Of a DNA stretch of 64,000 bases, positions 1 to 64,000 are shown piece by piece. The translations under genes were made by a program, and so were the position numbers. Position 1 is the stretch's first letter, and every line of letters starts with the position of its first letter. The notes below the pieces were generated by a model, which was not told the DNA's origin, did not search any database, and saw only the letters and a list, made by a program, of their open reading frames with translations. Where the stretch lies: the NCBI GenBank assembly GCA_009781475.1, contig WQYB01000004.1:19647-83646 (forward strand), in the 5' to 3' direction. The stretch is from Treponema sp. GTDB taxonomy: Bacteria; Spirochaetota; Spirochaetia; Treponematales; Breznakiellaceae.

Positions 1-434
1 CCTCTGGCTTCGCTGACAAGAGTACTTGTATTATTTGAACCGATTGAAACAAGAATTATTTTTTTTGAACGTGCAGGCAGGGTAGATAAGTATTGTTCAG
101 CGAAAGTTAAAGCACTGCCTATATTTTGCCCGCTTTCAATCGGATACTGTAAAAGTATTCTGCCGATAATTGTTTCAACATCACCAACGCCGGAGATACG
201 CCTTGCAACATCAAGTCTTGAAGTTCCTGAAAAAGTAATTAAATGGAATGTATCGCCAACCCTTAAAAACTCAGAAAGAAAAGCTCCGGTTAAATAATTA
301 TTAACATTATCATAAGAAGAGCTCATACCTGACGATGTATCCAAAAGTAAAACCAAATCGATAGGGGAACTTTGTCCGTATACGATAAACCCAGCGCATA
401 TAATCAATATTAATGCCAGAATAGTCCTTTTCAT
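1..434 (-). CDS. Exported von Willebrand factor A domain protein (partial, 3' part beyond window)
   Basis: The gene starts at an ATG at 434 and runs off the left edge, so only about 144 residues are visible. The first 20 or so residues (MKRTILALILIICAGFIVYG) form a signal peptide. Directly after it comes a strand ending in DTSSGMSSS, the MIDAS metal-binding motif DxSxS of VWA domains, with Ser at the usual places. The visible fold continues with a strand FHLITFSG typical of VWA domains. It lies 18 nt after greA and reads in the same direction, so it is probably the third gene of that operon. VWA domains bind protein ligands through a divalent metal; the partner is unknown. Identity of the domain is well supported; the full-length architecture is not visible. 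Confidence 0.75.
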   Translation of the reverse strand, partial: MKRTILALILIICAGFIVYGQSSPIDLVLLLDTSSGMSSSYDNVNNYLTGAFLSEFLRVGDTFHLITFSGTSRLDVARRISGVGDVETIIGRILLQYPIESGQNIGSALTFAEQYLSTLPARSKKIILVSIGSNNTSTLVSEAR

Positions 435-452
435 AATCACCCCTTAAAACAC

Positions 453-3221
453 TCAGATTTCAGCTTGCGTTATTTTTTCTACCAAATAAGAGTTCCTTTC
501 TTCATTTATGGCGAACTCAAATTTTTCGCCTTCAGATTTATTAAGTATAGCATTTCCGAACGGAGAAAGATAGGAAATAATATTATTATTTGGGTCAGAT
601 TCCCATGGTCCAAGAATGGTAAATACCTCTTGTCTGCCTATTGTTTCATTATTTAGGAATACCTTTGTTCCAAATGAAACCTTGGAAGTATTAACTGATT
701 TTGGATCAAATAACTGAGCTCTTTCGATATCCTCTTTTAACTTGGCTACCTGCGAATTAAGCTGTTCCTGCTTTTCTTTTGCTGCCTTGTATTCGGCATT
801 TTCTCTTAGATCGCCCAAAGAAAGAGCATATTCTATTTCCTTTGAGTTTGCAGGGACCTCTACATCCATGATATGTGAAAGTTGTTTCTTTTTTTCTTCG
901 AACATTGCCATGGTAACCATTAATCCTCTTGAAACCTTTTTTTCAACATCGCCAAGGAACTTAAAGCCAGGATATTTATCAAGAATTCTGGATCGCAGAT
1001 TCAGTTTATCCTGGGGATCAAGGTCTTTTACGCCGTTTATAAATGTAAATATTCTGATAATCGCTTCTTCATCGGAATTATCGATAAACGTTGTTATTTC
1101 ACCGTCTTTAAAAAGAACATTGTGTACAAGTTTATTAATTTTACGGTTTTCAACAGTATCCTTATGATTTTTAATATCACGGAAAGTAATATCCAGAATA
1201 TGAATAAGGGTTATGATTTGTTTTTCTATGTTTATATTTGCAGCTTTAAACCAGCTTTTTTCCCTTGCGTTTTTAAACAGCCATACAACAGCTTCCCGGC
1301 TGTCACGATATTGATCAAAACAATCACCGCAAAGAATTGCCAGTTTATCTTCAAAACCGCCTTCTTCCAGTTGTTCTGTAATTAACGGTAACTGAGAATA
1401 AGGGAATAATTTGATGTAAACATCCGGCCATTCTGATATATGCGCTTTGATGTTGCTCAAAAGTTCAGTTTTTAATTTTGAATCTTTCATATTTTTAAAC
1501 ATCAAAGGAACATCTTTAATGTTCGAAAAAACATCCTGAAAACTAACAGTTAGAGATGATTTTAAATGAGTGTAATTTTTATTGGAAGAAAGCTCATTAA
1601 TAAGCAGATAACTTGCCGCTGCATATTCGGCGTTTTGATTAATGGATTCTGTACTTTTACGTGAATCCGAAGCGGAAGCAGAAACTGAAGATAAAAAGTT
1701 TGTAAAATATGAAAACATTTCTGTAAAGTATTCAGAATCCGGATCTGCTTTTTTATTGCCGGTATAATCCCTGAAAGCAGAAATTTTATCATAAAAGTTT
1801 TTCTGAGCGGCAAATTCACTGTAAAGTTTTTCCGTAACACTGACCTGGCTGTCACGCACAATAAAGACATCACTATTATCAGGATCTATTCCAAAGTCGG
1901 GATTTGATTTTAAAATATCACGCGCTCTTGAACTCCATGTTGACCATTCACTTACAGTAAGCAAAGCAGGAGAAAGCTCTGCTTTTATTTTTTTCATATC
2001 ACAGGCATTGCCGAAACTTTTAATAATTGTTTTTAATGTCCAGATTATATTATCATCTTTGTCTTTGATTTTTTCCCTGATTTCGTCTCTTTTTTTTGTA
2101 GCTTTTAAAACCCAGATATGTTCTTTAGAAAGAGTCTGAAGAGCGTCAACTGCCATTTTTAATGACATTGAATGCCCCCGTTTTTTCATAAAATCAATTT
2201 TTATTTCGTCACCTGCAATACCTGCAATACGTCCTACACCCCATGTTCTGTGATAAACGAAATTTCCTTTATCAAATGATATATGCTTTTCAAAGTCGGC
2301 AATTGCCTGATGTACAGCACGGTAATTCTCGGAAAGGTTTGAAATTCTTATATATTCATCAAGCTGGCTGTGTGCTGCGTATTTCTTTTTGTAACATTCG
2401 ATTATTTCCCTTCTTGCATGAACATCCTTTTCATCATATTCAAGGATGATTTTTAAAATTTTAATTGCGGTATCGACATTTATGTTTTTATACTTTGCGT
2501 AAAGTTCGTTGAGAAGCGACACTGCTTTATCATCACTTACGGCTTTTGCAATTTTTTTCTGAATGTGAAGAAAGAAGTCAATGTCTTCAACGTTTATATT
2601 TACAAGTTTTTCCCATATTTCACGGATATTTGCAAAGTTCGCCTTGTTAATATAGCGGTGAAGAGCTTTTTTATAATAATCAATTGTTTCTTCTTTATTA
2701 TTTTGTTTTTCATAATGTTCAGCAATGGATTTTACAATGTCAGCTTCTTCAAAATCAACTTTTACAAGTCTTTCCCAAACATCAAATATTTTATCATCTT
2801 CGTTATCATTTTTATAACAATCAGCAAGAGTGCGAAGAGCGTATTTTGATTCACCGTAATCCAGAATTCTTTCGCATAAGTATTTTACAATGTTCCATTT
2901 ATGGTTATCTAAAAAGATAGAAACAAGATTTATTATCGCCGAATCATCAATTATCTGACGAGATAAAGCGATCATTCCGGAAAGGTAAAGGGCGATTATG
3001 CTGTTTCTTGTGTTTGTTAGATGATCGTCACATGTTTTTTTAAGATCATCCAAAACTTTTTCTTCACGGGCTTTTTTAAGGATTACATCAAGGTCTTTAA
3101 ACTGGTTAGTTGAATAATTACCGAGACTTGCTCTTGTCCATTTTTCTTCGTTAAGAGTTTCATGTAAATTCTTCAGAAGTGTCTGGGCGTTTTCTGATTG
3201 TGTTACTGCAGTTTCACTCAT
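453..3221 (-). CDS. greA: Giant GreA-family transcription elongation factor with TPR-like N-terminal region
   Basis: 922 residues, about six times the usual GreA length of roughly 158. The C-terminal 160 residues are a complete GreA/GreB: a coiled coil carrying the acidic tip motif GDLRENAEYKAAKE, whose Asp and Glu reach into the RNA polymerase secondary channel to rescue backtracked complexes, then the FKBP-like domain. The first 300 residues look helical and TPR-like (repeats such as KSIAEHYEKQNNKEETIDYYKKAL). Around residues 320-365 there is a small beta domain with YHRTWGVGRIAGI. I know this oversized architecture from spirochaetes (Treponema, Borrelia). The ATG at 3221 follows a GAGGAG ribosome-binding site. 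A TPR gene precedes it by 20 nt and the VWA gene follows by 18 nt, suggesting one operon. Confidence 0.9.
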   Translation of the reverse strand: MSETAVTQSENAQTLLKNLHETLNEEKWTRASLGNYSTNQFKDLDVILKKAREEKVLDDLKKTCDDHLTNTRNSIIALYLSGMIALSRQIIDDSAIINLVSIFLDNHKWNIVKYLCERILDYGESKYALRTLADCYKNDNEDDKIFDVWERLVKVDFEEADIVKSIAEHYEKQNNKEETIDYYKKALHRYINKANFANIREIWEKLVNINVEDIDFFLHIQKKIAKAVSDDKAVSLLNELYAKYKNINVDTAIKILKIILEYDEKDVHARREIIECYKKKYAAHSQLDEYIRISNLSENYRAVHQAIADFEKHISFDKGNFVYHRTWGVGRIAGIAGDEIKIDFMKKRGHSMSLKMAVDALQTLSKEHIWVLKATKKRDEIREKIKDKDDNIIWTLKTIIKSFGNACDMKKIKAELSPALLTVSEWSTWSSRARDILKSNPDFGIDPDNSDVFIVRDSQVSVTEKLYSEFAAQKNFYDKISAFRDYTGNKKADPDSEYFTEMFSYFTNFLSSVSASASDSRKSTESINQNAEYAAASYLLINELSSNKNYTHLKSSLTVSFQDVFSNIKDVPLMFKNMKDSKLKTELLSNIKAHISEWPDVYIKLFPYSQLPLITEQLEEGGFEDKLAILCGDCFDQYRDSREAVVWLFKNAREKSWFKAANINIEKQIITLIHILDITFRDIKNHKDTVENRKINKLVHNVLFKDGEITTFIDNSDEEAIIRIFTFINGVKDLDPQDKLNLRSRILDKYPGFKFLGDVEKKVSRGLMVTMAMFEEKKKQLSHIMDVEVPANSKEIEYALSLGDLRENAEYKAAKEKQEQLNSQVAKLKEDIERAQLFDPKSVNTSKVSFGTKVFLNNETIGRQEVFTILGPWESDPNNNIISYLSPFGNAILNKSEGEKFEFAINEERNSYLVEKITQAEI

Positions 3222-3241
3222 AATTTTAACTCCTCATCAAT

Positions 3242-4204
3242 CTAACCGGCATACATATTATAAATGTCCGGATCGGTAACTTTTATTTTTAATAAGGTTT
3301 CTTCTATCAGCGAAGAATCCTCACGGTTAATTTCATAATAATCAATCAGCCAAAAATAATGATTTAAAAGTTTTGGTTTTAAATCATCCTGTTTTGCAGG
3401 ATTTGATTCATACTCGGCTTCCAGTGAAAAAATCGACTGTTTAAGTCTGCCGGCTTCCATTTGTTTTAACTCTCGTTTAACGGAAAAAACTCCCCATAAA
3501 TACCCATATACCGGTATCCAATAGGAAATTTGCCCCTCTTTATAACCCAATTCACGGACTTTATCACGAAGTTTCAAAATTAAAGCCGATTCCAAAAACC
3601 TTATATCAATCTTTGAAGGATCGATAAAAAATGCTTCTCTAAAAAGTGCTTTGGCAGTTTTAACCTGGGATAATAAAGCGTTTACATCCGCTACTTCCGC
3701 AAGTATTTCGGCATCTTCTTTTCTGATACGCAAAGCCTGTTCAAGATAATCAAGGGCTTCATCGTAATTGCCAAGTCCTTTGCAGCAGCGTCCTGTAAAA
3801 AGCAATAAACCATAATCATTCTGATTAGACGGATTACTTAATAATCCTTCAAAAAAAAACAACGCTTTGGAATAAACATAAAATCTTATAGCATATTGGC
3901 ATTGTTCAAAATCAGATTCAGAATTTTTATTTAAATGATCCAAGAAAACATGATACTGCTTAAATTGTGATATAATAAGCGAGCCTTTTTCGAAAGGGTT
4001 TTCTATCTCATCAATCCTCCTGGTATTTTCAAGCCACCAATTAACGCATTTAAGCGCATGCTTGATTTCTTCATTTTCAAAGTCTTGTTCTAAAGCCTGT
4101 TCCAAAAGCAAACAAGCGGTTATTACATCCGAGGCTTTCAGTTTTTCATAGGCTTTCTTTATAAGCTCTACGCTACCTTGGAGCGAAACCTGTTCATTTT
4201 CCAT
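3242..4204 (-). CDS. Tetratricopeptide-repeat protein
   Basis: 320 residues without signal peptide or membrane segment, so probably cytoplasmic. Helical repeats of TPR type are visible, clearest around residues 130-200 (GRCCKGLGNYDEALDYLEQA, then VNALLSQVKTAKALFREAF). TPRs mediate protein-protein contacts; no enzymatic motif is visible. It heads the minus-strand set TPR - greA - VWA, with 20 nt to greA. A promoter in the divergent gap (TTGTCA, 16 nt, TATACT, about 13 nt before the ATG) probably drives it; no Shine-Dalgarno is evident, so its leader is very short. The function is unknown; co-transcription with greA hints at a transcription-related role, but that is inference only. Confidence 0.7.
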   Translation of the reverse strand: MENEQVSLQGSVELIKKAYEKLKASDVITACLLLEQALEQDFENEEIKHALKCVNWWLENTRRIDEIENPFEKGSLIISQFKQYHVFLDHLNKNSESDFEQCQYAIRFYVYSKALFFFEGLLSNPSNQNDYGLLLFTGRCCKGLGNYDEALDYLEQALRIRKEDAEILAEVADVNALLSQVKTAKALFREAFFIDPSKIDIRFLESALILKLRDKVRELGYKEGQISYWIPVYGYLWGVFSVKRELKQMEAGRLKQSIFSLEAEYESNPAKQDDLKPKLLNHYFWLIDYYEINREDSSLIEETLLKIKVTDPDIYNMYAG

Positions 4205-4230
4205 TATTTCTTATATTAGTATACCATTTT

Positions 4231-4267
4231 TTGACAGTTTGACAATAGTACCCTCGGCATGTATGAT
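4231..4267 (+). promoter_or_regulatory. rpe sigma-70 promoter
   Basis: TTGACA at 4239-4244, a 17-nt spacer and TATGAT at 4262-4267 make an almost perfect sigma-70 promoter. A second TTGACA lies at 4231-4236. The expected transcription start near 4274 is downstream of the ATG at 4259, which decides the rpe start codon. The divergent TPR-greA promoter overlaps this stretch. Confidence 0.75.
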
Positions 4268-4294
4268 ATCAATATATTTATTAAGGTAAAAGAA

Positions 4295-4945
4295 TTGAAT
4301 AAAATCATTATATCTCCGTCAATTTTATCAGCTGATTTCTCGGATTTTGGAAGCGCTGTATCTCAGATCGATGCTTCAGGAGCCGGATGGGTCCACATGG
4401 ATGTTATGGATGGTTCATTTGTACCGAATATTACATTTGGTCATCATCTTGTGCGGGCTCTTAGAGGCAGAACTAAATCAATTATCGATGTTCATCTAAT
4501 GGTAGTTCAGCCGGGACGTTTCATAAAAAAATTCGCTGATTGCGGAGCCGATATAATCACATTTCATTATGAATCTGAGGTACATTCGCAAAAATTTTTA
4601 ACAGAAATCCGAGATTTGGGTATAAAAGCCGGTATTGCCATTGCGCCATCTACGCCTTATATGGTTCTTGAAGATATACTTCCGTATATTGATTTGGCTT
4701 TAATTATGACTGTAAATCCCGGTTTTGGCGGGCAGGCTCTAATTCCGGAATGTCTTAAAAAAGTAGAAAAATTGAAAGAAATCAGAGAAAAAGCCGGGTT
4801 AAATTTCCGAATTTCTGTTGACGGCGGAATTAATGAACAAACAGCTGAACAAGCCAAAAAAGCGGGTGCTGATACACTGGTAATAGGTTCAGCCTTTTTT
4901 TCTCATCAAGATAAAAAATCATTAATTTCCAAACTCCAAAACTAG
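4295..4945 (+). CDS. rpe: Ribulose-phosphate 3-epimerase
   Basis: Interconverts ribulose 5-phosphate and xylulose 5-phosphate in the pentose phosphate pathway. Family hallmarks are all present: SPSILSADF at the N-terminus, HMDVMDGSFVPN with the metal-binding His and Asp, DVHLMV, VNPGFGGQ and SVDGGI near the C-terminus of the TIM barrel. An ATG at 4259 is open in the same frame, but it lies upstream of the -10 box. I therefore choose the TTG at 4295, which follows TTAAGG with 8 nt spacing and places the protein start right before IIISPSIL, as in other epimerases. That gives 216 residues, the usual length. It is followed after 39 nt by an exported TPR gene. Confidence 0.93.
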   Translation: MNKIIISPSILSADFSDFGSAVSQIDASGAGWVHMDVMDGSFVPNITFGHHLVRALRGRTKSIIDVHLMVVQPGRFIKKFADCGADIITFHYESEVHSQKFLTEIRDLGIKAGIAIAPSTPYMVLEDILPYIDLALIMTVNPGFGGQALIPECLKKVEKLKEIREKAGLNFRISVDGGINEQTAEQAKKAGADTLVIGSAFFSHQDKKSLISKLQN

Positions 4946-4984
4946 GTAAAATTATTGGCATTTTAATAAGGAATTCATTATAAT

Positions 4985-5902
4985 ATGGTTATGAGGCAAA
5001 TAAATTACATATTTTGGCCTATTTTATTGGTTTTTTTACTGTTCCCTGCTGTTTTTTCTCTTGGTCAAGGACATGAGCAGGATCAATATATCCGGAGATT
5101 TCAAAACGGCGCTCAATTTTATAATATTTCACGTTTTGAAGAAGCAGCTGTGGAATTCCGCAGAGCTCAGGAAATTTCTCAAACCTTAAACGAAAGAGCA
5201 GGGGCGCTGTATTGGGTTATTTTAAGTCAGCTTGCATATTCTGATTTTGGTTCTGCCATAAGAGATATGGATGAACTTGAAAGAATAGCTCCGAACTCTA
5301 CATACGCAAGGGATATGATTTATCATCGTGCAAGGGTTTATCATATGCAGGGATATTATGAAGACGCTATCTTTTTATTTAACCGTTATAATTCTTTAAC
5401 AACCGATGCCGACCGTGAATCGGCAGATCGAAGAGCAGCGGCTTTTTTCTGGATGGGTGAATGTCTTTATTCGTTAAATCAATTTGATGAAGCGGAAAAG
5501 TTTTATGCCTGGGTTATTGGAAGATATCCGGAAAGCCCTAAAATAGAAGCTGCCGCCTACCGGTTGGATCTGATAAAACACAAAAAAATTGAAGCAGAAC
5601 TTCTAGCCCTTTTGCAATGGAGTCATGAAGAGTCTTTAAGAACAAGTGAAGAGCACCAAAGAATAATAAGAACTTATGAACATACACTTAATTTATTTCA
5701 AAGAAGGATGGCGGATAATATTCAATCAGGCAATTTATTACAGGAATTAAATGAACAGCCGGATATTTTTGATATTATTGGTTTTGATGAGCCGTCAAAC
5801 TTTGATTCAAGGAGCGGGCTTGTTGACAGAGCCATACAGCTGGAAAACGAATTACAAGCTATTATCAGGCAGCTTGAACCTCAATTAGGAGGAACATGGT
5901 GA
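4985..5902 (+). CDS. Exported TPR protein (BamD/CpoB-like style)
   Basis: 305 residues. An N-terminal signal peptide (hydrophobic run IFWPILLVFLLFPAVFSL) leads into several TPR units: NGAQFYNISRFEEAAVEFRR, MIYHRARVYHMQGYYEDAIF and FFWMGECLYSLNQFDEAEKF. The spacing and the pattern FYAWVIGRYPESPKIEAAAY resemble the periplasmic TPR proteins that organise outer-membrane assembly or division (BamD, CpoB), but no lipobox Cys is present. The last 100 residues are charged and helical. Two ATGs (4985 and 4991) are possible starts. The stop overlaps the next gene's start, so the two are translationally coupled. The precise role is unknown. Confidence 0.7.
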   Translation: MVMRQINYIFWPILLVFLLFPAVFSLGQGHEQDQYIRRFQNGAQFYNISRFEEAAVEFRRAQEISQTLNERAGALYWVILSQLAYSDFGSAIRDMDELERIAPNSTYARDMIYHRARVYHMQGYYEDAIFLFNRYNSLTTDADRESADRRAAAFFWMGECLYSLNQFDEAEKFYAWVIGRYPESPKIEAAAYRLDLIKHKKIEAELLALLQWSHEESLRTSEEHQRIIRTYEHTLNLFQRRMADNIQSGNLLQELNEQPDIFDIIGFDEPSNFDSRSGLVDRAIQLENELQAIIRQLEPQLGGTW

Positions 5903-6867
5903 ACTTAAAAAAAATATTTTTTTATCTTTTAATTTTCTTTTTAATAAACATTTCTGTATTTGCTGCTGACATTAAAGTAGGAAATATACGTCTTGTTTTA
6001 AATGAACGGACAGGCGCTTATGTTTTGTATTATCTTGACGGCAGGCGTTATGAGCAATTATTTAACCGAAGTCAATCAACAAGTTATACTTCGATTTATA
6101 TTGACGGTAATGTTTCCCGCCTTGGAAGCAGGCCTTTTCGCACTAGATATGAAAATAGAAACGGAATTCCTTCAATTATATTTGAATCTCCGAATTTAAG
6201 GGTTACTAAAAGTTTTACATTTATAATGACAGGTAATTCTCAGCAAATAAACGGGGTAATGGTAACATATAATGTTCTTAATATAGGGAATACAAATACC
6301 ATAGTTGGTTTGCGTATGCTTCTTGATACTAGTTTGGGTGAAGGAAGAGGAAGAATACCGTTTATATCAAACAGCCGTAATATTACAGATGAAACACTTA
6401 TAAGAGATGCTTCAGGTGAAAGGTATTGGATTTCCCGCGGACCAAAAGTTTCGTTAATGGGAAGTATTAGAAATCCATTGGATAATACGGAAAAAGCGCC
6501 TGATTTTATTTATTTTGCAAACTGGAAAAGATTAAATGAAGCTCCATGGATGCTCGATTATTCAGAAGGACGTGCTTTTGGAAATGATTCTGCTGTTTGT
6601 TACTTTTATGAACCTGCTTTACTAAGTCCTGGCAGCGATTTTTCCTATTCATTTTTTCTAACTGCTGAAGATGCTGATTGGTATAATATACCGGTTCAAA
6701 ATGTTATAGAAACGTTATCCGTTAATCCGGTTGAAAGTGAAAGACTGGATATGAATATTTTAATTGAGCTGCAGGAAACATTAAGAAGATTTATTTCAGG
6801 ACAAATAAACCTTACTGAACAGGAATTATTTGAAATCGAAAGAACAATTGAAAGATACAGGCAGTAA
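5896..6867 (+). CDS. Exported protein of unknown function
   Basis: 323 residues with a clear signal peptide ending in ISVFAAD (AxA-type cleavage after about residue 23). The mature part is beta-rich (IKVGNIRLVLNERTGAYVLY, then TSYTSIYIDGNVSRLGSRPF) and ends in a short helical segment with two Glu-rich turns. I do not recognise the family. An AGGAGG sits only 3 nt before the ATG at 5896 and 6 nt before the in-frame GTG at 5899, so the GTG may be the true start; the protein differs by one residue. It overlaps the preceding exported TPR gene by 7 nt and is followed after 8 nt by a membrane TPR protein. The three genes probably act together in the envelope. Confidence 0.6.
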   Translation: MVNLKKIFFYLLIFFLINISVFAADIKVGNIRLVLNERTGAYVLYYLDGRRYEQLFNRSQSTSYTSIYIDGNVSRLGSRPFRTRYENRNGIPSIIFESPNLRVTKSFTFIMTGNSQQINGVMVTYNVLNIGNTNTIVGLRMLLDTSLGEGRGRIPFISNSRNITDETLIRDASGERYWISRGPKVSLMGSIRNPLDNTEKAPDFIYFANWKRLNEAPWMLDYSEGRAFGNDSAVCYFYEPALLSPGSDFSYSFFLTAEDADWYNIPVQNVIETLSVNPVESERLDMNILIELQETLRRFISGQINLTEQELFEIERTIERYRQ

Positions 6868-6875
6868 TATCAAAT

Positions 6876-7991
6876 ATGAAAGCCGATCCTATTTTAAACA
6901 AGGCAGCTTTACTTGCAAAAAAACGTTTTTATGAAGAAGCGCTGAAAATATTAAAAGAGGAAGAAGACAGGTACTACGGTTCATTTAAATATTATTATCT
7001 TTATGCTGTTATATCTTTATATTCAGGAAGTTTTGCTGAAGCTCATGAATATTTTAATTTAGCAAGAAAAATTAAAATTAAAGATCCGCAAACGATGCTG
7101 GGACAGGCTGTTCTTTATCTTAGGCGCATGAATACAGGGCAGGCTGTTGAGTATTATTTAAATGTTCAGGAAATGGAGCCGAAAAACAGAATAGCTAAAA
7201 AAGCATTAGCTGTTATACGCAAATATTCCGCGTCTGAAGCATTGTCTGACTGGCTTTCTTTTGACAGATTAAAAAAACTATTTCCTGCGATTCCCTCTGC
7301 CGGTATAGAAACAAAAAAGGCTGTTAATACAATTATTGTTTTATCTTTAGTATTGCTTGTCAGTTACGGAGTTCTGACAATTATAAATATTTTACCGAAT
7401 CCTTTCAGAAACAGAAACCAAAGACCGGCAGCTGATTTTATACTGACACCGCAGGAGAGGGGTAATCCCGTTCAGGTTGACGGTTTTTACAGATATATTC
7501 TAACCCGTGATGAAGCTGTTAGTTTATATGATAATGCACTTAATCTTTTTACATCTTACCGTGATGAAGCTGCAAAAATAAATATAAACCGTATTTTAGA
7601 ATCAAACGCTTCGGAAGGATTAAAAAACAGGGCTCGTCATATTCTGGATAACATGGAAGTTCCGGGTTTTGATAATTTTAACAGAAGAGATAATCCTTCA
7701 TATTCGGATGTAAAAGATGAAACAATTATTTACAGAGATGTACATGTTATCTGGAGAGGCATGGCTACAAATGTTGAAATTACAAATGAATATACACGTT
7801 TTGATTTTCTGGTAGGTTATGATACAAGAAGAACATTGGAAGGTATAGTACCAGTTATTTTTTACAGCCCTGTTGCAATTAATATAGAGCGGCCTTTAGA
7901 AGTATTGGGCAGGATAAGACTTATGCCGACATATTCTGAAATAATGCTGGAAGGTGTTGCGATACATCAATCCGGCAGACTGGAAAATTAA
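6876..7991 (+). CDS. Membrane-anchored TPR protein
   Basis: 371 residues. The N-terminal 125 residues carry TPR-like helices (AALLAKKRFYEEALKILKEE, VISLYSGSFAEAHEYFNLAR, AVLYLRRMNTGQAVEYYLNV). A single transmembrane segment, roughly residues 150-170 (IIVLSLVLLVSYGVLTIINI), separates them from a C-terminal domain of about 190 residues. With no cleavable signal peptide the TPR part should be cytoplasmic and the C-terminal part periplasmic. The C-terminal domain has no motif I recognise. It forms a three-gene unit with the two exported proteins just upstream and ends 9 nt short of convergent dtd. The function is unknown; linking a cytoplasmic partner to the periplasmic neighbours is a guess from topology. 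Confidence 0.6.
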   Translation: MKADPILNKAALLAKKRFYEEALKILKEEEDRYYGSFKYYYLYAVISLYSGSFAEAHEYFNLARKIKIKDPQTMLGQAVLYLRRMNTGQAVEYYLNVQEMEPKNRIAKKALAVIRKYSASEALSDWLSFDRLKKLFPAIPSAGIETKKAVNTIIVLSLVLLVSYGVLTIINILPNPFRNRNQRPAADFILTPQERGNPVQVDGFYRYILTRDEAVSLYDNALNLFTSYRDEAAKININRILESNASEGLKNRARHILDNMEVPGFDNFNRRDNPSYSDVKDETIIYRDVHVIWRGMATNVEITNEYTRFDFLVGYDTRRTLEGIVPVIFYSPVAINIERPLEVLGRIRLMPTYSEIMLEGVAIHQSGRLEN

Positions 7992-8000
7992 AGAGAACTC

Positions 8001-8477
8001 TTATTGCAATAGTGACTGACACTCTTTAGTATTCAATAAAATCGTAACAGGACCATCATTTGTGTAGTTAACTTTCATACTTGCCTGGAATTCGCCGCTT
8101 TCGCAAACAAGGTCGTGTTTTACAATTGCTTTTTTAAAATATTCATAGAGTTGATTTGCTTTTTGAGGCGGAGCTGCTTCATCAAATGACGGGCGTCTTC
8201 CTTTTCTGGCATCGCCAAGTAAGGTAAATTGCGAAATCGCAAGTACTCCTGCAGATTTGTCAGTTTCATATAAATCTTTTAATGATAGATTCATTTTTCC
8301 ATTATTATCTTTAAAAATTCTAAGATAGGCGATTTTTTCGGCAAGCCAATCTGCATCAGATTCATTATCATCATGAGCTATACCAAGATATACTAAAAGT
8401 CCCGATTTAATTTCACCTTTTACAACGCCGTCTACACTTACACTGGCGTTTAGTACTCTTTGAACAACAGCTTTCAT
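8001..8477 (-). CDS. dtd: D-aminoacyl-tRNA deacylase
   Basis: 158 residues, close to the usual 145-150. It removes D-amino acids (and misloaded glycine) from tRNA as a proofreading enzyme. The N-terminus MKAVVQRVLNASVSVDG is typical. Both family active-site motifs are seen: SQFTLLGD (canonical SQFTL) and NDGPVTILL (canonical NxGPVT with the cross-subunit Gly-cisPro). The start at 8477 has a GAGG Shine-Dalgarno 9 nt before it. A CACGGAG-type repeat occupies the 62-nt gap behind prs, and the gene converges on the TPR gene ending at 7991. Confidence 0.95.
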   Translation of the reverse strand: MKAVVQRVLNASVSVDGVVKGEIKSGLLVYLGIAHDDNESDADWLAEKIAYLRIFKDNNGKMNLSLKDLYETDKSAGVLAISQFTLLGDARKGRRPSFDEAAPPQKANQLYEYFKKAIVKHDLVCESGEFQASMKVNYTNDGPVTILLNTKECQSLLQ

Positions 8478-8495
8478 AAAATAAACCTCATAAAA

Positions 8496-8525
8496 ACTCT
8501 GTGTCTCCGTGCCTCCGTGTGAGGT
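8496..8525. repeat. CACGGAG-family interspersed repeat (single arm)
   Basis: On the minus strand this reads CACACGGAGGCACGGAGACA, a tandem 7-9 nt ACGGAG unit. Almost the same sequence lies at 33727-33752, and paired arms lie at 31224-31307, 54549-54626 and 56981-57060. It sits in the prs-dtd gap. Confidence 0.8.
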
Positions 8526-8539
8526 CTTTTTTATTAATT

Positions 8540-9619
8540 TTATTTTAAATATAAACTTGCATCAAATGCGCGAAGAAGTTTACTCATCGATTCATTATTT
8601 ATAATTGCTTTTATTATCTGCGAAGCAAGCTCTGCAGAAGGTACAATTTCAAGACCGGGAATTCTTTCTTTATAATTTGAACAGGAAACAGTATCGGCTA
8701 CAATCAATTTATTTAATAAACCTTCATTGGAAAGAGATTCAAGTTTGTCTACAGCGGGAGCTGAAAAAACAGAATGAACGGAAATAATGTTAATTTCTTT
8801 TGGTTTTAACTGAGAAAGAGCGCGGACAAGTTTTTCAACAGAGCCGGCTGTATCGATCATATCATCTACAACCCATAAAACTTTTCCTTCTACGGGTTCT
8901 GCAGAAAGGATGTTAATCGATTCTACTGTGTTTGGTTTGGAATAATCGCGCTGTTTGTGAGCGACAACCAAAGGCGCTCCGAATGAATTGGCAAAAACGC
9001 GAGCTAGTTTTTCTCCGCCTGCATCAACAGAACAAAATGCCCAATTGGCTCTTACATCATTTTCCAATCGATCCAGTGTTTTTATATAGTTATCACAAAG
9101 ATATTTTTTTAAAAGGGTTAATGCAGGAATATCATCGATTGCGCATACAGAAGGGTCTAGCATTGTTTTTGATTTGTCTGAATGCAATTGAAATGTAACA
9201 ATATGGCGGGCTCCCAGACCTGAAAGTGTTTTAAGATGAACCCATAAACCGACAGAACTTCTTCTTGTTGTACGATCAGATCGTGAACAGGAAATAAAAG
9301 GTTCAAAGATGATAATTCGTTTTGCCTGGCATCTTATCAATGCGTCTATAGCGTGGTAAAGTTCGACTTTAGCTTCTTCAACATTTATGCCGGCATCATT
9401 TCTGGCACTTGAAGAAAAGATGATTACATCCTTGCCTCTTATTGATGAATTAACAGAAACTTCCAATTCACCGTCTGCAAAACAATCGGTATTTAAAAGA
9501 TCGATACCGTTTATTTGATCTGCGATTTTTGAAAAACTTAGATATTTGGATAAATATTGAATTACTTGGGATGTATAATTGCGCATCGAACGGGTAGCGC
9601 ATACGACAAATGGATTCAT
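8540..9619 (-). CDS. prs: Ribose-phosphate pyrophosphokinase (PRPP synthase)
   Basis: 359 residues, somewhat longer than the usual 310-320. It makes PRPP from ribose 5-phosphate and ATP, feeding nucleotide, histidine and tryptophan synthesis. The PRPP-binding loop VVDDMIDTAGSVEKLVRAL is intact, as are the early motif DCFADGELEVSV, the flexible-loop region SCSRSDRTTRRSSVG and the strand WAFCSVDAGGEKLA. The family's catalytic HDLH-type motif after GARHIVTF reads QLHSDK here, so this is a divergent spirochaete-type version rather than the E. coli form. No clear Shine-Dalgarno precedes the ATG at 9619. It is divergent from recA, and dtd follows after 62 nt. Confidence 0.88.
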   Translation of the reverse strand: MNPFVVCATRSMRNYTSQVIQYLSKYLSFSKIADQINGIDLLNTDCFADGELEVSVNSSIRGKDVIIFSSSARNDAGINVEEAKVELYHAIDALIRCQAKRIIIFEPFISCSRSDRTTRRSSVGLWVHLKTLSGLGARHIVTFQLHSDKSKTMLDPSVCAIDDIPALTLLKKYLCDNYIKTLDRLENDVRANWAFCSVDAGGEKLARVFANSFGAPLVVAHKQRDYSKPNTVESINILSAEPVEGKVLWVVDDMIDTAGSVEKLVRALSQLKPKEINIISVHSVFSAPAVDKLESLSNEGLLNKLIVADTVSCSNYKERIPGLEIVPSAELASQIIKAIINNESMSKLLRAFDASLYLK

Positions 9620-9650
9620 GTATAGTATTTTGTCAGTTTTTCAGCGTTAA

Positions 9651-9673
9651 TACTACTTTACAAATATGTAGTA
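9651..9673. promoter_or_regulatory. Inverted repeat upstream of the recA promoter
   Basis: TACTAC at 9651-9656 and GTAGTA at 9668-9673 form an inverted repeat with an 11-nt spacer, ending 5 nt before the recA -35 box. The position between divergent prs and recA suits an operator, possibly for a damage-response regulator. This is inferred from symmetry only; it does not match the E. coli LexA box. Confidence 0.3.
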
Positions 9674-9678
9674 GTCTA

Positions 9679-9707
9679 TAGACAAAATTAATAAAATATG
9701 ATAAAAT
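9679..9707 (+). promoter_or_regulatory. recA promoter
   Basis: TAGACA at 9679-9684, a 17-nt spacer and TAAAAT at 9702-9707. The ribosome-binding site GGAGG follows at 9754-9758, 8 nt before the ATG, leaving a leader of roughly 50 nt. Confidence 0.6.
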
Positions 9708-9766
9708 TTTGTTAATTCAGTCATGCGCTGTACACCTGCGCGCCATATAAGAGGGAGGAGATTATT

Positions 9767-10897
9767 ATGGCAAAATCAAATGAATCAGAAAAATCAAGGG
9801 TCAGTCCTTTAGCTTCAAGCGAAGAGAGAACTAAAGCCCTGGAAGCGGCCCGGCTTCAAATTGAAAAACAGTTTGGCGCGGGATCATTAATTAAACTGGG
9901 AACGTCAGACGGCGCTGCCGGTATCGAGGTAGTACCTTCAGGTTCAATTCTTTTGGATGAAGCGCTTGGCATCGGCGGGTATCCGCGAGGGCGCATTATC
10001 GAGATTTACGGTCCTGAATCATCGGGGAAAACCACTTTAGCGCTTCATGCGATAGCAGAAGCTCAAAAACTGGGCGGAAATGCAGCGTTTATCGATGCAG
10101 AACATGCCCTTGATCCTGTTTACGCAAAAAATCTTGGGGTTAACATCGATGAACTTTGGGTCAGCCAGCCGGATAACGGCGAGCAGGCGATGGAAATTAC
10201 AGAAAGCCTTGTCCGATCCGGCGCTGTTGATGTAATCGTAGTAGACTCTGTTGCAGCCCTAACCCCTCAATCAGAAATTGAAGGAGAAATGGGAGATGCT
10301 CAAATGGGAGCTCAAGCCCGTCTTATGAGTCAGGCTCTGCGTAAACTTACGGCAACGATTGGTAAGTCAAGGACAATTTTGATTTTTATCAACCAAATCA
10401 GAATGAAAATCGGCGTATTTTTCGGCAACCCTGAAACTACAACAGGCGGAAATGCACTTAAATTTTATTCGTCTGTACGTCTTGAAGTGCGTAAAACAGA
10501 AACAATCGAAGTCAGTAAGGACACAGATGCAATCGGCAACAGGGTGCGCGTAAAAGTTGTAAAAAACAAGGTTGCGCCTCCTTTCAGAAAAACCGAAATT
10601 GAACTTATGTTCGGCAAGGGAATTTCAGCAACAGGAAGTATTCTTGACTGCGCTGTCAAATACGAAATTATTAAAAAAAGCGGTGCTTGGTATTCATACA
10701 AAGAAGACAAAATTGGGCAAGGCAGGGACAATGCCCGCGAATACCTGGAACAGCATCCCGATTTTTTAAAAGAGCTTGAAGTTACACTGCGTCAGAAGAT
10801 TTTTCCGGGAAGGGAATTTCCGCAAGCTAAGGGAGCAGGTGATAAAACCTCCAAAGGTGCAAAAACCGCAAAAGAGGAAGTAAAAACAGAAGAATAG
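9767..10897 (+). CDS. recA: Recombinase RecA
   Basis: 376 residues, within the family range of about 350. It forms filaments on single-stranded DNA, catalyses strand exchange and is the co-protease of the SOS response. The Walker A motif GPESSGKTT, the Walker B strand [14 protein letters not shown] and loop L1/L2 sequences ([20 protein letters not shown], then [16 protein letters not shown]) are all canonical. The C-terminus is Lys/Glu-rich as usual. The start follows GGAGG at 9754. A Rho-independent terminator follows the stop, so it is probably monocistronic. The codon use is somewhat richer in G+C than its neighbours, typical of a highly expressed gene. Confidence 0.98.
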
Positions 10898-10907
10898 GTT
10901 CACTATC

Positions 10908-10954
10908 AAAAGGCAGAGTGTTCCGGTTTTTTTAGCGGTGCGCTCTGTCTTTTA
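10908..10954 (+). terminator. Terminator after recA
   Basis: Left arm AAAAGGCAGAG at 10908-10918 pairs with CTCTGTCTTTT at 10943-10953 (one G-U pair), with further pairing inside the loop. The right arm runs into TTTT. Confidence 0.65.
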
Positions 10955-10980
10955 GATTTCCTGTACTGTGTGTAATTATA

Positions 10981-11009
10981 TTGAAATTAACGGCGATTTT
11001 GATTATTAT
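10981..11009 (+). promoter_or_regulatory. prfB promoter
   Basis: TTGAAA at 10981-10986, a 17-nt spacer and TATTAT at 11004-11009, 24 nt before the prfB ATG at 11033. AGGAG at 11022-11026 is the ribosome-binding site. Confidence 0.6.
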
Positions 11010-11032
11010 TAACCATAGTATAGGAGTAAATT

Positions 11033-12149
11033 ATGTTGCTTTCAGAATTGGGTGCGCCCATTGAAGATTTATTTAAAAAAATAAATGATACCTGGAGGCG
11101 GCTTTGAAGACGCTTCATTTGCACAGCGTATAATCGAACTTGAAGAGAAAACTGCGCAGCCGGGTTTTTGGAATGATCAAGAAACAGTAGAAAAAACAGT
11201 CTCGGCTTTAAAAAGTCTTAAAAATAGATACGAACCCTGGAAATCACTTCGTGATGAAATGATAGATCTGCAAACTCTTTTTGAACTTGCTTCCGAAGCA
11301 AAAGATGAAAGTGAAAGCTCAGGCATTGAAAATATATTAAACAATTTAATTACCCGATACGAAAAATTAAACATCATCGAATTGATGTCAGGTGAAATGG
11401 ATAAAAATGCGTGCTTTTTTACAGTTCATTCGGGAGCCGGCGGAACCGAAGCATGTGACTGGTCGCAGATGCTTTACCGTATGTACCTTCGATGGGCTGA
11501 ACAAAAAGGTTTTACCGTAGAAGAAGTTGACAGGCAGGAAGCGGAAGGCGGAATTAAATCTGCCACTTGCCGAATCGAAGGTGATTACGCTTACGGTTAT
11601 TTAAAAGGCGAATCCGGTATTCACCGGCTTGTCAGAATAAGCCCTTTTGATTCAAATGCACGAAGGCATACATCGTTTGCTTCTGTTTATTTATTTCCGG
11701 TTATTGATGATACAATCGAAGTAGAAATAAAACCTGAAGATTTACGAGTAGATACTTACAGGGCAGGCGGAGCCGGAGGGCAGCATGTCAACAAAACTGA
11801 CAGTGCTGTACGGTTTACTCATCTTCCTACCGGCATTGTAGTTGCTTGTCAAAATGAACGCAGTCAGATTAAAAACCGCGCAATCGCAATGAGCATTTTA
11901 AAAGCGCGGCTTTACGAACACTACAGGCAGGAAAAAGAAAAAGAAAATGCAAAGTTCTCTCAGGAAAAAAAAGATATTTCCTGGGGTAACCAGATAAGAT
12001 CGTATGTGTTTCAGCCATATACGATGGTAAAAGATTACCGGACAAAGGTTGAAAAAGGAAATATCCAGGCAGTAATGGATGGTGATATCGATCCATTTAT
12101 TGAAGAATACCTGAAGTTTTCCTGGCGTTCAAATCAGGAGTATAATTGA
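11033..12149 (+). CDS. prfB: Peptide chain release factor 2, expressed by +1 programmed frameshift
   Basis: Releases finished peptides at UGA and UAA stop codons. Translation starts at ATG 11033 and meets an in-frame TGA at 11105-11107. The site reads GGAGGCGG CTT TGA, an internal Shine-Dalgarno just before CTT TGA, the classical autoregulatory +1 frameshift of prfB. Slipping on CTT continues at GAA 11106 to the stop at 12149, giving 24 + 347 = 371 residues, the normal RF2 length. The tripeptide anticodon SPF (residues 203-205) marks RF2 rather than RF1, and GGQ lies at residues 248-250 (E. coli 250-252). The feature is a join of 11033-11104 and 11106-12149. It heads an operon running to lolE. 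Confidence 0.96.
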
Positions 12150-13624
12150 AAATAAAAATATTAATTTTATTGATATTTTTCGCAAGTTTAAGCGTTCAGT
12201 TATACGCAATGGGATTTATTGATTCATCTGAAACCGAGATCTTAACGCAGAATAATGAATGGATTTTATGTATTACCGATTTTGATACAAGTTCACTGCC
12301 TGCGGAAAAAATAAATATTTCAAGCGTTGTTACAAGAAAAATGGTAGAAAAAATAAATACAGTAAGTTTTCGCACCCGTGTTTTGCAGGAATATAATTAT
12401 TACGTAAATTACACATGGTATCAGCAGCGTTTAAATGCTTCAAGATCTCTTTCTGTAAAATTAAATGAAAGATCGAATCAAGTGTATATTGGAGAATCTA
12501 ACTGGAGGTATCGGCAAAATATAACAAGATTGGATGCAGACATAGAAAGATTAAGATCTGTTTTGCAGGAAATTGAAGATAATACTCCTTTAATTAATAA
12601 AGAGCCTGAGTTTAATCTAACCCCTTCTAATCTTAATTTAATATTTCCGCAATCACCGGCTGCAGGAACAGAGTTTAGATTTTGTAACGAGCAAAAAGCT
12701 GATGCTTTTCTTAGCGGTTCAATTTCTGATTTTCACGGAAGATATTATTTAACAATAAAACTTTATACTGTTTATACAAGATCGTATGTCTGGGAAGATA
12801 ATATAATATTTTCTTTAGACGATCTTGATAATGCGTTAGACGAAATAACAAGACGCCTGCTTTCCGTGCTTTCGGGAAACCGTCCCGCTACTTTAGTGAT
12901 AAGAGCGCAGCCGGATGATACGCTGGTTTTAATTAACAGAACTTTTGCTGCAAGAGGAGAAAGCGAAACGCTGGAATATCCGCCGGGAGTAATTACAGTA
13001 TCAGCGTCTGCCGCGAATCATGAAAGTCTTACATTCGAAACAGAACTTTTTGACGGTGAACATGTTGAATTTAATATATATTTAAACCCTGTTGAATATG
13101 CACAAATAGAAATATTTTCAAACAAAGAAGGAAGCGTATATCATGGAGCATTATATGTGGGTGAAGCTCCGTTAACATTACGTTTACCTGTAAACCAAAT
13201 AGAATATTTAGAACTTGAAACGATTGATCAATGGAAAAGCAGTATTATTTTTCAAACACCTGACAATTCTGATGTCTCTCAATCTATTTTTTTACAGGCA
13301 ACAATTCCGCTGCAAAGCGGCAGGGTTGACAGAGACAGACAGTGGTTTTATTGGGTATGGGGCGGAACATGGATTACAGGTATTGGAGCATGGCTTGCAT
13401 ATAATACTTTTGTAAGTGCGGATACCGGTATTAGAATTAATTATGCTCAAACAGGTACGTATGATGAAAATTTATACAATTATAATATGAACATGTCAGA
13501 TTTATACACAGGTATGCTTGTTGCAGTAGGTGTAGTTTCTGTATACGGTCTTTATCGTTTAGTCAGATATATTCATACATCAAATAAAGGTTCAACACCT
13601 ATAATAAAAACCGGCGGTAATTAA
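12146..13624 (+). CDS. Exported/membrane protein with PEGA-like domains
   Basis: 492 residues. The signal peptide is MKIKILILLIFFASLSVQLY followed by AMG. The middle contains a domain comparing KADAFLSGSISDFHGRYYLT (a strand-rich lipoprotein-like fold) and PEGA-like beta repeats (PDDTLVLINRTFAARGESET, then EIFSNKEGSVYHGALYVGEA). Two hydrophobic segments lie near the C-terminus (WVWGGTWITGIGAWLAY and GMLVAVGVVSVYGLYRLVRY). It starts at TTG 12146, sharing the bases TTGA with the prfB stop, 5 nt after CAGGAG. PEGA domains occur in envelope proteins and are thought to bind surface glycans; the exact role here is unknown. It directly precedes ftsY. Confidence 0.6.
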   Translation: MKIKILILLIFFASLSVQLYAMGFIDSSETEILTQNNEWILCITDFDTSSLPAEKINISSVVTRKMVEKINTVSFRTRVLQEYNYYVNYTWYQQRLNASRSLSVKLNERSNQVYIGESNWRYRQNITRLDADIERLRSVLQEIEDNTPLINKEPEFNLTPSNLNLIFPQSPAAGTEFRFCNEQKADAFLSGSISDFHGRYYLTIKLYTVYTRSYVWEDNIIFSLDDLDNALDEITRRLLSVLSGNRPATLVIRAQPDDTLVLINRTFAARGESETLEYPPGVITVSASAANHESLTFETELFDGEHVEFNIYLNPVEYAQIEIFSNKEGSVYHGALYVGEAPLTLRLPVNQIEYLELETIDQWKSSIIFQTPDNSDVSQSIFLQATIPLQSGRVDRDRQWFYWVWGGTWITGIGAWLAYNTFVSADTGIRINYAQTGTYDENLYNYNMNMSDLYTGMLVAVGVVSVYGLYRLVRYIHTSNKGSTPIIKTGGN

Positions 13625-14497
13625 ATGAAATTCGGCGAAAAAATAAAAAACTTTTTTTCAGGAAAAAATAATCAGGATGAAGGATTATTCGACGATTTAT
13701 GCGATTTACTGATAGAAGGAGATTTCGGACCTGCTCACGCTTATAAAATAACAGATGTTCTCAAAGATCGCTGTAAAAAAGAAGGATTTGATAATTTACT
13801 TCAAAAACTCTGTCTCCTTCTGGAAGAAGAACTTAAAAAAGCTGACAAAAATGAAAGTTTTATTTTAAAGGATGAAGAGTTTACTGCCATATTAATATTG
13901 GGAGTAAATGGCGTTGGAAAAACTACAACCGCGGCAAAACTTTCATATATGTATAATTATCAATATAATAAAAAAACAATTCTTGCAGCTGCGGATACAT
14001 TCAGAGCAGCCGCAATTGACCAGTTAAAAATACACGGAGAAAAATTAAATACAAGGGTAATTGCACATAAACAGGGCGGAGATCCTGCGGCTGTTGTTTA
14101 TGACGCTTTGGAAGCGGCTCTTTCAAGTTCTATAGATGCTGTAATTGCAGATACAGCAGGAAGAATGCATACAAAATCCGCATTGGTAGAAGAACTGCGT
14201 AAAATAGACAGAGTAGTAGAATCAAAAGCAGGCAGCGCAAGATATTTAAAATATCTTGTTTTGGATGCAACTACTGGAAGAAACGCATTTACGCAAGCTG
14301 AAGTTTTTCATTCTGCAGTTGAATTGGACGGAGTAATTCTAACAAAATATGATTCAACAGCAAAAGGCGGAGTGGTTTTTTCTTTGGCATCTGAATTACA
14401 GCTGCCTGTAATATATTTATGTACCGGAGAAAAATATACAGACATAGAGTTATTTGATCCTAAATTATTCGTAAGGAGATTTACCGGAATTGAATAA
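13625..14497 (+). CDS. ftsY: Signal recognition particle receptor FtsY
   Basis: Docks SRP-bound ribosomes at the inner membrane. 290 residues, consisting essentially of the NG GTPase domains; the long acidic A domain of E. coli FtsY is missing. G1 GVNGVGKTTTAAKLS, the SRP-GTPase insertion motif AADTFRAAAIDQL, G3 DTAGRMHTKSALVEELRKI and G4 TKYDSTAKGG are intact. The C-terminus (YLCTGEKYTDIELFDPKLFV) matches the family closing motif GEKxDDLxxF. The ATG at 13625 follows the previous stop immediately. Its position before lolCDE places two envelope-biogenesis functions in one operon. Confidence 0.95.
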   Translation: MKFGEKIKNFFSGKNNQDEGLFDDLCDLLIEGDFGPAHAYKITDVLKDRCKKEGFDNLLQKLCLLLEEELKKADKNESFILKDEEFTAILILGVNGVGKTTTAAKLSYMYNYQYNKKTILAAADTFRAAAIDQLKIHGEKLNTRVIAHKQGGDPAAVVYDALEAALSSSIDAVIADTAGRMHTKSALVEELRKIDRVVESKAGSARYLKYLVLDATTGRNAFTQAEVFHSAVELDGVILTKYDSTAKGGVVFSLASELQLPVIYLCTGEKYTDIELFDPKLFVRRFTGIE

Positions 14498-15644
14498 AAA
14501 AAAGATTGTTTTTATTATTTTTCTCGTATTACTTTTATTTGCAGGAATAATTGCTTTGACACAGGAGTTGGATTTTTTATTTGATTTTGAATTTCCCGAA
14601 GATAATATAAATATTTCTCAAGAATGGATAAAACAGCCTTCACGATGGTTCCGTTCAAATATCGGAGGAATGGCGCTTGAAGAGATTCATACCCGGTTTA
14701 TAGCATTACGAAATGAATATGCTCTATCAATTGAATTTATTCAACATGATAATTTACCGGAATTTCTTTCTTCATATTATGAAAATAATTTTCTGATAGA
14801 AATCCGCACTCTTTTTAAAAACAGGAATCCTATCCGTACTCAATGGCTGTTTAGAGATATTGAAAAAAACACTCGTGTAAATGCTGTTTTTGTTCAATCA
14901 GCAGCTAATAATGAAAGCCAAACAGGAAACAGAACAGGATTTGTAGAAATATTTGATGAAAAAATGATTTTAATTTGTGAATACAGGTTTTATGATGACG
15001 GCGGAATCAATAAAATAGATTATGAATATAATGAAGAATTATTAATAAGCGCTTCTGTTCAAAAGTGGGATGACGGTGAAAATTATCAAATATTGTTTAC
15101 AGATTATTACAGGTATAACCTTTCTTTATCACTTAGATCGATAGAAAGAATATTTTATACAGATATGCTGGCAGGGCTTAATGATCCTGTTCTTATTTCT
15201 TTTCCAAGATATGTTATACAGGATAATAACAGCGGATTATTTGTTACAGAAAGACTTAATTTGTATCCTGAGTTTTTTGAAGTTGTTTCTATAGTTGAAA
15301 GTTCAAGAATAATATATGATACAGATTCAAGGGGAAGAGTATTAGTTCAAACTTATTTTAATGAATCCGGTATAATTGAATGGGTTATTCGCAATACATG
15401 GCAGGATAACCGTATTATTTCCACAGTAAAAATTGAAGGAGATATAACTCAATTGGCAGAATATGAGTATAACGCAGCAGGTGACAGGATATTGGAAAGA
15501 AATTATACAAATGGTGTTCTTGAAAGACTTGTGCGAGCCGAAGGAAATACAGAAATAGAAGAACTATTTATGAATAATACTGTAGTACTTAGGGCTATTT
15601 GGGAAGACGGCGTAAAAGTCTCTGAAGTAAGGGTAAGAAATTGA
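14490..15644 (+). CDS. Exported protein of unknown function
   Basis: 384 residues with an N-terminal hydrophobic segment (IVFIIFLVLLLFAGIIAL) acting as signal peptide or anchor. The remainder is Asn- and Glu-rich and beta-predicted. Around residues 295-375 it has loosely repeated strands such as LAEYEYNAAGDRILERNYTN that resemble YD-type repeats, though too few to call an RHS protein. It starts at TTG 14490, overlapping the end of ftsY by 8 nt, and ends overlapping lolC by 4 nt. An AAGGAG lies 11 nt upstream. Its position immediately before lolCDE suggests an envelope role, possibly a partner of lipoprotein sorting; I do not recognise a family. Confidence 0.6.
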   Translation: MNKKKIVFIIFLVLLLFAGIIALTQELDFLFDFEFPEDNINISQEWIKQPSRWFRSNIGGMALEEIHTRFIALRNEYALSIEFIQHDNLPEFLSSYYENNFLIEIRTLFKNRNPIRTQWLFRDIEKNTRVNAVFVQSAANNESQTGNRTGFVEIFDEKMILICEYRFYDDGGINKIDYEYNEELLISASVQKWDDGENYQILFTDYYRYNLSLSLRSIERIFYTDMLAGLNDPVLISFPRYVIQDNNSGLFVTERLNLYPEFFEVVSIVESSRIIYDTDSRGRVLVQTYFNESGIIEWVIRNTWQDNRIISTVKIEGDITQLAEYEYNAAGDRILERNYTNGVLERLVRAEGNTEIEELFMNNTVVLRAIWEDGVKVSEVRVRN

Positions 15645-16939
15645 TTAAATCCTGGATATTATTTGTTGCATCAAGATATATTTTCAAAGGGAGATCAAGT
15701 TCACCGATTTTGGCTGTTTTAGGAATAGCCGTTGGTGTTCTTGCATTGATTGTTATTATTTCTGTAATGAATGGATTTCAATTGGGATTTATCGAAAGTA
15801 TTCTGGAAGTATCTTCGTATCATCTTAGATTGGACAACTTTAATGAAGATGATACTGAAATGCTGCGGGAGTTAATGCTTTCGCTGCCGGGTGTTAAATC
15901 TGTAGTTCCATTCAGAGAATTTCAATCACTTGCAAGAGGGAGACGAGCAAACCAGCAAGCTGTATTGGTTAGAGGTTTAAACGAGAATACTCTTGAAATT
16001 GACAAAACGATGGGAGAAAAACTTGATTTTGAAGCAGGTTTTTTTGATTTATCCAGTCCTGATAATGTATTACTTGGGGCGGAACTTGCAAGAAGATTAA
16101 ATAATAGTATAGGAGATGAAATTACATTATATTCGATAACAGGTATTTTATCCTCTGAAGATGAAGGAGGATATAAAAATTTTATAATAACAGGAATATT
16201 CAGGACAGGATATTATGAGTATGACTGCAGCTGGGCATTTATTAATTTAGATAGTATAAGTTTTTTGGATGATGATAGTGATTTAAAACTTGGAATTAAA
16301 CTAACAAATCGTTTTCATGACAGAAACATAAAAGGACAGGCAGAAAAACTGTTTATTAATAATAATATTTCTGATGAAATAAAATTGTCAAGCTGGAGAG
16401 ATTATAACCGTTCTTTTTTCGGAGCGCTGCGGACAGAAAAACTTTTTATGTTTGTTCTTGTAGGTTTAATTTTTATTGTGGTTGGGTTAAATATTTTTCA
16501 AGCACAAAGGAGATCTGTTTTACAAAGACGAGAAGAAATAGGTTTATTACGGGCAGTCGGAGGTAAACAAAATTCTGTTCGTCTTGTTTTTATATTGGAT
16601 GGAGCAATTATTGGTTTTACAGGTGCAAGTCTTGGAGTTATAGGCGGATTATTTATTGCATTTAATATCCAAAAGTTTTTTTCTTTCGTAGAAACAACTG
16701 TAAATATATTTATCGGCATTATTAATAAAATAGCCTTATTTTTCGGAGCAGGTATGACAGAAAACTTCGCTGTTTTTTCACCGGCAGTATTTTACATTAA
16801 AGAGATACCTTACCGGATAATTCCTTTAGAAATAGTTATGATTTTTATGTTTGGTTTTCTGTCAGCACTGGTTGCTGCTGCAATTGCTTCAGAAAAAGCT
16901 ATTAAAATAAAACCTGCAGAGGTGCTTCGTTATGAATAA
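15641..16939 (+). CDS. lolC: Lipoprotein-releasing ABC transporter, first permease subunit
   Basis: 432 residues, matching LolC/LolE. An N-terminal transmembrane helix (SPILAVLGIAVGVLALIVIISVMNGF split over the membrane entry) is followed by a large periplasmic MacB-like domain (about residues 45-265) and three C-terminal helices with the FtsX-domain coupling motif RREEIGLLRAVGG. The complex extracts lipoproteins from the inner membrane for delivery to the outer membrane. It starts at TTG 15641 inside TTGA shared with the previous stop, and ends overlapping lolD by 8 nt. The order permease-ATPase-permease makes a complete LolCDE; whether this one is C or E cannot be told with certainty. Confidence 0.88.
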   Translation: MIKSWILFVASRYIFKGRSSSPILAVLGIAVGVLALIVIISVMNGFQLGFIESILEVSSYHLRLDNFNEDDTEMLRELMLSLPGVKSVVPFREFQSLARGRRANQQAVLVRGLNENTLEIDKTMGEKLDFEAGFFDLSSPDNVLLGAELARRLNNSIGDEITLYSITGILSSEDEGGYKNFIITGIFRTGYYEYDCSWAFINLDSISFLDDDSDLKLGIKLTNRFHDRNIKGQAEKLFINNNISDEIKLSSWRDYNRSFFGALRTEKLFMFVLVGLIFIVVGLNIFQAQRRSVLQRREEIGLLRAVGGKQNSVRLVFILDGAIIGFTGASLGVIGGLFIAFNIQKFFSFVETTVNIFIGIINKIALFFGAGMTENFAVFSPAVFYIKEIPYRIIPLEIVMIFMFGFLSALVAAAIASEKAIKIKPAEVLRYE

Positions 16940-17612
16940 TATTAAAATTGTAAATATAGTTAAAAACTATATTTCCGGCAATGAAACGCTTCATATTTTA
17001 AAAGGAATTAATTTTGAAATAGAAGAAGGGAAAACAGCAGCTATAAGCGGACAGAGCGGAAGCGGAAAAAGTACGCTTTTAAACATTATAGGCGGGCTGG
17101 ATCGCTGTGATGATGGGAATGTATTTATTGGCAGAGACGAAATAACAACGCTTAATGAAAAAGATATTTCAGTTTATAGATCTAAGAAAATCGGTTTTAT
17201 TTTTCAATTTCATTATTTATTAAAAGATTTTACAGCTTTGGAAAATATTATGCTTCCGGCTTTTATAGCAGGATTAAAGAAAAAAGATGCAATTGAAAGA
17301 GCTAAAACACTATTATCTGATTTTAAACTTGAAGACAGGACAAATCATTTTCCTTCACAGCTTTCCGGAGGAGAGAGGCAAAGAGTAGCTGTTGCGCGAT
17401 CAATGGTTAATGATCCGGCTTTAATTCTTGCAGATGAACCTACAGGAAACCTTGATCCTCAAAACAGTGAAATAGTATCTGAACTTTTGTATGAAGGAGC
17501 GCGAAAATGGAATAAAACATTAATAGTTGTAACACATGATAAAAAAGTTGCCGCAAACGCTTCTGTAAAGATGATACTGGAAAACGGAATATTAAAAGAG
17601 GAAATACATTGA
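16932..17612 (+). CDS. lolD: Lipoprotein-releasing ABC transporter ATPase
   Basis: 226 residues, the usual LolD/MacB-type ATPase length. Walker [12 protein letters not shown]-loop [17 protein letters not shown], signature [15 protein letters not shown], Walker [14 protein letters not shown] and the switch His in VVTHDKK are all present. It powers the two flanking FtsX-type permeases. The ATG at 16932 overlaps the lolC end, and its own TGA overlaps the TTG of the next permease, so the three subunits are translationally coupled. Confidence 0.93.
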
Positions 17613-18883
17613 TTAATACTGCTTCTTTTTTTATTGCTATAAGATACTTATGGGGAAGAGCCCGTGAAGGCGTACGTTATTTACGCGGAGCAGCAGCAGG
17701 TATAGCAGTAAGTCTTATTCCGATTATTGTAACATTAATTGTAGCGGATGGAATGATAAAAGGCATAACTGACAGGTATTTAGAATTGGGAACAGGACAC
17801 TTACAAGTTTTTGATCTGAATGCATTTGAAAATATTGATGAAATTTTAGAAAGTGTTAAAGAAATGGATGGAATTAGGGGAGTGTGGCTTGAACAAAGAG
17901 GAATGGGAATACTTTCCGGCAGGAATGGAAGAACAGGAGTTACAGTCCGTTCGATAGACCCTTCTTTTTGGGACGATCAAAAAAGCACTCAGCTTTTAAA
18001 AATTATAGACGGAGTTCATAAACCGCACTCAGATCGCGATGTAGTGTTAGGTGAAACATTAGCGGAAAATATCGGCGCTCAAGTGGGAGATACTGTAAGG
18101 CTGATGACAGTGCGTACAAATGAAGAAGGCAGAATGCTGCCGAGAATGACATCTTTTACGGTAAATGGAATTATTTCCTGCGGTTATAATGAACTTGACG
18201 CATTATGGTGTATAACAACTTACGATGGAGGAAATCGTATTTTATCTTCAGATCAATCATCGTCTAGTTTTATTGTAAAAATAGACGATCCTTACAGGAA
18301 AGCAGATTTTTATGCATGGGAATTATCAAAAAAATTAGGAAATGATTTTGGTATTTTTTCAGTATATACATGGAAAAATCTTTTACATTCACAATACAGT
18401 TCATACGAAACAACAAGGCAGCTTTTATTGTTTATAATGGCTTTAATAGTAATAGTTGCCGCAGTTAACGTATCTTCGGCTACAAGTATGCTTGTTTTAG
18501 AGCGCCAAAGAGACATTGCAGTGCTTAAGGTTTCAGGTGCAAGTGTTTTAAACGTAAGTGCAATATTTTTATGGGGAAGTTTTTTAACAGGACTTGCAGG
18601 GAGTTTAATAGGAATAACAATTGGACTTATTATAGGAATTAATATTAATACTTTAATTCGTTCACTTGAAAATCTACTTAGTTTTTTTTCCAATTTATTT
18701 AATGGAAATGATATTAAAATACTCGACCCTGGTTTTTATCTTGAAACAATTCCAATTATTATCGATTGGCAAGCCGTTTTTATGATAGGTTTTTTCGCAA
18801 TATTGTGTTCTGTAATAGCTTCTTTGATTCCGGCATACAAAGCAGGAAAGCTAAAACCAATGGAATTAATAAGAAAGACTTAA
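17609..18883 (+). CDS. lolE: Lipoprotein-releasing ABC transporter, second permease subunit
   Basis: 424 residues with the same layout as the first permease: an N-terminal helix (AAGIAVSLIPIIVTLIVADG), a periplasmic domain and three C-terminal helices with the coupling motif LERQRDIAVLKVSGAS. The C-terminal YKAGKLKPMELIR ending is typical of LolC/E/MacB permeases. It pairs with the other permease as a heterodimer on the LolD dimer. It starts at TTG 17609, overlapping the lolD stop as TTGA. It is the last gene of the prfB-lolE run; 54 nt separate it from the glycyl-radical gene. Confidence 0.88.
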   Translation: MINTASFFIAIRYLWGRAREGVRYLRGAAAGIAVSLIPIIVTLIVADGMIKGITDRYLELGTGHLQVFDLNAFENIDEILESVKEMDGIRGVWLEQRGMGILSGRNGRTGVTVRSIDPSFWDDQKSTQLLKIIDGVHKPHSDRDVVLGETLAENIGAQVGDTVRLMTVRTNEEGRMLPRMTSFTVNGIISCGYNELDALWCITTYDGGNRILSSDQSSSSFIVKIDDPYRKADFYAWELSKKLGNDFGIFSVYTWKNLLHSQYSSYETTRQLLLFIMALIVIVAAVNVSSATSMLVLERQRDIAVLKVSGASVLNVSAIFLWGSFLTGLAGSLIGITIGLIIGININTLIRSLENLLSFFSNLFNGNDIKILDPGFYLETIPIIIDWQAVFMIGFFAILCSVIASLIPAYKAGKLKPMELIRKT

Positions 18884-18937
18884 AATATTTACCTGAATAA
18901 AAAATCTTCATTCCAATATTAGTAAGGAGGATAATTT

Positions 18938-21139
18938 ATGGAATTAATAAAAAAAATAAACGATGCGATTAAATTTACAGATATATACAAAGCTAATTCA
19001 GACGATATTTTTATACGTGAAATAGAATGTGTCAATTTTCAATTGGAAACGATCTTATGTCCTATCGACGATAATGATAAAATTGCAGGACGTGTCTCAC
19101 ATGGATTTGCAGGATTTTCATCTCAATACGGAGGGCTTTATACATATTATTTTAACGAACTTTTATTCCTTAACGCTTTAGATAAAAGCAGAGCGGAATT
19201 AAGTCCTGAAACAATTATGCAAGCTGAATCAATTGCAGAATTCTGGAAGTTGGAAAATACTGCAAAAAAAGTAAACGATGCGTTTATCGCTCAATATGGA
19301 TTTGAACCTGCGCATAGTTACAAAGCACCGGGGTTGGCTAATTGTGATGTACGGATTGCCGGAACTAACGTGGACTTTGCCAAACTAATAAGGCTTGGCT
19401 TGGATGGTTTGGACGAAGAAATCAAGCGTATGTTAGGTGAAAATGGTAAATCATCTTTTTATAAAGCATTACATATGTGGATAGATACTTTGCGCAGTGT
19501 GTGTGAGCGATACAGGAAACAAGCAGAAGAAAAAAACACAATACACTTTAACCGTATGGCTGATGTTTTAAAAAATATACAGCATGAAGCGCCAAAAACT
19601 TTCCAGGAAGGTCTTCAATTATTTTGGATATACGCATCATGTTCTGATATGATGAATTACGGAAGGCTGGATGATGTGTTAGGTGAATTATTTGTCTGTG
19701 ATATAGATAATGGTATTATCACAGAAGAAGATGCTGTGCAGCTTGTATTGGGATTGTACAAACATTTAAAAACAATTAATAAAATGCATGATTGCAGGAT
19801 TATCATCGGCGGAAAAGGTAGGAAGCATACCGAAGAAGCCGACCGCCTTGCCATTGTTTTTATGGAAGCATCCAGACGGTTTAAAGAAACAGTACCGCAA
19901 TTAACACTGCGTTACTACAAAGGTATGTCGCAAGCCGTATTTCAAAAAGCAATGGAAGTAAACGGTGAAGGCTGCACATTTCCAATAATTTATTCTGATG
20001 AAACTAATATTGCGGCAGTAGAAAAAGTATACGGAGTCCCGGCAGAAGAAGCGCAGCAGTATGTTCCTTTTGGCTGCGGTGAATATGTCTTGGTTGGTAT
20101 GAGTACTGGTACTCCTAACAATGGAATAAATCTTTTAAAAGCGCTGGAAATGACACTTCATAATGGTATTGATAAGTTCCATAATGTATTTTGCGGACTT
20201 AAAACAGGTGATATATCATCGTTTAATACATTTGATATTTTATACGAGGCTTATTTAAAACAACTTAAAGAACCTGTTGAATATGCAGCTGTTCATAAAA
20301 TGTTAAATTACAGTATCGCAGGTCAGCAAGCGCCATACTTGCACCTTAGTTTGCTTATGGATGATTGTTTGAAGCGAGGGAAGCCATTGCTTTCAGGCGG
20401 TGTACGGTATTTAAATGCATCCAGCGAAGTTTTTGGGATAATCAGCGCTTCAGATAGTTTTACCGCTATAAAAAAATATGTATATGATGAAAAACTTTTT
20501 TCTTTATCTAAAGTTGTTGAAATGCTGGATGTGAATTTCGAAGGGTACGAAAAAGAACGTTTAATGTTTTTAAACGCTCCCAAATACGGTAACGACGATA
20601 CAGAAGCTGATGCGATGGCTGTCCGTGTTTTTAATGATATATCAGATATGACAATAGCTGCGGGAAAAAAGGCAGGACTCAATCGTTATGCGATGGTAAG
20701 TGTGAATAATTCTATGAGCGCAGAATGGGGGTTTTATTGTGAGGCTTCAGCTTGCGGGCGCAAACGAGGTACGGCTCTTTCGAACGGTAACGGTCCGTCT
20801 TTAGGCGCAGATAAAAACGGCATAACGGCTTTACTAAACTCAATGGCAAAGTTTGATGCTAGTAAACATGTAGGTGTAATAAATAACATCCGGCTGACTA
20901 AACGTTTGTTTACAGAATCATTGGCGCAGATTAAAGTTTTGCTTACCACTTTTTATGAAAATAACGGAGTACAAACCAACATTTGTGTTATAAGTAAAAA
21001 TGATTTGGAAAACGCAATGCTGGAACCGGAAAAATACCAGAATCTTATTGTACGCATCGGTGGTTTCAGCGCAAGATTTGTAACACTTAATCCTTTTGTG
21101 CAGCGTGAAATTATAGACCGGACAACGTATGACGAATAA
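18938..21139 (+). CDS. Glycyl-radical enzyme of GCxE type, substrate unknown
   Basis: 733 residues, smaller than most glycyl-radical enzymes (about 760-850). The C-terminal radical loop reads VRIGGFSARF, with the radical Gly at residue 709. The thiyl Cys is Cys380 in PFGCGEYV, followed by Glu382. Pyruvate formate-lyase has two adjacent Cys here, so this is not PFL; Cys-x-Glu is the arrangement of the dehydratase/lyase branch (glycerol and diol dehydratase, choline lyase, hydroxyproline dehydratase), in which Glu acts as a base. GCGEY is not a variant I can tie to a known substrate. A strong AAGGAGG ribosome-binding site precedes the ATG. The activase gene overlaps the end by 11 nt. The enzyme must be oxygen-sensitive, implying anaerobic life. 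Confidence 0.9.
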   Translation: MELIKKINDAIKFTDIYKANSDDIFIREIECVNFQLETILCPIDDNDKIAGRVSHGFAGFSSQYGGLYTYYFNELLFLNALDKSRAELSPETIMQAESIAEFWKLENTAKKVNDAFIAQYGFEPAHSYKAPGLANCDVRIAGTNVDFAKLIRLGLDGLDEEIKRMLGENGKSSFYKALHMWIDTLRSVCERYRKQAEEKNTIHFNRMADVLKNIQHEAPKTFQEGLQLFWIYASCSDMMNYGRLDDVLGELFVCDIDNGIITEEDAVQLVLGLYKHLKTINKMHDCRIIIGGKGRKHTEEADRLAIVFMEASRRFKETVPQLTLRYYKGMSQAVFQKAMEVNGEGCTFPIIYSDETNIAAVEKVYGVPAEEAQQYVPFGCGEYVLVGMSTGTPNNGINLLKALEMTLHNGIDKFHNVFCGLKTGDISSFNTFDILYEAYLKQLKEPVEYAAVHKMLNYSIAGQQAPYLHLSLLMDDCLKRGKPLLSGGVRYLNASSEVFGIISASDSFTAIKKYVYDEKLFSLSKVVEMLDVNFEGYEKERLMFLNAPKYGNDDTEADAMAVRVFNDISDMTIAAGKKAGLNRYAMVSVNNSMSAEWGFYCEASACGRKRGTALSNGNGPSLGADKNGITALLNSMAKFDASKHVGVINNIRLTKRLFTESLAQIKVLLTTFYENNGVQTNICVISKNDLENAMLEPEKYQNLIVRIGGFSARFVTLNPFVQREIIDRTTYDE

Positions 21140-21872
21140 CTCAGAAAAAGAAGGTTTTGTTTTTGATATTCAGCGATTTTCTACTCATGATGGACCGGGA
21201 ATCCGTACAACTATTTTTCTTAAAGGCTGTAATATGCGCTGCCCTTGGTGTCATAATCCGGAAAGTTTTGCCGCCGCCGAAGGAGGCGAACAATTAAAAA
21301 CAGTTGATGAAATTATGACAGAGATAATTAAAGATAAAAAATACTATCATTCATCCGGCGGCGGTATTACTTTTTCAGGCGGCGAGCCTACAATGCAGTT
21401 CCCTTTCCTTTTAAACTTATTAAATGCCTGTAAAGAAAATGACATTCAAACAGCATTGGAAACAAACGGTCTTTTTCCTGTTACTTATCTGCATGAACTT
21501 TTTAAAAAAGTAGATATATTTCTTTTTGACATTAAACATACTGATGATAAAGAACATCTTTTCTGGACAGGTGTTTCAAATACAGAAATATTAGAAAACC
21601 TTTCAAAACTTTGTAAGAATAACAGTAAAGTAATACTTCGATGTCCTATAATTCCAGATATTAACAATAATGATACTCATTTTCAAGCTCTAGCAATATT
21701 AAAGAAGAAAAATCAAAATATTAAATCGATTGATTTAATGCCTTATCATAACATTGGGTCTGATAAATGGGAAAAATATGGATTGGTTTACAAATTTAAA
21801 GAATTACCTTCTGCAAGCGCCGAACAAAAAAACATGTGGCAAAAACGGTTAGACTATTTTTTATCTATTTAA
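21129..21872 (+). CDS. Glycyl-radical enzyme activase (radical SAM)
   Basis: 247 residues. CNMRCPWCHN is the CxxxCxxC iron-sulphur site of radical SAM enzymes, preceded by the activase signature HDGPGIRTTIFLKG. SSGGGITFSGGEP is the SAM-binding region. Between the Cys motif and the GGG region there are only about 40 residues and no Cys-rich ferredoxin insert, so it is built like the PFL activase although its partner is not a PFL. Dehydratase-branch activases usually carry that insert. It abstracts hydrogen from Gly709 of the enzyme encoded directly upstream, which it overlaps by 11 nt. It faces carB, with an AT-only stem between them. Confidence 0.93.
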   Translation: MTNNSEKEGFVFDIQRFSTHDGPGIRTTIFLKGCNMRCPWCHNPESFAAAEGGEQLKTVDEIMTEIIKDKKYYHSSGGGITFSGGEPTMQFPFLLNLLNACKENDIQTALETNGLFPVTYLHELFKKVDIFLFDIKHTDDKEHLFWTGVSNTEILENLSKLCKNNSKVILRCPIIPDINNNDTHFQALAILKKKNQNIKSIDLMPYHNIGSDKWEKYGLVYKFKELPSASAEQKNMWQKRLDYFLSI

Positions 21873-21875
21873 ATA

Positions 21876-21898
21876 AATATTTATAAATAAATATTTTT
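21876..21898. terminator. AT-only stem-loop between activase and carB
   Basis: AATATTTA at 21876-21883 pairs with TAAATATT at 21888-21895 over a 4-nt loop, followed by TTT. It lies between two convergent genes, so it may terminate in both directions; it is weak because all pairs are A-T. Confidence 0.45.
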
Positions 21899-24800
21899 CT
21901 AACAGTAATCTTCCCAGGATTTTATTTCAATTTCAGCTCCGTTGTGCAATGTTTCAAGAGCATCGATAAATTCTTTTGCAACTTTTATATTTGTAAACAA
22001 TGGAATATCAAAGTCAATTGCCATACGGCGGATTGTATAATCATTTTTTAATTCAAGTTCGGCATTGTTCTTTGGAATATTTATGATTAAATCTATACCG
22101 CGGTTTTTTATTAAAGTTGCAATGTTCGGCTCTTTTTTTTCTAAAGGCCAGGCTAAGGCTGTAACAGGAAGTTTTTCGTCTGATAAAAATTTGGCAGTTC
22201 CGCGTGATGCATAAAGCTGGTGACCCATGTTAACAAGTTTGCGCGCAGAATCCAAAAAGTCAAGTTTGTCTACCATTGGTCCTGTAGATAATAAAACATT
22301 CGCGTTTGCTTTCGGAATTTTGTATCCGACAGAAAGAAGAGCTTTTAAAAGCGCATCAGAAATACTTGAACCTATACATCCAACTTCGCCTGTACTTGCC
22401 ATTTCAACACCGCTTACAGGGTCTGCTCCATGTAATCTTGAAAAACTAAATTGAGCAGCTTTTACACCGACACAACCTAGCTCTAAAGTTGAAACCATTG
22501 ATTTTTCTACAGGAACATCCAACATGGCTTTAACTGCAAGTTCTATCATGTTGACACGGCTTACCTTTGAACAGAACGGGAAACTTCGGCTTGAACGTAA
22601 ATTACATTCTATTACACGAACTTTTCCTCTTTGAGCCAAGAATTGAATATTAAAAGGTCCAGTAATATCAAGAGCTTTTGCAATTTTTTCGGTTATCTGT
22701 TTTATTTTACGAAGTGTTTCAATGTATAATCTTTGTGCAGGAAGAACAACGGTTGCATCACCGGAATGAACACCTGCATTTTCGATATGTTCTGTAATAG
22801 CGTGAAAAAGTATTTCGCCTTTACGCGCGACAGCGTCAATTTCGATCTCTCTTGCGTTTTCTGCAAACTTGGAAATAACAACAGGGTGTTCAGGGGAAAC
22901 ATCAGTTGCAAGATTAAGAAATTTTTCAAGACTAGTATCATCCCAGGCAACATTCATAGCTGCTCCCGATAATACATAACTTGGTCGTATCAGAACAGGG
23001 AAACCAACTGTTTTGGCGAATTCTTTTGCGGTTTTAAGGTCTGTAAGTTCTTTCCATTCGGGCTGTTTTATTTCGAGCTTATCCAAAAGAGCAGAAAATT
23101 TATTGCGATCTTCTGCCATGTCGATTGACTGAGGTGTTGTTCCGTATATGTGAGCGCCTGCATCAAAAAGTTTTGTAGCAAGATTATTCGGAGTTTGGCC
23201 GCCCATCGATACAATAATACCGTTTGGATTTTCTCTTTCATAAATATCCAAAACACGCTCAAGAGTTAATTCTTCAAAATATAACCTGTCGCACATATCA
23301 TAATCTGTAGAAACAGTTTCCGGGTTACAGTTTACCATTATCGAATTACGTCCAAGATTTCTTGATGTTTGAACGGCATTAACGCAGCACCAGTCAAACT
23401 CAACGCTCGAACCAATTCTGTAAACGCCGGAACCTAAAACCATTACGCCTTGTCCTGATGAACTTACATCATCAAGATTAACTCCTATTTTCGGAGAATT
23501 GGCATTGCTGTATGTCATGTATAGGTAATTATTTTTTGCCTGATATTCTGCGGCAAGAGTATCTATTTGTTTTATCGCAGGCAGGATTCGGTATTCTTTT
23601 CTGATTGAACGGACTTCCATTTCTGATAAATTAACAAACGAACCTATTTGAGTATCAGAAAAACCAAGCTGTTTTGCTTTTGCAAGTAATTCTGAAGGTA
23701 TACTAATTTTAGTATTGGAAGTTGATGAACTTTTAAGATTTTTCATCTCTTGTTCTGTTTTCCAAATGTTATAAAGTTTGCTTAAAAACCACTTGTCAAT
23801 TTTTGTTTGTTTGTAAACTTTATCAACAGTCCAGCCTTCGTTAAATGCACGGTAGATAACATAAATACGCCTGTCTGTAGGTCTTGAAAGTGCGTCACGA
23901 AGTCTTGCTTCCATTGAAGCAGTGTTTGAAGGCAAAGAAAAACTAGCGCCGCACAGGCTGTCATCGCCGCAAATACCCGGCGCTCCAATACCTGTCATAC
24001 GCAGCGCTTTTTGAATTGCCTCTTCAAATGTTCTGGCTATGGACATAGCTTCGCCGACTGATTTCATTTCAGAGCCGATACGAACGTCAACATTTTTAAA
24101 CTTGGTAAGATCCCATCTTGGAACTTTAACAACAAGATAATCAAGAGCTGGTTCAAAACAGCATTTAGTTACTTTATTAATACGGTTTTCAATTTCCATC
24201 ATTGAATAACCAAGAGCTATTTTAGCTGCGATAAAAGCTAAAGGATAACCTGTCGCTTTTGATGCGAGCGCGGAACTTCGTGAAAGACGCGCGTTAACTT
24301 CGATAATGCGGTAATCTTCAGAGAAAGGGTCGAGAGCAAACTGGATATTACATTCACCAACAATTCCAAGGTGACGTATAACGTCGATGCCGACTCTTCG
24401 GAGTTTTCCAAGTTCGGAATCTGATAAAGTTTGCGCAGGGGATACTACAATACTTTCACCTGTGTGTATTCCCAATGGGTCAAAGTTTTCCATGCTGGCG
24501 ACAGTTATGCAGTTATCGCTTGAATCTCTTACAATTTCAAACTCTATTTCTTTCCATCCGCCTAGCCATTCTTCAATCAAAATTTGCGCAGGAGTATCAA
24601 TTTCATTCTTTCTTGCAAATACCATTGCGCATCTTTTTAAAAGGTCAGCCTCATTGCGGCAAATGCCGGAGCCCGCTCCTCCAAGTGTAAACGCTACACG
24701 CGCCATAACAGGAAAGCCGATTTCGTTGGCGGCTTTTAACGCAGCTTGTGAATCAGTTACTGCAAAGCTGCGGGCAGTAAGAGCACCGATTTCATCAAGG

Positions 24801-25219
24801 CGGTTTTTAAAAAGCTGGCGATCTTCTGTATCTTCTATCGATTTTACCGGGGTTCCTAAAACACGTACGTTATTTTTTGCAAGAGTTCCTTCTTTTTCCA
24901 ATGCAACACCGCAATTAAGAGCGGTTTGTCCGCCGAAAGAAAGAAGAAGTGCATCCGGTTTATCTTTTTCGATAACTTTACGCACATATTCGGGTGTGAC
25001 AGGAAGAAAATATGTAGAGTCTGCCATTCCTTCGCTTGTTTGAATCGTTGCAATGTTCGGATTAATTAATATTGTTTTAATACCTTCTTCACGTAATGCT
25101 TTTATTGCCTGAGATCCTGAATAATCAAACTCTCCTGCCTGACCGATTTTTAATCCGCCAGAGCCAAGTATTAAAACTTTATTCGGCAGTTGTTTGCCGG
25201 ATTTTGTATTAGGTGTCAT
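21899..25219 (-). CDS. carB: Carbamoyl-phosphate synthase large subunit
   Basis: 1106 residues (E. coli 1073). Both ATP-grasp halves are present: the first starts KVLILGSGGLKIGQAGEFDY, the second GVMVLGSGVYRIGSSVEFDW, each with its ATP and metal loops (VARVAFTLGGAGSGIC; LIRPSYVLSGAAMNV). The C-terminal MGS-like allosteric domain includes GHQLYASRGTAKFL and a stretch TIRRMAIDFDIPLFTNI that looks more like eukaryotic CPS I than E. coli CarB. The extra length sits mainly around the junction of the halves (residues about 480-520). It makes carbamoyl phosphate for pyrimidines and arginine. The ATG overlaps the carA stop by 4 nt. Because the partner CarA is catalytically broken, this subunit probably uses free ammonia. 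Confidence 0.95.
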   Translation of the reverse strand: MTPNTKSGKQLPNKVLILGSGGLKIGQAGEFDYSGSQAIKALREEGIKTILINPNIATIQTSEGMADSTYFLPVTPEYVRKVIEKDKPDALLLSFGGQTALNCGVALEKEGTLAKNNVRVLGTPVKSIEDTEDRQLFKNRLDEIGALTARSFAVTDSQAALKAANEIGFPVMARVAFTLGGAGSGICRNEADLLKRCAMVFARKNEIDTPAQILIEEWLGGWKEIEFEIVRDSSDNCITVASMENFDPLGIHTGESIVVSPAQTLSDSELGKLRRVGIDVIRHLGIVGECNIQFALDPFSEDYRIIEVNARLSRSSALASKATGYPLAFIAAKIALGYSMMEIENRINKVTKCCFEPALDYLVVKVPRWDLTKFKNVDVRIGSEMKSVGEAMSIARTFEEAIQKALRMTGIGAPGICGDDSLCGASFSLPSNTASMEARLRDALSRPTDRRIYVIYRAFNEGWTVDKVYKQTKIDKWFLSKLYNIWKTEQEMKNLKSSSTSNTKISIPSELLAKAKQLGFSDTQIGSFVNLSEMEVRSIRKEYRILPAIKQIDTLAAEYQAKNNYLYMTYSNANSPKIGVNLDDVSSSGQGVMVLGSGVYRIGSSVEFDWCCVNAVQTSRNLGRNSIMVNCNPETVSTDYDMCDRLYFEELTLERVLDIYERENPNGIIVSMGGQTPNNLATKLFDAGAHIYGTTPQSIDMAEDRNKFSALLDKLEIKQPEWKELTDLKTAKEFAKTVGFPVLIRPSYVLSGAAMNVAWDDTSLEKFLNLATDVSPEHPVVISKFAENAREIEIDAVARKGEILFHAITEHIENAGVHSGDATVVLPAQRLYIETLRKIKQITEKIAKALDITGPFNIQFLAQRGKVRVIECNLRSSRSFPFCSKVSRVNMIELAVKAMLDVPVEKSMVSTLELGCVGVKAAQFSFSRLHGADPVSGVEMASTGEVGCIGSSISDALLKALLSVGYKIPKANANVLLSTGPMVDKLDFLDSARKLVNMGHQLYASRGTAKFLSDEKLPVTALAWPLEKKEPNIATLIKNRGIDLIINIPKNNAELELKNDYTIRRMAIDFDIPLFTNIKVAKEFIDALETLHNGAEIEIKSWEDYC

Positions 25220-26367
25220 TTTTTACTTTCCTTTATGTCAGAGATAAAGTTATCAAAAACAAATTCGGTATCACGGGAGCCGGGACAACCTTCGGGGTAG
25301 AATTGCACCGCTTTAAATGGTTTATTTTCGCATCTAATTCCTTCTACAGTGCCGTCATTAGCGTTTGTAAACCATTGTTTCCAGTTTGGCGGCAGCGTTT
25401 CTGCTCTTACAGCATACCCGTGATTTTGAGATGTAACATAACAGCGGTTTTTGCCTTCGTCAGCATTAGTGTTTTCGTAACTTGGCTGGTTTTGACCTCT
25501 GTGTCCGAAATGTAATTTATATGTGTCAGCTCCTGCTGCAAGAGCCATAATTAAGTTTCCTAATCCAACACCAAGTACAGGTTTATTGGAAGAAAGTGCA
25601 GTTCGAACTGTATCTATTAATTTTTTATATTCTTTTGGATCTCCGGGTCCGTTTGAAATTAAAAGTCCGTCATAATTAATTTTTTCAATATCAAGATTAC
25701 ATGGTATTCTTATAACTTCCAGCCCGCGATTTAAAAAACAGCGGATAATATTCGCTTTAACACCGCAGTCAATAAGCGCTATTTTTAAACCTGTATTATT
25801 TTTAGAAGGAGTATATGTTTTTATTTCATCTGAAAATCCGGATTCATTTGTAAGTTTTATTTTACTAAAAGAAATATCATCAAAGCTCTGTTTATCTTTT
25901 TTTTCGATTAAAATTTTCCCGCGCATAGTGCCGCGATCCCTTAAACGAATTGCTAAAGCACGTGTATCTATTCCGTAAATTCCCGGAATATTGCATTTTT
26001 CAAGCCATGCTGATAAAGAAAGTTTCATGGAATAGTGACTGGGTTCTTCGCATAAATCAGAAACAATAAGACCGTTTGCCTGAGCTTTTTCAGATTCAAG
26101 TAAAACAGGAATTCCATGTTCATCAAAAAAAGGCGCGCCGTTTTTATTAACAGGCACGCCAATGTTACCGGCAATAGGCCAGGTAGAAACAAAAATTTGT
26201 CCCTTGCATCCGGGATCGGTTAAAGATTGAATAAGCCCCGACATACCTGTATTGAAAATAACTTCGCCGGCAGCGCTTTTACATTTGCCGAAAGCCCATC
26301 CAAGGAATTCACTTCCGTCTTCCAAAACAAGTTTTGCCTGTCGCTGCGCTAAATCAAAATTACTCAT
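25216..26367 (-). CDS. carA: Carbamoyl-phosphate synthase small subunit lacking the glutaminase triad
   Basis: 383 residues, the normal CarA length. An N-terminal CarA domain is followed by a class I glutaminase-like domain. The nucleophile Cys (E. coli Cys269, in GICLGHQ) is Gly268 here (GVGLGNLIMALAAGA). The catalytic His (E. coli His353, in GHPEA) is Tyr357 (VQFYPEG); the triad Glu remains as Glu359. I checked both codons in the DNA (GGA and TAC). The surrounding GNLI, AAGAxTYK and RGQNQP resemble mammalian CPS I, whose Cys is also lost. So this subunit should not hydrolyse glutamine and may act structurally. I chose ATG 26367 with AGGAG 5 nt upstream over an in-frame ATG at 26391. Confidence 0.93.
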   Translation of the reverse strand: MSNFDLAQRQAKLVLEDGSEFLGWAFGKCKSAAGEVIFNTGMSGLIQSLTDPGCKGQIFVSTWPIAGNIGVPVNKNGAPFFDEHGIPVLLESEKAQANGLIVSDLCEEPSHYSMKLSLSAWLEKCNIPGIYGIDTRALAIRLRDRGTMRGKILIEKKDKQSFDDISFSKIKLTNESGFSDEIKTYTPSKNNTGLKIALIDCGVKANIIRCFLNRGLEVIRIPCNLDIEKINYDGLLISNGPGDPKEYKKLIDTVRTALSSNKPVLGVGLGNLIMALAAGADTYKLHFGHRGQNQPSYENTNADEGKNRCYVTSQNHGYAVRAETLPPNWKQWFTNANDGTVEGIRCENKPFKAVQFYPEGCPGSRDTEFVFDNFISDIKESKK

Positions 26368-26386
26368 TCTAACTCCTATATTTTTT

Positions 26387-26410
26387 ACCACGAACCATCA
26401 CGAAATAATA
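26387..26410. repeat. CACGAACC-type interspersed repeat
   Basis: ACCACGAACCATCACGAAAT in the icd-carA gap. A relative, ACCACGAACCACACGAACCA, begins at 29786 in the hisS-copA gap. Both look like variants of the CACGGAG family. Confidence 0.55.
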
Positions 26411-26411
26411 A

Positions 26412-27608
26412 TTATAAACGTGAAGCGATCTCATCAATAAAATCCCAAGAATCTAATATTTTTGCAGGCGGCGGATCAGATAATTTTGCTAAATCGCCTG
26501 TCATTATTCCATCATCAATTGTTGAAAGCACAGCTTTTTCCAAACGTTGTGCGAAATCGCCAAGGTCGCCAAGATTGTCAAGCTCTGCGCGTTTGGATAG
26601 TGCGCCGCTCCATGCAAAAATTAACGCTGCAGGATTTGTGCTTGTTTTTTCACCTTTCTGCCAGCGGTAGTAGTGCTGCTGCACAGTGCCGTGAGCCGCT
26701 TCATATTCAAAAACTCCTGAAGGAGAAACAAGCACGCTTGTCATCATCGCAAGACTTCCTGCTGCGCTTGCAATCATATCGCTTTGAACATCACCGTCGT
26801 AATTTTTGCATGCCCATAAAAAGCCGCCTTTGCTTTTTACTACACGCGCTACAGCATCATCTATCAATGTGTAAAAATAATCGATGCCTGCAGCGGCGCA
26901 TTTTTCTTTAAACTCATTTTCATAAATTTCTTCGAATATCGTTTTAAAACGTCCGTCGTAAATCTTGGAAATTGTATCTTTTGTTGAAAACCATAATGGG
27001 ATTTTTTCGTTTATGGCATAAAGGAAACAGGCTCGTGCAAAACTTTTAATTGATTCATCAAGATTGTGCATTCCCTGAACAATTCCGCTGCTTTTGAAAT
27101 TTGCTATTTCCATCCGGCGTTCCGTTCCATCAGCTTTTGTATATACTAACTCAACTTTACCGGGACCTTCTATTTCCATTTCAGCCGCTTTATAAACATC
27201 GCCGTAAGCATGACGACCAATAACGATAGGAGATTTCCATGTTATAACAGAAGGTTTTATCCGATTCACGGAAATAGGTTTTCGGAATACAGTACCGTCA
27301 AGTATTGCTCTTATTGTAGCATTAGGGCTTGGAAGTAAATATTTTAAATTATATTCTTTTTGCCTTGCAGTATTAGCTGTTATGGTGGCGCACTTTACAC
27401 CCACACCGTATTTTTTAATAGCTTGCGCCGATTGAACTGTAACTTCGTCATTAGTATTATCGCGGTTAGAAAGCCCAAGATCGTAATATTCGGTTTTTAA
27501 ATCGATAAAAGGAATAAGCAGTTTTTCTTTAATTATTTCCCATAAGACTCTTGTCATTTCATCGCCGTCTATTTCGACAAGCGGCGTTTTCATGTTGATT
27601 TTCAGCAT
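26412..27608 (-). CDS. icd: Isocitrate dehydrogenase (NADP), eukaryotic-type
   Basis: 398 residues. Oxidises isocitrate to 2-oxoglutarate and CO2 with NADP. The sequence is of the homodimeric type found in eukaryotes and some bacteria, not the E. coli type: [20 protein letters not shown] at the start, [38 protein letters not shown] with the phosphorylation-site-like Ser, and [19 protein letters not shown] and [14 protein letters not shown] near the active site. 2-Oxoglutarate would feed glutamate synthesis and ammonia assimilation, fitting the ammonia-type carAB downstream. The ATG at 27608 has a TATACT box 6 nt upstream and no Shine-Dalgarno; a start at the sixth codon (MKTPLVEID) is possible. 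Confidence 0.95.
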
Positions 27609-27614
27609 AAAAAC

Positions 27615-27643
27615 AGTATAACAATTTTGAAAAATTTAGTAAA
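27615..27643 (-). promoter_or_regulatory. icd promoter, leaderless arrangement
   Basis: On the minus strand TGTTATACT is an extended -10 box (TATACT at 27620-27615) with TTTACT 17 nt further up. Only 6 nt separate the -10 from the ATG, so the mRNA should start at or next to the start codon. Confidence 0.5.
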
Positions 27644-27647
27644 TGGG

Positions 27648-29759
27648 TTAATTCTTAATTAATTTAAGCCTGAGGGTATTCAATAAAACAGATAAAGAGC
27701 TTAAACTCATAGCCGCAGCGGCAAACATGGGGTTTAAAAGAGGTCCTCCGAAAAGATATAAAAATCCTGCCGCTACAGGAATGCCGAGTATATTGTATCC
27801 GAAAGCCCAAAATAGATTTTGTTTTATTATACGAAGGCTTTTTTTGCTTAAATTTATCACAGCAGGAACATCCATAGGATCGTTTCGCATCAGAATAATA
27901 TCGGCTGCTTCGATAGCTACATCAGTTCCGCTGCCGATTGCTATGCCGATGTCCGCCTGTGCCAGTGCCGGAGCATCATTAATGCCGTCTCCAACCATAG
28001 CAACTTTTTTATTGCCGGTTTGAAGATTTTTAATTATTGTTAATTTATCTTGCGGCAATACTTCTGATATTACCCGTTTAATTCCGGCTTCTTTTGCAAT
28101 AGCATCTGAAGTTTTCCTGTTGTCACCCGTTACCATTACAATGTCTATTCCGGATCTGTAGATTTTTTCTATTGCAGATTTTGTGTTTGTTTTAATTACA
28201 TCTGCCAGGGCGATAATTCCTGCAATCTTTCCGTAGAGAGCTACAAAAATCGGCGTTTTTCCTTCCAGTGCAAGTCTGTCTGAAACATCATCCAATTTTC
28301 CAAGTACGATATTTCTTTTTTGCATTAATCTTTTATTTCCGATTAGTACCGAAACAATATTATTTGAAGATATTATTGGCAGAACGGCATTTGCTTCAAT
28401 TCCAAATCCCGGTATTGCTTTAAAATCTTTTATATTAATTTCTGAAAGACTTTGACCTAAACCCTGTTTCTCAGCTTCTCGTACAATTGACTGTCCTAAA
28501 GGATGTTCGCTGCCTTTTTCTGCGGCTGCGGCAATCTTTAAAAAGTTTTCATTAATTTCTTTTGAATCCTTCCAGTTGCCGACTCCCCATTCGCTGTTTC
28601 CAATTATAATATCAGATACTTCGGGTTTACCTTCTGTAATTGTTCCGGTTTTATCGAACACAATTACTTGAGTTTTTCCAGCAGTCTCCAATGATTGTCC
28701 GCTTTTAATTAAAATGCCGTTTTCTGCTCCTTTGCCTGTTGCAACTATTACAGCGGTAGGAGTTGCAAGTCCAAGCGCACAAGGACATGAAATGACTAAT
28801 ATACAGATAAATATTGTAAGTGAAAATTCAAGCGCACTTTGATTTTCAGGAAGATTGATAAGCCCTGATGAGGCAGCAGCAAACCATGCGATGCCTGCCA
28901 GAAAAGCAATCAATAAAACAACCGGAACAAAATAACTTGATACAACATCTGCTAATTTTGCTATCGGTGCTTTTGAATTTAAAGATTCTTCAACAAGTTT
29001 TATTATTTGTGCCAATGCTGTTTGTTTTCCCGTTTTTTCCGCACTTACTTTAATTACTCCGTTACAGTTAAGAGTACCGCAGAAAACAAGATCGCCTGGT
29101 TTTTTATCAACGGGGATACTTTCTCCTGTCAGCATTGATTCGTCAATGGACGTATAACCTTCTGTTATAACTCCGTCTACAGGAATTTTCATGCCGGGTT
29201 TTATGTAAATAATGTTTCCAGGTACAACTTTTTCAACAGGTACTTCTTTTCCTTTGCCGTCTGCGATAATTATGGCAGTTTTGGGAACAAGCGATAAAAG
29301 ATTTTTTATTGAATTACCGGTACGTTTTTTTGATGAAGATTCCAAACTTTTTCCAAGAAGTATTAAAGTGATTATTACAGCGGCTGTTTCATAATAAAGA
29401 GAATGAGCTGCCATTTTGTTTCCGGTAATTATTTGAAATGTATTATATAAACTGTAAATAATGGCGGCGCAAGTGCCTATTGCTATAAGAGAATCCATAA
29501 CAGGTTTTCTCTGAAATAATTTTTTAAAACCTGAGGTATAAAAAAAACCGCCTGCTATTACAACAGGTATAGTAAGTATTAATTGTATTAAAGCGTATAT
29601 TAATGGAGCCTGATTTGGTGAAATAATTTCAGGAAAGGGTAGTATTACAGGAATCATTGGAGCCATTGCAATATATAAAAGCACTGCGCTAAAACAACCT
29701 GCAACTATGAGTCTTTTATTTAAATCTTTTTCTTTAACTACCGTACAGCAAGATGACAT
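27648..29759 (-). CDS. copA: Copper-exporting P1B-type ATPase, without N-terminal metal-binding domain
   Basis: 703 residues. Motifs: phosphorylation site FDKTGTITEGKP, the metal site CPC in ISCPCALGLATPT, actuator loop TGESIPV, the HP pair SEHPLG, and hinge MVGDGINDAPALAQAD. The later membrane helices carry YN (GYNILG) and MSLSS, which with CPC define Cu(I) selectivity. Eight transmembrane helices are expected. No HMA domain with CxxC is present; the N-terminus is just MSSCCTVV, whose Cys pair may take over copper capture. It pumps Cu(I) out of the cytoplasm. It sits between hisS and icd; an AAGGAAA ribosome-binding site precedes the ATG. Confidence 0.92.
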   Translation of the reverse strand: MSSCCTVVKEKDLNKRLIVAGCFSAVLLYIAMAPMIPVILPFPEIISPNQAPLIYALIQLILTIPVVIAGGFFYTSGFKKLFQRKPVMDSLIAIGTCAAIIYSLYNTFQIITGNKMAAHSLYYETAAVIITLILLGKSLESSSKKRTGNSIKNLLSLVPKTAIIIADGKGKEVPVEKVVPGNIIYIKPGMKIPVDGVITEGYTSIDESMLTGESIPVDKKPGDLVFCGTLNCNGVIKVSAEKTGKQTALAQIIKLVEESLNSKAPIAKLADVVSSYFVPVVLLIAFLAGIAWFAAASSGLINLPENQSALEFSLTIFICILVISCPCALGLATPTAVIVATGKGAENGILIKSGQSLETAGKTQVIVFDKTGTITEGKPEVSDIIIGNSEWGVGNWKDSKEINENFLKIAAAAEKGSEHPLGQSIVREAEKQGLGQSLSEINIKDFKAIPGFGIEANAVLPIISSNNIVSVLIGNKRLMQKRNIVLGKLDDVSDRLALEGKTPIFVALYGKIAGIIALADVIKTNTKSAIEKIYRSGIDIVMVTGDNRKTSDAIAKEAGIKRVISEVLPQDKLTIIKNLQTGNKKVAMVGDGINDAPALAQADIGIAIGSGTDVAIEAADIILMRNDPMDVPAVINLSKKSLRIIKQNLFWAFGYNILGIPVAAGFLYLFGGPLLNPMFAAAAMSLSSLSVLLNTLRLKLIKN

Positions 29760-29785
29760 TTTGTTTCCTTTTTTTTTTATTTTTA

Positions 29786-29815
29786 ACCACGAACCACACG
29801 AACCAACACGAAAAT
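29786..29815. repeat. CACGAACC-type interspersed repeat
   Basis: Starts ACCACGAACCACACGAACCA and fills most of the 59-nt gap between hisS and copA. Related to the copy at 26387-26410. Confidence 0.55.
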
Positions 29816-29818
29816 TAA

Positions 29819-31159
29819 TTATTTTTTTGTGAAGCTCCTCGGTAAAATACTTAAAACCTCATTTAGTGTTAGTTCTTTGTTTTGCCGCGTAGCAATTTCG
29901 CGTAATGTAATATTGTCTTTAAGCGGATTAACACCCGGTATTATCACATAAGGTATTCCTTTTTTTTCTGCCAGCATAAACTGTTTTACTAGCTGTTTTT
30001 CCGCGTTTCCTGCCGCATCTAAAAAAACTTCGCAGGTTATACCTTCCTGCCGTAATTTTGCAGCCAGCGCCTGATACTGCCCTGATTTTTCAATATCTAT
30101 ACAAGTTATGGCTGCAGAGCATTTGTTTGATGGCGGCAGTTTATTTAAACTTTCCAAAGCGGCTAAAAGTCTGTCTAACCCGATTGAAGAACCTACGCCG
30201 CTTATTGAAGCATCTATTGAAGTATTTTTGGAATATAAACCTGCAAGGTTATCGTACCTTCCGCCTGAACAAATTGAGCCGATTTCCGGCATATCATTTA
30301 AAAATGTTTCAAAAACTACACCTGTGTAGTAATCAAGCCCTCGTGTTATCGAAGGAGCTAAAACAAACGGCTCCTTATTTGATGAAGGAACAACGTCGAT
30401 CATAAATTGATATAACATGGAAAGACGCTGTGATTCTGCGCAAACACCGCCTGATAATTTTGTTATGCAATCAAGGACTTCATTAAAACTTCCCTTTGCT
30501 CCGATAAACTCAAGGATTTTTTGAGCGTTTACATCTCCTGATATTCCGCAAAGGTTTTTGTATGTTTCATCTTTACCGATTTTTGAAAGTTTATCCACGG
30601 TGCGTAGAATATCTACAGATTTTTCAATTTGTCCAATGTGTGAAAGAAACCTGTTAAAAAGACCGCGATGGTTTACATGGATATTAATATCTAATCCTAA
30701 ATTTTGAAGAGCACTATGTATTAAAAATAAAATTTCAAAATCAGATGCCGGACTATTACTGCCAATTATATCAAAATCGCATTGAGTAAATTCACGGTAG
30801 CGGCCGCGCTGGGTATTTTCGCCTCTCCAAACTTTTCCTATATGATACCTTTTAAAAGGAAATGTAAGTTCATTTTGATGTAATGCAATAAAACGCGCAA
30901 ACGGAACAGTAAGATCAAATCTAAGAGCTACATCCCTTTCCCCATTATCTTTAAAACGGTATATTTGTTTTTCAGTTTCTCCGCCGCCTTTGCCTAAAAG
31001 TATTTCAGCATATTCCATAGCAGGAGTGTCGATTGGAACAAATCCAAAGGATTTAAATGTATTTTCTATATTTTCGATCAAAGAGCGCCTTACAATTTCT
31101 GCGTTTGGAAGAAAATCTCTAAAACCTTTTAAGAGCCTTGGTTCAATGTAGTCAGCCAT
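29819..31159 (-). CDS. hisS: Histidyl-tRNA synthetase
   Basis: 446 residues, a class II synthetase. Motif 1 region around MEYAEILLGKGGGETEKQIY, motif 2 KVWRGENTQRGRYREFTQCD, the His-specific strand GLDYYTGVVFE and motif 3 GVGSSIGLDRLLAAL are all present, with a C-terminal anticodon-binding domain of about 90 residues. It charges tRNA-His. The start ATG at 31159 has TATAGT 6 nt upstream and no Shine-Dalgarno, suggesting a leaderless message. A CACGGAG stem-loop separates it from the upstream acyl-CoA synthetase. Confidence 0.96.
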   Translation of the reverse strand: MADYIEPRLLKGFRDFLPNAEIVRRSLIENIENTFKSFGFVPIDTPAMEYAEILLGKGGGETEKQIYRFKDNGERDVALRFDLTVPFARFIALHQNELTFPFKRYHIGKVWRGENTQRGRYREFTQCDFDIIGSNSPASDFEILFLIHSALQNLGLDINIHVNHRGLFNRFLSHIGQIEKSVDILRTVDKLSKIGKDETYKNLCGISGDVNAQKILEFIGAKGSFNEVLDCITKLSGGVCAESQRLSMLYQFMIDVVPSSNKEPFVLAPSITRGLDYYTGVVFETFLNDMPEIGSICSGGRYDNLAGLYSKNTSIDASISGVGSSIGLDRLLAALESLNKLPPSNKCSAAITCIDIEKSGQYQALAAKLRQEGITCEVFLDAAGNAEKQLVKQFMLAEKKGIPYVIIPGVNPLKDNITLREIATRQNKELTLNEVLSILPRSFTKK

Positions 31160-31165
31160 GTTGTA

Positions 31166-31194
31166 ACTATAAATTAAATATGAAACATGAACAA
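31166..31194 (-). promoter_or_regulatory. hisS promoter, leaderless arrangement
   Basis: Minus strand: TTGTTC at 31194-31189, 17-nt spacer, TATAGT at 31171-31166, then 6 nt (TACAAC) to the ATG. Confidence 0.45.
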
Positions 31195-31223
31195 GAGAGT
31201 TTAATCAATATAAGAATTTTCTA

Positions 31224-31307
31224 CCACAGAGGACACGGAGTTTCACGGAGTTTTTAGTACGAAAGCTCTTCCTTTCCCCTCCGTGTTTCTCCGTGTACTC
31301 CGTGGTT
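31224..31307. repeat. CACGGAG-family paired repeat (long stem-loop)
   Basis: The left arm at 31224-31251 begins ACCACAGAGGACACGGAG; the right arm at 31280-31307 ends TCTCCGTGTACTCCGTGGT. They are inverted copies matching at 23 of 28 positions with a 28-nt loop. Located between the acyl-CoA synthetase and hisS. Confidence 0.85.
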
Positions 31308-31317
31308 AAATTTTGAG

Positions 31318-33036
31318 TTATACGTAAAGATAGCGTTTAATTTTCATTGTTGGGGTTTTTTCAAAAGGTTCGTACTTAATTTCTATCCTGCTAAGTTTTG
31401 AAAAAGCCGCCAGTTTTTTATTTACCCATGTGCGAAGGTCTTCCATTGCATGTTCAATAACGACGCAGGCGCTTTTGGCAGCTTCGCTCAGTCTTACTAA
31501 AGCGATAAGCTCGCCTTTTTGACCTGAATATACAAGAGATTCTTCTACAAGCTGGGAAGAACCTAAAAGCCTTTCAATTTCTTCTGGATATATATTTTCA
31601 CCGGAAGGACCTAAAATTAATGCTTTAAGCCTTCCTCTTATATGAAGCTGTCCTTTTTTATCAAAATTGCCGAGGTCTCCTGTGCGAAGCCAGCCGTCTG
31701 TTGTAATTGTTTCAGCAGTTTTTTCGGTATCATTATAATAACCGAGCATTATATTGGGTCCTGTTACCTGAATTTCACCTTCAGTTGATTCAGAGTTAGT
31801 TAGGCACTTTGCTATTCTAAGTTTTACGCCTTTTGGAGGAACAATACCGGATTTTAATGTAAAACACTTTGGCGCATTACCTGCTACCAAAGGAGCGGCT
31901 TCTGTAAGACCATAACCAATTGTGTATGGAAACTTAGCGTGGTAAAGAAATTTTTCTACATCTGGAGCCAAAGGAGCGCCGCCAATACCAAAAAATCTGA
32001 TGCGCCCGCCTAAAGCCTTTTTTAATTTTTTCCCTGCAACCCTTATCGCCAAAGAACGTGTTAAAGGAAATTTGTATAATTTGTTTTTTAAAAGTTTTGG
32101 AGCAATACCATTGTTGTAAACTTTTTCTATTAGAAGGGGAACAGAAGTCATTACAGTCGGGCGTATAAGCTCAAGAGCGGGAAGTAATACAGAAGGTGAC
32201 GGAGGACGATCAAGGTATGCTATGCTGGCTCCGCAAATTACAGGCGCTATAAGACCTAAGCCGCATTCATAAGAGTGAGCAAGAGGTAATACTGAAAGCA
32301 ATTTGTCTTTCGGAGAAATTGTAATAAAGGAAAAAGATGATCTTGCACTGAAAATAATATTCTTGCTGGAGAGCATAACTCCTTTGCTGTTTCCCTGTGT
32401 TCCGCTTGTGTAAATAATACTGGCAAGATCGTTTGGATTATCCTGCAAAGGCAGCGGAAGATTATTTATTGTGTCCAAAGGAAAAAGTTTTTTCTCGCCG
32501 TCAATCGAAACTGATATTTCTGTATTGGAATTTGCCATACTATCAATATAAATTAAAGGTATTTTTGAAAATACCGGAAGCAGCTTTTCATTTAAAAAAT
32601 CGTCGGTTTGTACGGATTCATCTTCAACATTAGCAATTTTTTCCGCCATACTACGGCTGATACATACAGCCCTAACGCCGGAATGTTCGATTAAATATTG
32701 AATTTGCTCATTGGAAAAACCGGTAAGTAAAGGGACAGAAACAGCGCCTGCGATTGCAATTCCGAAATAGGCAAGCGGCCATTCCGGGCTATTTTCCGAA
32801 AAAAGCATGACTCTATCGCCTTTTTGCACCCCTAGCTTTGTTAAAACCGATGCAATTTGAGCAGAACTGTAACCCATTTGTTTATATGTTACGGATCTGT
32901 CAATTTTACCGTCAATTATCATGGAAAAAGCAGTATTATCTTTATATTTCTCAGATACTGAAAGGCACATTTGAGCGAGTGTAGCATTTGCTACAGGATC
33001 ATCATCAAAGGCTTTTTTAATACTTTTTTTATTCAT
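31318..33036 (-). CDS. AMP-forming long-chain acyl-CoA synthetase-like protein
   Basis: 572 residues. The adenylate-forming fold is complete: P-loop YTSGTQGNSKGVML, the Tyr-Gly-Leu-Thr-Glu motif IGYGLTEAAPLV, DGWLRTGDLGNFDKKGQL and GRLKALILGPSGENIYPEEIE, with the C-terminal Lys in TPTMKIKRYLYV. It activates a carboxylic acid to acyl-AMP and then to the thioester; the length and the LPLAHSYECGLGL region fit long-chain fatty acids. Unlike the ligase at 42328-44238 it has no carrier domain and an intact P-loop. It is divergent from ruvA across an 80-nt gap. No clear Shine-Dalgarno is present. Substrate is inferred. Confidence 0.85.
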   Translation of the reverse strand: MNKKSIKKAFDDDPVANATLAQMCLSVSEKYKDNTAFSMIIDGKIDRSVTYKQMGYSSAQIASVLTKLGVQKGDRVMLFSENSPEWPLAYFGIAIAGAVSVPLLTGFSNEQIQYLIEHSGVRAVCISRSMAEKIANVEDESVQTDDFLNEKLLPVFSKIPLIYIDSMANSNTEISVSIDGEKKLFPLDTINNLPLPLQDNPNDLASIIYTSGTQGNSKGVMLSSKNIIFSARSSFSFITISPKDKLLSVLPLAHSYECGLGLIAPVICGASIAYLDRPPSPSVLLPALELIRPTVMTSVPLLIEKVYNNGIAPKLLKNKLYKFPLTRSLAIRVAGKKLKKALGGRIRFFGIGGAPLAPDVEKFLYHAKFPYTIGYGLTEAAPLVAGNAPKCFTLKSGIVPPKGVKLRIAKCLTNSESTEGEIQVTGPNIMLGYYNDTEKTAETITTDGWLRTGDLGNFDKKGQLHIRGRLKALILGPSGENIYPEEIERLLGSSQLVEESLVYSGQKGELIALVRLSEAAKSACVVIEHAMEDLRTWVNKKLAAFSKLSRIEIKYEPFEKTPTMKIKRYLYV

Positions 33037-33101
33037 ACTATTTTAGAGTAGTACTAATATGTAAAAGTTGCAAGGAAAATCTTCATTATTTTATGTAAAA
33101 A

Positions 33102-33110
33102 TGGTATGAT
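33102..33110 (+). promoter_or_regulatory. ruvA extended -10 promoter, leaderless arrangement
   Basis: TGGTATGAT is an extended -10 element with TATGAT at 33105-33110; the ATG of ruvA follows after 6 nt. The -35 region (TTCATT, 17 nt upstream) is poor, which the TGn extension could offset. There is no Shine-Dalgarno. Confidence 0.45.
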
Positions 33111-33116
33111 AATACT

Positions 33117-33713
33117 ATGTTTAACAGTATTAGGGGTATTGTAAGCTCAAAAAACATTGATTCTCTGTTTCTTCTTTGCGGTGACATTGAATGGGATATA
33201 TCGATGCCTGCAAATGATATTCAGGAAATGTCATTAAACAGTGAGTGCAGGATTTTTACCTGGTTATATCACCGTGATGACCAAATGAAAATTTTTGGTT
33301 TTTCAAATGAAATACGGCGTAATACTTTTTTGGAATTGTTAAAGGTTGAAGGTATTGGACCAAAAGGCGCTGTAAAAATAATGAGCGGAATAACCCAGAC
33401 TGATTTGGAACATGCTCTTGAAAACGGCGATTTAAATCGACTTGAAGCAGTACCCGGTCTTGGTAAAAAAACCGCTCAAAAGATGCTTTTATCATTGAAA
33501 GGAAAATTGATTCAATCTGCGGAAAGTACAGTAGTTTCATCGCCTTATAATGATCTTGTTGAAGCGCTTGTAGGTATGGGATATGACAAAAAATCCGCAA
33601 CAGAAGCATTAGTAAAAGCCGCAGCATCTTTAGATGCCGATACAAATATGTCTAATAGTGAAAAGGAAAAAGAATTATTCAAAGATGCAATTATATATTT
33701 AAGTGGCGCTTAA
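33117..33713 (+). CDS. ruvA: Holliday junction branch-migration protein RuvA
   Basis: 198 residues, the usual size. It tetramerises on Holliday junctions and recruits RuvB. The N-terminal OB-fold is followed by two helix-hairpin-helix motifs (LKVEGIGPKGAVKIM and LEAVPGLGKKTAQKMLL) and a C-terminal UBA-like domain III (DLVEALVGMGYDKKSATEAL), which contacts RuvB. ruvB follows after 58 nt containing one repeat arm. The gene begins with a -10 box 6 nt upstream and no Shine-Dalgarno. Confidence 0.96.
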   Translation: MFNSIRGIVSSKNIDSLFLLCGDIEWDISMPANDIQEMSLNSECRIFTWLYHRDDQMKIFGFSNEIRRNTFLELLKVEGIGPKGAVKIMSGITQTDLEHALENGDLNRLEAVPGLGKKTAQKMLLSLKGKLIQSAESTVVSSPYNDLVEALVGMGYDKKSATEALVKAAASLDADTNMSNSEKEKELFKDAIIYLSGA

Positions 33714-33726
33714 TGAAAAAATTAAA

Positions 33727-33752
33727 ACTCCGTGTCTCCGTGCCTCCGTGTG
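33727..33752. repeat. CACGGAG-family interspersed repeat (single arm)
   Basis: ACTCCGTGTCTCCGTGCCTC and onward, nearly identical to 8496-8525, in the ruvA-ruvB gap. It has no partner arm here. Confidence 0.8.
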
Positions 33753-33771
33753 AAATATTTGGAGATTATTT

Positions 33772-34797
33772 ATGAAAAATAAAAATGACAGCCTTGTGCG
33801 TCCTGAACAACAAAACGGAGAAGACGATAAAGACATCAGCCTGCGCCCGAAATACATGTCCGAATTTATCGGACAAAAAGGGATGAAGGAAAACCTTTCC
33901 ATTTTTATTTCTACCGCCAAGCAGCGAGGTGAAAGTCTTGATCATCTTTTTTTAATTGGACCTCCGGGATTGGGAAAAACAACTTTGGCGCAGGTTGTTG
34001 CCAACGAACTTAATACTGGTTTTGTTCAAACTTCCGCACCTGCTCTTGATAAACCAAAAGATTTAGTAGGGCTTTTAACAAATTTAAAAGAGCGTGATGT
34101 TTTTTTTATTGATGAAATACACAGATTAAAACCGGCAATTGAGGAATTGCTATATATCGCTATGGAAGATTACGGAATCGATTGGGTTGTAGGGCAGGGA
34201 CCTATGGCAAGAACCTTAAGGATTGCCATTAAACCATTCACACTTGTCGGCGCTACTACAAAAGCGGGAGTTGTTTCGAGTCCTCTTATAAGCCGTTTTG
34301 GAATACCGTTTAGATTTTCATTTTATGAACAAAATGACATGGAAGCGATTGTAAAACGTTCAGCAGGTATTTTAAATGTAAAAATTAATAATGATGCAGC
34401 ATCTCTTTTGGCAAAATCTTCAAGAGGAACACCGCGTGTTGTAAACAGATTATTGCGGCGTATGCGTGATTTTGCTCAGTACGCTAAAGAACCTTCGATA
34501 ACACTGGCTGTAGTCAGTGACGGTTTATCACGTCTTGAAATCGATGAACTTGGACTTGAAAAACAAGACAGGGAAATTTTAAACATCATAATAGAACGTT
34601 ATAAGGGTGGACCTGTAGGCGCTGAAACTCTGGCTATTTCCATAGGTGAATCTATTGAAACACTTGAAGATTATTATGAACCGTATTTAATACAAGCAGG
34701 TCTTTTACAGCGTACTCCACGCGGTAGAATGGTAACAAGTTTGGCGTATGGACATTTGGGACTTAAACCTGTAAATACTGATACTTTATTTAATTGA
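33772..34797 (+). CDS. ruvB: Holliday junction helicase RuvB
   Basis: 341 residues, standard length. AAA+ motor for branch migration. Walker [13 protein letters not shown], Walker [16 protein letters not shown], sensor 1 LVGATTKAG and the arginine-finger region [16 protein letters not shown] are present, and the winged-helix domain ends with [21 protein letters not shown] precedes the ATG at 33772. It acts with the RuvA encoded just upstream and precedes queA, separated by a repeat. Confidence 0.97.
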
Positions 34798-34806
34798 AAA
34801 CATAAA

Positions 34807-34846
34807 ACGCGGATTAACGCGAATTAAACAGATTAACGCGGATTAA
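34807..34846. repeat. GATTAACGCG tandem repeat
   Basis: About four units of a 10-nt motif (GATTAACGCG and variants GAATTAAACA) between ruvB and queA. It is unrelated to the CACGGAG family and ends just before the queA ribosome-binding site. Confidence 0.7.
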
Positions 34847-34863
34847 TAAATAAGGAGAAATAA

Positions 34864-35949
34864 ATCAAAACGAACGACTTTTATTTTAATCTTCCTGAAA
34901 ACTTAATCGCGCAGTTTCCTTCCAAAGAAAGAGGGCAGAGCAGGCTTTTACTTTTAAATCGTATAACAGGCGAAAGAATTCACAGTAATACCGATCAATT
35001 ACCTGATATTCTATGTGAAAAAAAGTTTTTAAGCCCGTCAGGTGAAAAACCATTATTAGTTTTTAATGATACAAAGGTGCGAAAAGCCCGCCTTACCGGA
35101 AAATCAATTGAAACAGGAACAATGGTAGAATTTTTGTTACTTGAATATGACAAAACTTGCAATGAATGGAAAACAATTGTACAACATGCAAAACGTCGGA
35201 AACCCGGCAGCCGTTATGAATTTTTTGATAAAAATAAAAATATTATTGCAGAAGCTGTAATAACAAAAGCGCAGGATGAATTTAGATACATACAAATAAA
35301 AAATAAAATCGATAATAAACCAATCGACGATGATTTTTTTGATAAATACGGTCATGTTCCGCTGCCGCCTTATATAAAAAGAAAAGACGAAAGTATTGAC
35401 AGTGAAAGGTATCAGACAATTTATGCAGACAAAACAGGATCTGCTGCAGCGCCAACGGCTGGACTGCATTTTACACAAGAAATTTTAGACAAACTTGATT
35501 TATTCGGCATAGAAAGAGTTTTTATAACACTACATGTAGGTTTAGGAACTTTTTTACCTGTTCGTACTGAAAACATAATAGAGCATAAAATGCACAAAGA
35601 AACATTTTTTATAAATGAGATGACTGCTAAAAAAATAGAAAACGCAAAAGAGGCGGGACGTAAAATAATAGCAATTGGAACTACAAGTGTACGCACTTTG
35701 GAAAGCGCATGGGATAATAATATTAAAAAAATCGTACAAAAAGAAGGGGATACTTCGATTTTTATTTACCCCGGTTATAAGTTTAAGTTGGTAGATGTTA
35801 TATTTACAAATTTTCACACGCCGGAATCTACACTTTTAATGCTTGTATCCGCCTTTGCAAATAAGGATATAATTCTGGAATGTTATACCGAAGCAGTAAA
35901 AGAGCAATATAGATTTTTTAGCTACGGTGATGCAATGCTGATTTATTAA
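34864..35949 (+). CDS. queA: S-adenosylmethionine:tRNA ribosyltransferase-isomerase, apparent ATC start
   Basis: Transfers and isomerises the ribosyl group of SAM onto 7-aminomethyl-deazaguanine in tRNA, making epoxyqueuosine. Conserved regions: DFYFNLPENLIAQFP at the N-terminus, VFNDTKVRKARLTG, AAPTAGLHFTQEIL, ITLHVGLGTFLPVR, TSVRTLESA and TNFHTPESTLLMLVSAF. The homologous frame begins at ATC 34864, directly after an in-frame TAA and 6 nt after AGGAG (34853-34857). No ATG, GTG or TTG occurs in frame until GTG 35077, which would delete about 70 conserved residues. From ATC the product is 361 residues, the family's normal size. The 3' end overlaps the convergent glycosyltransferase by 32 nt. 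Confidence 0.9.
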   Translation: MKTNDFYFNLPENLIAQFPSKERGQSRLLLLNRITGERIHSNTDQLPDILCEKKFLSPSGEKPLLVFNDTKVRKARLTGKSIETGTMVEFLLLEYDKTCNEWKTIVQHAKRRKPGSRYEFFDKNKNIIAEAVITKAQDEFRYIQIKNKIDNKPIDDDFFDKYGHVPLPPYIKRKDESIDSERYQTIYADKTGSAAAPTAGLHFTQEILDKLDLFGIERVFITLHVGLGTFLPVRTENIIEHKMHKETFFINEMTAKKIENAKEAGRKIIAIGTTSVRTLESAWDNNIKKIVQKEGDTSIFIYPGYKFKLVDVIFTNFHTPESTLLMLVSAFANKDIILECYTEAVKEQYRFFSYGDAMLIY

Positions 35950-37243
35950 CAGGAAACAATGTTTGCGCAGCTTCAAAAGGAATTCTGTCTGTTGTTTCCC
36001 ATTTAAAATAATCATAACTTGTAGTAAAAGCGGCAATAAAGATACGAAAATACCCGATTGTATATATTGGATTAAAAAATAAAACAGCCAATTTTTCGGA
36101 TAACGGAATCTTTATATTACGCCAATCAACGATAAGCGGCAAAAGAGTGAAGGCAAAAAGAGAGCCGTATATAAATAAAAATGAAATTACCGCAAGGCGC
36201 AAAGCCGGCACAAGACTTACAGCATTACCGAAAAGTGAAAAACAGATAGCGGCAATACCGAATATCATCACCGCCGCAGAAACGCCGAGTAGCGCATAAG
36301 CGGGATATGTACTGTATAAAAAATCGTAGTTTTTGCGCAATTTTACTTTTCCTGAAAATGTTTTTTTAACGATTTTTTTATGGTAACGCCGCTGGCATTG
36401 AGTATAACCTTTGATCCAGCGCATCCTGCGTTTAAAAGCAGTTTTTGCATCGGTTGCTTCTTCTGTATAAACCCTTGCATAAGAATAATAAAATGTTGTC
36501 CAGCCTTTTAAAATAGCATCGGCTGTCATTTCATAGTCCTCAGTAAGACCGCGGTAAGGCCAGCCGTTATTTTCTTTTATTACATCTGTACGCACCATCA
36601 TACCGGTTCCGATTATTGTGATAGTCATATCTAAAATATTACGGGCGCGGTTTCCAAGTTCGTCTACCTGTGTCCATGTAAGAGCAGTACAGTTTGAAAT
36701 AATTGATCTAGAATCACAGCGGCGGCTTAGCCAATTTTTTACAAGTTTTTTACCGCAGATGATCTGTTTGCCGCTGCCAAGAGCATTATTCATTTCTTCC
36801 ACCAGATCGGGTGATGCAAGATTGTCAGCATCTACTATCAAAAATGCTTCGTACTTATCCGGAGTATCGGTTAGTATTTTTTTTAGAATACCGTCAAGAG
36901 CATCACCCTTACAGGTTTGACCGCTTATTATAGTCACATAGGTGCGTTCATAGGAAGCGGCGATTTTTATTGTGGGATCGGCATGGTCTGCAACAACGAT
37001 ATGGACATCGAAAAACTCGGGATTATAAGTTTGAGCGGCAAGAGAATCAAGACAATGGCTAATAACAGCACTTTCATTTCTGGCAGGAACAATGACGGCG
37101 ATTTTATTCATTTTTGGATTATTAAGTCTTTTTTGCTTTCTGAAGGCGGCAAAATAATAGCTGATACGCGGTAAAAATAATGTAAGGGCTGCAATACAAA
37201 ACCAAAGATAGATTTTCAAAGCCAATTCTGTTGCGTATTCCAT
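35918..37243 (-). CDS. Membrane glycosyltransferase, family 2, processive type
   Basis: 441 residues. An N-terminal membrane helix is followed by a GT2 domain with the nucleotide-sugar motif VDADN (DxD), the acceptor-base motif LTEDYEM (TED) and RMRWIKGYTQ (a QxxRW variant), then three or four C-terminal helices. This is the arrangement of polymerising synthases such as PgaC/cellulose-synthase relatives. Product and acceptor are unknown. It is transcribed alone, convergent with queA, and its final 32 nt lie inside the queA coding end. A TATACT box lies 11 nt before the ATG. Confidence 0.8.
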   Translation of the reverse strand: MEYATELALKIYLWFCIAALTLFLPRISYYFAAFRKQKRLNNPKMNKIAVIVPARNESAVISHCLDSLAAQTYNPEFFDVHIVVADHADPTIKIAASYERTYVTIISGQTCKGDALDGILKKILTDTPDKYEAFLIVDADNLASPDLVEEMNNALGSGKQIICGKKLVKNWLSRRCDSRSIISNCTALTWTQVDELGNRARNILDMTITIIGTGMMVRTDVIKENNGWPYRGLTEDYEMTADAILKGWTTFYYSYARVYTEEATDAKTAFKRRMRWIKGYTQCQRRYHKKIVKKTFSGKVKLRKNYDFLYSTYPAYALLGVSAAVMIFGIAAICFSLFGNAVSLVPALRLAVISFLFIYGSLFAFTLLPLIVDWRNIKIPLSEKLAVLFFNPIYTIGYFRIFIAAFTTSYDYFKWETTDRIPFEAAQTLFPVNKSALHHRS

Positions 37244-37315
37244 ATTATTTAATGAGTATACATGTAAGTTAATATAATGTTAAGAGTTTAATGTTTTTTT
37301 TTGATAAAAAAAAGC

Positions 37316-37346
37316 TCTTGCGCAAGAATTAAAAAAATGGTAATAT
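37316..37346 (+). promoter_or_regulatory. Promoter with overlapping 12-nt palindrome
   Basis: TCTTGCGCAAGA (37316-37327) is a perfect palindrome. It contains TTGCGC (37318-37323), which lies 17 nt before TAATAT (37341-37346). A repressor bound to the palindrome would cover the -35 box. GGAGG at 37358-37362 serves the ATG at 37373. Confidence 0.4.
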
Positions 37347-37372
37347 GATAAAAAAATGGAGGTTAATTAATT

Positions 37373-37795
37373 ATGACAGAAAAAATGATTGAACTTGGTT
37401 TTAAGGAACCGGAAAAGAAAAAAAGGCTTTTTAGCATTCGTCACTGGGCTCGTAACAATTTAAAAGATGACAATATATACTCTGTAGAAGAAAACGTAGA
37501 TAACATTAATTTATCGGAAGGAAGTTATTTACATATAATAGCAAGAAACGGAGGCTCTTTTATTTTGGAAGAAGGAGCCACTTTAGTAGCTCCTAATCTT
37601 GAAAAATGTAACTCTATAATATTAAAAGCGGGAGCAAAAGCATGGCTTCCTAATCTTCAAAAAACTGAAGAAGGATGGTTTGCCGGCGGCGATATAAATA
37701 GAAATGGCATGGTTCTTGTTGAAAAAGGTGCGTTAATATATGCTCCCCGTGCAATATTTAAGCAACAAGCAGGAGACGGAGAGTTCCTTACATAA
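37373..37795 (+). CDS. Small orphan protein with repeated beta strands
   Basis: 140 residues, no signal peptide or membrane segment. After a basic N-terminus (KEPEKKKRLFSIRHWARNNL) come three similar short units: LEEGATLVAPNLEKC, LKAGAKAWLPNLQKT and VEKGALIYAPRAIFK. The period is about 20-30 residues, as in small beta-helix or leucine-rich-like folds. I do not recognise a family. It has a good ribosome-binding site, its own promoter with a palindrome, and a strong stem-loop after the stop, so it is an independent gene. It is divergent from the GT2 gene. A structural or adaptor role is possible; nothing more can be said. Confidence 0.55.
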   Translation: MTEKMIELGFKEPEKKKRLFSIRHWARNNLKDDNIYSVEENVDNINLSEGSYLHIIARNGGSFILEEGATLVAPNLEKCNSIILKAGAKAWLPNLQKTEEGWFAGGDINRNGMVLVEKGALIYAPRAIFKQQAGDGEFLT

Positions 37796-37798
37796 GGT

Positions 37799-37831
37799 AA
37801 TCTCTAAAAACTAAAATAGTTTTTAGAGATT
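37799..37831. terminator. 15-bp perfect stem-loop between convergent genes
   Basis: The left arm AATCTCTAAAAACTA and right arm TAGTTTTTAGAGATT pair perfectly around a 3-nt loop. No U-tract follows on either strand, so termination is inferred from position (after 37795, before the convergent stop at 37859). Confidence 0.55.
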
Positions 37832-37858
37832 GATGTAATTATATCATTTTGAGAATAT

Positions 37859-38959
37859 TTAATAGAAAGCATTTAATAAAACTTCCGCAACAGCTTTAGC
37901 GCCTGAAATATCATTACAGCTTTTTTCATTGTAAGAAAACTTTTTTAAAAGTTCATAATCGTTTTTGAAAAGCCGGTCTAAAATACAGGATAACTCTTTG
38001 GGAGAGCCGCATTTTAAACCATATTCATTTTCAACTATATATTGATAATTTTTTTCTTCCTGTCCGGGTATGTGCCCTGTAATTATAACAGGAACGCACA
38101 TTTTTACAGCTTCTAAAATCATATTGGGACCGGCTTTTGCGATTAAAATATCAGCGTTAGAAAGCCTTGAATCCATATCATGAACATAACCTAACACAGA
38201 AACATTTTTTTTGTTTAATAGTTTTTTGTCCAGGTATTCCTTTAGTTTTTTGTTGCTTCCTGTTACAACAGTTAAATTTACATCATATTTTAAAGCTGCA
38301 AGTATAAATTTCAATGTTACTTTATCGCGTTTTAAGCTGGGGCTTACCATTAAAACATCAGGAACTGAAATATTTGTTTTCGGTTTTTTATTTATTTTGT
38401 TAAATTTTTCATTTATGGGAAAACCGGAATGAAATAATCTTTCTTTTTTAAAACCCTTTTTTAAAAGCGCATTATACATTTTGATTGTAGGCACAAAGGT
38501 TATCTTGCATTTTTTATCATGCCAAAGGTGTGAATGTTTAACCAGGTCTATAATGCAAGTGTAAAGCGGAGTATTTAATTTCATTCTTTTTAAACAATTA
38601 GTAATACTTCCGACAAAACATGGATGCACCGATAAGATTATATCCGGCTTATAATCATTAATTAATATGCTGAAACGTTTAAATATAGCCTGATAAAGAA
38701 TAAAATTTGAAAAACCTCTGAAAAACGATGTAAATTCAAAAAACAATTTCCAGAAAAATCTATATCGAGTTGTAAAAGAAATATAACCTTTTTCATCACC
38801 GTCGTAACCGGGAAAAAACTCCATAGAATCAAATGCTAAAACATCCGTATTGAGGTTTAACTCTGAAAGAGCATTTTTTATTGCATCTGAGCTGCTTTTG
38901 TGCCCTCCGCCTTTTCCGGATGTTAAGATTAGGATTTTATTTTTGGTATTCGTTTTCAT
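37859..38959 (-). CDS. MurG/MGDG-synthase-like glycolipid glycosyltransferase
   Basis: 366 residues, GT28 type. The N-terminus ILILTSGKGGGHKSSSDAIK is the G-loop of the monogalactosyl-/glucosyl-diacylglycerol synthase group, and the C-terminal half has the sugar-nucleotide site DILIAKAGPNMILEAVKMCVPVIITG and GQEEKNYQYIVENEYG. The family moves a hexose from a UDP-sugar to diacylglycerol at the membrane. This is the last gene of the nine-gene lipid cluster, 10 nt after the zinc-ribbon gene. Sugar and acceptor are inferred. AAGGA sits directly against the ATG, an unusually short spacing. Confidence 0.8.
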   Translation of the reverse strand: MKTNTKNKILILTSGKGGGHKSSSDAIKNALSELNLNTDVLAFDSMEFFPGYDGDEKGYISFTTRYRFFWKLFFEFTSFFRGFSNFILYQAIFKRFSILINDYKPDIILSVHPCFVGSITNCLKRMKLNTPLYTCIIDLVKHSHLWHDKKCKITFVPTIKMYNALLKKGFKKERLFHSGFPINEKFNKINKKPKTNISVPDVLMVSPSLKRDKVTLKFILAALKYDVNLTVVTGSNKKLKEYLDKKLLNKKNVSVLGYVHDMDSRLSNADILIAKAGPNMILEAVKMCVPVIITGHIPGQEEKNYQYIVENEYGLKCGSPKELSCILDRLFKNDYELLKKFSYNEKSCNDISGAKAVAEVLLNAFY

Positions 38960-38969
38960 TCCTTAAGTT

Positions 38970-39398
38970 TTAGAAAAAATTATGAAGAGCGGTACTGAGT
39001 ACTGCAATTAATATACCAATGTAAAAAATCCAGAATACTGTCATGAATATGGATAATGCCAAGCCGATGCTGCCCGTAATTACACCTGCTAATGCAATAT
39101 GAAATTTATCATGACTTTCATTTAAAACAGTTCGTGCCTTTTTACCTGTTGATATAGCAATAGCGCCTAAAATAATGCCTACAATGAGCCAGCTTGTAAC
39201 AAGACTTATTATACCCATAACAAGGGAGGCTACAGCTCTGGATTCAGAATCTGCGATTTCAGGTGATGGTTTAAAAACCAGATTATTGTCATTAGACTCT
39301 TGAACTATTGAATTTTGCTGCGGTTCAGCTTTATTACCGCAAGAGGAGCAAAAAGCAGCGTCATTTTGAAATTCTTTGCCGCATTTAGAACAATACAT
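38970..39398 (-). CDS. Zinc-ribbon membrane protein
   Basis: 142 residues. MYCSKCGKEF and FCSSCGNK provide the four Cys (3, 6, 17, 20) of a zinc ribbon. A linker leads to two hydrophobic regions (ASLVMGIISLVTSWLIVGII and a C-terminal stretch of about 40 residues), as in DUF4190-type proteins. The ribbon should face the cytoplasm. It sits 1 nt from the hydrolase gene upstream and 10 nt before the glycosyltransferase, so it belongs to the lipid cluster; its role there is unknown. Confidence 0.7.
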   Translation of the reverse strand: MYCSKCGKEFQNDAAFCSSCGNKAEPQQNSIVQESNDNNLVFKPSPEIADSESRAVASLVMGIISLVTSWLIVGIILGAIAISTGKKARTVLNESHDKFHIALAGVITGSIGLALSIFMTVFWIFYIGILIAVLSTALHNFF

Positions 39399-39399
39399 A

Positions 39400-40401
39400 T
39401 TAATTAACCTCCGTAATTTTTACATTATTATATTTTTGCAAGAAATTTGCAATAGCTTTATCGTAGTCAGCTTCTTGTGAAGATCTGACATGGGAATGTC
39501 TGCCTTCCGGGAAAAACTTAAGTTCTTTGTATTTTGAAACACATGAATTAAAAAGTTCCTCACTTTTAGATTTAATACAAAAAATATCTTTTGCACTCCA
39601 AATGAATAAAAACGGGATTTCAATATCTTTCATATATTTTTTTGGAGTTTCTTCAAAAAGCCTGACTCTGGCAAGAATAAATGCAAGGAAAAAAACCAAA
39701 TAAAGCATAGGAAAAGGGCGTTTTTTACGCAATTTAAAATTTTCTTTGAATATTTCGTAAAAACTTAAAAATATTCCGTCAGTAACTATTCTTTTTACTA
39801 AATCGCTGCCTTCATTTTTCAGTTTGATATAAGCAAAGACTGCCGCAGCTCCTCCGATGCAAATTCCGTGAAGCGTAAAATCGGTTATGGAATATTTTTT
39901 GTTAATAAGTTTTATCCATGAAACTAAATCGCCGCTTTCCTTTATACCCGAAGTTATATATTTTCCGTCACTAAGACCATGCGCCCTGACATCGATTACC
40001 AAAATATTGTAACCGTTTTTTTTATAAACATCTGCAAAATAATAAGAGTACAAAAGCGATTCAGTTCTTCCTTGCAGGATTACAGCGCATTTGTCAAAAC
40101 CGAAATTTATATATTCGCCGTATAAATTAAGTCCGTCATTTATTATATGCAGCTCTTCTGTTTTATCCTTGAATTGCAATGCCCAATTAATTCCTTCAGA
40201 AAACATATACATTTGCTGTTCATCTTTTGTATTGGTACATTCTCTTGTTCTTTTCTTCTTTGGGTTGCGGTACATTGTGTTGCAAAAAATTATAATAGGA
40301 ATTAAAAAGAACATAATAATACCGCTTACAGCCCCAAAAGAGGCTGCGGCAATAGCGGTAATTACCCAGGGGTTTTCCAATGCGAGAATTGATGAAATCA
40401 T
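39400..40401 (-). CDS. Membrane-anchored alpha/beta hydrolase with Cys nucleophile
   Basis: 333 residues. One N-terminal transmembrane segment (about 22-42) precedes an alpha/beta-hydrolase fold with IDVRAHGLSDG. The nucleophile elbow GxSxG reads HGICIGGAAAV, placing Cys181 where Ser is usual; I checked the codon (TGC). Asp272 (SAKDIF) and His302 or His304 (EGRHSHVRS) complete a triad. Cys nucleophiles occur in dienelactone hydrolases and bile-acid acyltransferases, so acyl transfer rather than hydrolysis is possible. It overlaps the DegV gene's end by 4 nt. Within this cluster a lipase, thioesterase or acyltransferase role is likely; the substrate is unknown. Confidence 0.75.
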   Translation of the reverse strand: MISSILALENPWVITAIAAASFGAVSGIIMFFLIPIIIFCNTMYRNPKKKRTRECTNTKDEQQMYMFSEGINWALQFKDKTEELHIINDGLNLYGEYINFGFDKCAVILQGRTESLLYSYYFADVYKKNGYNILVIDVRAHGLSDGKYITSGIKESGDLVSWIKLINKKYSITDFTLHGICIGGAAAVFAYIKLKNEGSDLVKRIVTDGIFLSFYEIFKENFKLRKKRPFPMLYLVFFLAFILARVRLFEETPKKYMKDIEIPFLFIWSAKDIFCIKSKSEELFNSCVSKYKELKFFPEGRHSHVRSSQEADYDKAIANFLQKYNNVKITEVN

Positions 40402-41345
40402 AATTTGCTTACTATGTCATTTATGATTTCTTTTTCAAACTTCAAGTCTGTTATTTCTGTTCCGAAATAGTATGCGCCAAGAAGCCCGGGACCTACGTTT
40501 ATACCGCACATAGGATATACGTTGCAAATAATTACTTCTTTTGGTTTTATTTTTTCAATAATTTTGGAAGCCAGGATTTCAGCCTGTTTTTTTCTTGCTG
40601 AATGAGCGACAAAAATAATCTGTTCGTTTGCAGATTTAATTGTTTTTTCAATATATTCAACTGTAGCTTTGTATGCCTTTTCGTAGCCGCTTACCTTTGT
40701 TAAAACTGTAACCATGCCGTCAGGACCAAAATCTCCCATAGGTTTTATCCCTGCTACAGTACCGAAAAATGCCTTAGCGTGAGAAATTCTTCCTTTAGAT
40801 GCGACCCAAAATAAATCGTCAATGGGACCCATTTGATGAAGTGTCATTTTAATCTTTTCCAGCTTTTGTGCATTTTGCTCCAGTGATAAACCTTCCGCGC
40901 GGAACTGACAAGCCTTTACAGTTAAAAGTCCCAGAGCTACCGAATATTTTCTGGAATCTACAATAAATATTTTTCGTTCGGGGTATTTTTCCAATAAAGC
41001 TTTTTGTGCGCATGTCATTACATTGTATGTTGCGCTGAGGCTGCTTGATATGCATAGAGCCAAAACGTCTTTTCCTTGCTGCAAAAAAGATTCAAAATAT
41101 GAAGTAACATCATCAACACTGAGCGCGGCAGTTTTGTATCCGTTTTTATTTGATTTTAATGACGAATAAAAATTGTCAAGCTCTTCATCGCTTAAATCAA
41201 GCCTGCCTTCGACATCATCTGCTTCCGGGGTACATAAATAACCTTTAAGGTAACCGTCAACTTCAAAGCGAGTCCTAAGTTCTGGTGACAAATCGCAGGC
41301 TATATCAGCAAAAACTGCATAGCTGTACTGTTTTTCTTCATTCAT
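40398..41345 (-). CDS. DegV-family fatty-acid-binding protein (FakB-like)
   Basis: 315 residues. The DegV fold is clear: ADIACDLSPEL, CISSSLSATYNVM (canonical SLSGTY), IFIVDSRKYSVALGLL and ASKGRISHAKAFFG, ending GINVGPGLLGAYYFG. DegV proteins bind one fatty acid; FakB members hand it to the kinase FakA, which makes acyl phosphate. FakA is encoded three genes upstream in the same cluster, which supports the FakB assignment. I chose ATG 41345, preceded by AGGAGG at 41350-41355, over an in-frame ATG at 41393 that lies inside the upstream gene. The stop overlaps the hydrolase start by 4 nt. Confidence 0.82.
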   Translation of the reverse strand: MNEEKQYSYAVFADIACDLSPELRTRFEVDGYLKGYLCTPEADDVEGRLDLSDEELDNFYSSLKSNKNGYKTAALSVDDVTSYFESFLQQGKDVLALCISSSLSATYNVMTCAQKALLEKYPERKIFIVDSRKYSVALGLLTVKACQFRAEGLSLEQNAQKLEKIKMTLHQMGPIDDLFWVASKGRISHAKAFFGTVAGIKPMGDFGPDGMVTVLTKVSGYEKAYKATVEYIEKTIKSANEQIIFVAHSARKKQAEILASKIIEKIKPKEVIICNVYPMCGINVGPGLLGAYYFGTEITDLKFEKEIINDIVSKL

Positions 41346-41353
41346 AATTCCTC

Positions 41354-42331
41354 CTAAATTTTTAAAGTAACTCTGTTTGCAAAGTCCAGGCAATTATTGT
41401 TTATTATACTATATCCGCCTTGTCCAAGACATGATTTTGCATACTTTTCAATATCTTCCGCATTTCTAATAAATCTTTTTTCGCTTCTTTTCATCGTGCG
41501 TACTTCAGGGATTTTAGCGCCGCAAAAATCCTTCAAAGAAATAGAATTAACAATTACATTTTCTCCTGCTCTGTTTACAGTATAGCCAAATTGAATAACT
41601 TCGTCTGCATTAATATATACGCCGTAATGGTGGTGAGAACCTGCATTAATGCGGATAATGTCGCCTTTTTTAGGCGAGATAAAATCATATTTATTGGAAA
41701 ACTTCTGCGCTTTTTCTCTTTTTAATTTATAAAAAAGCATTAAATATTTATTGCTTATTTCAGCATTTATTTCTTTTAATTTTTCTTTTGTAAGTTCTGT
41801 ATCTGAATAATCCGATAAATCTATGCTGTTTCCGATCATTACGTGAACTCTCTTAAAAAGTCCGTAATTAAAATCGTTAACAACCGGAATTATCTTTACT
41901 CCTGTTTTTACTGCAATCATTATATATCCTTCAGAAAATTTTGAAGGTTCGTATGTAAACTTAAAACCGCCTTCGGGAAACATCAAAATGGGTCTGCCCT
42001 TTGCGGTTATTCTTTTGCTTTTTTGAATAAAATCTAGGCTGCGCCCGTCTCTTTCAATAAAAATGCCTCCGGCTATTCTTATTAATAGTTTTAATAATTT
42101 ACGTTTTTTATTGTACCAATCAATAACCAAAAAGTGTAATCTTTCAAAGAAAAATATAAGAGCGATAACAATACCGTCCATAAAAGATCGATGGTTAGAA
42201 ATAATTAAAGCGCTGCCGTTTGTCCGTTTAATTTTTTTATTATTGTCCTCATAATAAGTTTTTGTTTTAAATATAAAAAGCTGAAAAAGTAAAAGCTGTA
42301 TAAGTCCGAAGTAATATATAATTATACTCAT
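41354..42331 (-). CDS. Fusion of PlsC-type acyltransferase and LRAT-like domain
   Basis: 325 residues. Residues 1-210 are a PlsC-type acylglycerol-phosphate acyltransferase: an N-terminal hydrophobic segment, NHRSFMD (His47 and Asp52, HX4D) and FPEGGFKF (residues 118-125, an EGxR variant). Residues 221-325 are an LRAT/H-Rev107-like domain of the NlpC/P60 superfamily: KGDIIRI, HHHYGVYI (His235) and NNNCLDFANRV (Cys314). The second His of the family, expected 12 residues on, is Gln247. LRAT proteins move acyl groups between phospholipids through a Cys thioester, so one chain carries two acyl-transfer centres. ATG 42331 shares ATGA with the previous stop. Confidence 0.85.
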   Translation of the reverse strand: MSIIIYYFGLIQLLLFQLFIFKTKTYYEDNNKKIKRTNGSALIISNHRSFMDGIVIALIFFFERLHFLVIDWYNKKRKLLKLLIRIAGGIFIERDGRSLDFIQKSKRITAKGRPILMFPEGGFKFTYEPSKFSEGYIMIAVKTGVKIIPVVNDFNYGLFKRVHVMIGNSIDLSDYSDTELTKEKLKEINAEISNKYLMLFYKLKREKAQKFSNKYDFISPKKGDIIRINAGSHHHYGVYINADEVIQFGYTVNRAGENVIVNSISLKDFCGAKIPEVRTMKRSEKRFIRNAEDIEKYAKSCLGQGGYSIINNNCLDFANRVTLKI

Positions 42332-44238
42332 AACATCTCTTTTATATAATTGTAAAAGCACTGCGGAGTGCGTAAGTTTTGGTTTTTTTCCAGATTGATT
42401 TGAATGTTAAATATACTTTCAATTTCACATATCAATGTAAAATAGTCAAGACTGGTTGCGCCTAAATCAATAAAGAAATCTGAACCAGTTTGTACTTCTG
42501 TATCAGTATTTGCTGCAGATTTAAACACTTGTTTAATTAATAACATCGCAGCATCGTCTGTTTTGTCATCTTGTTTATAACAGATGTCTTTAAGATTTCT
42601 GCTATTCAATAAAATAACTTCGCCTTCAGTGATTTTTCGTTTTAATAACTCGCGCGAAACTTTAATCGCATTTGGGTTTGCAATTAACTGTCGGGTTACA
42701 AAAATCTCTTTTACATTCTGTCCGTAGGTGATTTGCGCTAAAGACTTTTTTAATATTTCTATTTCATTGGAAATTATTGTGTCCGGCAGCTTTTCGTTAT
42801 ATTCCAAAACGATTGAAAGTTTTCCATCCAGTTCTAAAACGCATAGTTTGTTTGCATTTTTAACTTTTAATTCATTTTGAATTGTATCAGGATGTATATT
42901 TTCGCCGTTTTCACTGATAAAAAGATCGCTTTTCCGTCCTACAATGTAATGCCGTCTGTTTATTGTTTTTATTATATCATTAGTTTTTATACAGTAAAAA
43001 CCGCATTGATTTTCTTTAAGTGTGATAATTTTTTTACAAATAGAACTGCCGGATACAACTAAAGTTCCGTCTTCGTTATAAGTGTAATCGGCGCTTATAA
43101 AAGGATTCCCTATTGAGCCGTCTGTTCGTTTTTTTATTCTCTTTGAAAGATTTGCTCCTGTAATAGCAGTTTCTGTAGTACCGTAACCGTTAAAAAGCGG
43201 ATAACCGATGCAGTTAATGATTTTTAAAGCATCGCTTTCTATATAAGCACCGCCTGAAATCATAAACACAGGAGATAATCCGAACGATGCGGCAAGTACT
43301 TCTTTAAAAAGTTTTTTTGAAATCCAAACACCTAATGACGGAAAAATATTTTGCAAGGCAAAAGCAAGTTTTATACCTCTTTGAAATTTCTTTTTTCGTA
43401 CTTCGCTTTCCTGCGAAATCCCATTCATTATTCCTTTGTGTAATTTGTGGAAAAGGATCGGAGGGGCAAAAATATGCGTTACCTTGTGCCTATTTATTGT
43501 TCCCCTTATAGTGTCCGGGGAATTGTCTTTGAGAAAAACCATTGTACGTCCGAAAAAAGCAAACCAAAAATAACTTACCATAATTCCAAAGATGTGAAAA
43601 AGCGGTAAAATCATAACAACCTTAATTCTTTTTTTGTAGTCATTCATAAGCCAATTATTGGTTTTTATAATATCTTTTGTATTTAATATTTGATTTACAA
43701 CAGCCTCACCGTCAAATACGCATATCTTTGCTTCAAGACCTGTAAGAGTAGAAGATAAAGCAAATTCATTATCCCAAAATTCATCTGAAATTTGCATATT
43801 TTTATTTTCATAAGTGTCAATATTTATAACAGTAAAATCAATATAGTCATTTGAAGATGTTATTACCAGATTAACATTAAGGATTTTTAGGAGTTTTATT
43901 CTTAGATCCGCAGGGTAAAACGAATTAACAAGATACGGTTTGTTGCCGCTCATTAAAATTGCCCAAAACGAAATTAAAAAATTTGGCGTATTAACAAGGT
44001 CAATAGCAATATATTCACCGGATGTATCAGGATATGTTTGTTTTATAAATGCTGCAAATGATCGTATCTGTAAATCTAACGTTTTGTAGGTTACTGCATC
44101 AATTTCTAAATTGACAAGCCTTTCGTATGCAAAAAGGTTTTCATGTGAAAATATTATTTTATATATATCTTTGAATGTTTTATCTGATTTCATTACAGCG
44201 TTCAGGTTCTTTTTAATAGTTTTTTTATAATTTTCCAT
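42328..44238 (-). CDS. AMP-forming acyl ligase with C-terminal acyl-carrier domain
   Basis: 636 residues. The adenylation fold is recognised by LPLFHIFGIMVSY, NGYGTTETAITG, YIVGRKSDLFISENGENIHP and the Lys motif PNAIKVSRELL. The usual P-loop (SGTTGxPK) is degenerate and reads SSTLTGLEAKICV. The last 75 residues are a carrier domain with DLGATSLDYFTL, where Ser596 would carry phosphopantetheine. The enzyme probably loads a fatty or hydroxy acid onto its own carrier, providing acyl-ACP to the neighbouring PlsC-type protein. I chose ATG 44238, 16 nt after the FakA stop, over one at 44301 inside fakA. The end overlaps the next gene by 4 nt. Confidence 0.8.
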   Translation of the reverse strand: MENYKKTIKKNLNAVMKSDKTFKDIYKIIFSHENLFAYERLVNLEIDAVTYKTLDLQIRSFAAFIKQTYPDTSGEYIAIDLVNTPNFLISFWAILMSGNKPYLVNSFYPADLRIKLLKILNVNLVITSSNDYIDFTVINIDTYENKNMQISDEFWDNEFALSSTLTGLEAKICVFDGEAVVNQILNTKDIIKTNNWLMNDYKKRIKVVMILPLFHIFGIMVSYFWFAFFGRTMVFLKDNSPDTIRGTINRHKVTHIFAPPILFHKLHKGIMNGISQESEVRKKKFQRGIKLAFALQNIFPSLGVWISKKLFKEVLAASFGLSPVFMISGGAYIESDALKIINCIGYPLFNGYGTTETAITGANLSKRIKKRTDGSIGNPFISADYTYNEDGTLVVSGSSICKKIITLKENQCGFYCIKTNDIIKTINRRHYIVGRKSDLFISENGENIHPDTIQNELKVKNANKLCVLELDGKLSIVLEYNEKLPDTIISNEIEILKKSLAQITYGQNVKEIFVTRQLIANPNAIKVSRELLKRKITEGEVILLNSRNLKDICYKQDDKTDDAAMLLIKQVFKSAANTDTEVQTGSDFFIDLGATSLDYFTLICEIESIFNIQINLEKNQNLRTPQCFYNYIKEML

Positions 44239-44254
44239 AAAATCTGATAACCCT

Positions 44255-45832
44255 TTAATATGCTCCGATAATAAAATCAGATTCATGCTGCTTGCCTTCA
44301 ATAAATGAAAACTCTATATTACTATTTTTTTCAAAATGCACATGAATACTTTTTATATCTTTTTGTTTACAATATTTTCCGCTGAAAATAATAACTGTTG
44401 AATATGATCTTAATATTTCTTCGTCTGCCACTGTATCTAAAAGCTGTTCAAAGTTATCTGTTGTAATTAATTTATTTTTTAGAAAACCTGAATACTGTGT
44501 AGAGTTTTCTATAACTGTAGTTTTAATGTATGTTTGAAAAATATGCTGCTTTTTAAGGTTTTCAAGTGATTTTACAATATTTTTAAACTCATCGGTAAAA
44601 ACAAGTGACGAAAGCATAAAAAATGTTTTTGATAAACTTTCAGATTCTGCAACATAAACATTTTGAAGATTCGAAAACCATTTAATTCTTCTAAGTCTTT
44701 CGTGTGTTTCCTTGTCATTGGCAAAAATTATCAGGTTTTCTTTTAAAAACTCACCTATCAGCTTTTTTAATTCTTCTTCACTGGGATAATGTTCAGAAGG
44801 AACATTAAAAGCAATATCTGCTCCAAGCTGCTCCAGGATAGCTGCATTACCCTCGCCTTTTGTAAATGCAACAATGGCAAAGTCTGTATGTTTACGAAGT
44901 TTTAATCTTTCAAATTCTTCTGTCTGGAACAGGTCATCAACTTTCCTTACGGCAATATCGCCGTATTTGGAAAATTCATCCATTATTTCACGCGGCTCAT
45001 TAGTATGAATATGTACTTTTAATACACTTTTATCCGCCGCTACAACAATCGAATCACCTCTTTTTGAAAGTAAACGGACAAAGAAATCTTTATTTTTTTC
45101 TTCGTACATTCTTAAAACAAATTCAGTGCAATAACGGAAAAAAGAAATACTTTTAACAAGGATGGGGATGCGTTTTGGAAGTAATTCGCTTTGTTCACAA
45201 TTAAAATGAACTAAATCATCATTAAGCGATTTTTTCATTCCGTCAAAAATAAGATAAAATCCCAATGCGCCGCTGTCTACAACGTTATTTTCACGCAGTA
45301 CATCCATCTGCTTAACAGTTTCTTGAACACATAAAAACATTTCTTCTGTTAAAACATCAAAAAAATCTTTTACGGATGTTTTATCGTTTAATCTAGGCAG
45401 AGTTTTTTCAATTCCATCACGCATTACAGTTAACATAGTGCCTTCGGCAGGATGTATAACAGCCCTGTAAGCAATCTCGTAAGCATGCTGTAAAGCGCAG
45501 CTAAAAATGCCAATCGTAACAGGTTCATCTTTATTTTTTATATAATCATAAATCCCTAAAAAATATTGCGACAAGATAAAACCGGAGTTTCCTCTTGAAC
45601 CTAGCAGTATACCGTTTACAAAAGACGAAAAAACATCGTGAAAAGAAAATTCTCCGTTAATTGCAGCAATACCGTTTTTAAACGTTTTTTTCATGTTTGT
45701 ACCGGTATCGCTGTCAGAAACGGGAAATATATTCAAGTCGTTTAAATAGTTTTTGTTATGCGAAAGACTAGTGAAGCCGCTATGCAGCATTCTACGAAGT
45801 AATCCGCCGTCTATTGTATTTTCACAGATCAT
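44255..45832 (-). CDS. fakA: FakA-type fatty-acid kinase (DAK2 domain)
   Basis: 525 residues. The N-terminal DhaL/DAK2 domain has FPVSDSDTGTNM with the magnesium-binding Asp residues (canonical VPDGDTGTNM), GSRGNSGFILSQYFLG, and HPAEGTMLTV. The middle and C-terminal domains follow FakA (CTEFVLRMYEE; KVHIHTNEP). FakA phosphorylates a fatty acid held by FakB to give acyl phosphate, an entry point of exogenous fatty acids into phospholipid. A FakB-like DegV is encoded in the same operon. The C-terminal 120 residues are less conserved. It starts 4 nt after the MFS gene. Confidence 0.85.
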   Translation of the reverse strand: MICENTIDGGLLRRMLHSGFTSLSHNKNYLNDLNIFPVSDSDTGTNMKKTFKNGIAAINGEFSFHDVFSSFVNGILLGSRGNSGFILSQYFLGIYDYIKNKDEPVTIGIFSCALQHAYEIAYRAVIHPAEGTMLTVMRDGIEKTLPRLNDKTSVKDFFDVLTEEMFLCVQETVKQMDVLRENNVVDSGALGFYLIFDGMKKSLNDDLVHFNCEQSELLPKRIPILVKSISFFRYCTEFVLRMYEEKNKDFFVRLLSKRGDSIVVAADKSVLKVHIHTNEPREIMDEFSKYGDIAVRKVDDLFQTEEFERLKLRKHTDFAIVAFTKGEGNAAILEQLGADIAFNVPSEHYPSEEELKKLIGEFLKENLIIFANDKETHERLRRIKWFSNLQNVYVAESESLSKTFFMLSSLVFTDEFKNIVKSLENLKKQHIFQTYIKTTVIENSTQYSGFLKNKLITTDNFEQLLDTVADEEILRSYSTVIIFSGKYCKQKDIKSIHVHFEKNSNIEFSFIEGKQHESDFIIGAY

Positions 45833-45836
45833 TTTA

Positions 45837-47360
45837 CTATTTAACGCCGTTATCCTTTTTTACAATTTCAGAATCAGCCAGGTCTTCGCTGTCCGGAACA
45901 TAGTTACTGTCAAATAACTTTCCTATTGTTTTTGTATCATAACTTTTCGGCATTAAAAAAGCCGCGCAGAAAGCAACAAGGCTCAAAAACGCTACAATAA
46001 AAGGAGCGATAAAACCGCCAAGAGGTATGTTATCGTACATGATGCCGTCAGCTCCAATCATTGATGTTGATAAATAAATTTTATCAAGACTTCTTAAAGT
46101 TGTAGCAAGAACTCCGGTTGCGATAGCACCGGCTGTTCCGACTACAATGCCTTGCCCGGCAAAATACATTGCGCTGTTTCTTCGCTTGACAACCTTAAGT
46201 TCAACAGCAGCAACCTGAGATGGAATCATAAGAACCATCATAAAAAATGCACCTATTGAAAAACTCGATACTGTCGCACCTATTGCGTTAATAACTATAC
46301 GCGGAACAATCGAATTCGGAAAGAACATTGCCGACCCCATAGAAAAACAAATAATACCCACAGCAAAAGAAAAAAGCGACGCTTGAAGCGCAAAGCGGAT
46401 ACCCTTTCTTTTCATAATTTTATTGTAGAAATAAAGCATGATTGGAACAGGTCCAAATGCAGCAGCATTAAGCAACGCGGCAAAAACAGGAGTAAGCAGT
46501 AAAACGCCGGATATTAATTCGTTTTGCATAGTTAAAAATAATTGCAGACCTGTAAAATAAACAAAAGCAACAAGCATCCATGACCAGAATGCTTTGTTTG
46601 TAACAACAAATTTTAAGCTGGAAATAATACCGGGTTTTTTCTCCTGGGTATCTTGTTCTGCTTCAGAATTAACCGGATTAACTTCAGTATCTTTTTGTCC
46701 TTTTGACATTATCACAGGAATAAACAATGTTAATATAAGAGGGGATGACATTAAAATAAGATGCATAATATTAAGCCCTGTTCCTTTTAAACTGGATAAG
46801 ATAAGCGGGATAAGCGCATAAGCTAATGCATATTGAACAGTGTCGATAAAGGATTTGAAAAAAGAAACCCTTGCCCGCTGAGAACGGTCTTTACAAATAC
46901 TTGAAAGTCCGCTGTAAAATGCAACCATGGCTAAAGTATAAGCGGTGAAAAAAACAATCAGTACTGCAAAAAACCAAAATGTATTAAGATGACTGTTCGG
47001 TGCTAAAGTCAGCGGAATGCAAAGAGCAACAACGCTGGCTATAAGAGGAACAACCGCAATAAGAATAGGCAGTCTTAAACGCGTATATTTGTTTTTCATT
47101 CCATCAAGTTTTGAAGCAAGCGGAACCGTTATAAGCGCGTCAAATATGCGTGATATGGTGAACAATATTCCAAAGATAGCGGTAAAAACGATAGGTTCAA
47201 AACTACCGTCCGGCTGTGACCATGCCCAAAGCTCTTTGTTTACTTCTAAATTACGCGGATCTACAGCGCTTGTAAAGTAAGCCATGAGCATTGTAAAAAT
47301 AATGTTTGGTCCGAAAACACTCAGCGCGTAAAGAAACTCTCTTCTTTTGTTAATTAACAT
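45837..47360 (-). CDS. MFS carrier of the GPH / MFS_2 type
   Basis: 507 residues with about 12 hydrophobic segments. The layout, the loop KLDGMKNKYTRLRLPIL and IFTISRIFDALITVPLAS resemble the GPH (melibiose-type) family, in which RxxDAxxDP-like motifs follow helix 2. The central cytoplasmic loop (about residues 225-250) is charged. GPH members are mostly sugar:cation symporters, but the same superfamily includes MFSD2A, a lysophospholipid carrier. Since the flanking genes handle fatty acids and acyl transfer, a lipid substrate is as plausible as a sugar. It overlaps the GT32 gene by 11 nt and precedes fakA by 4 nt. Confidence 0.75.
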   Translation of the reverse strand: MLINKRREFLYALSVFGPNIIFTMLMAYFTSAVDPRNLEVNKELWAWSQPDGSFEPIVFTAIFGILFTISRIFDALITVPLASKLDGMKNKYTRLRLPILIAVVPLIASVVALCIPLTLAPNSHLNTFWFFAVLIVFFTAYTLAMVAFYSGLSSICKDRSQRARVSFFKSFIDTVQYALAYALIPLILSSLKGTGLNIMHLILMSSPLILTLFIPVIMSKGQKDTEVNPVNSEAEQDTQEKKPGIISSLKFVVTNKAFWSWMLVAFVYFTGLQLFLTMQNELISGVLLLTPVFAALLNAAAFGPVPIMLYFYNKIMKRKGIRFALQASLFSFAVGIICFSMGSAMFFPNSIVPRIVINAIGATVSSFSIGAFFMMVLMIPSQVAAVELKVVKRRNSAMYFAGQGIVVGTAGAIATGVLATTLRSLDKIYLSTSMIGADGIMYDNIPLGGFIAPFIVAFLSLVAFCAAFLMPKSYDTKTIGKLFDSNYVPDSEDLADSEIVKKDNGVK

Positions 47361-48120
47361 TTTTTCCTCTCTTTTTATATTCTATTTTTAGCCTGATAAG
47401 CATGTTTGCCTTGGCTATTTGTTCAAAAAAACTAAATAAATGTTTTCCCAGTATTAACCGCACGACTCTTGCAAATTTTTGACCTTTAAGTTTTCCTTTG
47501 GAATGCCATGCCGATGAATAATGATGCATAGCTACAGTATTTTCAGTCATCTTTGTTATTCGAGTCATGTAATTTTGAGGGAAAAAATAATCGGTGGAAA
47601 GAAGCTGTGCATTATCAGGCAGCTTTTTTGTTTTTCCATCAAGTTTAATACCGTAAAGCCTTTTAATTACTTCGCTGAAATTAAATACACATAACATATT
47701 AGAGCCGAGTTTTTTGCGTGGTGTAAGATACCTGTTGTATACTTCATGCATTATTCTATGCCCTTTTTTCGAAGCCAAAACGGCACAGCCAAACCATAAA
47801 TCAGTTTCGTAGCCAATTATAAAATCATTTTCAGCAGTCAGTTCGTCAAGAGGTTTAAAAAGTTCAATGTCGGTATCAAGATAAACACCGCCGTGATTTA
47901 ATAAAACCCAGCTTCTAATAACATCTGCAGCAAGCGGGTAGTTTTTTTGTTCCATAGCAAGTTTTATCCAATCGTTACTTTCACAGTCAAAGTTTTGTTC
48001 ATTCCACTTAATAATTTCCCATTCGGGATGAAGATGCTTCCAATTTTCAATGAAAAAGGTAAATCTTTCGGGAACCTCTTTGCTCCCAAGCCAAACATAG
48101 TGGATTGCCTTTTCAATCAT
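47350..48120 (-). CDS. GT32-type glycosyltransferase
   Basis: 256 residues. IHYVWLGSKEVPERF at the start and NHGGVYLDTDIELFKPL with the DxD motif are the signature of the GT32 (Och1/capsular) family, which uses nucleotide sugars with retention of configuration. No membrane helix is predicted, so it probably acts at the cytoplasmic face. It is the first gene of the nine-gene minus-strand cluster, overlapping the MFS gene by 11 nt. With the MurG-like enzyme at the other end it suggests a product carrying at least two sugars. Acceptor unknown. Confidence 0.8.
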   Translation of the reverse strand: MIEKAIHYVWLGSKEVPERFTFFIENWKHLHPEWEIIKWNEQNFDCESNDWIKLAMEQKNYPLAADVIRSWVLLNHGGVYLDTDIELFKPLDELTAENDFIIGYETDLWFGCAVLASKKGHRIMHEVYNRYLTPRKKLGSNMLCVFNFSEVIKRLYGIKLDGKTKKLPDNAQLLSTDYFFPQNYMTRITKMTENTVAMHHYSSAWHSKGKLKGQKFARVVRLILGKHLFSFFEQIAKANMLIRLKIEYKKRGKNVN

Positions 48121-48300
48121 ACTTAATATATTCTATCTAATTATCTAAACGAATACAATCCTTTTAAGCAAAGAACGGCTTATTTTATTTATTTTTGTAT
48201 ATTATTAATGTGAAAACCCAGATTATTGTCATGTTTACAGTAGAATCAATTAAGAAATTATGAATATAATTAAGGGAATCTCTAATATAGTGAGGAAATT

Positions 48301-51132
48301 ATGATAAATATCGCAAAAGTATTGAAAAGAGCAATAATAATTACATTAAGCATCATTTTGGTGATTTTTTTGGTTTTATTAATAACACCAATACTTTTTA
48401 AAAATCAAATAATGGAAATAGCAAAGACAGAATTAAACAAAATGCTGCTGGCAAAAGTAGATTTTAAAGATTTAAATCTGTCGTTTATCCGTAATTTTCC
48501 GAACGCTTATATTGCTTTGGAAGGATTGGAAATTAACGGTATTGATGATTTTGAAGATGAATTACTGGTTTCTTTTGACAGGTTCAGCGTAACTGCGGAT
48601 ATTTTAAGTATTATTAAAATGGATAATATCATTGTTAAATCTGTGCTGCTTGATAGAGCGCGCCTTAACGGACATATATTGGAAGACGGAAGGGCAAACT
48701 GGGAAATATTCAGGGTTGATGAAAGCAAAAAAGATGATGAAAAACCAGCCGATGATGTTACAAAGCAAGAAACAGAATTTGATCCGCTTGCGTTAAATAT
48801 CAGATTAAACAGATTTGAAATTAGAAATATGGAAATTAATTTTCAAGATGATGTAAACAAAATGAAAGCCTCTGTCCAATCGCTGAACTATGTTCTGCGA
48901 GGCGATATGACTAAGGAAAATGTAGATTTAAAAATGAATCTTGGAATTGAAGGAATAGATTTTTGGCTTGACGGCATCAAACTGGCTAACAAGGCAGAAG
49001 TTGGATTTGTTTCGGAAATTGCAGCAGATCTTAAAAATTTTAGATTTGTAATTAAGGACAACAGGTTTAATTTAAATGATATTATTCTAAAATTTGACGG
49101 CTGGGCAGAAATGAAAGATGACGACATTAATGTTGATATAACGTACGCTTCGGAAAGGACAGATTTTAAAAGCCTTCTTTCACTTGTTCCTGCAATATAT
49201 ATGAATGATTTTAAAAATGTAACAACAACTGGAAGCCTTTTATTAAACGGAGATATTAAAGGAACATACAACGAAAATATAATGCCAAGCGCAAATTTGA
49301 ATCTTAATGTTGATAATGCAATGTTTAAGTATCCCGATCTTCCAAAATCGGTCGATAAAATATTTATTGCTTTAAAGGTTTTTTACGATGGTGCTGTATT
49401 TGATCGTACAACTGTAGATTTAAACAGGTTCAGTTTTGAAATGGCAGGCAATCCTTTCAGCGCTGCGCTTCATTTAAAAACACCGGAAAGTGATTTACAG
49501 GTTGCAGCCAAGTTTATGGGAAAAATAGATTTTGATTCTGTTAACGATATTATTCCATTAGAAGATACAACTTTAAATGGTTTACTGGAATGTGATATAA
49601 CGCTTGCAGGAAGATTATCAACAATACAAAAAGAACAGTATGAAGATTTCCAAGCAGACGGACATTTAAAATTAACAGGGTTCGATTTTAAAAGCCCTGA
49701 TTTTCAGTATGATGTAGAAATTTCAAGTGTGCAACTTGATTTTTCGCCGAAGTTTGTAGAACTTGTTAATTTAGACGCTGTAATAGGAAGCTCTGATATA
49801 TTTGTGCACGGTACGCTTGAAAACTTTATACCATACATATTTGCAAATGAAACAGTAAAAGGAACTTTAATTTTAAAATCAAAAACAATCAACCTTAATG
49901 AATTCATGAGCGATCAGCCCGTGGAAAAAGAAGTAAAAGCCCATGATGAACCTGTACAGCTAACAGTAATTGAAGTTCCTAAAAATATTGACTTTACGAT
50001 GAATGTTAACATTGATAGGGTAATATTTGACAAATTGGATATTAATAATACGGCAGGTTATTTATTTGTAAGGGACGGCAGGGTAGTTATGCAGAATCTT
50101 GGAATGAATCTGCTTGAAGGAAGTATGGTACTTAATGGCGAATACAATACTCAAAATATGAAATCTCCTTTTATAGATTTTGGAATGAATATAAATCAAT
50201 TTGATATATCTTCTGCAATTTCTTCGTTTTCATTAGTTGAAAACATTTTACCGAATCCGCAGAATTATGCAGGAAAGGTTTCGGCATCATTAACTTTGCA
50301 CACAATACTTGACAATGATCTTTCACCTGTATTGGAAACTGTAGATTCAAAAGGACAACTGCGGACATATAATCTGGAGTTACGCAATTCCGATCTTTTT
50401 GGAAAAATGGCGGATCTTTTACACAATGAAAGGCTGCGTACACCATCCCCGGGAAATATTAATATTGGATATGAAATTAGAAATGGACGTTTATGGATAG
50501 AAAATCCGATTGTAATGGTCTTGCAAAGAACAAGGATCGAAATAAGCGGAGATCAAGGTCTAAATAGAACTTTAAATTACAGATTGGATTCTATCATACC
50601 GACTTCGGCAATAGGAGCTGGCGCAACTGATCTTTTAAATAGAATACCGGGCGGCTCACTTGTAAATGAAGTAAAACTGGCAGGGCATATACAGGGTACT
50701 TTAGCTCATCCGGATATTAATATCAGCCTTGCTGATACTGCAGGCGCTATTACTGATGCAGTAAGAAGTCAGGTAACAGAAAATGTAACACAAAGAGTTG
50801 ATGAAGCCAGGACTCAGGCTAACGAAGAAATAAATCGTCAAATCGATCAATTAATGGCAGAAGCTCAAAGACAGGCAGACAATATCCGAAGTACAGCAAA
50901 ACAGGCGGCAGATAGAGTCAGAAGAGAAGCAGATGCTGCGGCAAACAGATTAAATGCCGAAGCTGAAGATAAAAACATTGTAGAAAGAAGGCTGGCTCAA
51001 GCCGCTGCGGACAGACTGCGCAGTGAAGGAGAGACTAACGCTCACAAACTGGAACAGGAAGGCGAGAATCAGGCAAAAGCAGTAATGGACGCAGCTCATT
51101 CAAGAGCAGAAGAACTGCGCAGAGGTATTTGA
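48301..51132 (+). CDS. AsmA-like lipid-transport protein with C-terminal coiled coil
   Basis: 943 residues. A single N-terminal transmembrane helix (IIITLSIILVIFLVLLITPI) and then a long periplasmic AsmA region: FKNQIMEIAKTELNKMLLAK followed by repeated beta strands, with the AsmA C-terminal part near residues 740-810 (GQLRTYNLELRNSDLFGKMA). The last 130 residues are an Ala/Glu/Arg coiled coil with heptad-like QADNIRSTAKQAADRVRREA. AsmA-like proteins (TamB, YhdP relatives) form hydrophobic grooves carrying phospholipid to the outer membrane. It is divergent from the lipid cluster across 180 nt. GTGAGGAAATT precedes the ATG. A terminator follows. Confidence 0.82.
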   Translation: MINIAKVLKRAIIITLSIILVIFLVLLITPILFKNQIMEIAKTELNKMLLAKVDFKDLNLSFIRNFPNAYIALEGLEINGIDDFEDELLVSFDRFSVTADILSIIKMDNIIVKSVLLDRARLNGHILEDGRANWEIFRVDESKKDDEKPADDVTKQETEFDPLALNIRLNRFEIRNMEINFQDDVNKMKASVQSLNYVLRGDMTKENVDLKMNLGIEGIDFWLDGIKLANKAEVGFVSEIAADLKNFRFVIKDNRFNLNDIILKFDGWAEMKDDDINVDITYASERTDFKSLLSLVPAIYMNDFKNVTTTGSLLLNGDIKGTYNENIMPSANLNLNVDNAMFKYPDLPKSVDKIFIALKVFYDGAVFDRTTVDLNRFSFEMAGNPFSAALHLKTPESDLQVAAKFMGKIDFDSVNDIIPLEDTTLNGLLECDITLAGRLSTIQKEQYEDFQADGHLKLTGFDFKSPDFQYDVEISSVQLDFSPKFVELVNLDAVIGSSDIFVHGTLENFIPYIFANETVKGTLILKSKTINLNEFMSDQPVEKEVKAHDEPVQLTVIEVPKNIDFTMNVNIDRVIFDKLDINNTAGYLFVRDGRVVMQNLGMNLLEGSMVLNGEYNTQNMKSPFIDFGMNINQFDISSAISSFSLVENILPNPQNYAGKVSASLTLHTILDNDLSPVLETVDSKGQLRTYNLELRNSDLFGKMADLLHNERLRTPSPGNINIGYEIRNGRLWIENPIVMVLQRTRIEISGDQGLNRTLNYRLDSIIPTSAIGAGATDLLNRIPGGSLVNEVKLAGHIQGTLAHPDINISLADTAGAITDAVRSQVTENVTQRVDEARTQANEEINRQIDQLMAEAQRQADNIRSTAKQAADRVRREADAAANRLNAEAEDKNIVERRLAQAAADRLRSEGETNAHKLEQEGENQAKAVMDAAHSRAEELRRGI

Positions 51133-51152
51133 TCCTTTTTAAAGGAATTTTT
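51133..51152 (+). terminator. Terminator after the AsmA-like gene
   Basis: TCCTTT at 51133-51138 pairs with AAAGGA at 51141-51146, followed by ATTTTT. It lies between convergent genes. Confidence 0.6.
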
Positions 51153-51162
51153 AAAAGATTGA

Positions 51163-52791
51163 TTAAAAGTTTTCTTTCTTGTTTTTTCTGAATGCTTCAA
51201 GACATTCACGTTTGAAAATAACAACAGAAAGATCTTTTTGTTCGATTTCAGCTTTTAATTTAACGGCGTTTTCCTCAACAAGATTTGGTTTAGCTTCCAG
51301 TTCTAAAATGCGTTCTGGTTTTACACCACAGCCGGTTAATAGACCTTTAAGTTTACCGGAAGGCATAATAGTCGGCTGACAGCCTGTCATAGCTACGCTG
51401 GAATTATCAAGAATGATTAAAGTCATAGTTGATTTTGCATCTACTGCGTCAATTAAAGCTGTAATGCCGCCATGATAAAATGTAGAATCGCCGATAACTG
51501 CAAGTCCGTATTTTAATCCTGCATCGACAGCGCCTTTTGCCATACCAACGCAAGCACCCATGCAAACAATACTTTCGATTGCGTTCCATGGAGGAGCAAC
51601 ACCCAATGAATAACAGCCGATATCGGAATTAATTCCAACATCAGGATGACCAGGGCGAGAGTCAAGTTCTTTTACAGCTTTCATTATAGAATCGTAACTG
51701 TCGATATGAGGGCAGCCTTGACAGAGAACCGGAGGTCTGGGAGTTAGAGCGCATGTCTCGATGTTAAGTGATTTTCTTGGAGGAAGACCCAAAACTTTTC
51801 GTACATTATCAGGATCAAGTTCTCCTGCCTGAATTACAGGTTTTAAATCCGCACCTGTTAAACCGAAAACTCTTTGTGCTATAAAAGGCTGACCTTCTTC
51901 GATTATTAAAACTTCATCCGCTTCATTACAAAGTTTTTGAATTTTCTTCTGCGGCAGCGGATAAGCGCCGATGTGTAAATGCATAGGCGTGTTTTTGCCT
52001 TGTTTTTTGCGCATAACTAAAAAGTCTTCCAGGTTTTCGTCGTAGTAATTACCGCCAAGACCGGAAGTAATAATCGCTAAATCAGAACCGGAGTTGTTCG
52101 ATGAAGTTAATTTATTTACTTTGTTTTGTTCCGACCATTGCTGTAAAAGGTTTTGTTTTTCAAGAAGTCCTAAATAATTTTTACGCGCTAAAGCAGGGAT
52201 TAAAACCCATTCATTTTTATCTTTTGTTTTTGATACAGGATTTTGCGGTTTTTCTTTTGCAGGGATTACTGCGGCTCGTGAATGAGCAAGGCGTGTTACA
52301 AGACGTAAAAGAACAGGAAGGTTAAATTTTTCTGAAACATCAAAAGCCTCACGAACCATGTCGTATGCTTCCTGCTGGTTACGAGGTTCAAGACATGGAA
52401 CCATTGCAAAATTAGAATAAAAGCGTGAATCCTGTTCGTTTTGGGAACTGTGCATACCGGGGTCATCGGCAATCGCAATAACAAGACCGCCTTTTATTTT
52501 TATTAAAGCTGAATTCATAAAAGCATCTGCGGCTACGTTTAAACCGACATGTTTTGTTGTTACAAGTGTACGCCGTCCTGCGAATGAAACTCCCAATGCT
52601 GCTTCTAACGCTGTCTTTTCGTTTGCACACCAGCGTGCGACAGGACCGCCGTTTTTATATTCATTTATAAGGTACTGCATTATTTCAGACGATGGAGTTC
52701 CCGGGTATCCGTAGGAAGCGCTAACTCCCGCATGAATTGCTCCAAGTGCAACAGCTTCATCACCTAATAACGCTAATTTATTATTATTCAT
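51163..52791 (-). CDS. iorA: Indolepyruvate:ferredoxin oxidoreductase alpha subunit without its ferredoxin domain
   Basis: 542 residues (usual about 600-620). N-terminal pyrimidine-binding domain (ALLGDEAVALGAIHAGVSAS, YGYPGTPSSEIMQYL), then the TPP domain with VLCQGCPHIDSYDS, SDIGCYSLGV, AVIGDSTFYHGGITAL and NSSVAMTGCQPT. It oxidatively decarboxylates aryl-pyruvates to acyl-CoA, reducing ferredoxin. The protein ends at VVIFKRECLEAFRKNKKENF; the C-terminal two-[4Fe-4S] Cys cluster domain is missing, and only 30 nt separate the stop from the convergent AsmA gene, so it is not a frameshift artefact. No iorB is in the window. ATG 52791 with GGAGG upstream is preferred over an in-frame ATG at 52848. 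Confidence 0.88.
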   Translation of the reverse strand: MNNNKLALLGDEAVALGAIHAGVSASYGYPGTPSSEIMQYLINEYKNGGPVARWCANEKTALEAALGVSFAGRRTLVTTKHVGLNVAADAFMNSALIKIKGGLVIAIADDPGMHSSQNEQDSRFYSNFAMVPCLEPRNQQEAYDMVREAFDVSEKFNLPVLLRLVTRLAHSRAAVIPAKEKPQNPVSKTKDKNEWVLIPALARKNYLGLLEKQNLLQQWSEQNKVNKLTSSNNSGSDLAIITSGLGGNYYDENLEDFLVMRKKQGKNTPMHLHIGAYPLPQKKIQKLCNEADEVLIIEEGQPFIAQRVFGLTGADLKPVIQAGELDPDNVRKVLGLPPRKSLNIETCALTPRPPVLCQGCPHIDSYDSIMKAVKELDSRPGHPDVGINSDIGCYSLGVAPPWNAIESIVCMGACVGMAKGAVDAGLKYGLAVIGDSTFYHGGITALIDAVDAKSTMTLIILDNSSVAMTGCQPTIMPSGKLKGLLTGCGVKPERILELEAKPNLVEENAVKLKAEIEQKDLSVVIFKRECLEAFRKNKKENF

Positions 52792-52882
52792 ATATTTAAA
52801 CCTCCAATTTATGCTGTAAAGTATACAAATTTTAAAAATTCTATTCAAGTTATCAAAAATGAAAAATTAAATAACAGATATC

Positions 52883-52912
52883 TTGACATAATTAAAATGA
52901 AATGCGTATATT
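52883..52912 (+). promoter_or_regulatory. Promoter of the SSS symporter gene
   Basis: TTGACA at 52883-52888, an 18-nt spacer and TATATT at 52907-52912, 41 nt before the ATG at 52953, which follows GAAGGTG. Confidence 0.6.
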
Positions 52913-52952
52913 TAAAAATCCCGGGTTTTTACCTGTTTATTGAAGGTGTTTT

Positions 52953-54533
52953 ATGTTTATTAAAATTTTCTTGCTTGTTTTGTTTTTTGCGGTGACAATC
53001 TTTGTCGGATTGTATTTCCGAAAAAGAGCGACAAACGTAAACGATTTCGTATTAGGCGGACGTAATGTTGGTATGTGGCTTACAGCATTCTCTTACGGCG
53101 CGACTTATTTTTCTGCCGTTGTATTTGTCGGTTTCGCAGGTCAATTCGGCTGGAGGTTCGGTAGTGCCGCTATATGGATTGGTCTTGGAAATGCGCTTAT
53201 TGGCTCTCTTATGGCATGGTTCATACTGGGAAGACGTACTCGTGTAATGACCCAACATTTAAAAAGCGCAACAATGCCGCAGTTCTTCGGCGAAAGATAT
53301 TTATCAACAGCTTTAAAGATCGGAGCGTCGGCTATTGTTTTTATCTTCCTCATTCCATATACAGCTTCATTATACAACGGGCTTGGACGTCTTTTTGAAA
53401 TGGCATTCGGCGTTCCTTTTGAATTTTGTATAATTGCCGTGGGAATCTTAACTGCAATCTTTGTTGTTGCAGGCGGATACTTCGCAACTGCAGTTAACGA
53501 TTGTATACAAGGTCTTGTTATGTTATTCGGTATTATGGCTGTAATAATTATTGCTTTAAATAGCCAAGGTGGTTTTGTAGAAGCAACAAAGACACTTTCA
53601 CAAATTGATGGAACAGCCTCCGCGGAAGGAGCATTTTCTGCTAACCCCGGTGTATTTACATCGCTATTGGGTCCTAACCCTATAAACCTGTTAGGTGTAG
53701 TAATTCTTACATCATTGGGCGTATGGGGACTTCCTCAGATGGTTGCTCGTTTTTATTCAATAAAGAGTGAAACAATGATAACCAAAGGCGCGGTTGTTTC
53801 TACTGTCTTTGCAGTTTTTGTTGCAGGCGGAAGTTATTTCCTTGGAAGTTTTGGACGCATATTTGCAACCAGTGCAGACGCTACTCTTGCAAGACCGGCA
53901 GGCGGTTTTGATTCTATCATCCCCGGTATTCTTGCTAGTTTTAACAGCGAAGCTATAATGGCTCTTATAATCGTACTTGTATTTGCAGCATCGATATCAA
54001 CATTATCTTCTTTGGTTATGGCTTCATCATCAACTTTAACATTGGACTTTTTAAAAGGTCATGTCATAAAAAATATGAACGACAAAAAACAATTGATTAT
54101 CATTCGTGCTTTAATTGTTGTATTTATTGCTTTGTCTTCATTCATTGCAATTTCTCAGTATAACAGCAGTATTAATTTTATTGCTCAGCTTATGGGAATT
54201 TCCTGGGGTGCTTTAGCAGGTGCATTTTTGGCTCCGTTCCTTTACGGACTTTACTGGAAACGTACGACAAAAACAGCCGTTTGGTGTAACTTTATTTTCA
54301 GCACATCGGTGATGATTTTGAATGTTGTTTTGCGAATGCTCAACAAATTTCCGGTTAACTTAAAGATTTTAGAATCACCAATAAACGCCGGGGCATTCTG
54401 TATGCTGGCTGGGTTAATAATCGTACCGCTTGTTAGTTTAATTACAAAAGCGCCTGAAAAGGCAGCAGTAGATAATTGCTTCTCTTGTTACGATCAGGAA
54501 GTAAGCGTAAAAGTCAAAAACGACTTAGGTTAA
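52953..54533 (+). CDS. Sodium:solute symporter (SSS/SLC5 family)
   Basis: 526 residues, about 13 hydrophobic segments. LGGRNVGMWLTAFSYGATYFSAVVFVG is the helix 1-2 region of the family, split here by the loop, and TAVNDCIQGLVMLFG is the conserved helix 5 motif DxxQGxxM; SISTLSSLVMASSSTLTLDF is the sodium-site helix 8. SSS proteins import sugars, amino acids, acetate or vitamins with sodium. The substrate cannot be told. It is divergent from iorA and has its own promoter. The C-terminus ends with a Cys-containing tail (CFSCYDQE). Confidence 0.87.
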   Translation: MFIKIFLLVLFFAVTIFVGLYFRKRATNVNDFVLGGRNVGMWLTAFSYGATYFSAVVFVGFAGQFGWRFGSAAIWIGLGNALIGSLMAWFILGRRTRVMTQHLKSATMPQFFGERYLSTALKIGASAIVFIFLIPYTASLYNGLGRLFEMAFGVPFEFCIIAVGILTAIFVVAGGYFATAVNDCIQGLVMLFGIMAVIIIALNSQGGFVEATKTLSQIDGTASAEGAFSANPGVFTSLLGPNPINLLGVVILTSLGVWGLPQMVARFYSIKSETMITKGAVVSTVFAVFVAGGSYFLGSFGRIFATSADATLARPAGGFDSIIPGILASFNSEAIMALIIVLVFAASISTLSSLVMASSSTLTLDFLKGHVIKNMNDKKQLIIIRALIVVFIALSSFIAISQYNSSINFIAQLMGISWGALAGAFLAPFLYGLYWKRTTKTAVWCNFIFSTSVMILNVVLRMLNKFPVNLKILESPINAGAFCMLAGLIIVPLVSLITKAPEKAAVDNCFSCYDQEVSVKVKNDLG

Positions 54534-54548
54534 TTCGTCAAAAGATTT

Positions 54549-54626
54549 AACACGGAGTCACGGGGACACGGAGTTCACGGAGAAGATTTGAAGTAAAATC
54601 TCCGTGCCTTTGTGCCTTCGTGTGAG
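54549..54626. repeat. CACGGAG-family paired repeat (long stem-loop)
   Basis: The left arm (54549-54582) begins AACACGGAGTCACGGGGACA; the right arm (54599-54626) is its inverted relative, TCTCCGTGCCTTTGTGCCTT and onward. It lies between convergent SSS and efp genes, a position where it could also terminate transcription. Confidence 0.8.
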
Positions 54627-54644
54627 AAAATTCTGTATAAATTT

Positions 54645-55208
54645 CTAGTTATTAACCCTTTCGACATATTCCATGGTTTCGGTGTTAACAAGTATTCTTT
54701 CGTCTTGTTTAATAAAAAGCGGTACACGCACAGTTAAACCTGTTTCGGTTTTTATAGGTTTTGTAGCTCCTGTCGCTGTATCGCCTTTTATATAGTTTTC
54801 ACTTTCGGCAACTGTAAATACAACTTTTGTAGGAATTTGAATATCAATAATTTTTCCTTCCCAGATTATAATCTGATAGGAATTACCTTCCTGAAGATAT
54901 AGTTTTTTATCCGGGTTTTCATTTATGGGTACTTCGTACTGATCAAAAGATTCATTGTCCATAAAATTATAATTATCCTGGTCAGAATATTGATATTGAG
55001 CATTGCGGATTTCTACCTGCGCATCTTCAACTTCCTGCTGGGTAGGTATGGTAAGACTGAGTACCGAACCGTCTTTTATACTTTTCATTTTTATTCTGGC
55101 AACCGCAGTACCCTTGCCCGGTGTATGAAATTCCCTGTCAACAACCAAATAAGGCTGTCCTTTTTGTAAAAGACAGGTTCCTTTAACTATATCTCCGCCA
55201 CGAATCAT
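54645..55208 (-). CDS. efp: Elongation factor P
   Basis: 187 residues, normal length. It enters the ribosomal E site to relieve stalling at poly-proline. The three OB-like domains begin IRGGDIVKGTCLLQKGQPYLV. The modification loop reads HTPGKGTAVAR, with Lys at the tip, which suggests beta-lysylation by EpmA-like enzymes (not in this window) rather than the Arg rhamnosylation type. The closing domain has GLTVRVPLFIKQDERILVNT. GAGGAT precedes the ATG. It is divergent from the PAP2-like gene. Confidence 0.95.
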   Translation of the reverse strand: MIRGGDIVKGTCLLQKGQPYLVVDREFHTPGKGTAVARIKMKSIKDGSVLSLTIPTQQEVEDAQVEIRNAQYQYSDQDNYNFMDNESFDQYEVPINENPDKKLYLQEGNSYQIIIWEGKIIDIQIPTKVVFTVAESENYIKGDTATGATKPIKTETGLTVRVPLFIKQDERILVNTETMEYVERVNN

Positions 55209-55277
55209 ATTTTATCCTCATTTTTATTTTTTCATATAAAGTTTAACAAAAAAAAAGAATATTGAAAAGAGGTTTAA

Positions 55278-56267
55278 ATGCAATTAATCACTAGTAAAAT
55301 CTTTAAATTACTGGTATTGTTTTATATAGAAATGAATAACGAAAGCGTTTACAGCGAATCAACTGTCTTTGCGTTTAAAAAAACAATATTTTCACCATTT
55401 CTGCGCCCTGCGTTTTATAAGGTAATGTATTCTATATTTTATAATTTTTTCTTCAGGCAGCATGTTTCTGCGTTTTTACCGGGAAGAATCCCTGTTACAG
55501 AAGTCGATCATCCATTAGATGAAAAGATTCCGTTTCGTCCTTCATGGATTAAGATATATATTGATTTTACTCAATTTTGGATAAGAATGATTTCTTTTTT
55601 TATCCGTCATTATAAAAGAAAAGCGCTTGTTCCCATAAAGGATTTTATTTTGTCGATGTCGGATTTATACGCTTTTGCGGCAAAGGTATATACAAAAAAT
55701 TGTTCCACAACAGACAGGCCGTTTTATATAGGCCGATTTCGTTTTTTTGTAATTCATTTGCTTGACCCGCATTTATACTGTATTCCTAGCCTTCATGTTA
55801 TGGTAGTTATTCATACTTATCTGCAGTTTACCGTTATAGCAAAAAAACTTGGAGAAGAAAAAAAATTAAAAGAGCAATTGGCAGAAATGAAACAGGGTGC
55901 TGCCGCTATAACAAACGCTATTCTTTTTGTAAAACAACACAGCGTTAATTGCATACCTGCAGCTCTTTATGCAATGACACGTTTTAACCCTGAGTTTTTC
56001 CCGCCTAAAGAAGCTGAAAAGTTTGCGTGTATGTTACTTTCATCTGCTCCAAAAACTAAAGATGAAAAAAAAATAAAAAATCCTGTACATCCATGTTCCG
56101 CTCCGGATATTGAAATTACGGATTCTGATCAAACACTTATAAAGGCGCATATATTGCAATTGTATTATGATTTTTATGAAGATGGAAAAATTGCAAAAAA
56201 CTGGTATGATCCATTGATGGAATTTCTTAAATCCTGCGATGATGAAAATAATAATATCCATAATTAG
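55278..56267 (+). CDS. PAP2-superfamily-like membrane protein
   Basis: 329 residues with hydrophobic segments near 45-60, 92-110, 155-165 and 172-190. Three pieces match the phosphatidic-acid-phosphatase (PAP2) pattern: DEKIPFRPSW (residues 81-90), CIPSLHVMVV (PSxH, His173) and VKQHSVNCIPAA (His221). In active members of this type the last motif is KQHxxxD; the Asp position here is Cys225. The family removes phosphate from, or transfers it between, membrane lipids. The C-terminal 80 residues are soluble and helical. AGAGG precedes the ATG, and the gene lies 2 nt before the pseudouridine synthase. The assignment is tentative. Confidence 0.5.
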   Translation: MQLITSKIFKLLVLFYIEMNNESVYSESTVFAFKKTIFSPFLRPAFYKVMYSIFYNFFFRQHVSAFLPGRIPVTEVDHPLDEKIPFRPSWIKIYIDFTQFWIRMISFFIRHYKRKALVPIKDFILSMSDLYAFAAKVYTKNCSTTDRPFYIGRFRFFVIHLLDPHLYCIPSLHVMVVIHTYLQFTVIAKKLGEEKKLKEQLAEMKQGAAAITNAILFVKQHSVNCIPAALYAMTRFNPEFFPPKEAEKFACMLLSSAPKTKDEKKIKNPVHPCSAPDIEITDSDQTLIKAHILQLYYDFYEDGKIAKNWYDPLMEFLKSCDDENNNIHN

Positions 56268-56269
56268 AT

Positions 56270-56977
56270 ATGGAATTAATTAAAAATCGTATACTTTATC
56301 AAAGCGAAGTTTGTATTGTAATAAACAAACTAAAAGGCGAAGCTGCACAAGCTGCCAAAGCAGCGCAAGGTACTAAAGAAAGCATTAGCAATCTGCCAAA
56401 AGAACTTGCGAAATTATTAAACATAAAAAGAGATTTAATTCAGCCTGCGCACAGAATCGATGTTCCCGTAACAGGATGTGTTTTATTTGCATTAACAAAA
56501 CAGACCCAAGTATTTTTGTATAATGCTTTTGCAGATAAAAAAAATAACCCCATCAAAAAAAAGTATTGGGCAATTGTAGAAAAACCGGATGTAATGCCAG
56601 CACAAAATGCGCAAATAGTTCACTGGATAGAAACAAATGTAAAAATAAATAAATCTTTTGTATATGATACAGAAAGTAAAAACAGAAAAAAAGCAGTTTT
56701 AAATTATAAAATTATCGCAGAAGGTACAAATTATTTATTTTTGGAAGTAGAATTATTTTCCGGCAGGCATCATCAAATAAGAGCACAATTAGCTGCAATT
56801 GGTTTGTTTATAAAAGGTGATGTTAAATACGGAGCCAGACGTGGCGAAAAAGAGGGCGGTATAAGACTGCATGCGAGATACTTGTCATTTCCAGATCCAT
56901 TAAACCCAAACGAAAAAATTACTATCACAGCCGATCCGCCGCAAATAGATAATCTTTGGAAAGAATTCTTAAAATAA
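56270..56977 (+). CDS. RluA-family RNA pseudouridine synthase
   Basis: 235 residues. Converts uridine to pseudouridine in rRNA or tRNA. The catalytic Asp is in PAHRIDVPVTGCVLFAL (canonical HRLDxxTSG), preceded by VCIVINKLKG; KKKYWAIVEK and GRHHQIRAQLAAIGLFIKGD are the further conserved motifs. No S4 domain precedes it, so it belongs with short RluA/TruC-like members. Target site unknown. It starts 2 nt after the preceding stop and is followed by a CACGGAG stem-loop. Confidence 0.9.
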   Translation: MELIKNRILYQSEVCIVINKLKGEAAQAAKAAQGTKESISNLPKELAKLLNIKRDLIQPAHRIDVPVTGCVLFALTKQTQVFLYNAFADKKNNPIKKKYWAIVEKPDVMPAQNAQIVHWIETNVKINKSFVYDTESKNRKKAVLNYKIIAEGTNYLFLEVELFSGRHHQIRAQLAAIGLFIKGDVKYGARRGEKEGGIRLHARYLSFPDPLNPNEKITITADPPQIDNLWKEFLK

Positions 56978-56980
56978 TTT

Positions 56981-57060
56981 ACCACGGAGTACACGGAGTT
57001 TCACGGATAAGATAGTATTTTAGTACCAAAACCTGCGTGTTTTTCCGTGTCCCCTGTGGT
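56981..57060. repeat. CACGGAG-family paired repeat (long stem-loop)
   Basis: The left arm starts ACCACGGAGTACACGGAG at 56981; the right arm (57034-57060) ends TTCCGTGTCCCCTGTGGT. It lies between the convergent pseudouridine synthase and GH3 genes. Confidence 0.85.
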
Positions 57061-57062
57061 TA

Positions 57063-58244
57063 TTAAAATTCAATTAGACCCATTTTAAGTTTTTCATAGA
57101 CAATTCTTTGAACAGCATCAGCTAATCTTTCACGTGAAAGTGTACCGTCTTGCAGCGCATTTAAAATCGCTTGATGAGTAGTTCTTAAATGTGCAGGCCA
57201 AACAAGTATCATGTCAGATCCTGCCGCAATGGAACTTACCGCGGCATCTTCTGGTTTTTGACTTCCTGCGGCTGCCATTATAAAATCATCGCTTATAATA
57301 ATACCGTCAAAACCAAGTTCATCTCGCAGCCAGTCTTTCATAACTACAGAAGACAAACTTGCAATTTTACTGTCAATAACAGGTGTTAAAGTATGAGCTG
57401 CCATTATAGCTCTTGCTCCATTATTAATAAGGAGCGAAAAAGGAGATACCAGTTTATCCAAAGCAGGTTTGTCCCAATTTAATACCGAAGCAGAGTAGTG
57501 CGGATCAGTTCCTGCGCTTCCCGGGAAATGCTTTACAACGCAAATAATACCTGCTCTTTCCATCCCTTGAATAAAAGCAAGAGCGGCTTGAAAAGTAAAT
57601 AAAGGATCGGGACCATAAGAGCGGCTTGCCATGAAAACACGATTTTCATCAATAAGATACTCAGCAACCGGCGCGAAGTTCATATTTATTCCCAAAATAT
57701 TAATGTCTTGCGCGGATTTAAAACTGTCGTTTTTTATTTTTTCTAAAGCTGTTTCTCTTCCTTCTTCGAGAAAAATATCCCAATATGATACTGCAGCAGG
57801 AAGTGTTGTTATATCGCGGCTAAATCTGTTTACACTTCCGCCTTCATGATCAACTGCCATAAAAGGTTTAATACCGGATTTTTCAGAAATTAAAATTGAA
57901 ATTTCTGCAAGAAAGCTGCGGATTGTACTGTTATTAACGCTTAAATTATACCTGAATAGCATAATTCCGCCGGCAGGAATTTCAGTAAGTAAATCAATAG
58001 AATTAAGAGGCAGGGTTTCTCTTCCGTCAACACCGCTTATAAGCACTTGAGCCGCCAGGAGCCTTTCATCCATCAAAGAAACAATTTCTGCAGCCCTCTC
58101 TTTTAAAGGATCGATATAGTTTTCTGTTTCGATGTTATTAACCTTAAGATTATCCGGGTTAACCAAATTATTATTTAAACAGGATAATAAATGAAAAACA
58201 AAGAGAAAAATCGTTATTTTTACCACGAATCCTATAATTCTCAT
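57063..58244 (-). CDS. nagZ: Glycoside hydrolase family 3 lipoprotein, beta-N-acetylhexosaminidase-like
   Basis: 393 residues. The N-terminus has a lipoprotein signal ending in HLLSC (lipobox, Cys near residue 22), so it is membrane-anchored, unlike cytoplasmic NagZ of E. coli. GH3 motifs: FMAVDHEGGSVNRFSRD, VKHFPGSAGTDPHYS (canonical KHFPGHGDTxxDSH, with the Asp-x-His pair kept) and the nucleophile Asp in ISDDFIMAAA. It cleaves N-acetylglucosaminyl residues, probably during peptidoglycan recycling. The ATG has TAAAAT 7 nt upstream and no Shine-Dalgarno. It is divergent from the OadB-type gene. Confidence 0.85.
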   Translation of the reverse strand: MRIIGFVVKITIFLFVFHLLSCLNNNLVNPDNLKVNNIETENYIDPLKERAAEIVSLMDERLLAAQVLISGVDGRETLPLNSIDLLTEIPAGGIMLFRYNLSVNNSTIRSFLAEISILISEKSGIKPFMAVDHEGGSVNRFSRDITTLPAAVSYWDIFLEEGRETALEKIKNDSFKSAQDINILGINMNFAPVAEYLIDENRVFMASRSYGPDPLFTFQAALAFIQGMERAGIICVVKHFPGSAGTDPHYSASVLNWDKPALDKLVSPFSLLINNGARAIMAAHTLTPVIDSKIASLSSVVMKDWLRDELGFDGIIISDDFIMAAAGSQKPEDAAVSSIAAGSDMILVWPAHLRTTHQAILNALQDGTLSRERLADAVQRIVYEKLKMGLIEF

Positions 58245-58251
58245 ATTGACT

Positions 58252-58279
58252 ATTTTATACCATTAGTGTAATTTATCAA
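58252..58279 (-). promoter_or_regulatory. GH3 gene promoter, leaderless arrangement
   Basis: Minus strand: TTGATA at 58279-58274, 16-nt spacer, TAAAAT at 58257-58252, then AGTCAAT (7 nt) to the ATG at 58244. Confidence 0.55.
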
Positions 58280-58307
58280 ATAGTTACTATAAAAAAGGAG
58301 AAGGAAA

Positions 58308-59519
58308 ATGCTTACTTTTTTTGAAAATGTAGTTTCAACTTTTGGCATACTGAACATGACAATGGGGCAGGGTATTATGATCCTTATCAGCTTGTTGTTT
58401 GTTTATCTTGCGACTGTTAAAAAATATGAACCGCTTTTATTACTTCCGCTGGCTTTCGGTATATTGATTGCAAACCTTCCGGTTGTAGGTCTTAATGCCT
58501 ATCATGAGTATCAGACTGCTTTTAAAGAAATTGGTACTTATGACAGTGAAGGCGTAAAATGGCTGCCGGGTCTTATGAACTTTCTTTACAGCGGTATCCG
58601 AATGGTCATTTATCCGCCTCTGGTTTTCCTTTGCCTTGGCACTATGACGGATTTTAGCCCATTAATCGCCTCTCCAAAAAGCGCTATTATCGGTTTGGGC
58701 GGTCAGCTTGGTATATTTATTGCATTTGCAGCTTCTTATTTTATTGGAAATTTCTTAAGCCCGTTTATTCCCGGATTTGATGGTTTTAGTTTACCTGATG
58801 CAGCAGCTATCGGTATTATAGGAAGTTCAGACGGTCCGACTGCTATTTTTGCGGCGACACGTCTTGCACCCGAATTACTGCCTGCAATAGCAATCGCTGC
58901 ATTTTCATATATGGCGTTAGTTCCTTTTATTCAACCGCCGATTATGAGGCTTTTAACTACAAAAAAAGAACGTGTTATTGTTATGCCGGAACCTAAAAAA
59001 GTTACGCAAAAACAAAAAATACTTTTTCCGATTATTTTAACAATTCTTACTCTTCTTTTAGTTCCTGCGGCAGGCGCTTTAATATCGATGCTTATGCTTG
59101 GAAACTTAATAAGGGAAAGCGGTGTAGCAGATCGTTATGTAAAAGCGTTTCAAAATGATCTTTTAAGTATTCTTACATTTTTAGTCGCGTTAAGCATCGG
59201 TTCATCTGCAACTGCAGATCGATTTTTAACTCCTCAAACATTGATAATAATTTCGTGCGGTTTACTTGCATTTGCTTTTGGAACAGTGGGCGGCATTCTT
59301 ACTGCAAAACTTCTTTGTGTAATTACCAAAGGAAAAGTTAACCCGCTTATTGGTAATTCAGGTGTTTCAGCAATGCCGATGGCAGCGCGTATTTCACAAA
59401 AACTGGGACAACAGTACAATCCTGATAATCATCTTTTAATGCATGCAATGGGTCCGATTGTTTCAAGTACAATTGGTTCTGCAATTGTTGCAGGTGTTTT
59501 TATATCGTACTTCTTGTAG
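58308..59519 (+). CDS. oadB: Sodium-pumping decarboxylase beta subunit (OadB/GcdB type)
   Basis: 403 residues with about nine or ten hydrophobic segments. The family sodium-site regions are clear: GIIGSSDGPTAIFAATRLAP, FSYMALVPFIQPPIMRLL, and NSGVSAMPMAARISQKLG near the C-terminus, with MHAMGPIVSSTIGSAIVAG at the end. The subunit couples decarboxylation of carboxybiotin to sodium export for oxaloacetate, methylmalonyl-CoA or glutaconyl-CoA decarboxylases. No alpha, gamma or biotin-carrier gene is in the window, so the complex partner is unknown. GAGAAGGAAA precedes the ATG. The stop lies 3 nt from the convergent EF-G gene. Confidence 0.9.
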   Translation: MLTFFENVVSTFGILNMTMGQGIMILISLLFVYLATVKKYEPLLLLPLAFGILIANLPVVGLNAYHEYQTAFKEIGTYDSEGVKWLPGLMNFLYSGIRMVIYPPLVFLCLGTMTDFSPLIASPKSAIIGLGGQLGIFIAFAASYFIGNFLSPFIPGFDGFSLPDAAAIGIIGSSDGPTAIFAATRLAPELLPAIAIAAFSYMALVPFIQPPIMRLLTTKKERVIVMPEPKKVTQKQKILFPIILTILTLLLVPAAGALISMLMLGNLIRESGVADRYVKAFQNDLLSILTFLVALSIGSSATADRFLTPQTLIIISCGLLAFAFGTVGGILTAKLLCVITKGKVNPLIGNSGVSAMPMAARISQKLGQQYNPDNHLLMHAMGPIVSSTIGSAIVAGVFISYFL

Positions 59520-59522
59520 GAT

Positions 59523-61550
59523 TTAACGTTCGGATTTTTTCTCGAAGTGTGAAAACTCTAAACTAAAGCCGGCTCTACCCTGGGAGACACTGCGAAGGCT
59601 TGTCATAAAGCCGAACATTTTTTCCATTGGAGCCTGGGCTTTTACTTCGTCTATATCAACTTTTGAGTTCATACTTTGTATTTGTCCGCCTCTTTGCGTT
59701 ACAAGGCTCATAACTTCACCTACATACTCATGCGGGCAAACAAGATCAACTGCCATGATAGGTTCAAGTAATATTGGATTAGCGTTTGAACAAGCTGCGT
59801 CAAATGCCATGCTGGCGCACGCTTCAAAGGCGAATTCAGTTGCGGTTAGTTCTGAATATTGAACATCTATAACAGTAACAGTTATATCAATACATGGATA
59901 ACCCATTACAATGCCGGAAGAAAATGAACCCGTAATACCTCTTTCAATTGCTTCAAGTATTTCAGCAGGGATTTGTGTTTTTGAAGAAGCAGCATATATA
60001 TATTTATTGCCGCTTCCGCGTTTTGCAGGTTCTGTACGTAAAGTAATTTTTGCTGTATTTTCTTTTCCTGCTATGATTTTAGAAAAACTTTCGCTGTGTT
60101 CGTTTGACTTGCTGATCGATTCACGGTATGTAACCTGCGGGTTTCCAACTTTTGCGCCAAGTTTAAATTCTTTTAATAAACGAGTAACTAGAACATCCAG
60201 ATGAAGTTCGCCCATGCCGGAAATTATTAATTGTCCTGTTTCTTCATTATCTTTTACAGTAAAAGTAGGATCTTCTTTGCCAAGAATTTCCAAAATGTCT
60301 TTTAATTTATCCTGATCGGAAATTGTTTTTGGTTCTATCGAGATGGAAATAACAGGCTCCGGGAATTGCATTTTTTCAAGAAGGACAGGGTATCCTTCGC
60401 TGCCTATTGTATCTCCTGTTTGAGCGAGCTTCATGCCGATTATAACGCCGATATCACCTGCTTGCAGGCTGTCTACAGGGTCAGATTTATTTGAATGCAT
60501 TCTTAATATTCTGTTTGCTCTTTCACGTTTTTTCTTTCCAACATTGTAAACAGAAGTACCTGATTTAAATGAACCGGAATACATTCTTACATAACAAAGA
60601 CTTCCTGCTTCACGATCATTTTGAATTTTAAAAACTAAGCCAAGCGGCTGACCGTCAGGATCGCAAGGGATACCTATGTCTTCTTCTTTTTTTAAATTAT
60701 GTCCGATTGCATTTTCTCTTTCCGCAGGAGAAGGAAGATAATCAATTATAGCGTCGATTACAGGTTGTACGCCAAGATTACGCCGGGATGCTCCTGCAAA
60801 CATCGGAAGAATCTGGCGTTTTAATACAGCTTTACGAAGTTCGCTTCGGATAAGAGAGGCTTCGATTTCATCACCTGTCAGGTATTTTTCTGTTATTAAA
60901 TCTGATATTCCAGATAATGAATCAATTAATTTTTCCCGCCATAGTTTTGCATTTTCTTCATAGGCTGCGGATATTTCTGATGATTGCATTTCTTCACCGT
61001 TATTTATCCAACGCAGTTCTTTCATATTTATTAAATCTATAACACCTTCAAATGAACTTTCTTTTCCTATAGGAATTTGAAGCGCTACGGTATTTATTTT
61101 TAATTTATTTTTTACATCATCAAGAACAAAGAAAAAATCAGCTCCTAATCTGTCCATCTTGTTTATAAAACCGACACATGGAACATTGTATTTTTGCGCT
61201 TGTCTCCAGACTGTTTCGGTTTGCGGTTCTACACCTCGCACAGCGTCAAAAAGCGTAATTGCTCCGTCTAGGACACGAAGGGATCTTTCTACTTCGGCAG
61301 TAAAATCAACATGCCCCGGGGTATCTATAATATTGATTTGATGGTCTTTCCAGTAAGTGGTAGTAGCAGCGCTTTGAATGGTAATTCCGCGTTCTTGCTC
61401 CTGTTCCATCCAGTCCATTATCGCTTCGCCGTCATCAACTTCCCCAATTCTATGACTTTTACCTGTATAAAAAAGAATTCTTTCTGTGGTTGTAGTCTTT
61501 CCGGCATCAATATGAGCCATTATTCCGATATTACGCATTTTTGACAGCAT
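59523..61550 (-). CDS. fusA: Elongation factor G paralogue
   Basis: 675 residues (typical EF-G 690-700). GTPase motifs: [16 protein letters not shown] (G1), [10 protein letters not shown] (G2), DTPGHVDF (G3), NKMD (G4). Domains II-V follow, with domain IV around residues 460-580 and the closing [20 protein letters not shown]. It drives tRNA-mRNA translocation or ribosome recycling. Spirochaetes generally carry two EF-G genes with divided roles; which one this is cannot be decided here. The start at 61550 has TAAAAT 6 nt upstream and no Shine-Dalgarno; an ATG four codons later is an alternative. Confidence 0.93.
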
Positions 61551-61556
61551 TTTAAT

Positions 61557-61585
61557 ATTTTAAAGAAGATTGAGTATAAGATCAA
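61557..61585 (-). promoter_or_regulatory. EF-G promoter, leaderless arrangement
   Basis: Minus strand: TTGATC at 61585-61580, 17-nt spacer, TAAAAT at 61562-61557, then ATTAAA (6 nt) to the ATG. Confidence 0.55.
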
Positions 61586-61598
61586 TGGTTTAAAGAAG

Positions 61599-61698
61599 AA
61601 TTATTCTTAAAACTCCTAAAGGTGACCTGCAAAAATCCTTGCCAGCTCAGGATGGCAGAAATCTTGACATTACTTTATAGCTCATCCAGCAATTCGTT
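61599..61698. repeat. 100-bp direct repeat, copy 1
   Basis: Runs from AATTATTC to CAGCAATTCGTT and is identical to 63707-63806 except for two bases. Internally, ATCCTTGCCAGCTCAGGAT can fold into a short hairpin with one bulged base. The two copies bracket the accessory islet. Confidence 0.9.
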
Positions 61699-62067
61699 GT
61701 GGTTAATTGTATTATACAAATTATTACTTTATTTTTATATTGTTAAGTGCTGGATAAACTAAAATATCTGTTTTGAAAAGCAGCCATATGTCGCTGTCAA
61801 GTTTTTTCGCTGTTCATCTTATGATGATTTTTCTAGCGAACTACATTATTAATAGCATACCATGACAGCTAACGATATTATATAAACATGTATTAAACGA
61901 AATGACGTCTACGTGTATTTTCGCTCATACCTTTTAAGAGTTTATTTGTTTTTCTTGTTGATCTTATTTATAACCTAAAAATTAGTTCTATATTAATTAT
62001 ATTATAATAATATTAGTTTATTTATAACTATATTTATATATAGTGTATATTTAACTAACTTACTTGT
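61699..62067. other. AT-rich stretch without a recognisable gene
   Basis: No coding frame of note, no tRNA and no homology I recognise. The last 150 bases before the orphan gene are almost pure A and T and may hold its promoter; several near-matches to TATAAT occur, so I cannot choose one. Confidence 0.4.
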
Positions 62068-62104
62068 TTTTATATTTTATTTATATTATAAATAAAATAT
62101 AAAA
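62068..62104. promoter_or_regulatory. 37-nt perfect palindrome before the orphan gene
   Basis: TTTTATATTTTATTTATA, one central T at 62086, then its exact reverse complement. It ends 6 nt before the AAGGAG ribosome-binding site (62111-62116). It may be an operator or an RNA hairpin in the leader. Confidence 0.6.
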
Positions 62105-62122
62105 GTAAAAAAGGAGATTAAT

Positions 62123-62998
62123 ATGGGACAGATGTTTTATGCATGCGCATACAAACCGGACAACAAAATGTGTTGTGTATATGAAGCTGACAAGTTTTAT
62201 TCAAATTGTTATTCATTCAGCGGTGCGGTAAGCACAATCCATTATCTTTTGAGGCAGGAACCATATCATATTATGTGGGGTGGATTATATTTAATTAATG
62301 AAACTTTTATATCAAAATTGTCTAATAATGATTTACTAGGTCTATCAACCTTTTTAAATTCTGATTATTTTAACGAGAATATTAAAAAAAAGGATTATTA
62401 TGAAAAGATAAAATACATTGATGATAACAGCAAATTATGGAATCATCTTAATGTACTTAATGTATATGAAGAATCATTAGTTTTTTTTGATATAAAAAAT
62501 ACCAAATCTGTAAATTATTCAGGATATTTAATAAATCATACAAAAAAATTAGCAATCGATCTTGACGATTTTTATAAAAAATCAATTTCATTAAGAGCCG
62601 GGATTAATATAACAATAGACCCTATTTCTGTATTAACTGAAACAGGAGGAGGTACTCAAATGGCTTTTTTTAACGGAATTACTATTGATACAACTGAAGA
62701 ATTGGCATGTACATGGTGCGGAGATTTATTGCAAATTATTGATAAACTACCAAATAATTTTGAAATAATTAATTGTGTTTTTTCAGAATTTCATTCGAAG
62801 GTTGATTTTTGCTACAAAAATTTTGGTGTTAATGAAAATAACTTTTTATTAAGTGATAAAAATGGCACTCTTTTTACAGGAGTTGTATTAAACGTTTTCG
62901 GAAAAAGAGGTATTCCTTGTAATATTGAAATAGAAATTAAAGAAAAAAATATATTATTTAAACCACATGATTCGTTAGACGAAATAATATTTGAATAA
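62123..62998 (+). CDS. Orphan protein in the repeat-bounded islet
   Basis: 291 residues, no signal peptide or membrane segment. I recognise no family. The base composition is more AT-rich than the surrounding core genes, and Asn, Lys and Ile are abundant. There are eight Cys, including MCCVYEADKF near the start and ELACTWCGDLLQ (CxxC) at about residue 190. The middle has a Gly-rich turn, LTETGGGTQMAFFNG, followed by regular beta-strand spacing. A good AAGGAG ribosome-binding site and a perfect palindrome precede it. With mazE downstream and repeats on both sides it looks like accessory cargo; a phage- or toxin-related role is possible but not shown. Confidence 0.5.
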   Translation: MGQMFYACAYKPDNKMCCVYEADKFYSNCYSFSGAVSTIHYLLRQEPYHIMWGGLYLINETFISKLSNNDLLGLSTFLNSDYFNENIKKKDYYEKIKYIDDNSKLWNHLNVLNVYEESLVFFDIKNTKSVNYSGYLINHTKKLAIDLDDFYKKSISLRAGINITIDPISVLTETGGGTQMAFFNGITIDTTEELACTWCGDLLQIIDKLPNNFEIINCVFSEFHSKVDFCYKNFGVNENNFLLSDKNGTLFTGVVLNVFGKRGIPCNIEIEIKEKNILFKPHDSLDEIIFE

Positions 62999-63001
62999 AT
63001 A

Positions 63002-63090
63002 GGGTATGACTCCCTTCGGTCGCCGTACATTCGTTCTGTAAAGAACGTGGAAGTTATTGTAGACGCCGCTTGTGCGACTTGTGCATAAAT
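63002..63090. other. G+C-richer intergenic islet with hairpin
   Basis: Between the orphan gene and mazE. It contains a perfect 6-bp hairpin, CGTTCT-GTAA-AGAACG at 63032-63047, and is clearly richer in G and C than its surroundings. No gene is seen; it may be the terminator of the orphan gene or a remnant recombination site. Confidence 0.4.
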
Positions 63091-63147
63091 GATAATAGTG
63101 TATGAAAAATCATACAAATAGTTTTGTTAAAAAATTCAAAATTACTA

Positions 63148-63176
63148 TTGCTAATTTTTCATACTTTTGTTATACT
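63148..63176 (+). promoter_or_regulatory. mazE promoter, leaderless arrangement
   Basis: TTGCTA at 63148-63153, 17-nt spacer, extended -10 TGTTATACT (TATACT 63171-63176), 7 nt before the ATG. Confidence 0.6.
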
Positions 63177-63183
63177 ATTATAT

Positions 63184-63426
63184 ATGAAAACCGCAATATC
63201 TTTACCAGATAAAATATATCTGGAAGCTGAAGAAACAGTTCAAAATATGGGGATTACTCGGAGTGCATTATATTGTAATGCATTAATTGAATACATTAAG
63301 AAGAACAATCGTAAATATATAACCCAAAAATTAAATGAAGTATATAATGATGATTATTATAAGGAATTTGAACCTATTTCTGAAGCAGGGCTTGAATCAA
63401 TAAGGGAAATAACAAAAATTAATTAA
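63184..63426 (+). CDS. mazE: MazE/PemI-type ribbon-helix-helix antitoxin
   Basis: 80 residues. MKTAISLPDKIYLEAEETVQ followed by NMGITRSALYCNALIEYIKK is a ribbon-helix-helix DNA-binding domain of the MazE/PemI kind, in which the first strand reads DNA and represses the operon. The C-terminal half (LNEVYNDDYYKEFEPISEAG) is acidic and would wrap around MazF. I chose ATG 63184 because this is the conserved RHH start; an upstream in-frame TTG exists at 63124. The promoter box ends 7 nt before it and there is no Shine-Dalgarno. The cognate toxin follows as a truncated remnant. Confidence 0.82.
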   Translation: MKTAISLPDKIYLEAEETVQNMGITRSALYCNALIEYIKKNNRKYITQKLNEVYNDDYYKEFEPISEAGLESIREITKIN

Positions 63427-63583
63427 GAAAAAAGAATCAAAATTAAAAGACGATTCTGTAATAATTGCTGCTCAATTATATACAATTGATAAAAGCAGAT
63501 TAAAAGAAAAATATTCAAAAATTACAAAAGAAACGATGGAAGAAGTTGAAATAGGAATTAAATTAGTTTTAGGAATTAACTAG
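63413..63583 (+). pseudogene. 5'-truncated MazF/PemK toxin remnant
   Basis: The frame encodes DDSVIIAAQLYTIDKSRLKE, then KYSKITKETMEEVEIGIKLV and LGIN before TAG at 63581. This is the C-terminal half of MazF (canonical ...SVVLxxQIRTIDKSRL...EEVDxALxxxLGL). In this frame a stop lies at 63410-63412 and no start codon occurs before the methionine at about 63530, so the N-terminal 60 or so residues with the RNase active site are gone. The loss begins at the antitoxin stop, suggesting a precise internal deletion. No endonuclease activity is expected. Confidence 0.75.
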
Positions 63584-63624
63584 GCTAGCGCGAAATCTCT
63601 AATATTTTTATAACTGTTTATCGC

Positions 63625-63660
63625 TTTTAGAACAGGCGAAACATGCCGCTGTTCAGAAAA
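63625..63660. other. Bulged stem-loop after the mazF remnant
   Basis: TTTTAGAACAGGCG (63625-63638) pairs with CGCTGTTCAGAAAA (63647-63660) with one mismatch and one bulged G. No U-tract follows. Confidence 0.45.
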
Positions 63661-63706
63661 ACTCTGGATGAACCTGCTTTAGGAGCCATCTTGCTTCAAA
63701 AATAAA

Positions 63707-63806
63707 AATTATTCATAAAACTCCTAAAGGTGACCTGCAAAAATCCTTGCCAGCTCAGGATGGCAGAAATCTCGACATTACTTTATAGCTCATCCAGCAA
63801 TTCGTT
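63707..63806. repeat. 100-bp direct repeat, copy 2
   Basis: Two mismatches to 61599-61698, same orientation, 2,108 bp apart. On the minus strand it contains TTTAGGAGTTTTATG, a ribosome-binding site plus start that opens only a five-codon frame. Confidence 0.9.
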
Positions 63807-64000
63807 AATGTATACCTATTACTTTTTTCAAAGGCTTGTGCGAAAACCCCCTCCGGCTCCGGTTGGCTGAAATATTCGTATCCGTCAAATTAAGCGGTGA
63901 CAAAACTTCTTTTGGCAAAATTAAACGAATAATTTTTAAACTTTAAAAATATTCCAAGGCAGGAGTTTACCCCAGTCTTCTGTCGATGTTGCGAAAGGCG
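63807..64000. other. End of window without a recognisable gene
   Basis: Positions 63837-63875 resemble the core of the 100-bp repeat at about 70% (TGCGAAAACCCCCTCC with GGTTGGCTGAAAT). Nothing else is identifiable; a frame entering from the right edge is too short to judge. Confidence 0.35.

Follow-up and report, generated by a model that had tools for sequence, protein, structure and literature searches.

The window, by which we mean the whole 64,000-nt stretch of Treponema DNA analyzed here, contains nine open reading frames at 37859–48120 that run head to tail, all on the minus strand. The row begins with a GT32 glycosyltransferase (47350–48120; PF04488, 5e-16), followed by a transporter of the MFS_2 (GPH) type (45837–47360; PF13347, 8e-19), a FakA-like fatty acid kinase subunit (44255–45832; PF02734, PF21645, and PF13684, with DAK2 at 1e-26, FakA_M at 2e-21, and FakA_C at 7e-12), an AMP-forming acyl ligase with a fused acyl carrier domain of its own (42328–44238; PF00501 and PF00550, with AMP-binding at 7e-26 and PP-binding at 3e-4), a PlsC acyltransferase fused to an LRAT/PLAAT-like domain (41354–42331; Pfam Acyltransferase, 2e-20, and LRAT, 4e-12), a DegV/FakB-like fatty acid-binding protein (40398–41348; PF02645, 5e-46), an alpha/beta hydrolase with a Cys nucleophile that is probably membrane anchored (39400–40401; Pfam, 8e-12), a small zinc-ribbon/DUF4190-like membrane protein (38970–39398; PF13240 at 9e-5 and PF13828 at 1e-5, both below their curated cut-offs), and a GT28 glycosyltransferase resembling MGDG synthase and UgtP (37859–38959; PF06925, 7e-14, and PF04101, 4e-10). 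From GT32 to GT28, the intergenic gaps measure −11, 4, 16, −4, 5, −4, 1, and 10 nt. With all nine frames present, gaps running from −11 to +16 nt, and Pfam agreeing on the domains, the nine-gene row described in an earlier note on this DNA stands. A scan for promoter and terminator consensus sequences gave no signal above shuffled sequence (44 promoter-like sites vs. 51.2 in shuffles, and 10 terminator-like sites vs. 8.2), so it is the spacing that argues for co-transcription.

Relatives of the PlsC-LRAT fusion were found in 15 genome loci (given here by L numbers) belonging to Spirochaetota, Fibrobacterota, Actinomycetota, and Bacillota. Termite-gut genomes, from several termite species, make up 12 of the 15 locus records, and all 15 loci, like the window's own genome, are draft assemblies. 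Allowing for losses, the common order is GT32-(MFS)-FakA-ligase/ACP-PlsC/LRAT-DegV-hydrolase-(Zn)-GT28-GT2. PlsC is found in every locus and the hydrolase in 13, the contigs of the other two ending in DegV. GT32 is the first cassette gene wherever it is present; neither it nor GT28 was seen in four distant loci, among which L042 and L043 lie on short contigs. The MFS_2 carrier occurs in three of the 15 (72% identity in L034, 32–33% in L042 and L046), and the zinc-ribbon protein has partners in L032 and L036. The co-occurrence in related genomes that the earlier note had looked to is thus present, in largely the same order, across four phyla, and the gene combination is, as judged from sequence, a real conserved unit. 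A further gene extends it. A GT2 membrane glycosyltransferase (35918–37243, minus strand; PF13632, 2e-23) lies 615 nt past GT28, with an open reading frame between them (37373–37795) that has no Pfam match at E ≤ 0.001. GT2 genes also stand 3′ of GT28 in L032, L034, L036, and L039 (72, 70, 38, and 68% identity to that of the window), a small gene separating the two in L034 and L039, and in L045 a GT2 gene (60%) comes after the hydrolase. By synteny, then, the GT2 gene belongs to the cassette, which would comprise ten genes at 35918–48120.

Searching 98 relatives with PlsC-LRAT returned 81 matches at E ≤ 0.001, of which only those in genomes G000, G006, and G015 are true fusion relatives (at least 484 bits, with the next best at 39 bits). 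Across the phylum, two of 392 sampled genomes gave a match at E ≤ 1e-25, one being that of the window and the other G431, where a more distant PlsC-LRAT (locus L048) adjoins KS, KR, and FabA genes. Among the titles and abstract openings searched, we found none describing this gene set, and the passages available from PMC9137090 and PMC13067680 contain nothing bearing on the cassette, those of the latter being without the terms “lipid” and “fatty acid”.

Identity to the window's RuvB is 83 and 79% in two same-genus genomes and 48–55% in 11 genomes of other phyla. For the cassette proteins, identity is 64–75% in L032 and L034 (48% for the zinc-ribbon protein) and 65–69% in three short Treponema loci. 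Identity of the cassette across phyla is as high as that within the genus, unlike that of RuvB, which supports horizontal transfer. Our phylogenetic analysis, in which the DegV half of a fusion in L064 was left out of one of the row sets, recovers a 10-row clade (support 100/100) that mixes Spirochaetota, Bacillota, and Actinomycetota; the forks that place the window inside this clade are open. Flanks vary between loci, and the cassette forms a GC island in L032 (40.7 vs. 51.3 and 51.6 in the flanks) and L039 (50.7 vs. 55.9 and 61.1), where the flanks match host GC; the contrast for the window's cassette is small (34.0 vs. 36.0). It is likely, and well supported by these comparisons, that the cassette has passed between phyla by horizontal transfer. 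Two same-genus genomes carry the ruvA-ruvB and queA-like genes and lack the cassette, but AsmA is not beside these genes there, which leaves no clean empty site for comparison.

The earlier note had also proposed that a divergent AsmA-like protein (48301–51132) could export the product. This suggestion did not hold up, as AsmA is not linked to cassette genes in relatives: no cassette gene lies beside the homologue in the six other neighborhoods retrieved, and we do not count it as a member. AsmA homologues are found in 10 of 39 genomes of the genus, including the window's own. The three short Treponema loci have DUF3261-LolA-MMPL genes in the vicinity of the cassette. As a cassette marker, DUF3261 was ruled out, being present in 19 of the 39 genomes and absent from the window's own; it is only its position near these short loci that is of interest.

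A simpler operon, consisting of DegV, FakA, the same Cys-hydrolase, and often the ligase-ACP and PlsC, exists in Clostridia. The specific hydrolase scores at least 262 bits in 13 of 341 sampled genomes of the class to which L046 belongs, the next best being 132. In the 12 Clostridia loci fetched, it is accompanied by FakA and DegV in all 12, by PlsC in 10, by a ligase-ACP-like gene in nine, by the MFS_2 carrier in five, and by the GT2 family (cl5; Pfam run on one) in five; BLAST saw no GT32 or GT28. In two of these loci, a PlsX-like gene (checked with Pfam in one of them) adjoins FakA.

At the level of residues, FakA keeps the D-x-D-T-G-x-N kinase motif (D40-x-D42-T-G), and the DegV protein matches DegV/FakB chains in the PDB. 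In the ligase alignment, Ser596 of the carrier domain is invariant in 16 of 16 sequences and Lys526 is present in at least 90%. The LRAT domain of the fusion is PLAAT-like, with a permuted NlpC/P60 fold and the catalytic Cys and His in place; it is missing in L045, and the Cys and His are lost in L046. The hydrolase was correctly called “Cys-type” at the outset: all 14 sequences compared share C181-D272-H302, and all 15 rows of a wider alignment keep the Cys, Asp, and His. Its fold list includes the Cys-type alpha/beta hydrolases DcsB and GrgF, and some of these enzymes act on carrier-bound chains. In the GT32 protein, the DxD residues D82 and D84 are conserved. It also weakly matches the glycosyltransferase domains present in large toxins and effectors of bacteria, a likeness that we read as shared fold, the protein being 256 aa long and consisting of the transferase domain only.

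FakA and DegV are both present in 10 of the 15 PlsC-LRAT loci and both absent in four; the 15th, L043, is truncated, its contig starting inside the ligase. FakA is split over two ORFs in L044, and L064 has a natural FakA::DegV fusion of 620 aa between PlsC and the hydrolase. Locus L039 has FakA and DegV without the ligase, for which its genome gives no match at E ≤ 1e-20. Conversely, three Treponema loci have the ligase without FakA or DegV; two of these genomes have zero Dak2 matches, and the third has a single match in a 218-aa open frame. Because FakA/DegV and the ligase are each lost in different loci, the pattern fits two interchangeable activation routes, and the two routes proposed in the earlier note agree with it. 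The cassette FakA is the sole Dak2 match in the window's host genome, and neither PlsX nor PlsY has a match in that draft (93% complete), so that acyl-phosphate has no known consumer there. Among 16 genomes searched, PlsX and PlsY have no match in the drafts G000, G006, G015, and G101, which is weak evidence of absence, although four Treponema genomes agree; PlsX was matched in the remaining 12, of which 10 also gave a PlsY match. A longer Dak2 protein (frames of 543–685 aa) lies apart from the cassette in 10 of 11 Bacillota and Actinomycetota host genomes, most of which carry the cassette FakA as well and thus permit a comparison of the two kinases.

With moderate confidence, we read this as a conserved ten-gene cassette, varying by gains and losses across the four phyla and likely spread by horizontal transfer, that is predicted to activate fatty acids, attach them to a lipid backbone, and add sugars to the resulting lipid. 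DegV would bind the fatty acid for phosphorylation by FakA, and separately, the ligase would adenylate fatty acid and transfer it to the carrier domain fused to it. The PlsC-LRAT protein would move an activated chain onto a lysolipid by its PlsC domain, while its PLAAT-like domain may cleave off or shift a chain on a lipid already present, which in one polypeptide could amount to a deacylation-reacylation (Lands-type) cycle. The Cys-hydrolase may serve as an acyl transferase or thioesterase at the membrane; assembly of the sugar head would fall to GT32, GT28, and GT2; and the MFS_2 carrier, where present, could move lysolipid or sugar-lipid. In Spirochaetota, an outer-membrane route might be borrowed locally, given the DUF3261-LolA-MMPL genes near the cassette in three relatives. 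The fatty acid or lysolipid may be “exogenous”, as the earlier note supposed; as LRAT is not universal and GT32 and GT28 were unseen in the distant and Clostridia loci, the substrate and product are guesses.

Several of these features could also be read as salvage of lysolipids and fatty acids, in which MFS_2 would flip lysolipid, the ligase and PlsC would re-acylate it, and the glycosyltransferases would adjust head groups with no dedicated product. The ligase stands next to PlsC as in Aas, and some loci have a carrier, comparable with LplT-Aas, which works along these lines in E. coli (PMC11416262). Among the 10 Clostridia loci with PlsC, which are not independent of each other, those with the carrier (four) have one PlsC and those lacking it (six) have two, in tandem or fused, which also favors salvage. 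However, repair alone needs none of the three sugar transferases that travel with the set, the carrier is in just 3/15 PlsC-LRAT loci and has no match among PDB sequences, and its MFS_2 family is presumably distinct from that of LplT; we consider salvage possible but unlikely. A surface polysaccharide or glycoprotein locus, in which the glycosyltransferases carry out the principal function and the acyl genes just supply a lipid anchor, would suit the presence of GT32, GT28, and GT2 in one row with GT32 at its head, as well as a weak match of the GT32 protein to Caps_synth that falls below its cut-off. The acyl core (PlsC, hydrolase, FakA, DegV, and ligase) nevertheless occurs in L041 and L046, where neither GT32 nor GT28 was seen, and is also found in most Clostridia loci, and Pfam recognized no polymerase or flippase gene in the set, making this reading rather improbable.

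The PLAAT-like domain brings to mind S. aureus LnsA, a member of the NlpC/P60 superfamily that resembles HRASLS folds and is required with LnsB for lipoprotein N-acylation (PMC7387801). By this analogy the cassette might acylate proteins or lipoproteins, but Pfam finds no CPBP (LnsB-like) partner among its genes, and PlsC and the ACP-fused ligase suggest that the acceptor is a lipid, so we find such a role highly doubtful. Housekeeping genes brought together by chance or by assembly error might be suspected where all loci are draft assemblies and most of the gene families are common on their own; yet much the same order is seen, between differing flanks, in genomes of several phyla and from several termite species, and we give this explanation almost no credence.

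Our preferred reading, a cassette for lipid acylation and glycosylation, allows a more speculative version, which we put forward tentatively and think improbable as a whole: a mobile termite-gut lipid system in which PLAAT-PlsC would run a full deacylation-reacylation cycle fed by two interchangeable routes, acyl-phosphate would be used without PlsX/PlsY with the Cys-hydrolase as a new acceptor, and the glycolipid would be a surface trait common to bacteria of four phyla, acquired from one another in their shared host habitat. Membrane-lipid genes are usually thought to be inherited with the lineage. Here, a set that unites acyl activation and transfer with glycosylation has likely moved between Spirochaetota, Fibrobacterota, Actinomycetota, and Bacillota, spanning one-membrane and two-membrane cells, with most copies coming from termite guts. 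If confirmed, a community could share an envelope lipid like other traits. The cassette also offers testable cases in the PlsC-PLAAT fusion, in the fusion of ligase and carrier domain, and in a FakA whose genome has no PlsX or PlsY found.

GT28 shares the MGDG_synth and GT28_C domains with UgtP and MGDG synthase, and its best NCBIfam match, the diglucosyl-DAG synthase equivalog, reaches 106 bits against a cut-off of 557. In comparison with PLAAT/HRASLS phospholipase A/acyltransferases, the LRAT domain is bacterial and fused to PlsC, its activity being predicted. In E. coli, LplT-Aas couples a lysophospholipid carrier to re-acylation by ligase and PlsC (PMC11416262), and like this system of Gram-negatives, the cassette has an acyl ligase adjoining PlsC and, in some copies, an MFS carrier. 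In the cassette, however, ligase and PlsC are separate genes (the Aas model gives 40 bits against a cut-off of 886), the ligase brings a carrier domain of its own, the transporter is of MFS_2 type, and LRAT, the Fak genes, and glycosyltransferases are added. APE clusters contain a ligase, carrier protein, lysophospholipid acyltransferase, and thioesterase, along with glycosyltransferase/acyltransferase, LolA-like, RND, and DUF3261 genes (PMC8253772, Table 1). These gene types are partly common to the cassette, with DUF3261-LolA-MMPL near three Treponema loci, whereas the ketosynthase, ketoreductase, and dehydratase are absent from the ten cassette genes, which have Fak genes instead. With FakA/FakB of Firmicutes, the window shares the FakA domain set, kinase motif, and DegV partner, although its proteins score far below the NCBIfam equivalogs (205 bits vs. 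975 for FakA_VfrB, and 92 vs. 350 for FakB1). While FakA/FakB work with PlsX/PlsY, which have no match in the window's host genome, the pair in the window shares its row with a ligase, PlsC, and glycosyltransferases.

The earlier note had proposed a tightly packed nine-gene row, and this is borne out: all nine ORFs are on the minus strand, the first starting at 48120 of the window and the last ending at 37859, with successive gaps of -11, 4, 16, -4, 5, -4, 1, and 10 nt. Their Pfam domains match as well, reading in order GT32, MFS_2, FakA (three domains), an AMP-ligase with a carrier domain (ligase-ACP), PlsC with LRAT, DegV, an alpha/beta hydrolase (the Cys-hydrolase), a zinc ribbon that falls below the curated cut-off, and MGDG_synth/GT28. 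For the GT32 and MFS_2 proteins NCBIfam offered no related family; the other seven proteins each had related families, among which only the DegV domain model reached its curated cut-off. A GT2 gene (35918-37243), 615 nt beyond the row, brings the cassette to ten genes. Between GT28 and GT2 lies a 140-aa ORF on the plus strand (37373-37795) with no Pfam match, whose place is taken in L034 and L039, two loci of relatives, by a homologous pair of 187-aa genes, the one in L034 being a pentapeptide-repeat gene by Pfam. A few kb off, a 572-aa protein (31318-33036, minus strand) weakly resembles the ligase family of the cassette by BLAST and falls outside the cassette by synteny.

A protein search with PlsC-LRAT returned 120 relatives at E <= 1e-3, with source names that include Treponema, Clostridiales, Coriobacteriia, and Firmicutes. 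Two peptide patterns taken from the alignment and scanned over 84,980 species genomes gave 15 loci (L032-L046), a lower bound. According to record titles and the labels of the tree program, these belong to Spirochaetota (L035, L037, and L038, the short Treponema loci), Fibrobacterota (L033), Actinomycetota (L039, L040, and L042), and Bacillota (L032, L034, L036, L041, and L043-L046). The sample codes of 11 loci correspond to termite species codes tabulated in PMC7024585, and L033 is Fibrimonas termitidis, making 12 of the 15 termite-associated; L032 and L036, with similarly styled but unconfirmed codes, and L044 stand outside this count. L037 and L038 lie in genomes G015 and G006 of the window's own genus, in which the fusion occurs in only 3 of 39 searched genomes. 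Another family of the same order has a distant PlsC-LRAT fusion (L048:9436-15569, genome G431) in an aryl-polyene-like neighbourhood, next to genes for a ketosynthase, a ketoreductase, a FabA-like protein, and a flavin reductase.

Gene content varies across the 15 loci, five of which lie on cut contigs (L033, L036, L040, L042, and L043). PlsC is present in all, the hydrolase in 13 (the remaining two contigs stop within DegV), ligase-ACP in 13, one of them partial (L039 and L045 are without it), DegV in 11, and FakA and GT32 in 10 each. GT28 occurs in five (L032, L034, L036, L039, and L044), GT2 in five (L032, L034, L036, L039, and L045, a weak L038 match being left out), and MFS_2 in three (L034 at 72% identity, L042 and L046 at 32-33%). 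None of these loci unites all ten genes; L032 and L034 carry nine each. FakA and DegV are present or absent together in 14 loci, the exception being L043, whose contig begins inside the ligase and whose hydrolase and DegV lie on the opposite strand. The short Treponema loci hold only GT32, ligase, PlsC/LRAT, and hydrolase. In L037 and L038 the cassette is followed downstream by DUF3261, LolA, and MMPL genes together with one for a TonB-plug protein, directly in L038 and with three other genes intervening in L037, and L035 has homologous DUF3261, LolA, and MMPL genes upstream on the other strand (identities by Pfam on the L037 proteins only, by homology in L035 and L038).

Cassette identity shows no drop across phyla of the kind seen in RuvB. 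The window's RuvB is 83% identical to that of G006 and 79% to that of G015, versus 48-55% for 11 matching genomes of other phyla (G098 was without a match, and the G101 match, at 74%, covered just a fragment). The cassette proteins, however, are 67-75% identical to those of L032 (48% for the zinc-ribbon protein), 64-74% to L034, and 65-69% to the short Treponema loci; restricted to the four genes common to all, the ranges are 67-75%, 68-74%, and 65-69%. Ten rows drawn from three phyla group as a single clade (100/100) in the hydrolase tree, inside which the short Treponema loci are a clade of their own (100/100), and in the ligase tree these loci join Fibrimonas (99/98), not the window. Their placement apart from the window fits at least two separate entries of the cassette into the genus, with the forks that place the window left open. 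L032 forms a GC island (40.7% against flanks of 51.3% and 51.6%, and 56.9% in another contig of the same genome), as does L039 (50.7% against 55.9% and 61.1%, with a further value of 59.0%); the contrast is slight or nil in L036, L044, and the window.

A simpler operon is found in Clostridia. The hydrolase profile search gave 1691 relatives at E <= 1e-60, and among the 120 listed are entries with Ruminococcaceae/Oscillospiraceae and Clostridiales MAG names, of which one is identical to the L096 protein. Run on 341 genomes sampled from the class of L046's genome (a Clostridiales MAG), the profile matched 69 at E <= 1e-25 in two sets, 13 at >=262 bits and the others at <=132 bits; we fetched 12 loci, the 13th high-scoring genome being that of L046 itself. 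All 12 have FakA and DegV beside the hydrolase, 10 have PlsC there, nine a ligase-ACP-like gene (six of these ligases were aligned), and five MFS_2. BLAST of GT32 and GT28 against the 12 loci gave no match, and none of their PlsC proteins matched the LRAT part; one family (cl5), in five loci, is GT2 (Pfam on one member). Their FakA is 25-31% identical to that of the window, and FakA outside cassettes is similarly distant (23-31%). Where carrier and PlsC occur together, in four loci, there is a single PlsC, and the six PlsC loci without the carrier have two, tandem or fused, L091 adding a third, short piece; since the Clostridia loci are mutually related, this pattern is a lead only. A 465-aa protein with two PlsC domains (L097:10901-12298, Pfam on L097; homologues in L099 and L102) adjoins a ligase-ACP-like gene. 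In L091 and L100, the family adjoining FakA is PlsX, and a small carrier protein is also present (Pfam on one member each); the PlsX-like gene of L091 (12463-13440), identified by Pfam and with a homologue in L100, lies beside FakA and two DegV genes.

The short Treponema loci lack FakA and DegV, and L039 has both without a ligase, so that either activation route is absent from some locus. No ligase was found in the L039 genome at E <= 1e-20. L045 has neither route at the cassette locus; its genome holds a ligase of 30% identity elsewhere and a further row, L064, of PlsC, a FakA::DegV fusion, and hydrolase. This natural 620-aa fusion (L064:7813-9675, genome G109; Dak2, FakA middle domain, DegV) sits between PlsC and the Cys-hydrolase. 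In the window's host genome, the single Dak2 match is the cassette FakA, and searches for PlsX and PlsY in four Treponema-type draft genomes (G000, the host itself, G006, G015, and G101) gave no match in any. Among 12 other cassette genomes, PlsX is found in all, PlsY in 10, and at least two Dak2 matches in nine. Classical acyl-phosphate use is thus available to most other hosts but was not found in the treponemes, and the first acylation of glycerolipid synthesis in these four draft genomes likely takes another route. The FakA of the treponemes is either idle or hands the acyl group of acyl-phosphate on to a cassette protein, for which, by inference only, the Cys-hydrolase would be the candidate.

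On the most economical account, the cassette would be a lipid acylation and glycosylation set. Fatty acids would enter via FakA/DegV or via ligase-ACP, PlsC and the PLAAT-like domain may swap chains on a lipid, and the glycosyltransferases could attach sugars. Only the LRAT domain shows the fold that defines its family; LnsA is a precedent from bacteria for a PLAAT-like fold that serves acylation (PMC7387801). FakAB with PlsX/PlsY, LplT-Aas, APE clusters, and UgtP each have a tested defining feature that the cassette misses. LplT-Aas provides a precedent for ligase, PlsC, and carrier together (PMC11416262). Although their polyketide core is absent from the cassette, the APE clusters are the nearest precedent for a set that joins ligase, carrier, lysophospholipid acyltransferase, and glycosyltransferase with LolA/RND/DUF3261 export genes (PMC8253772).
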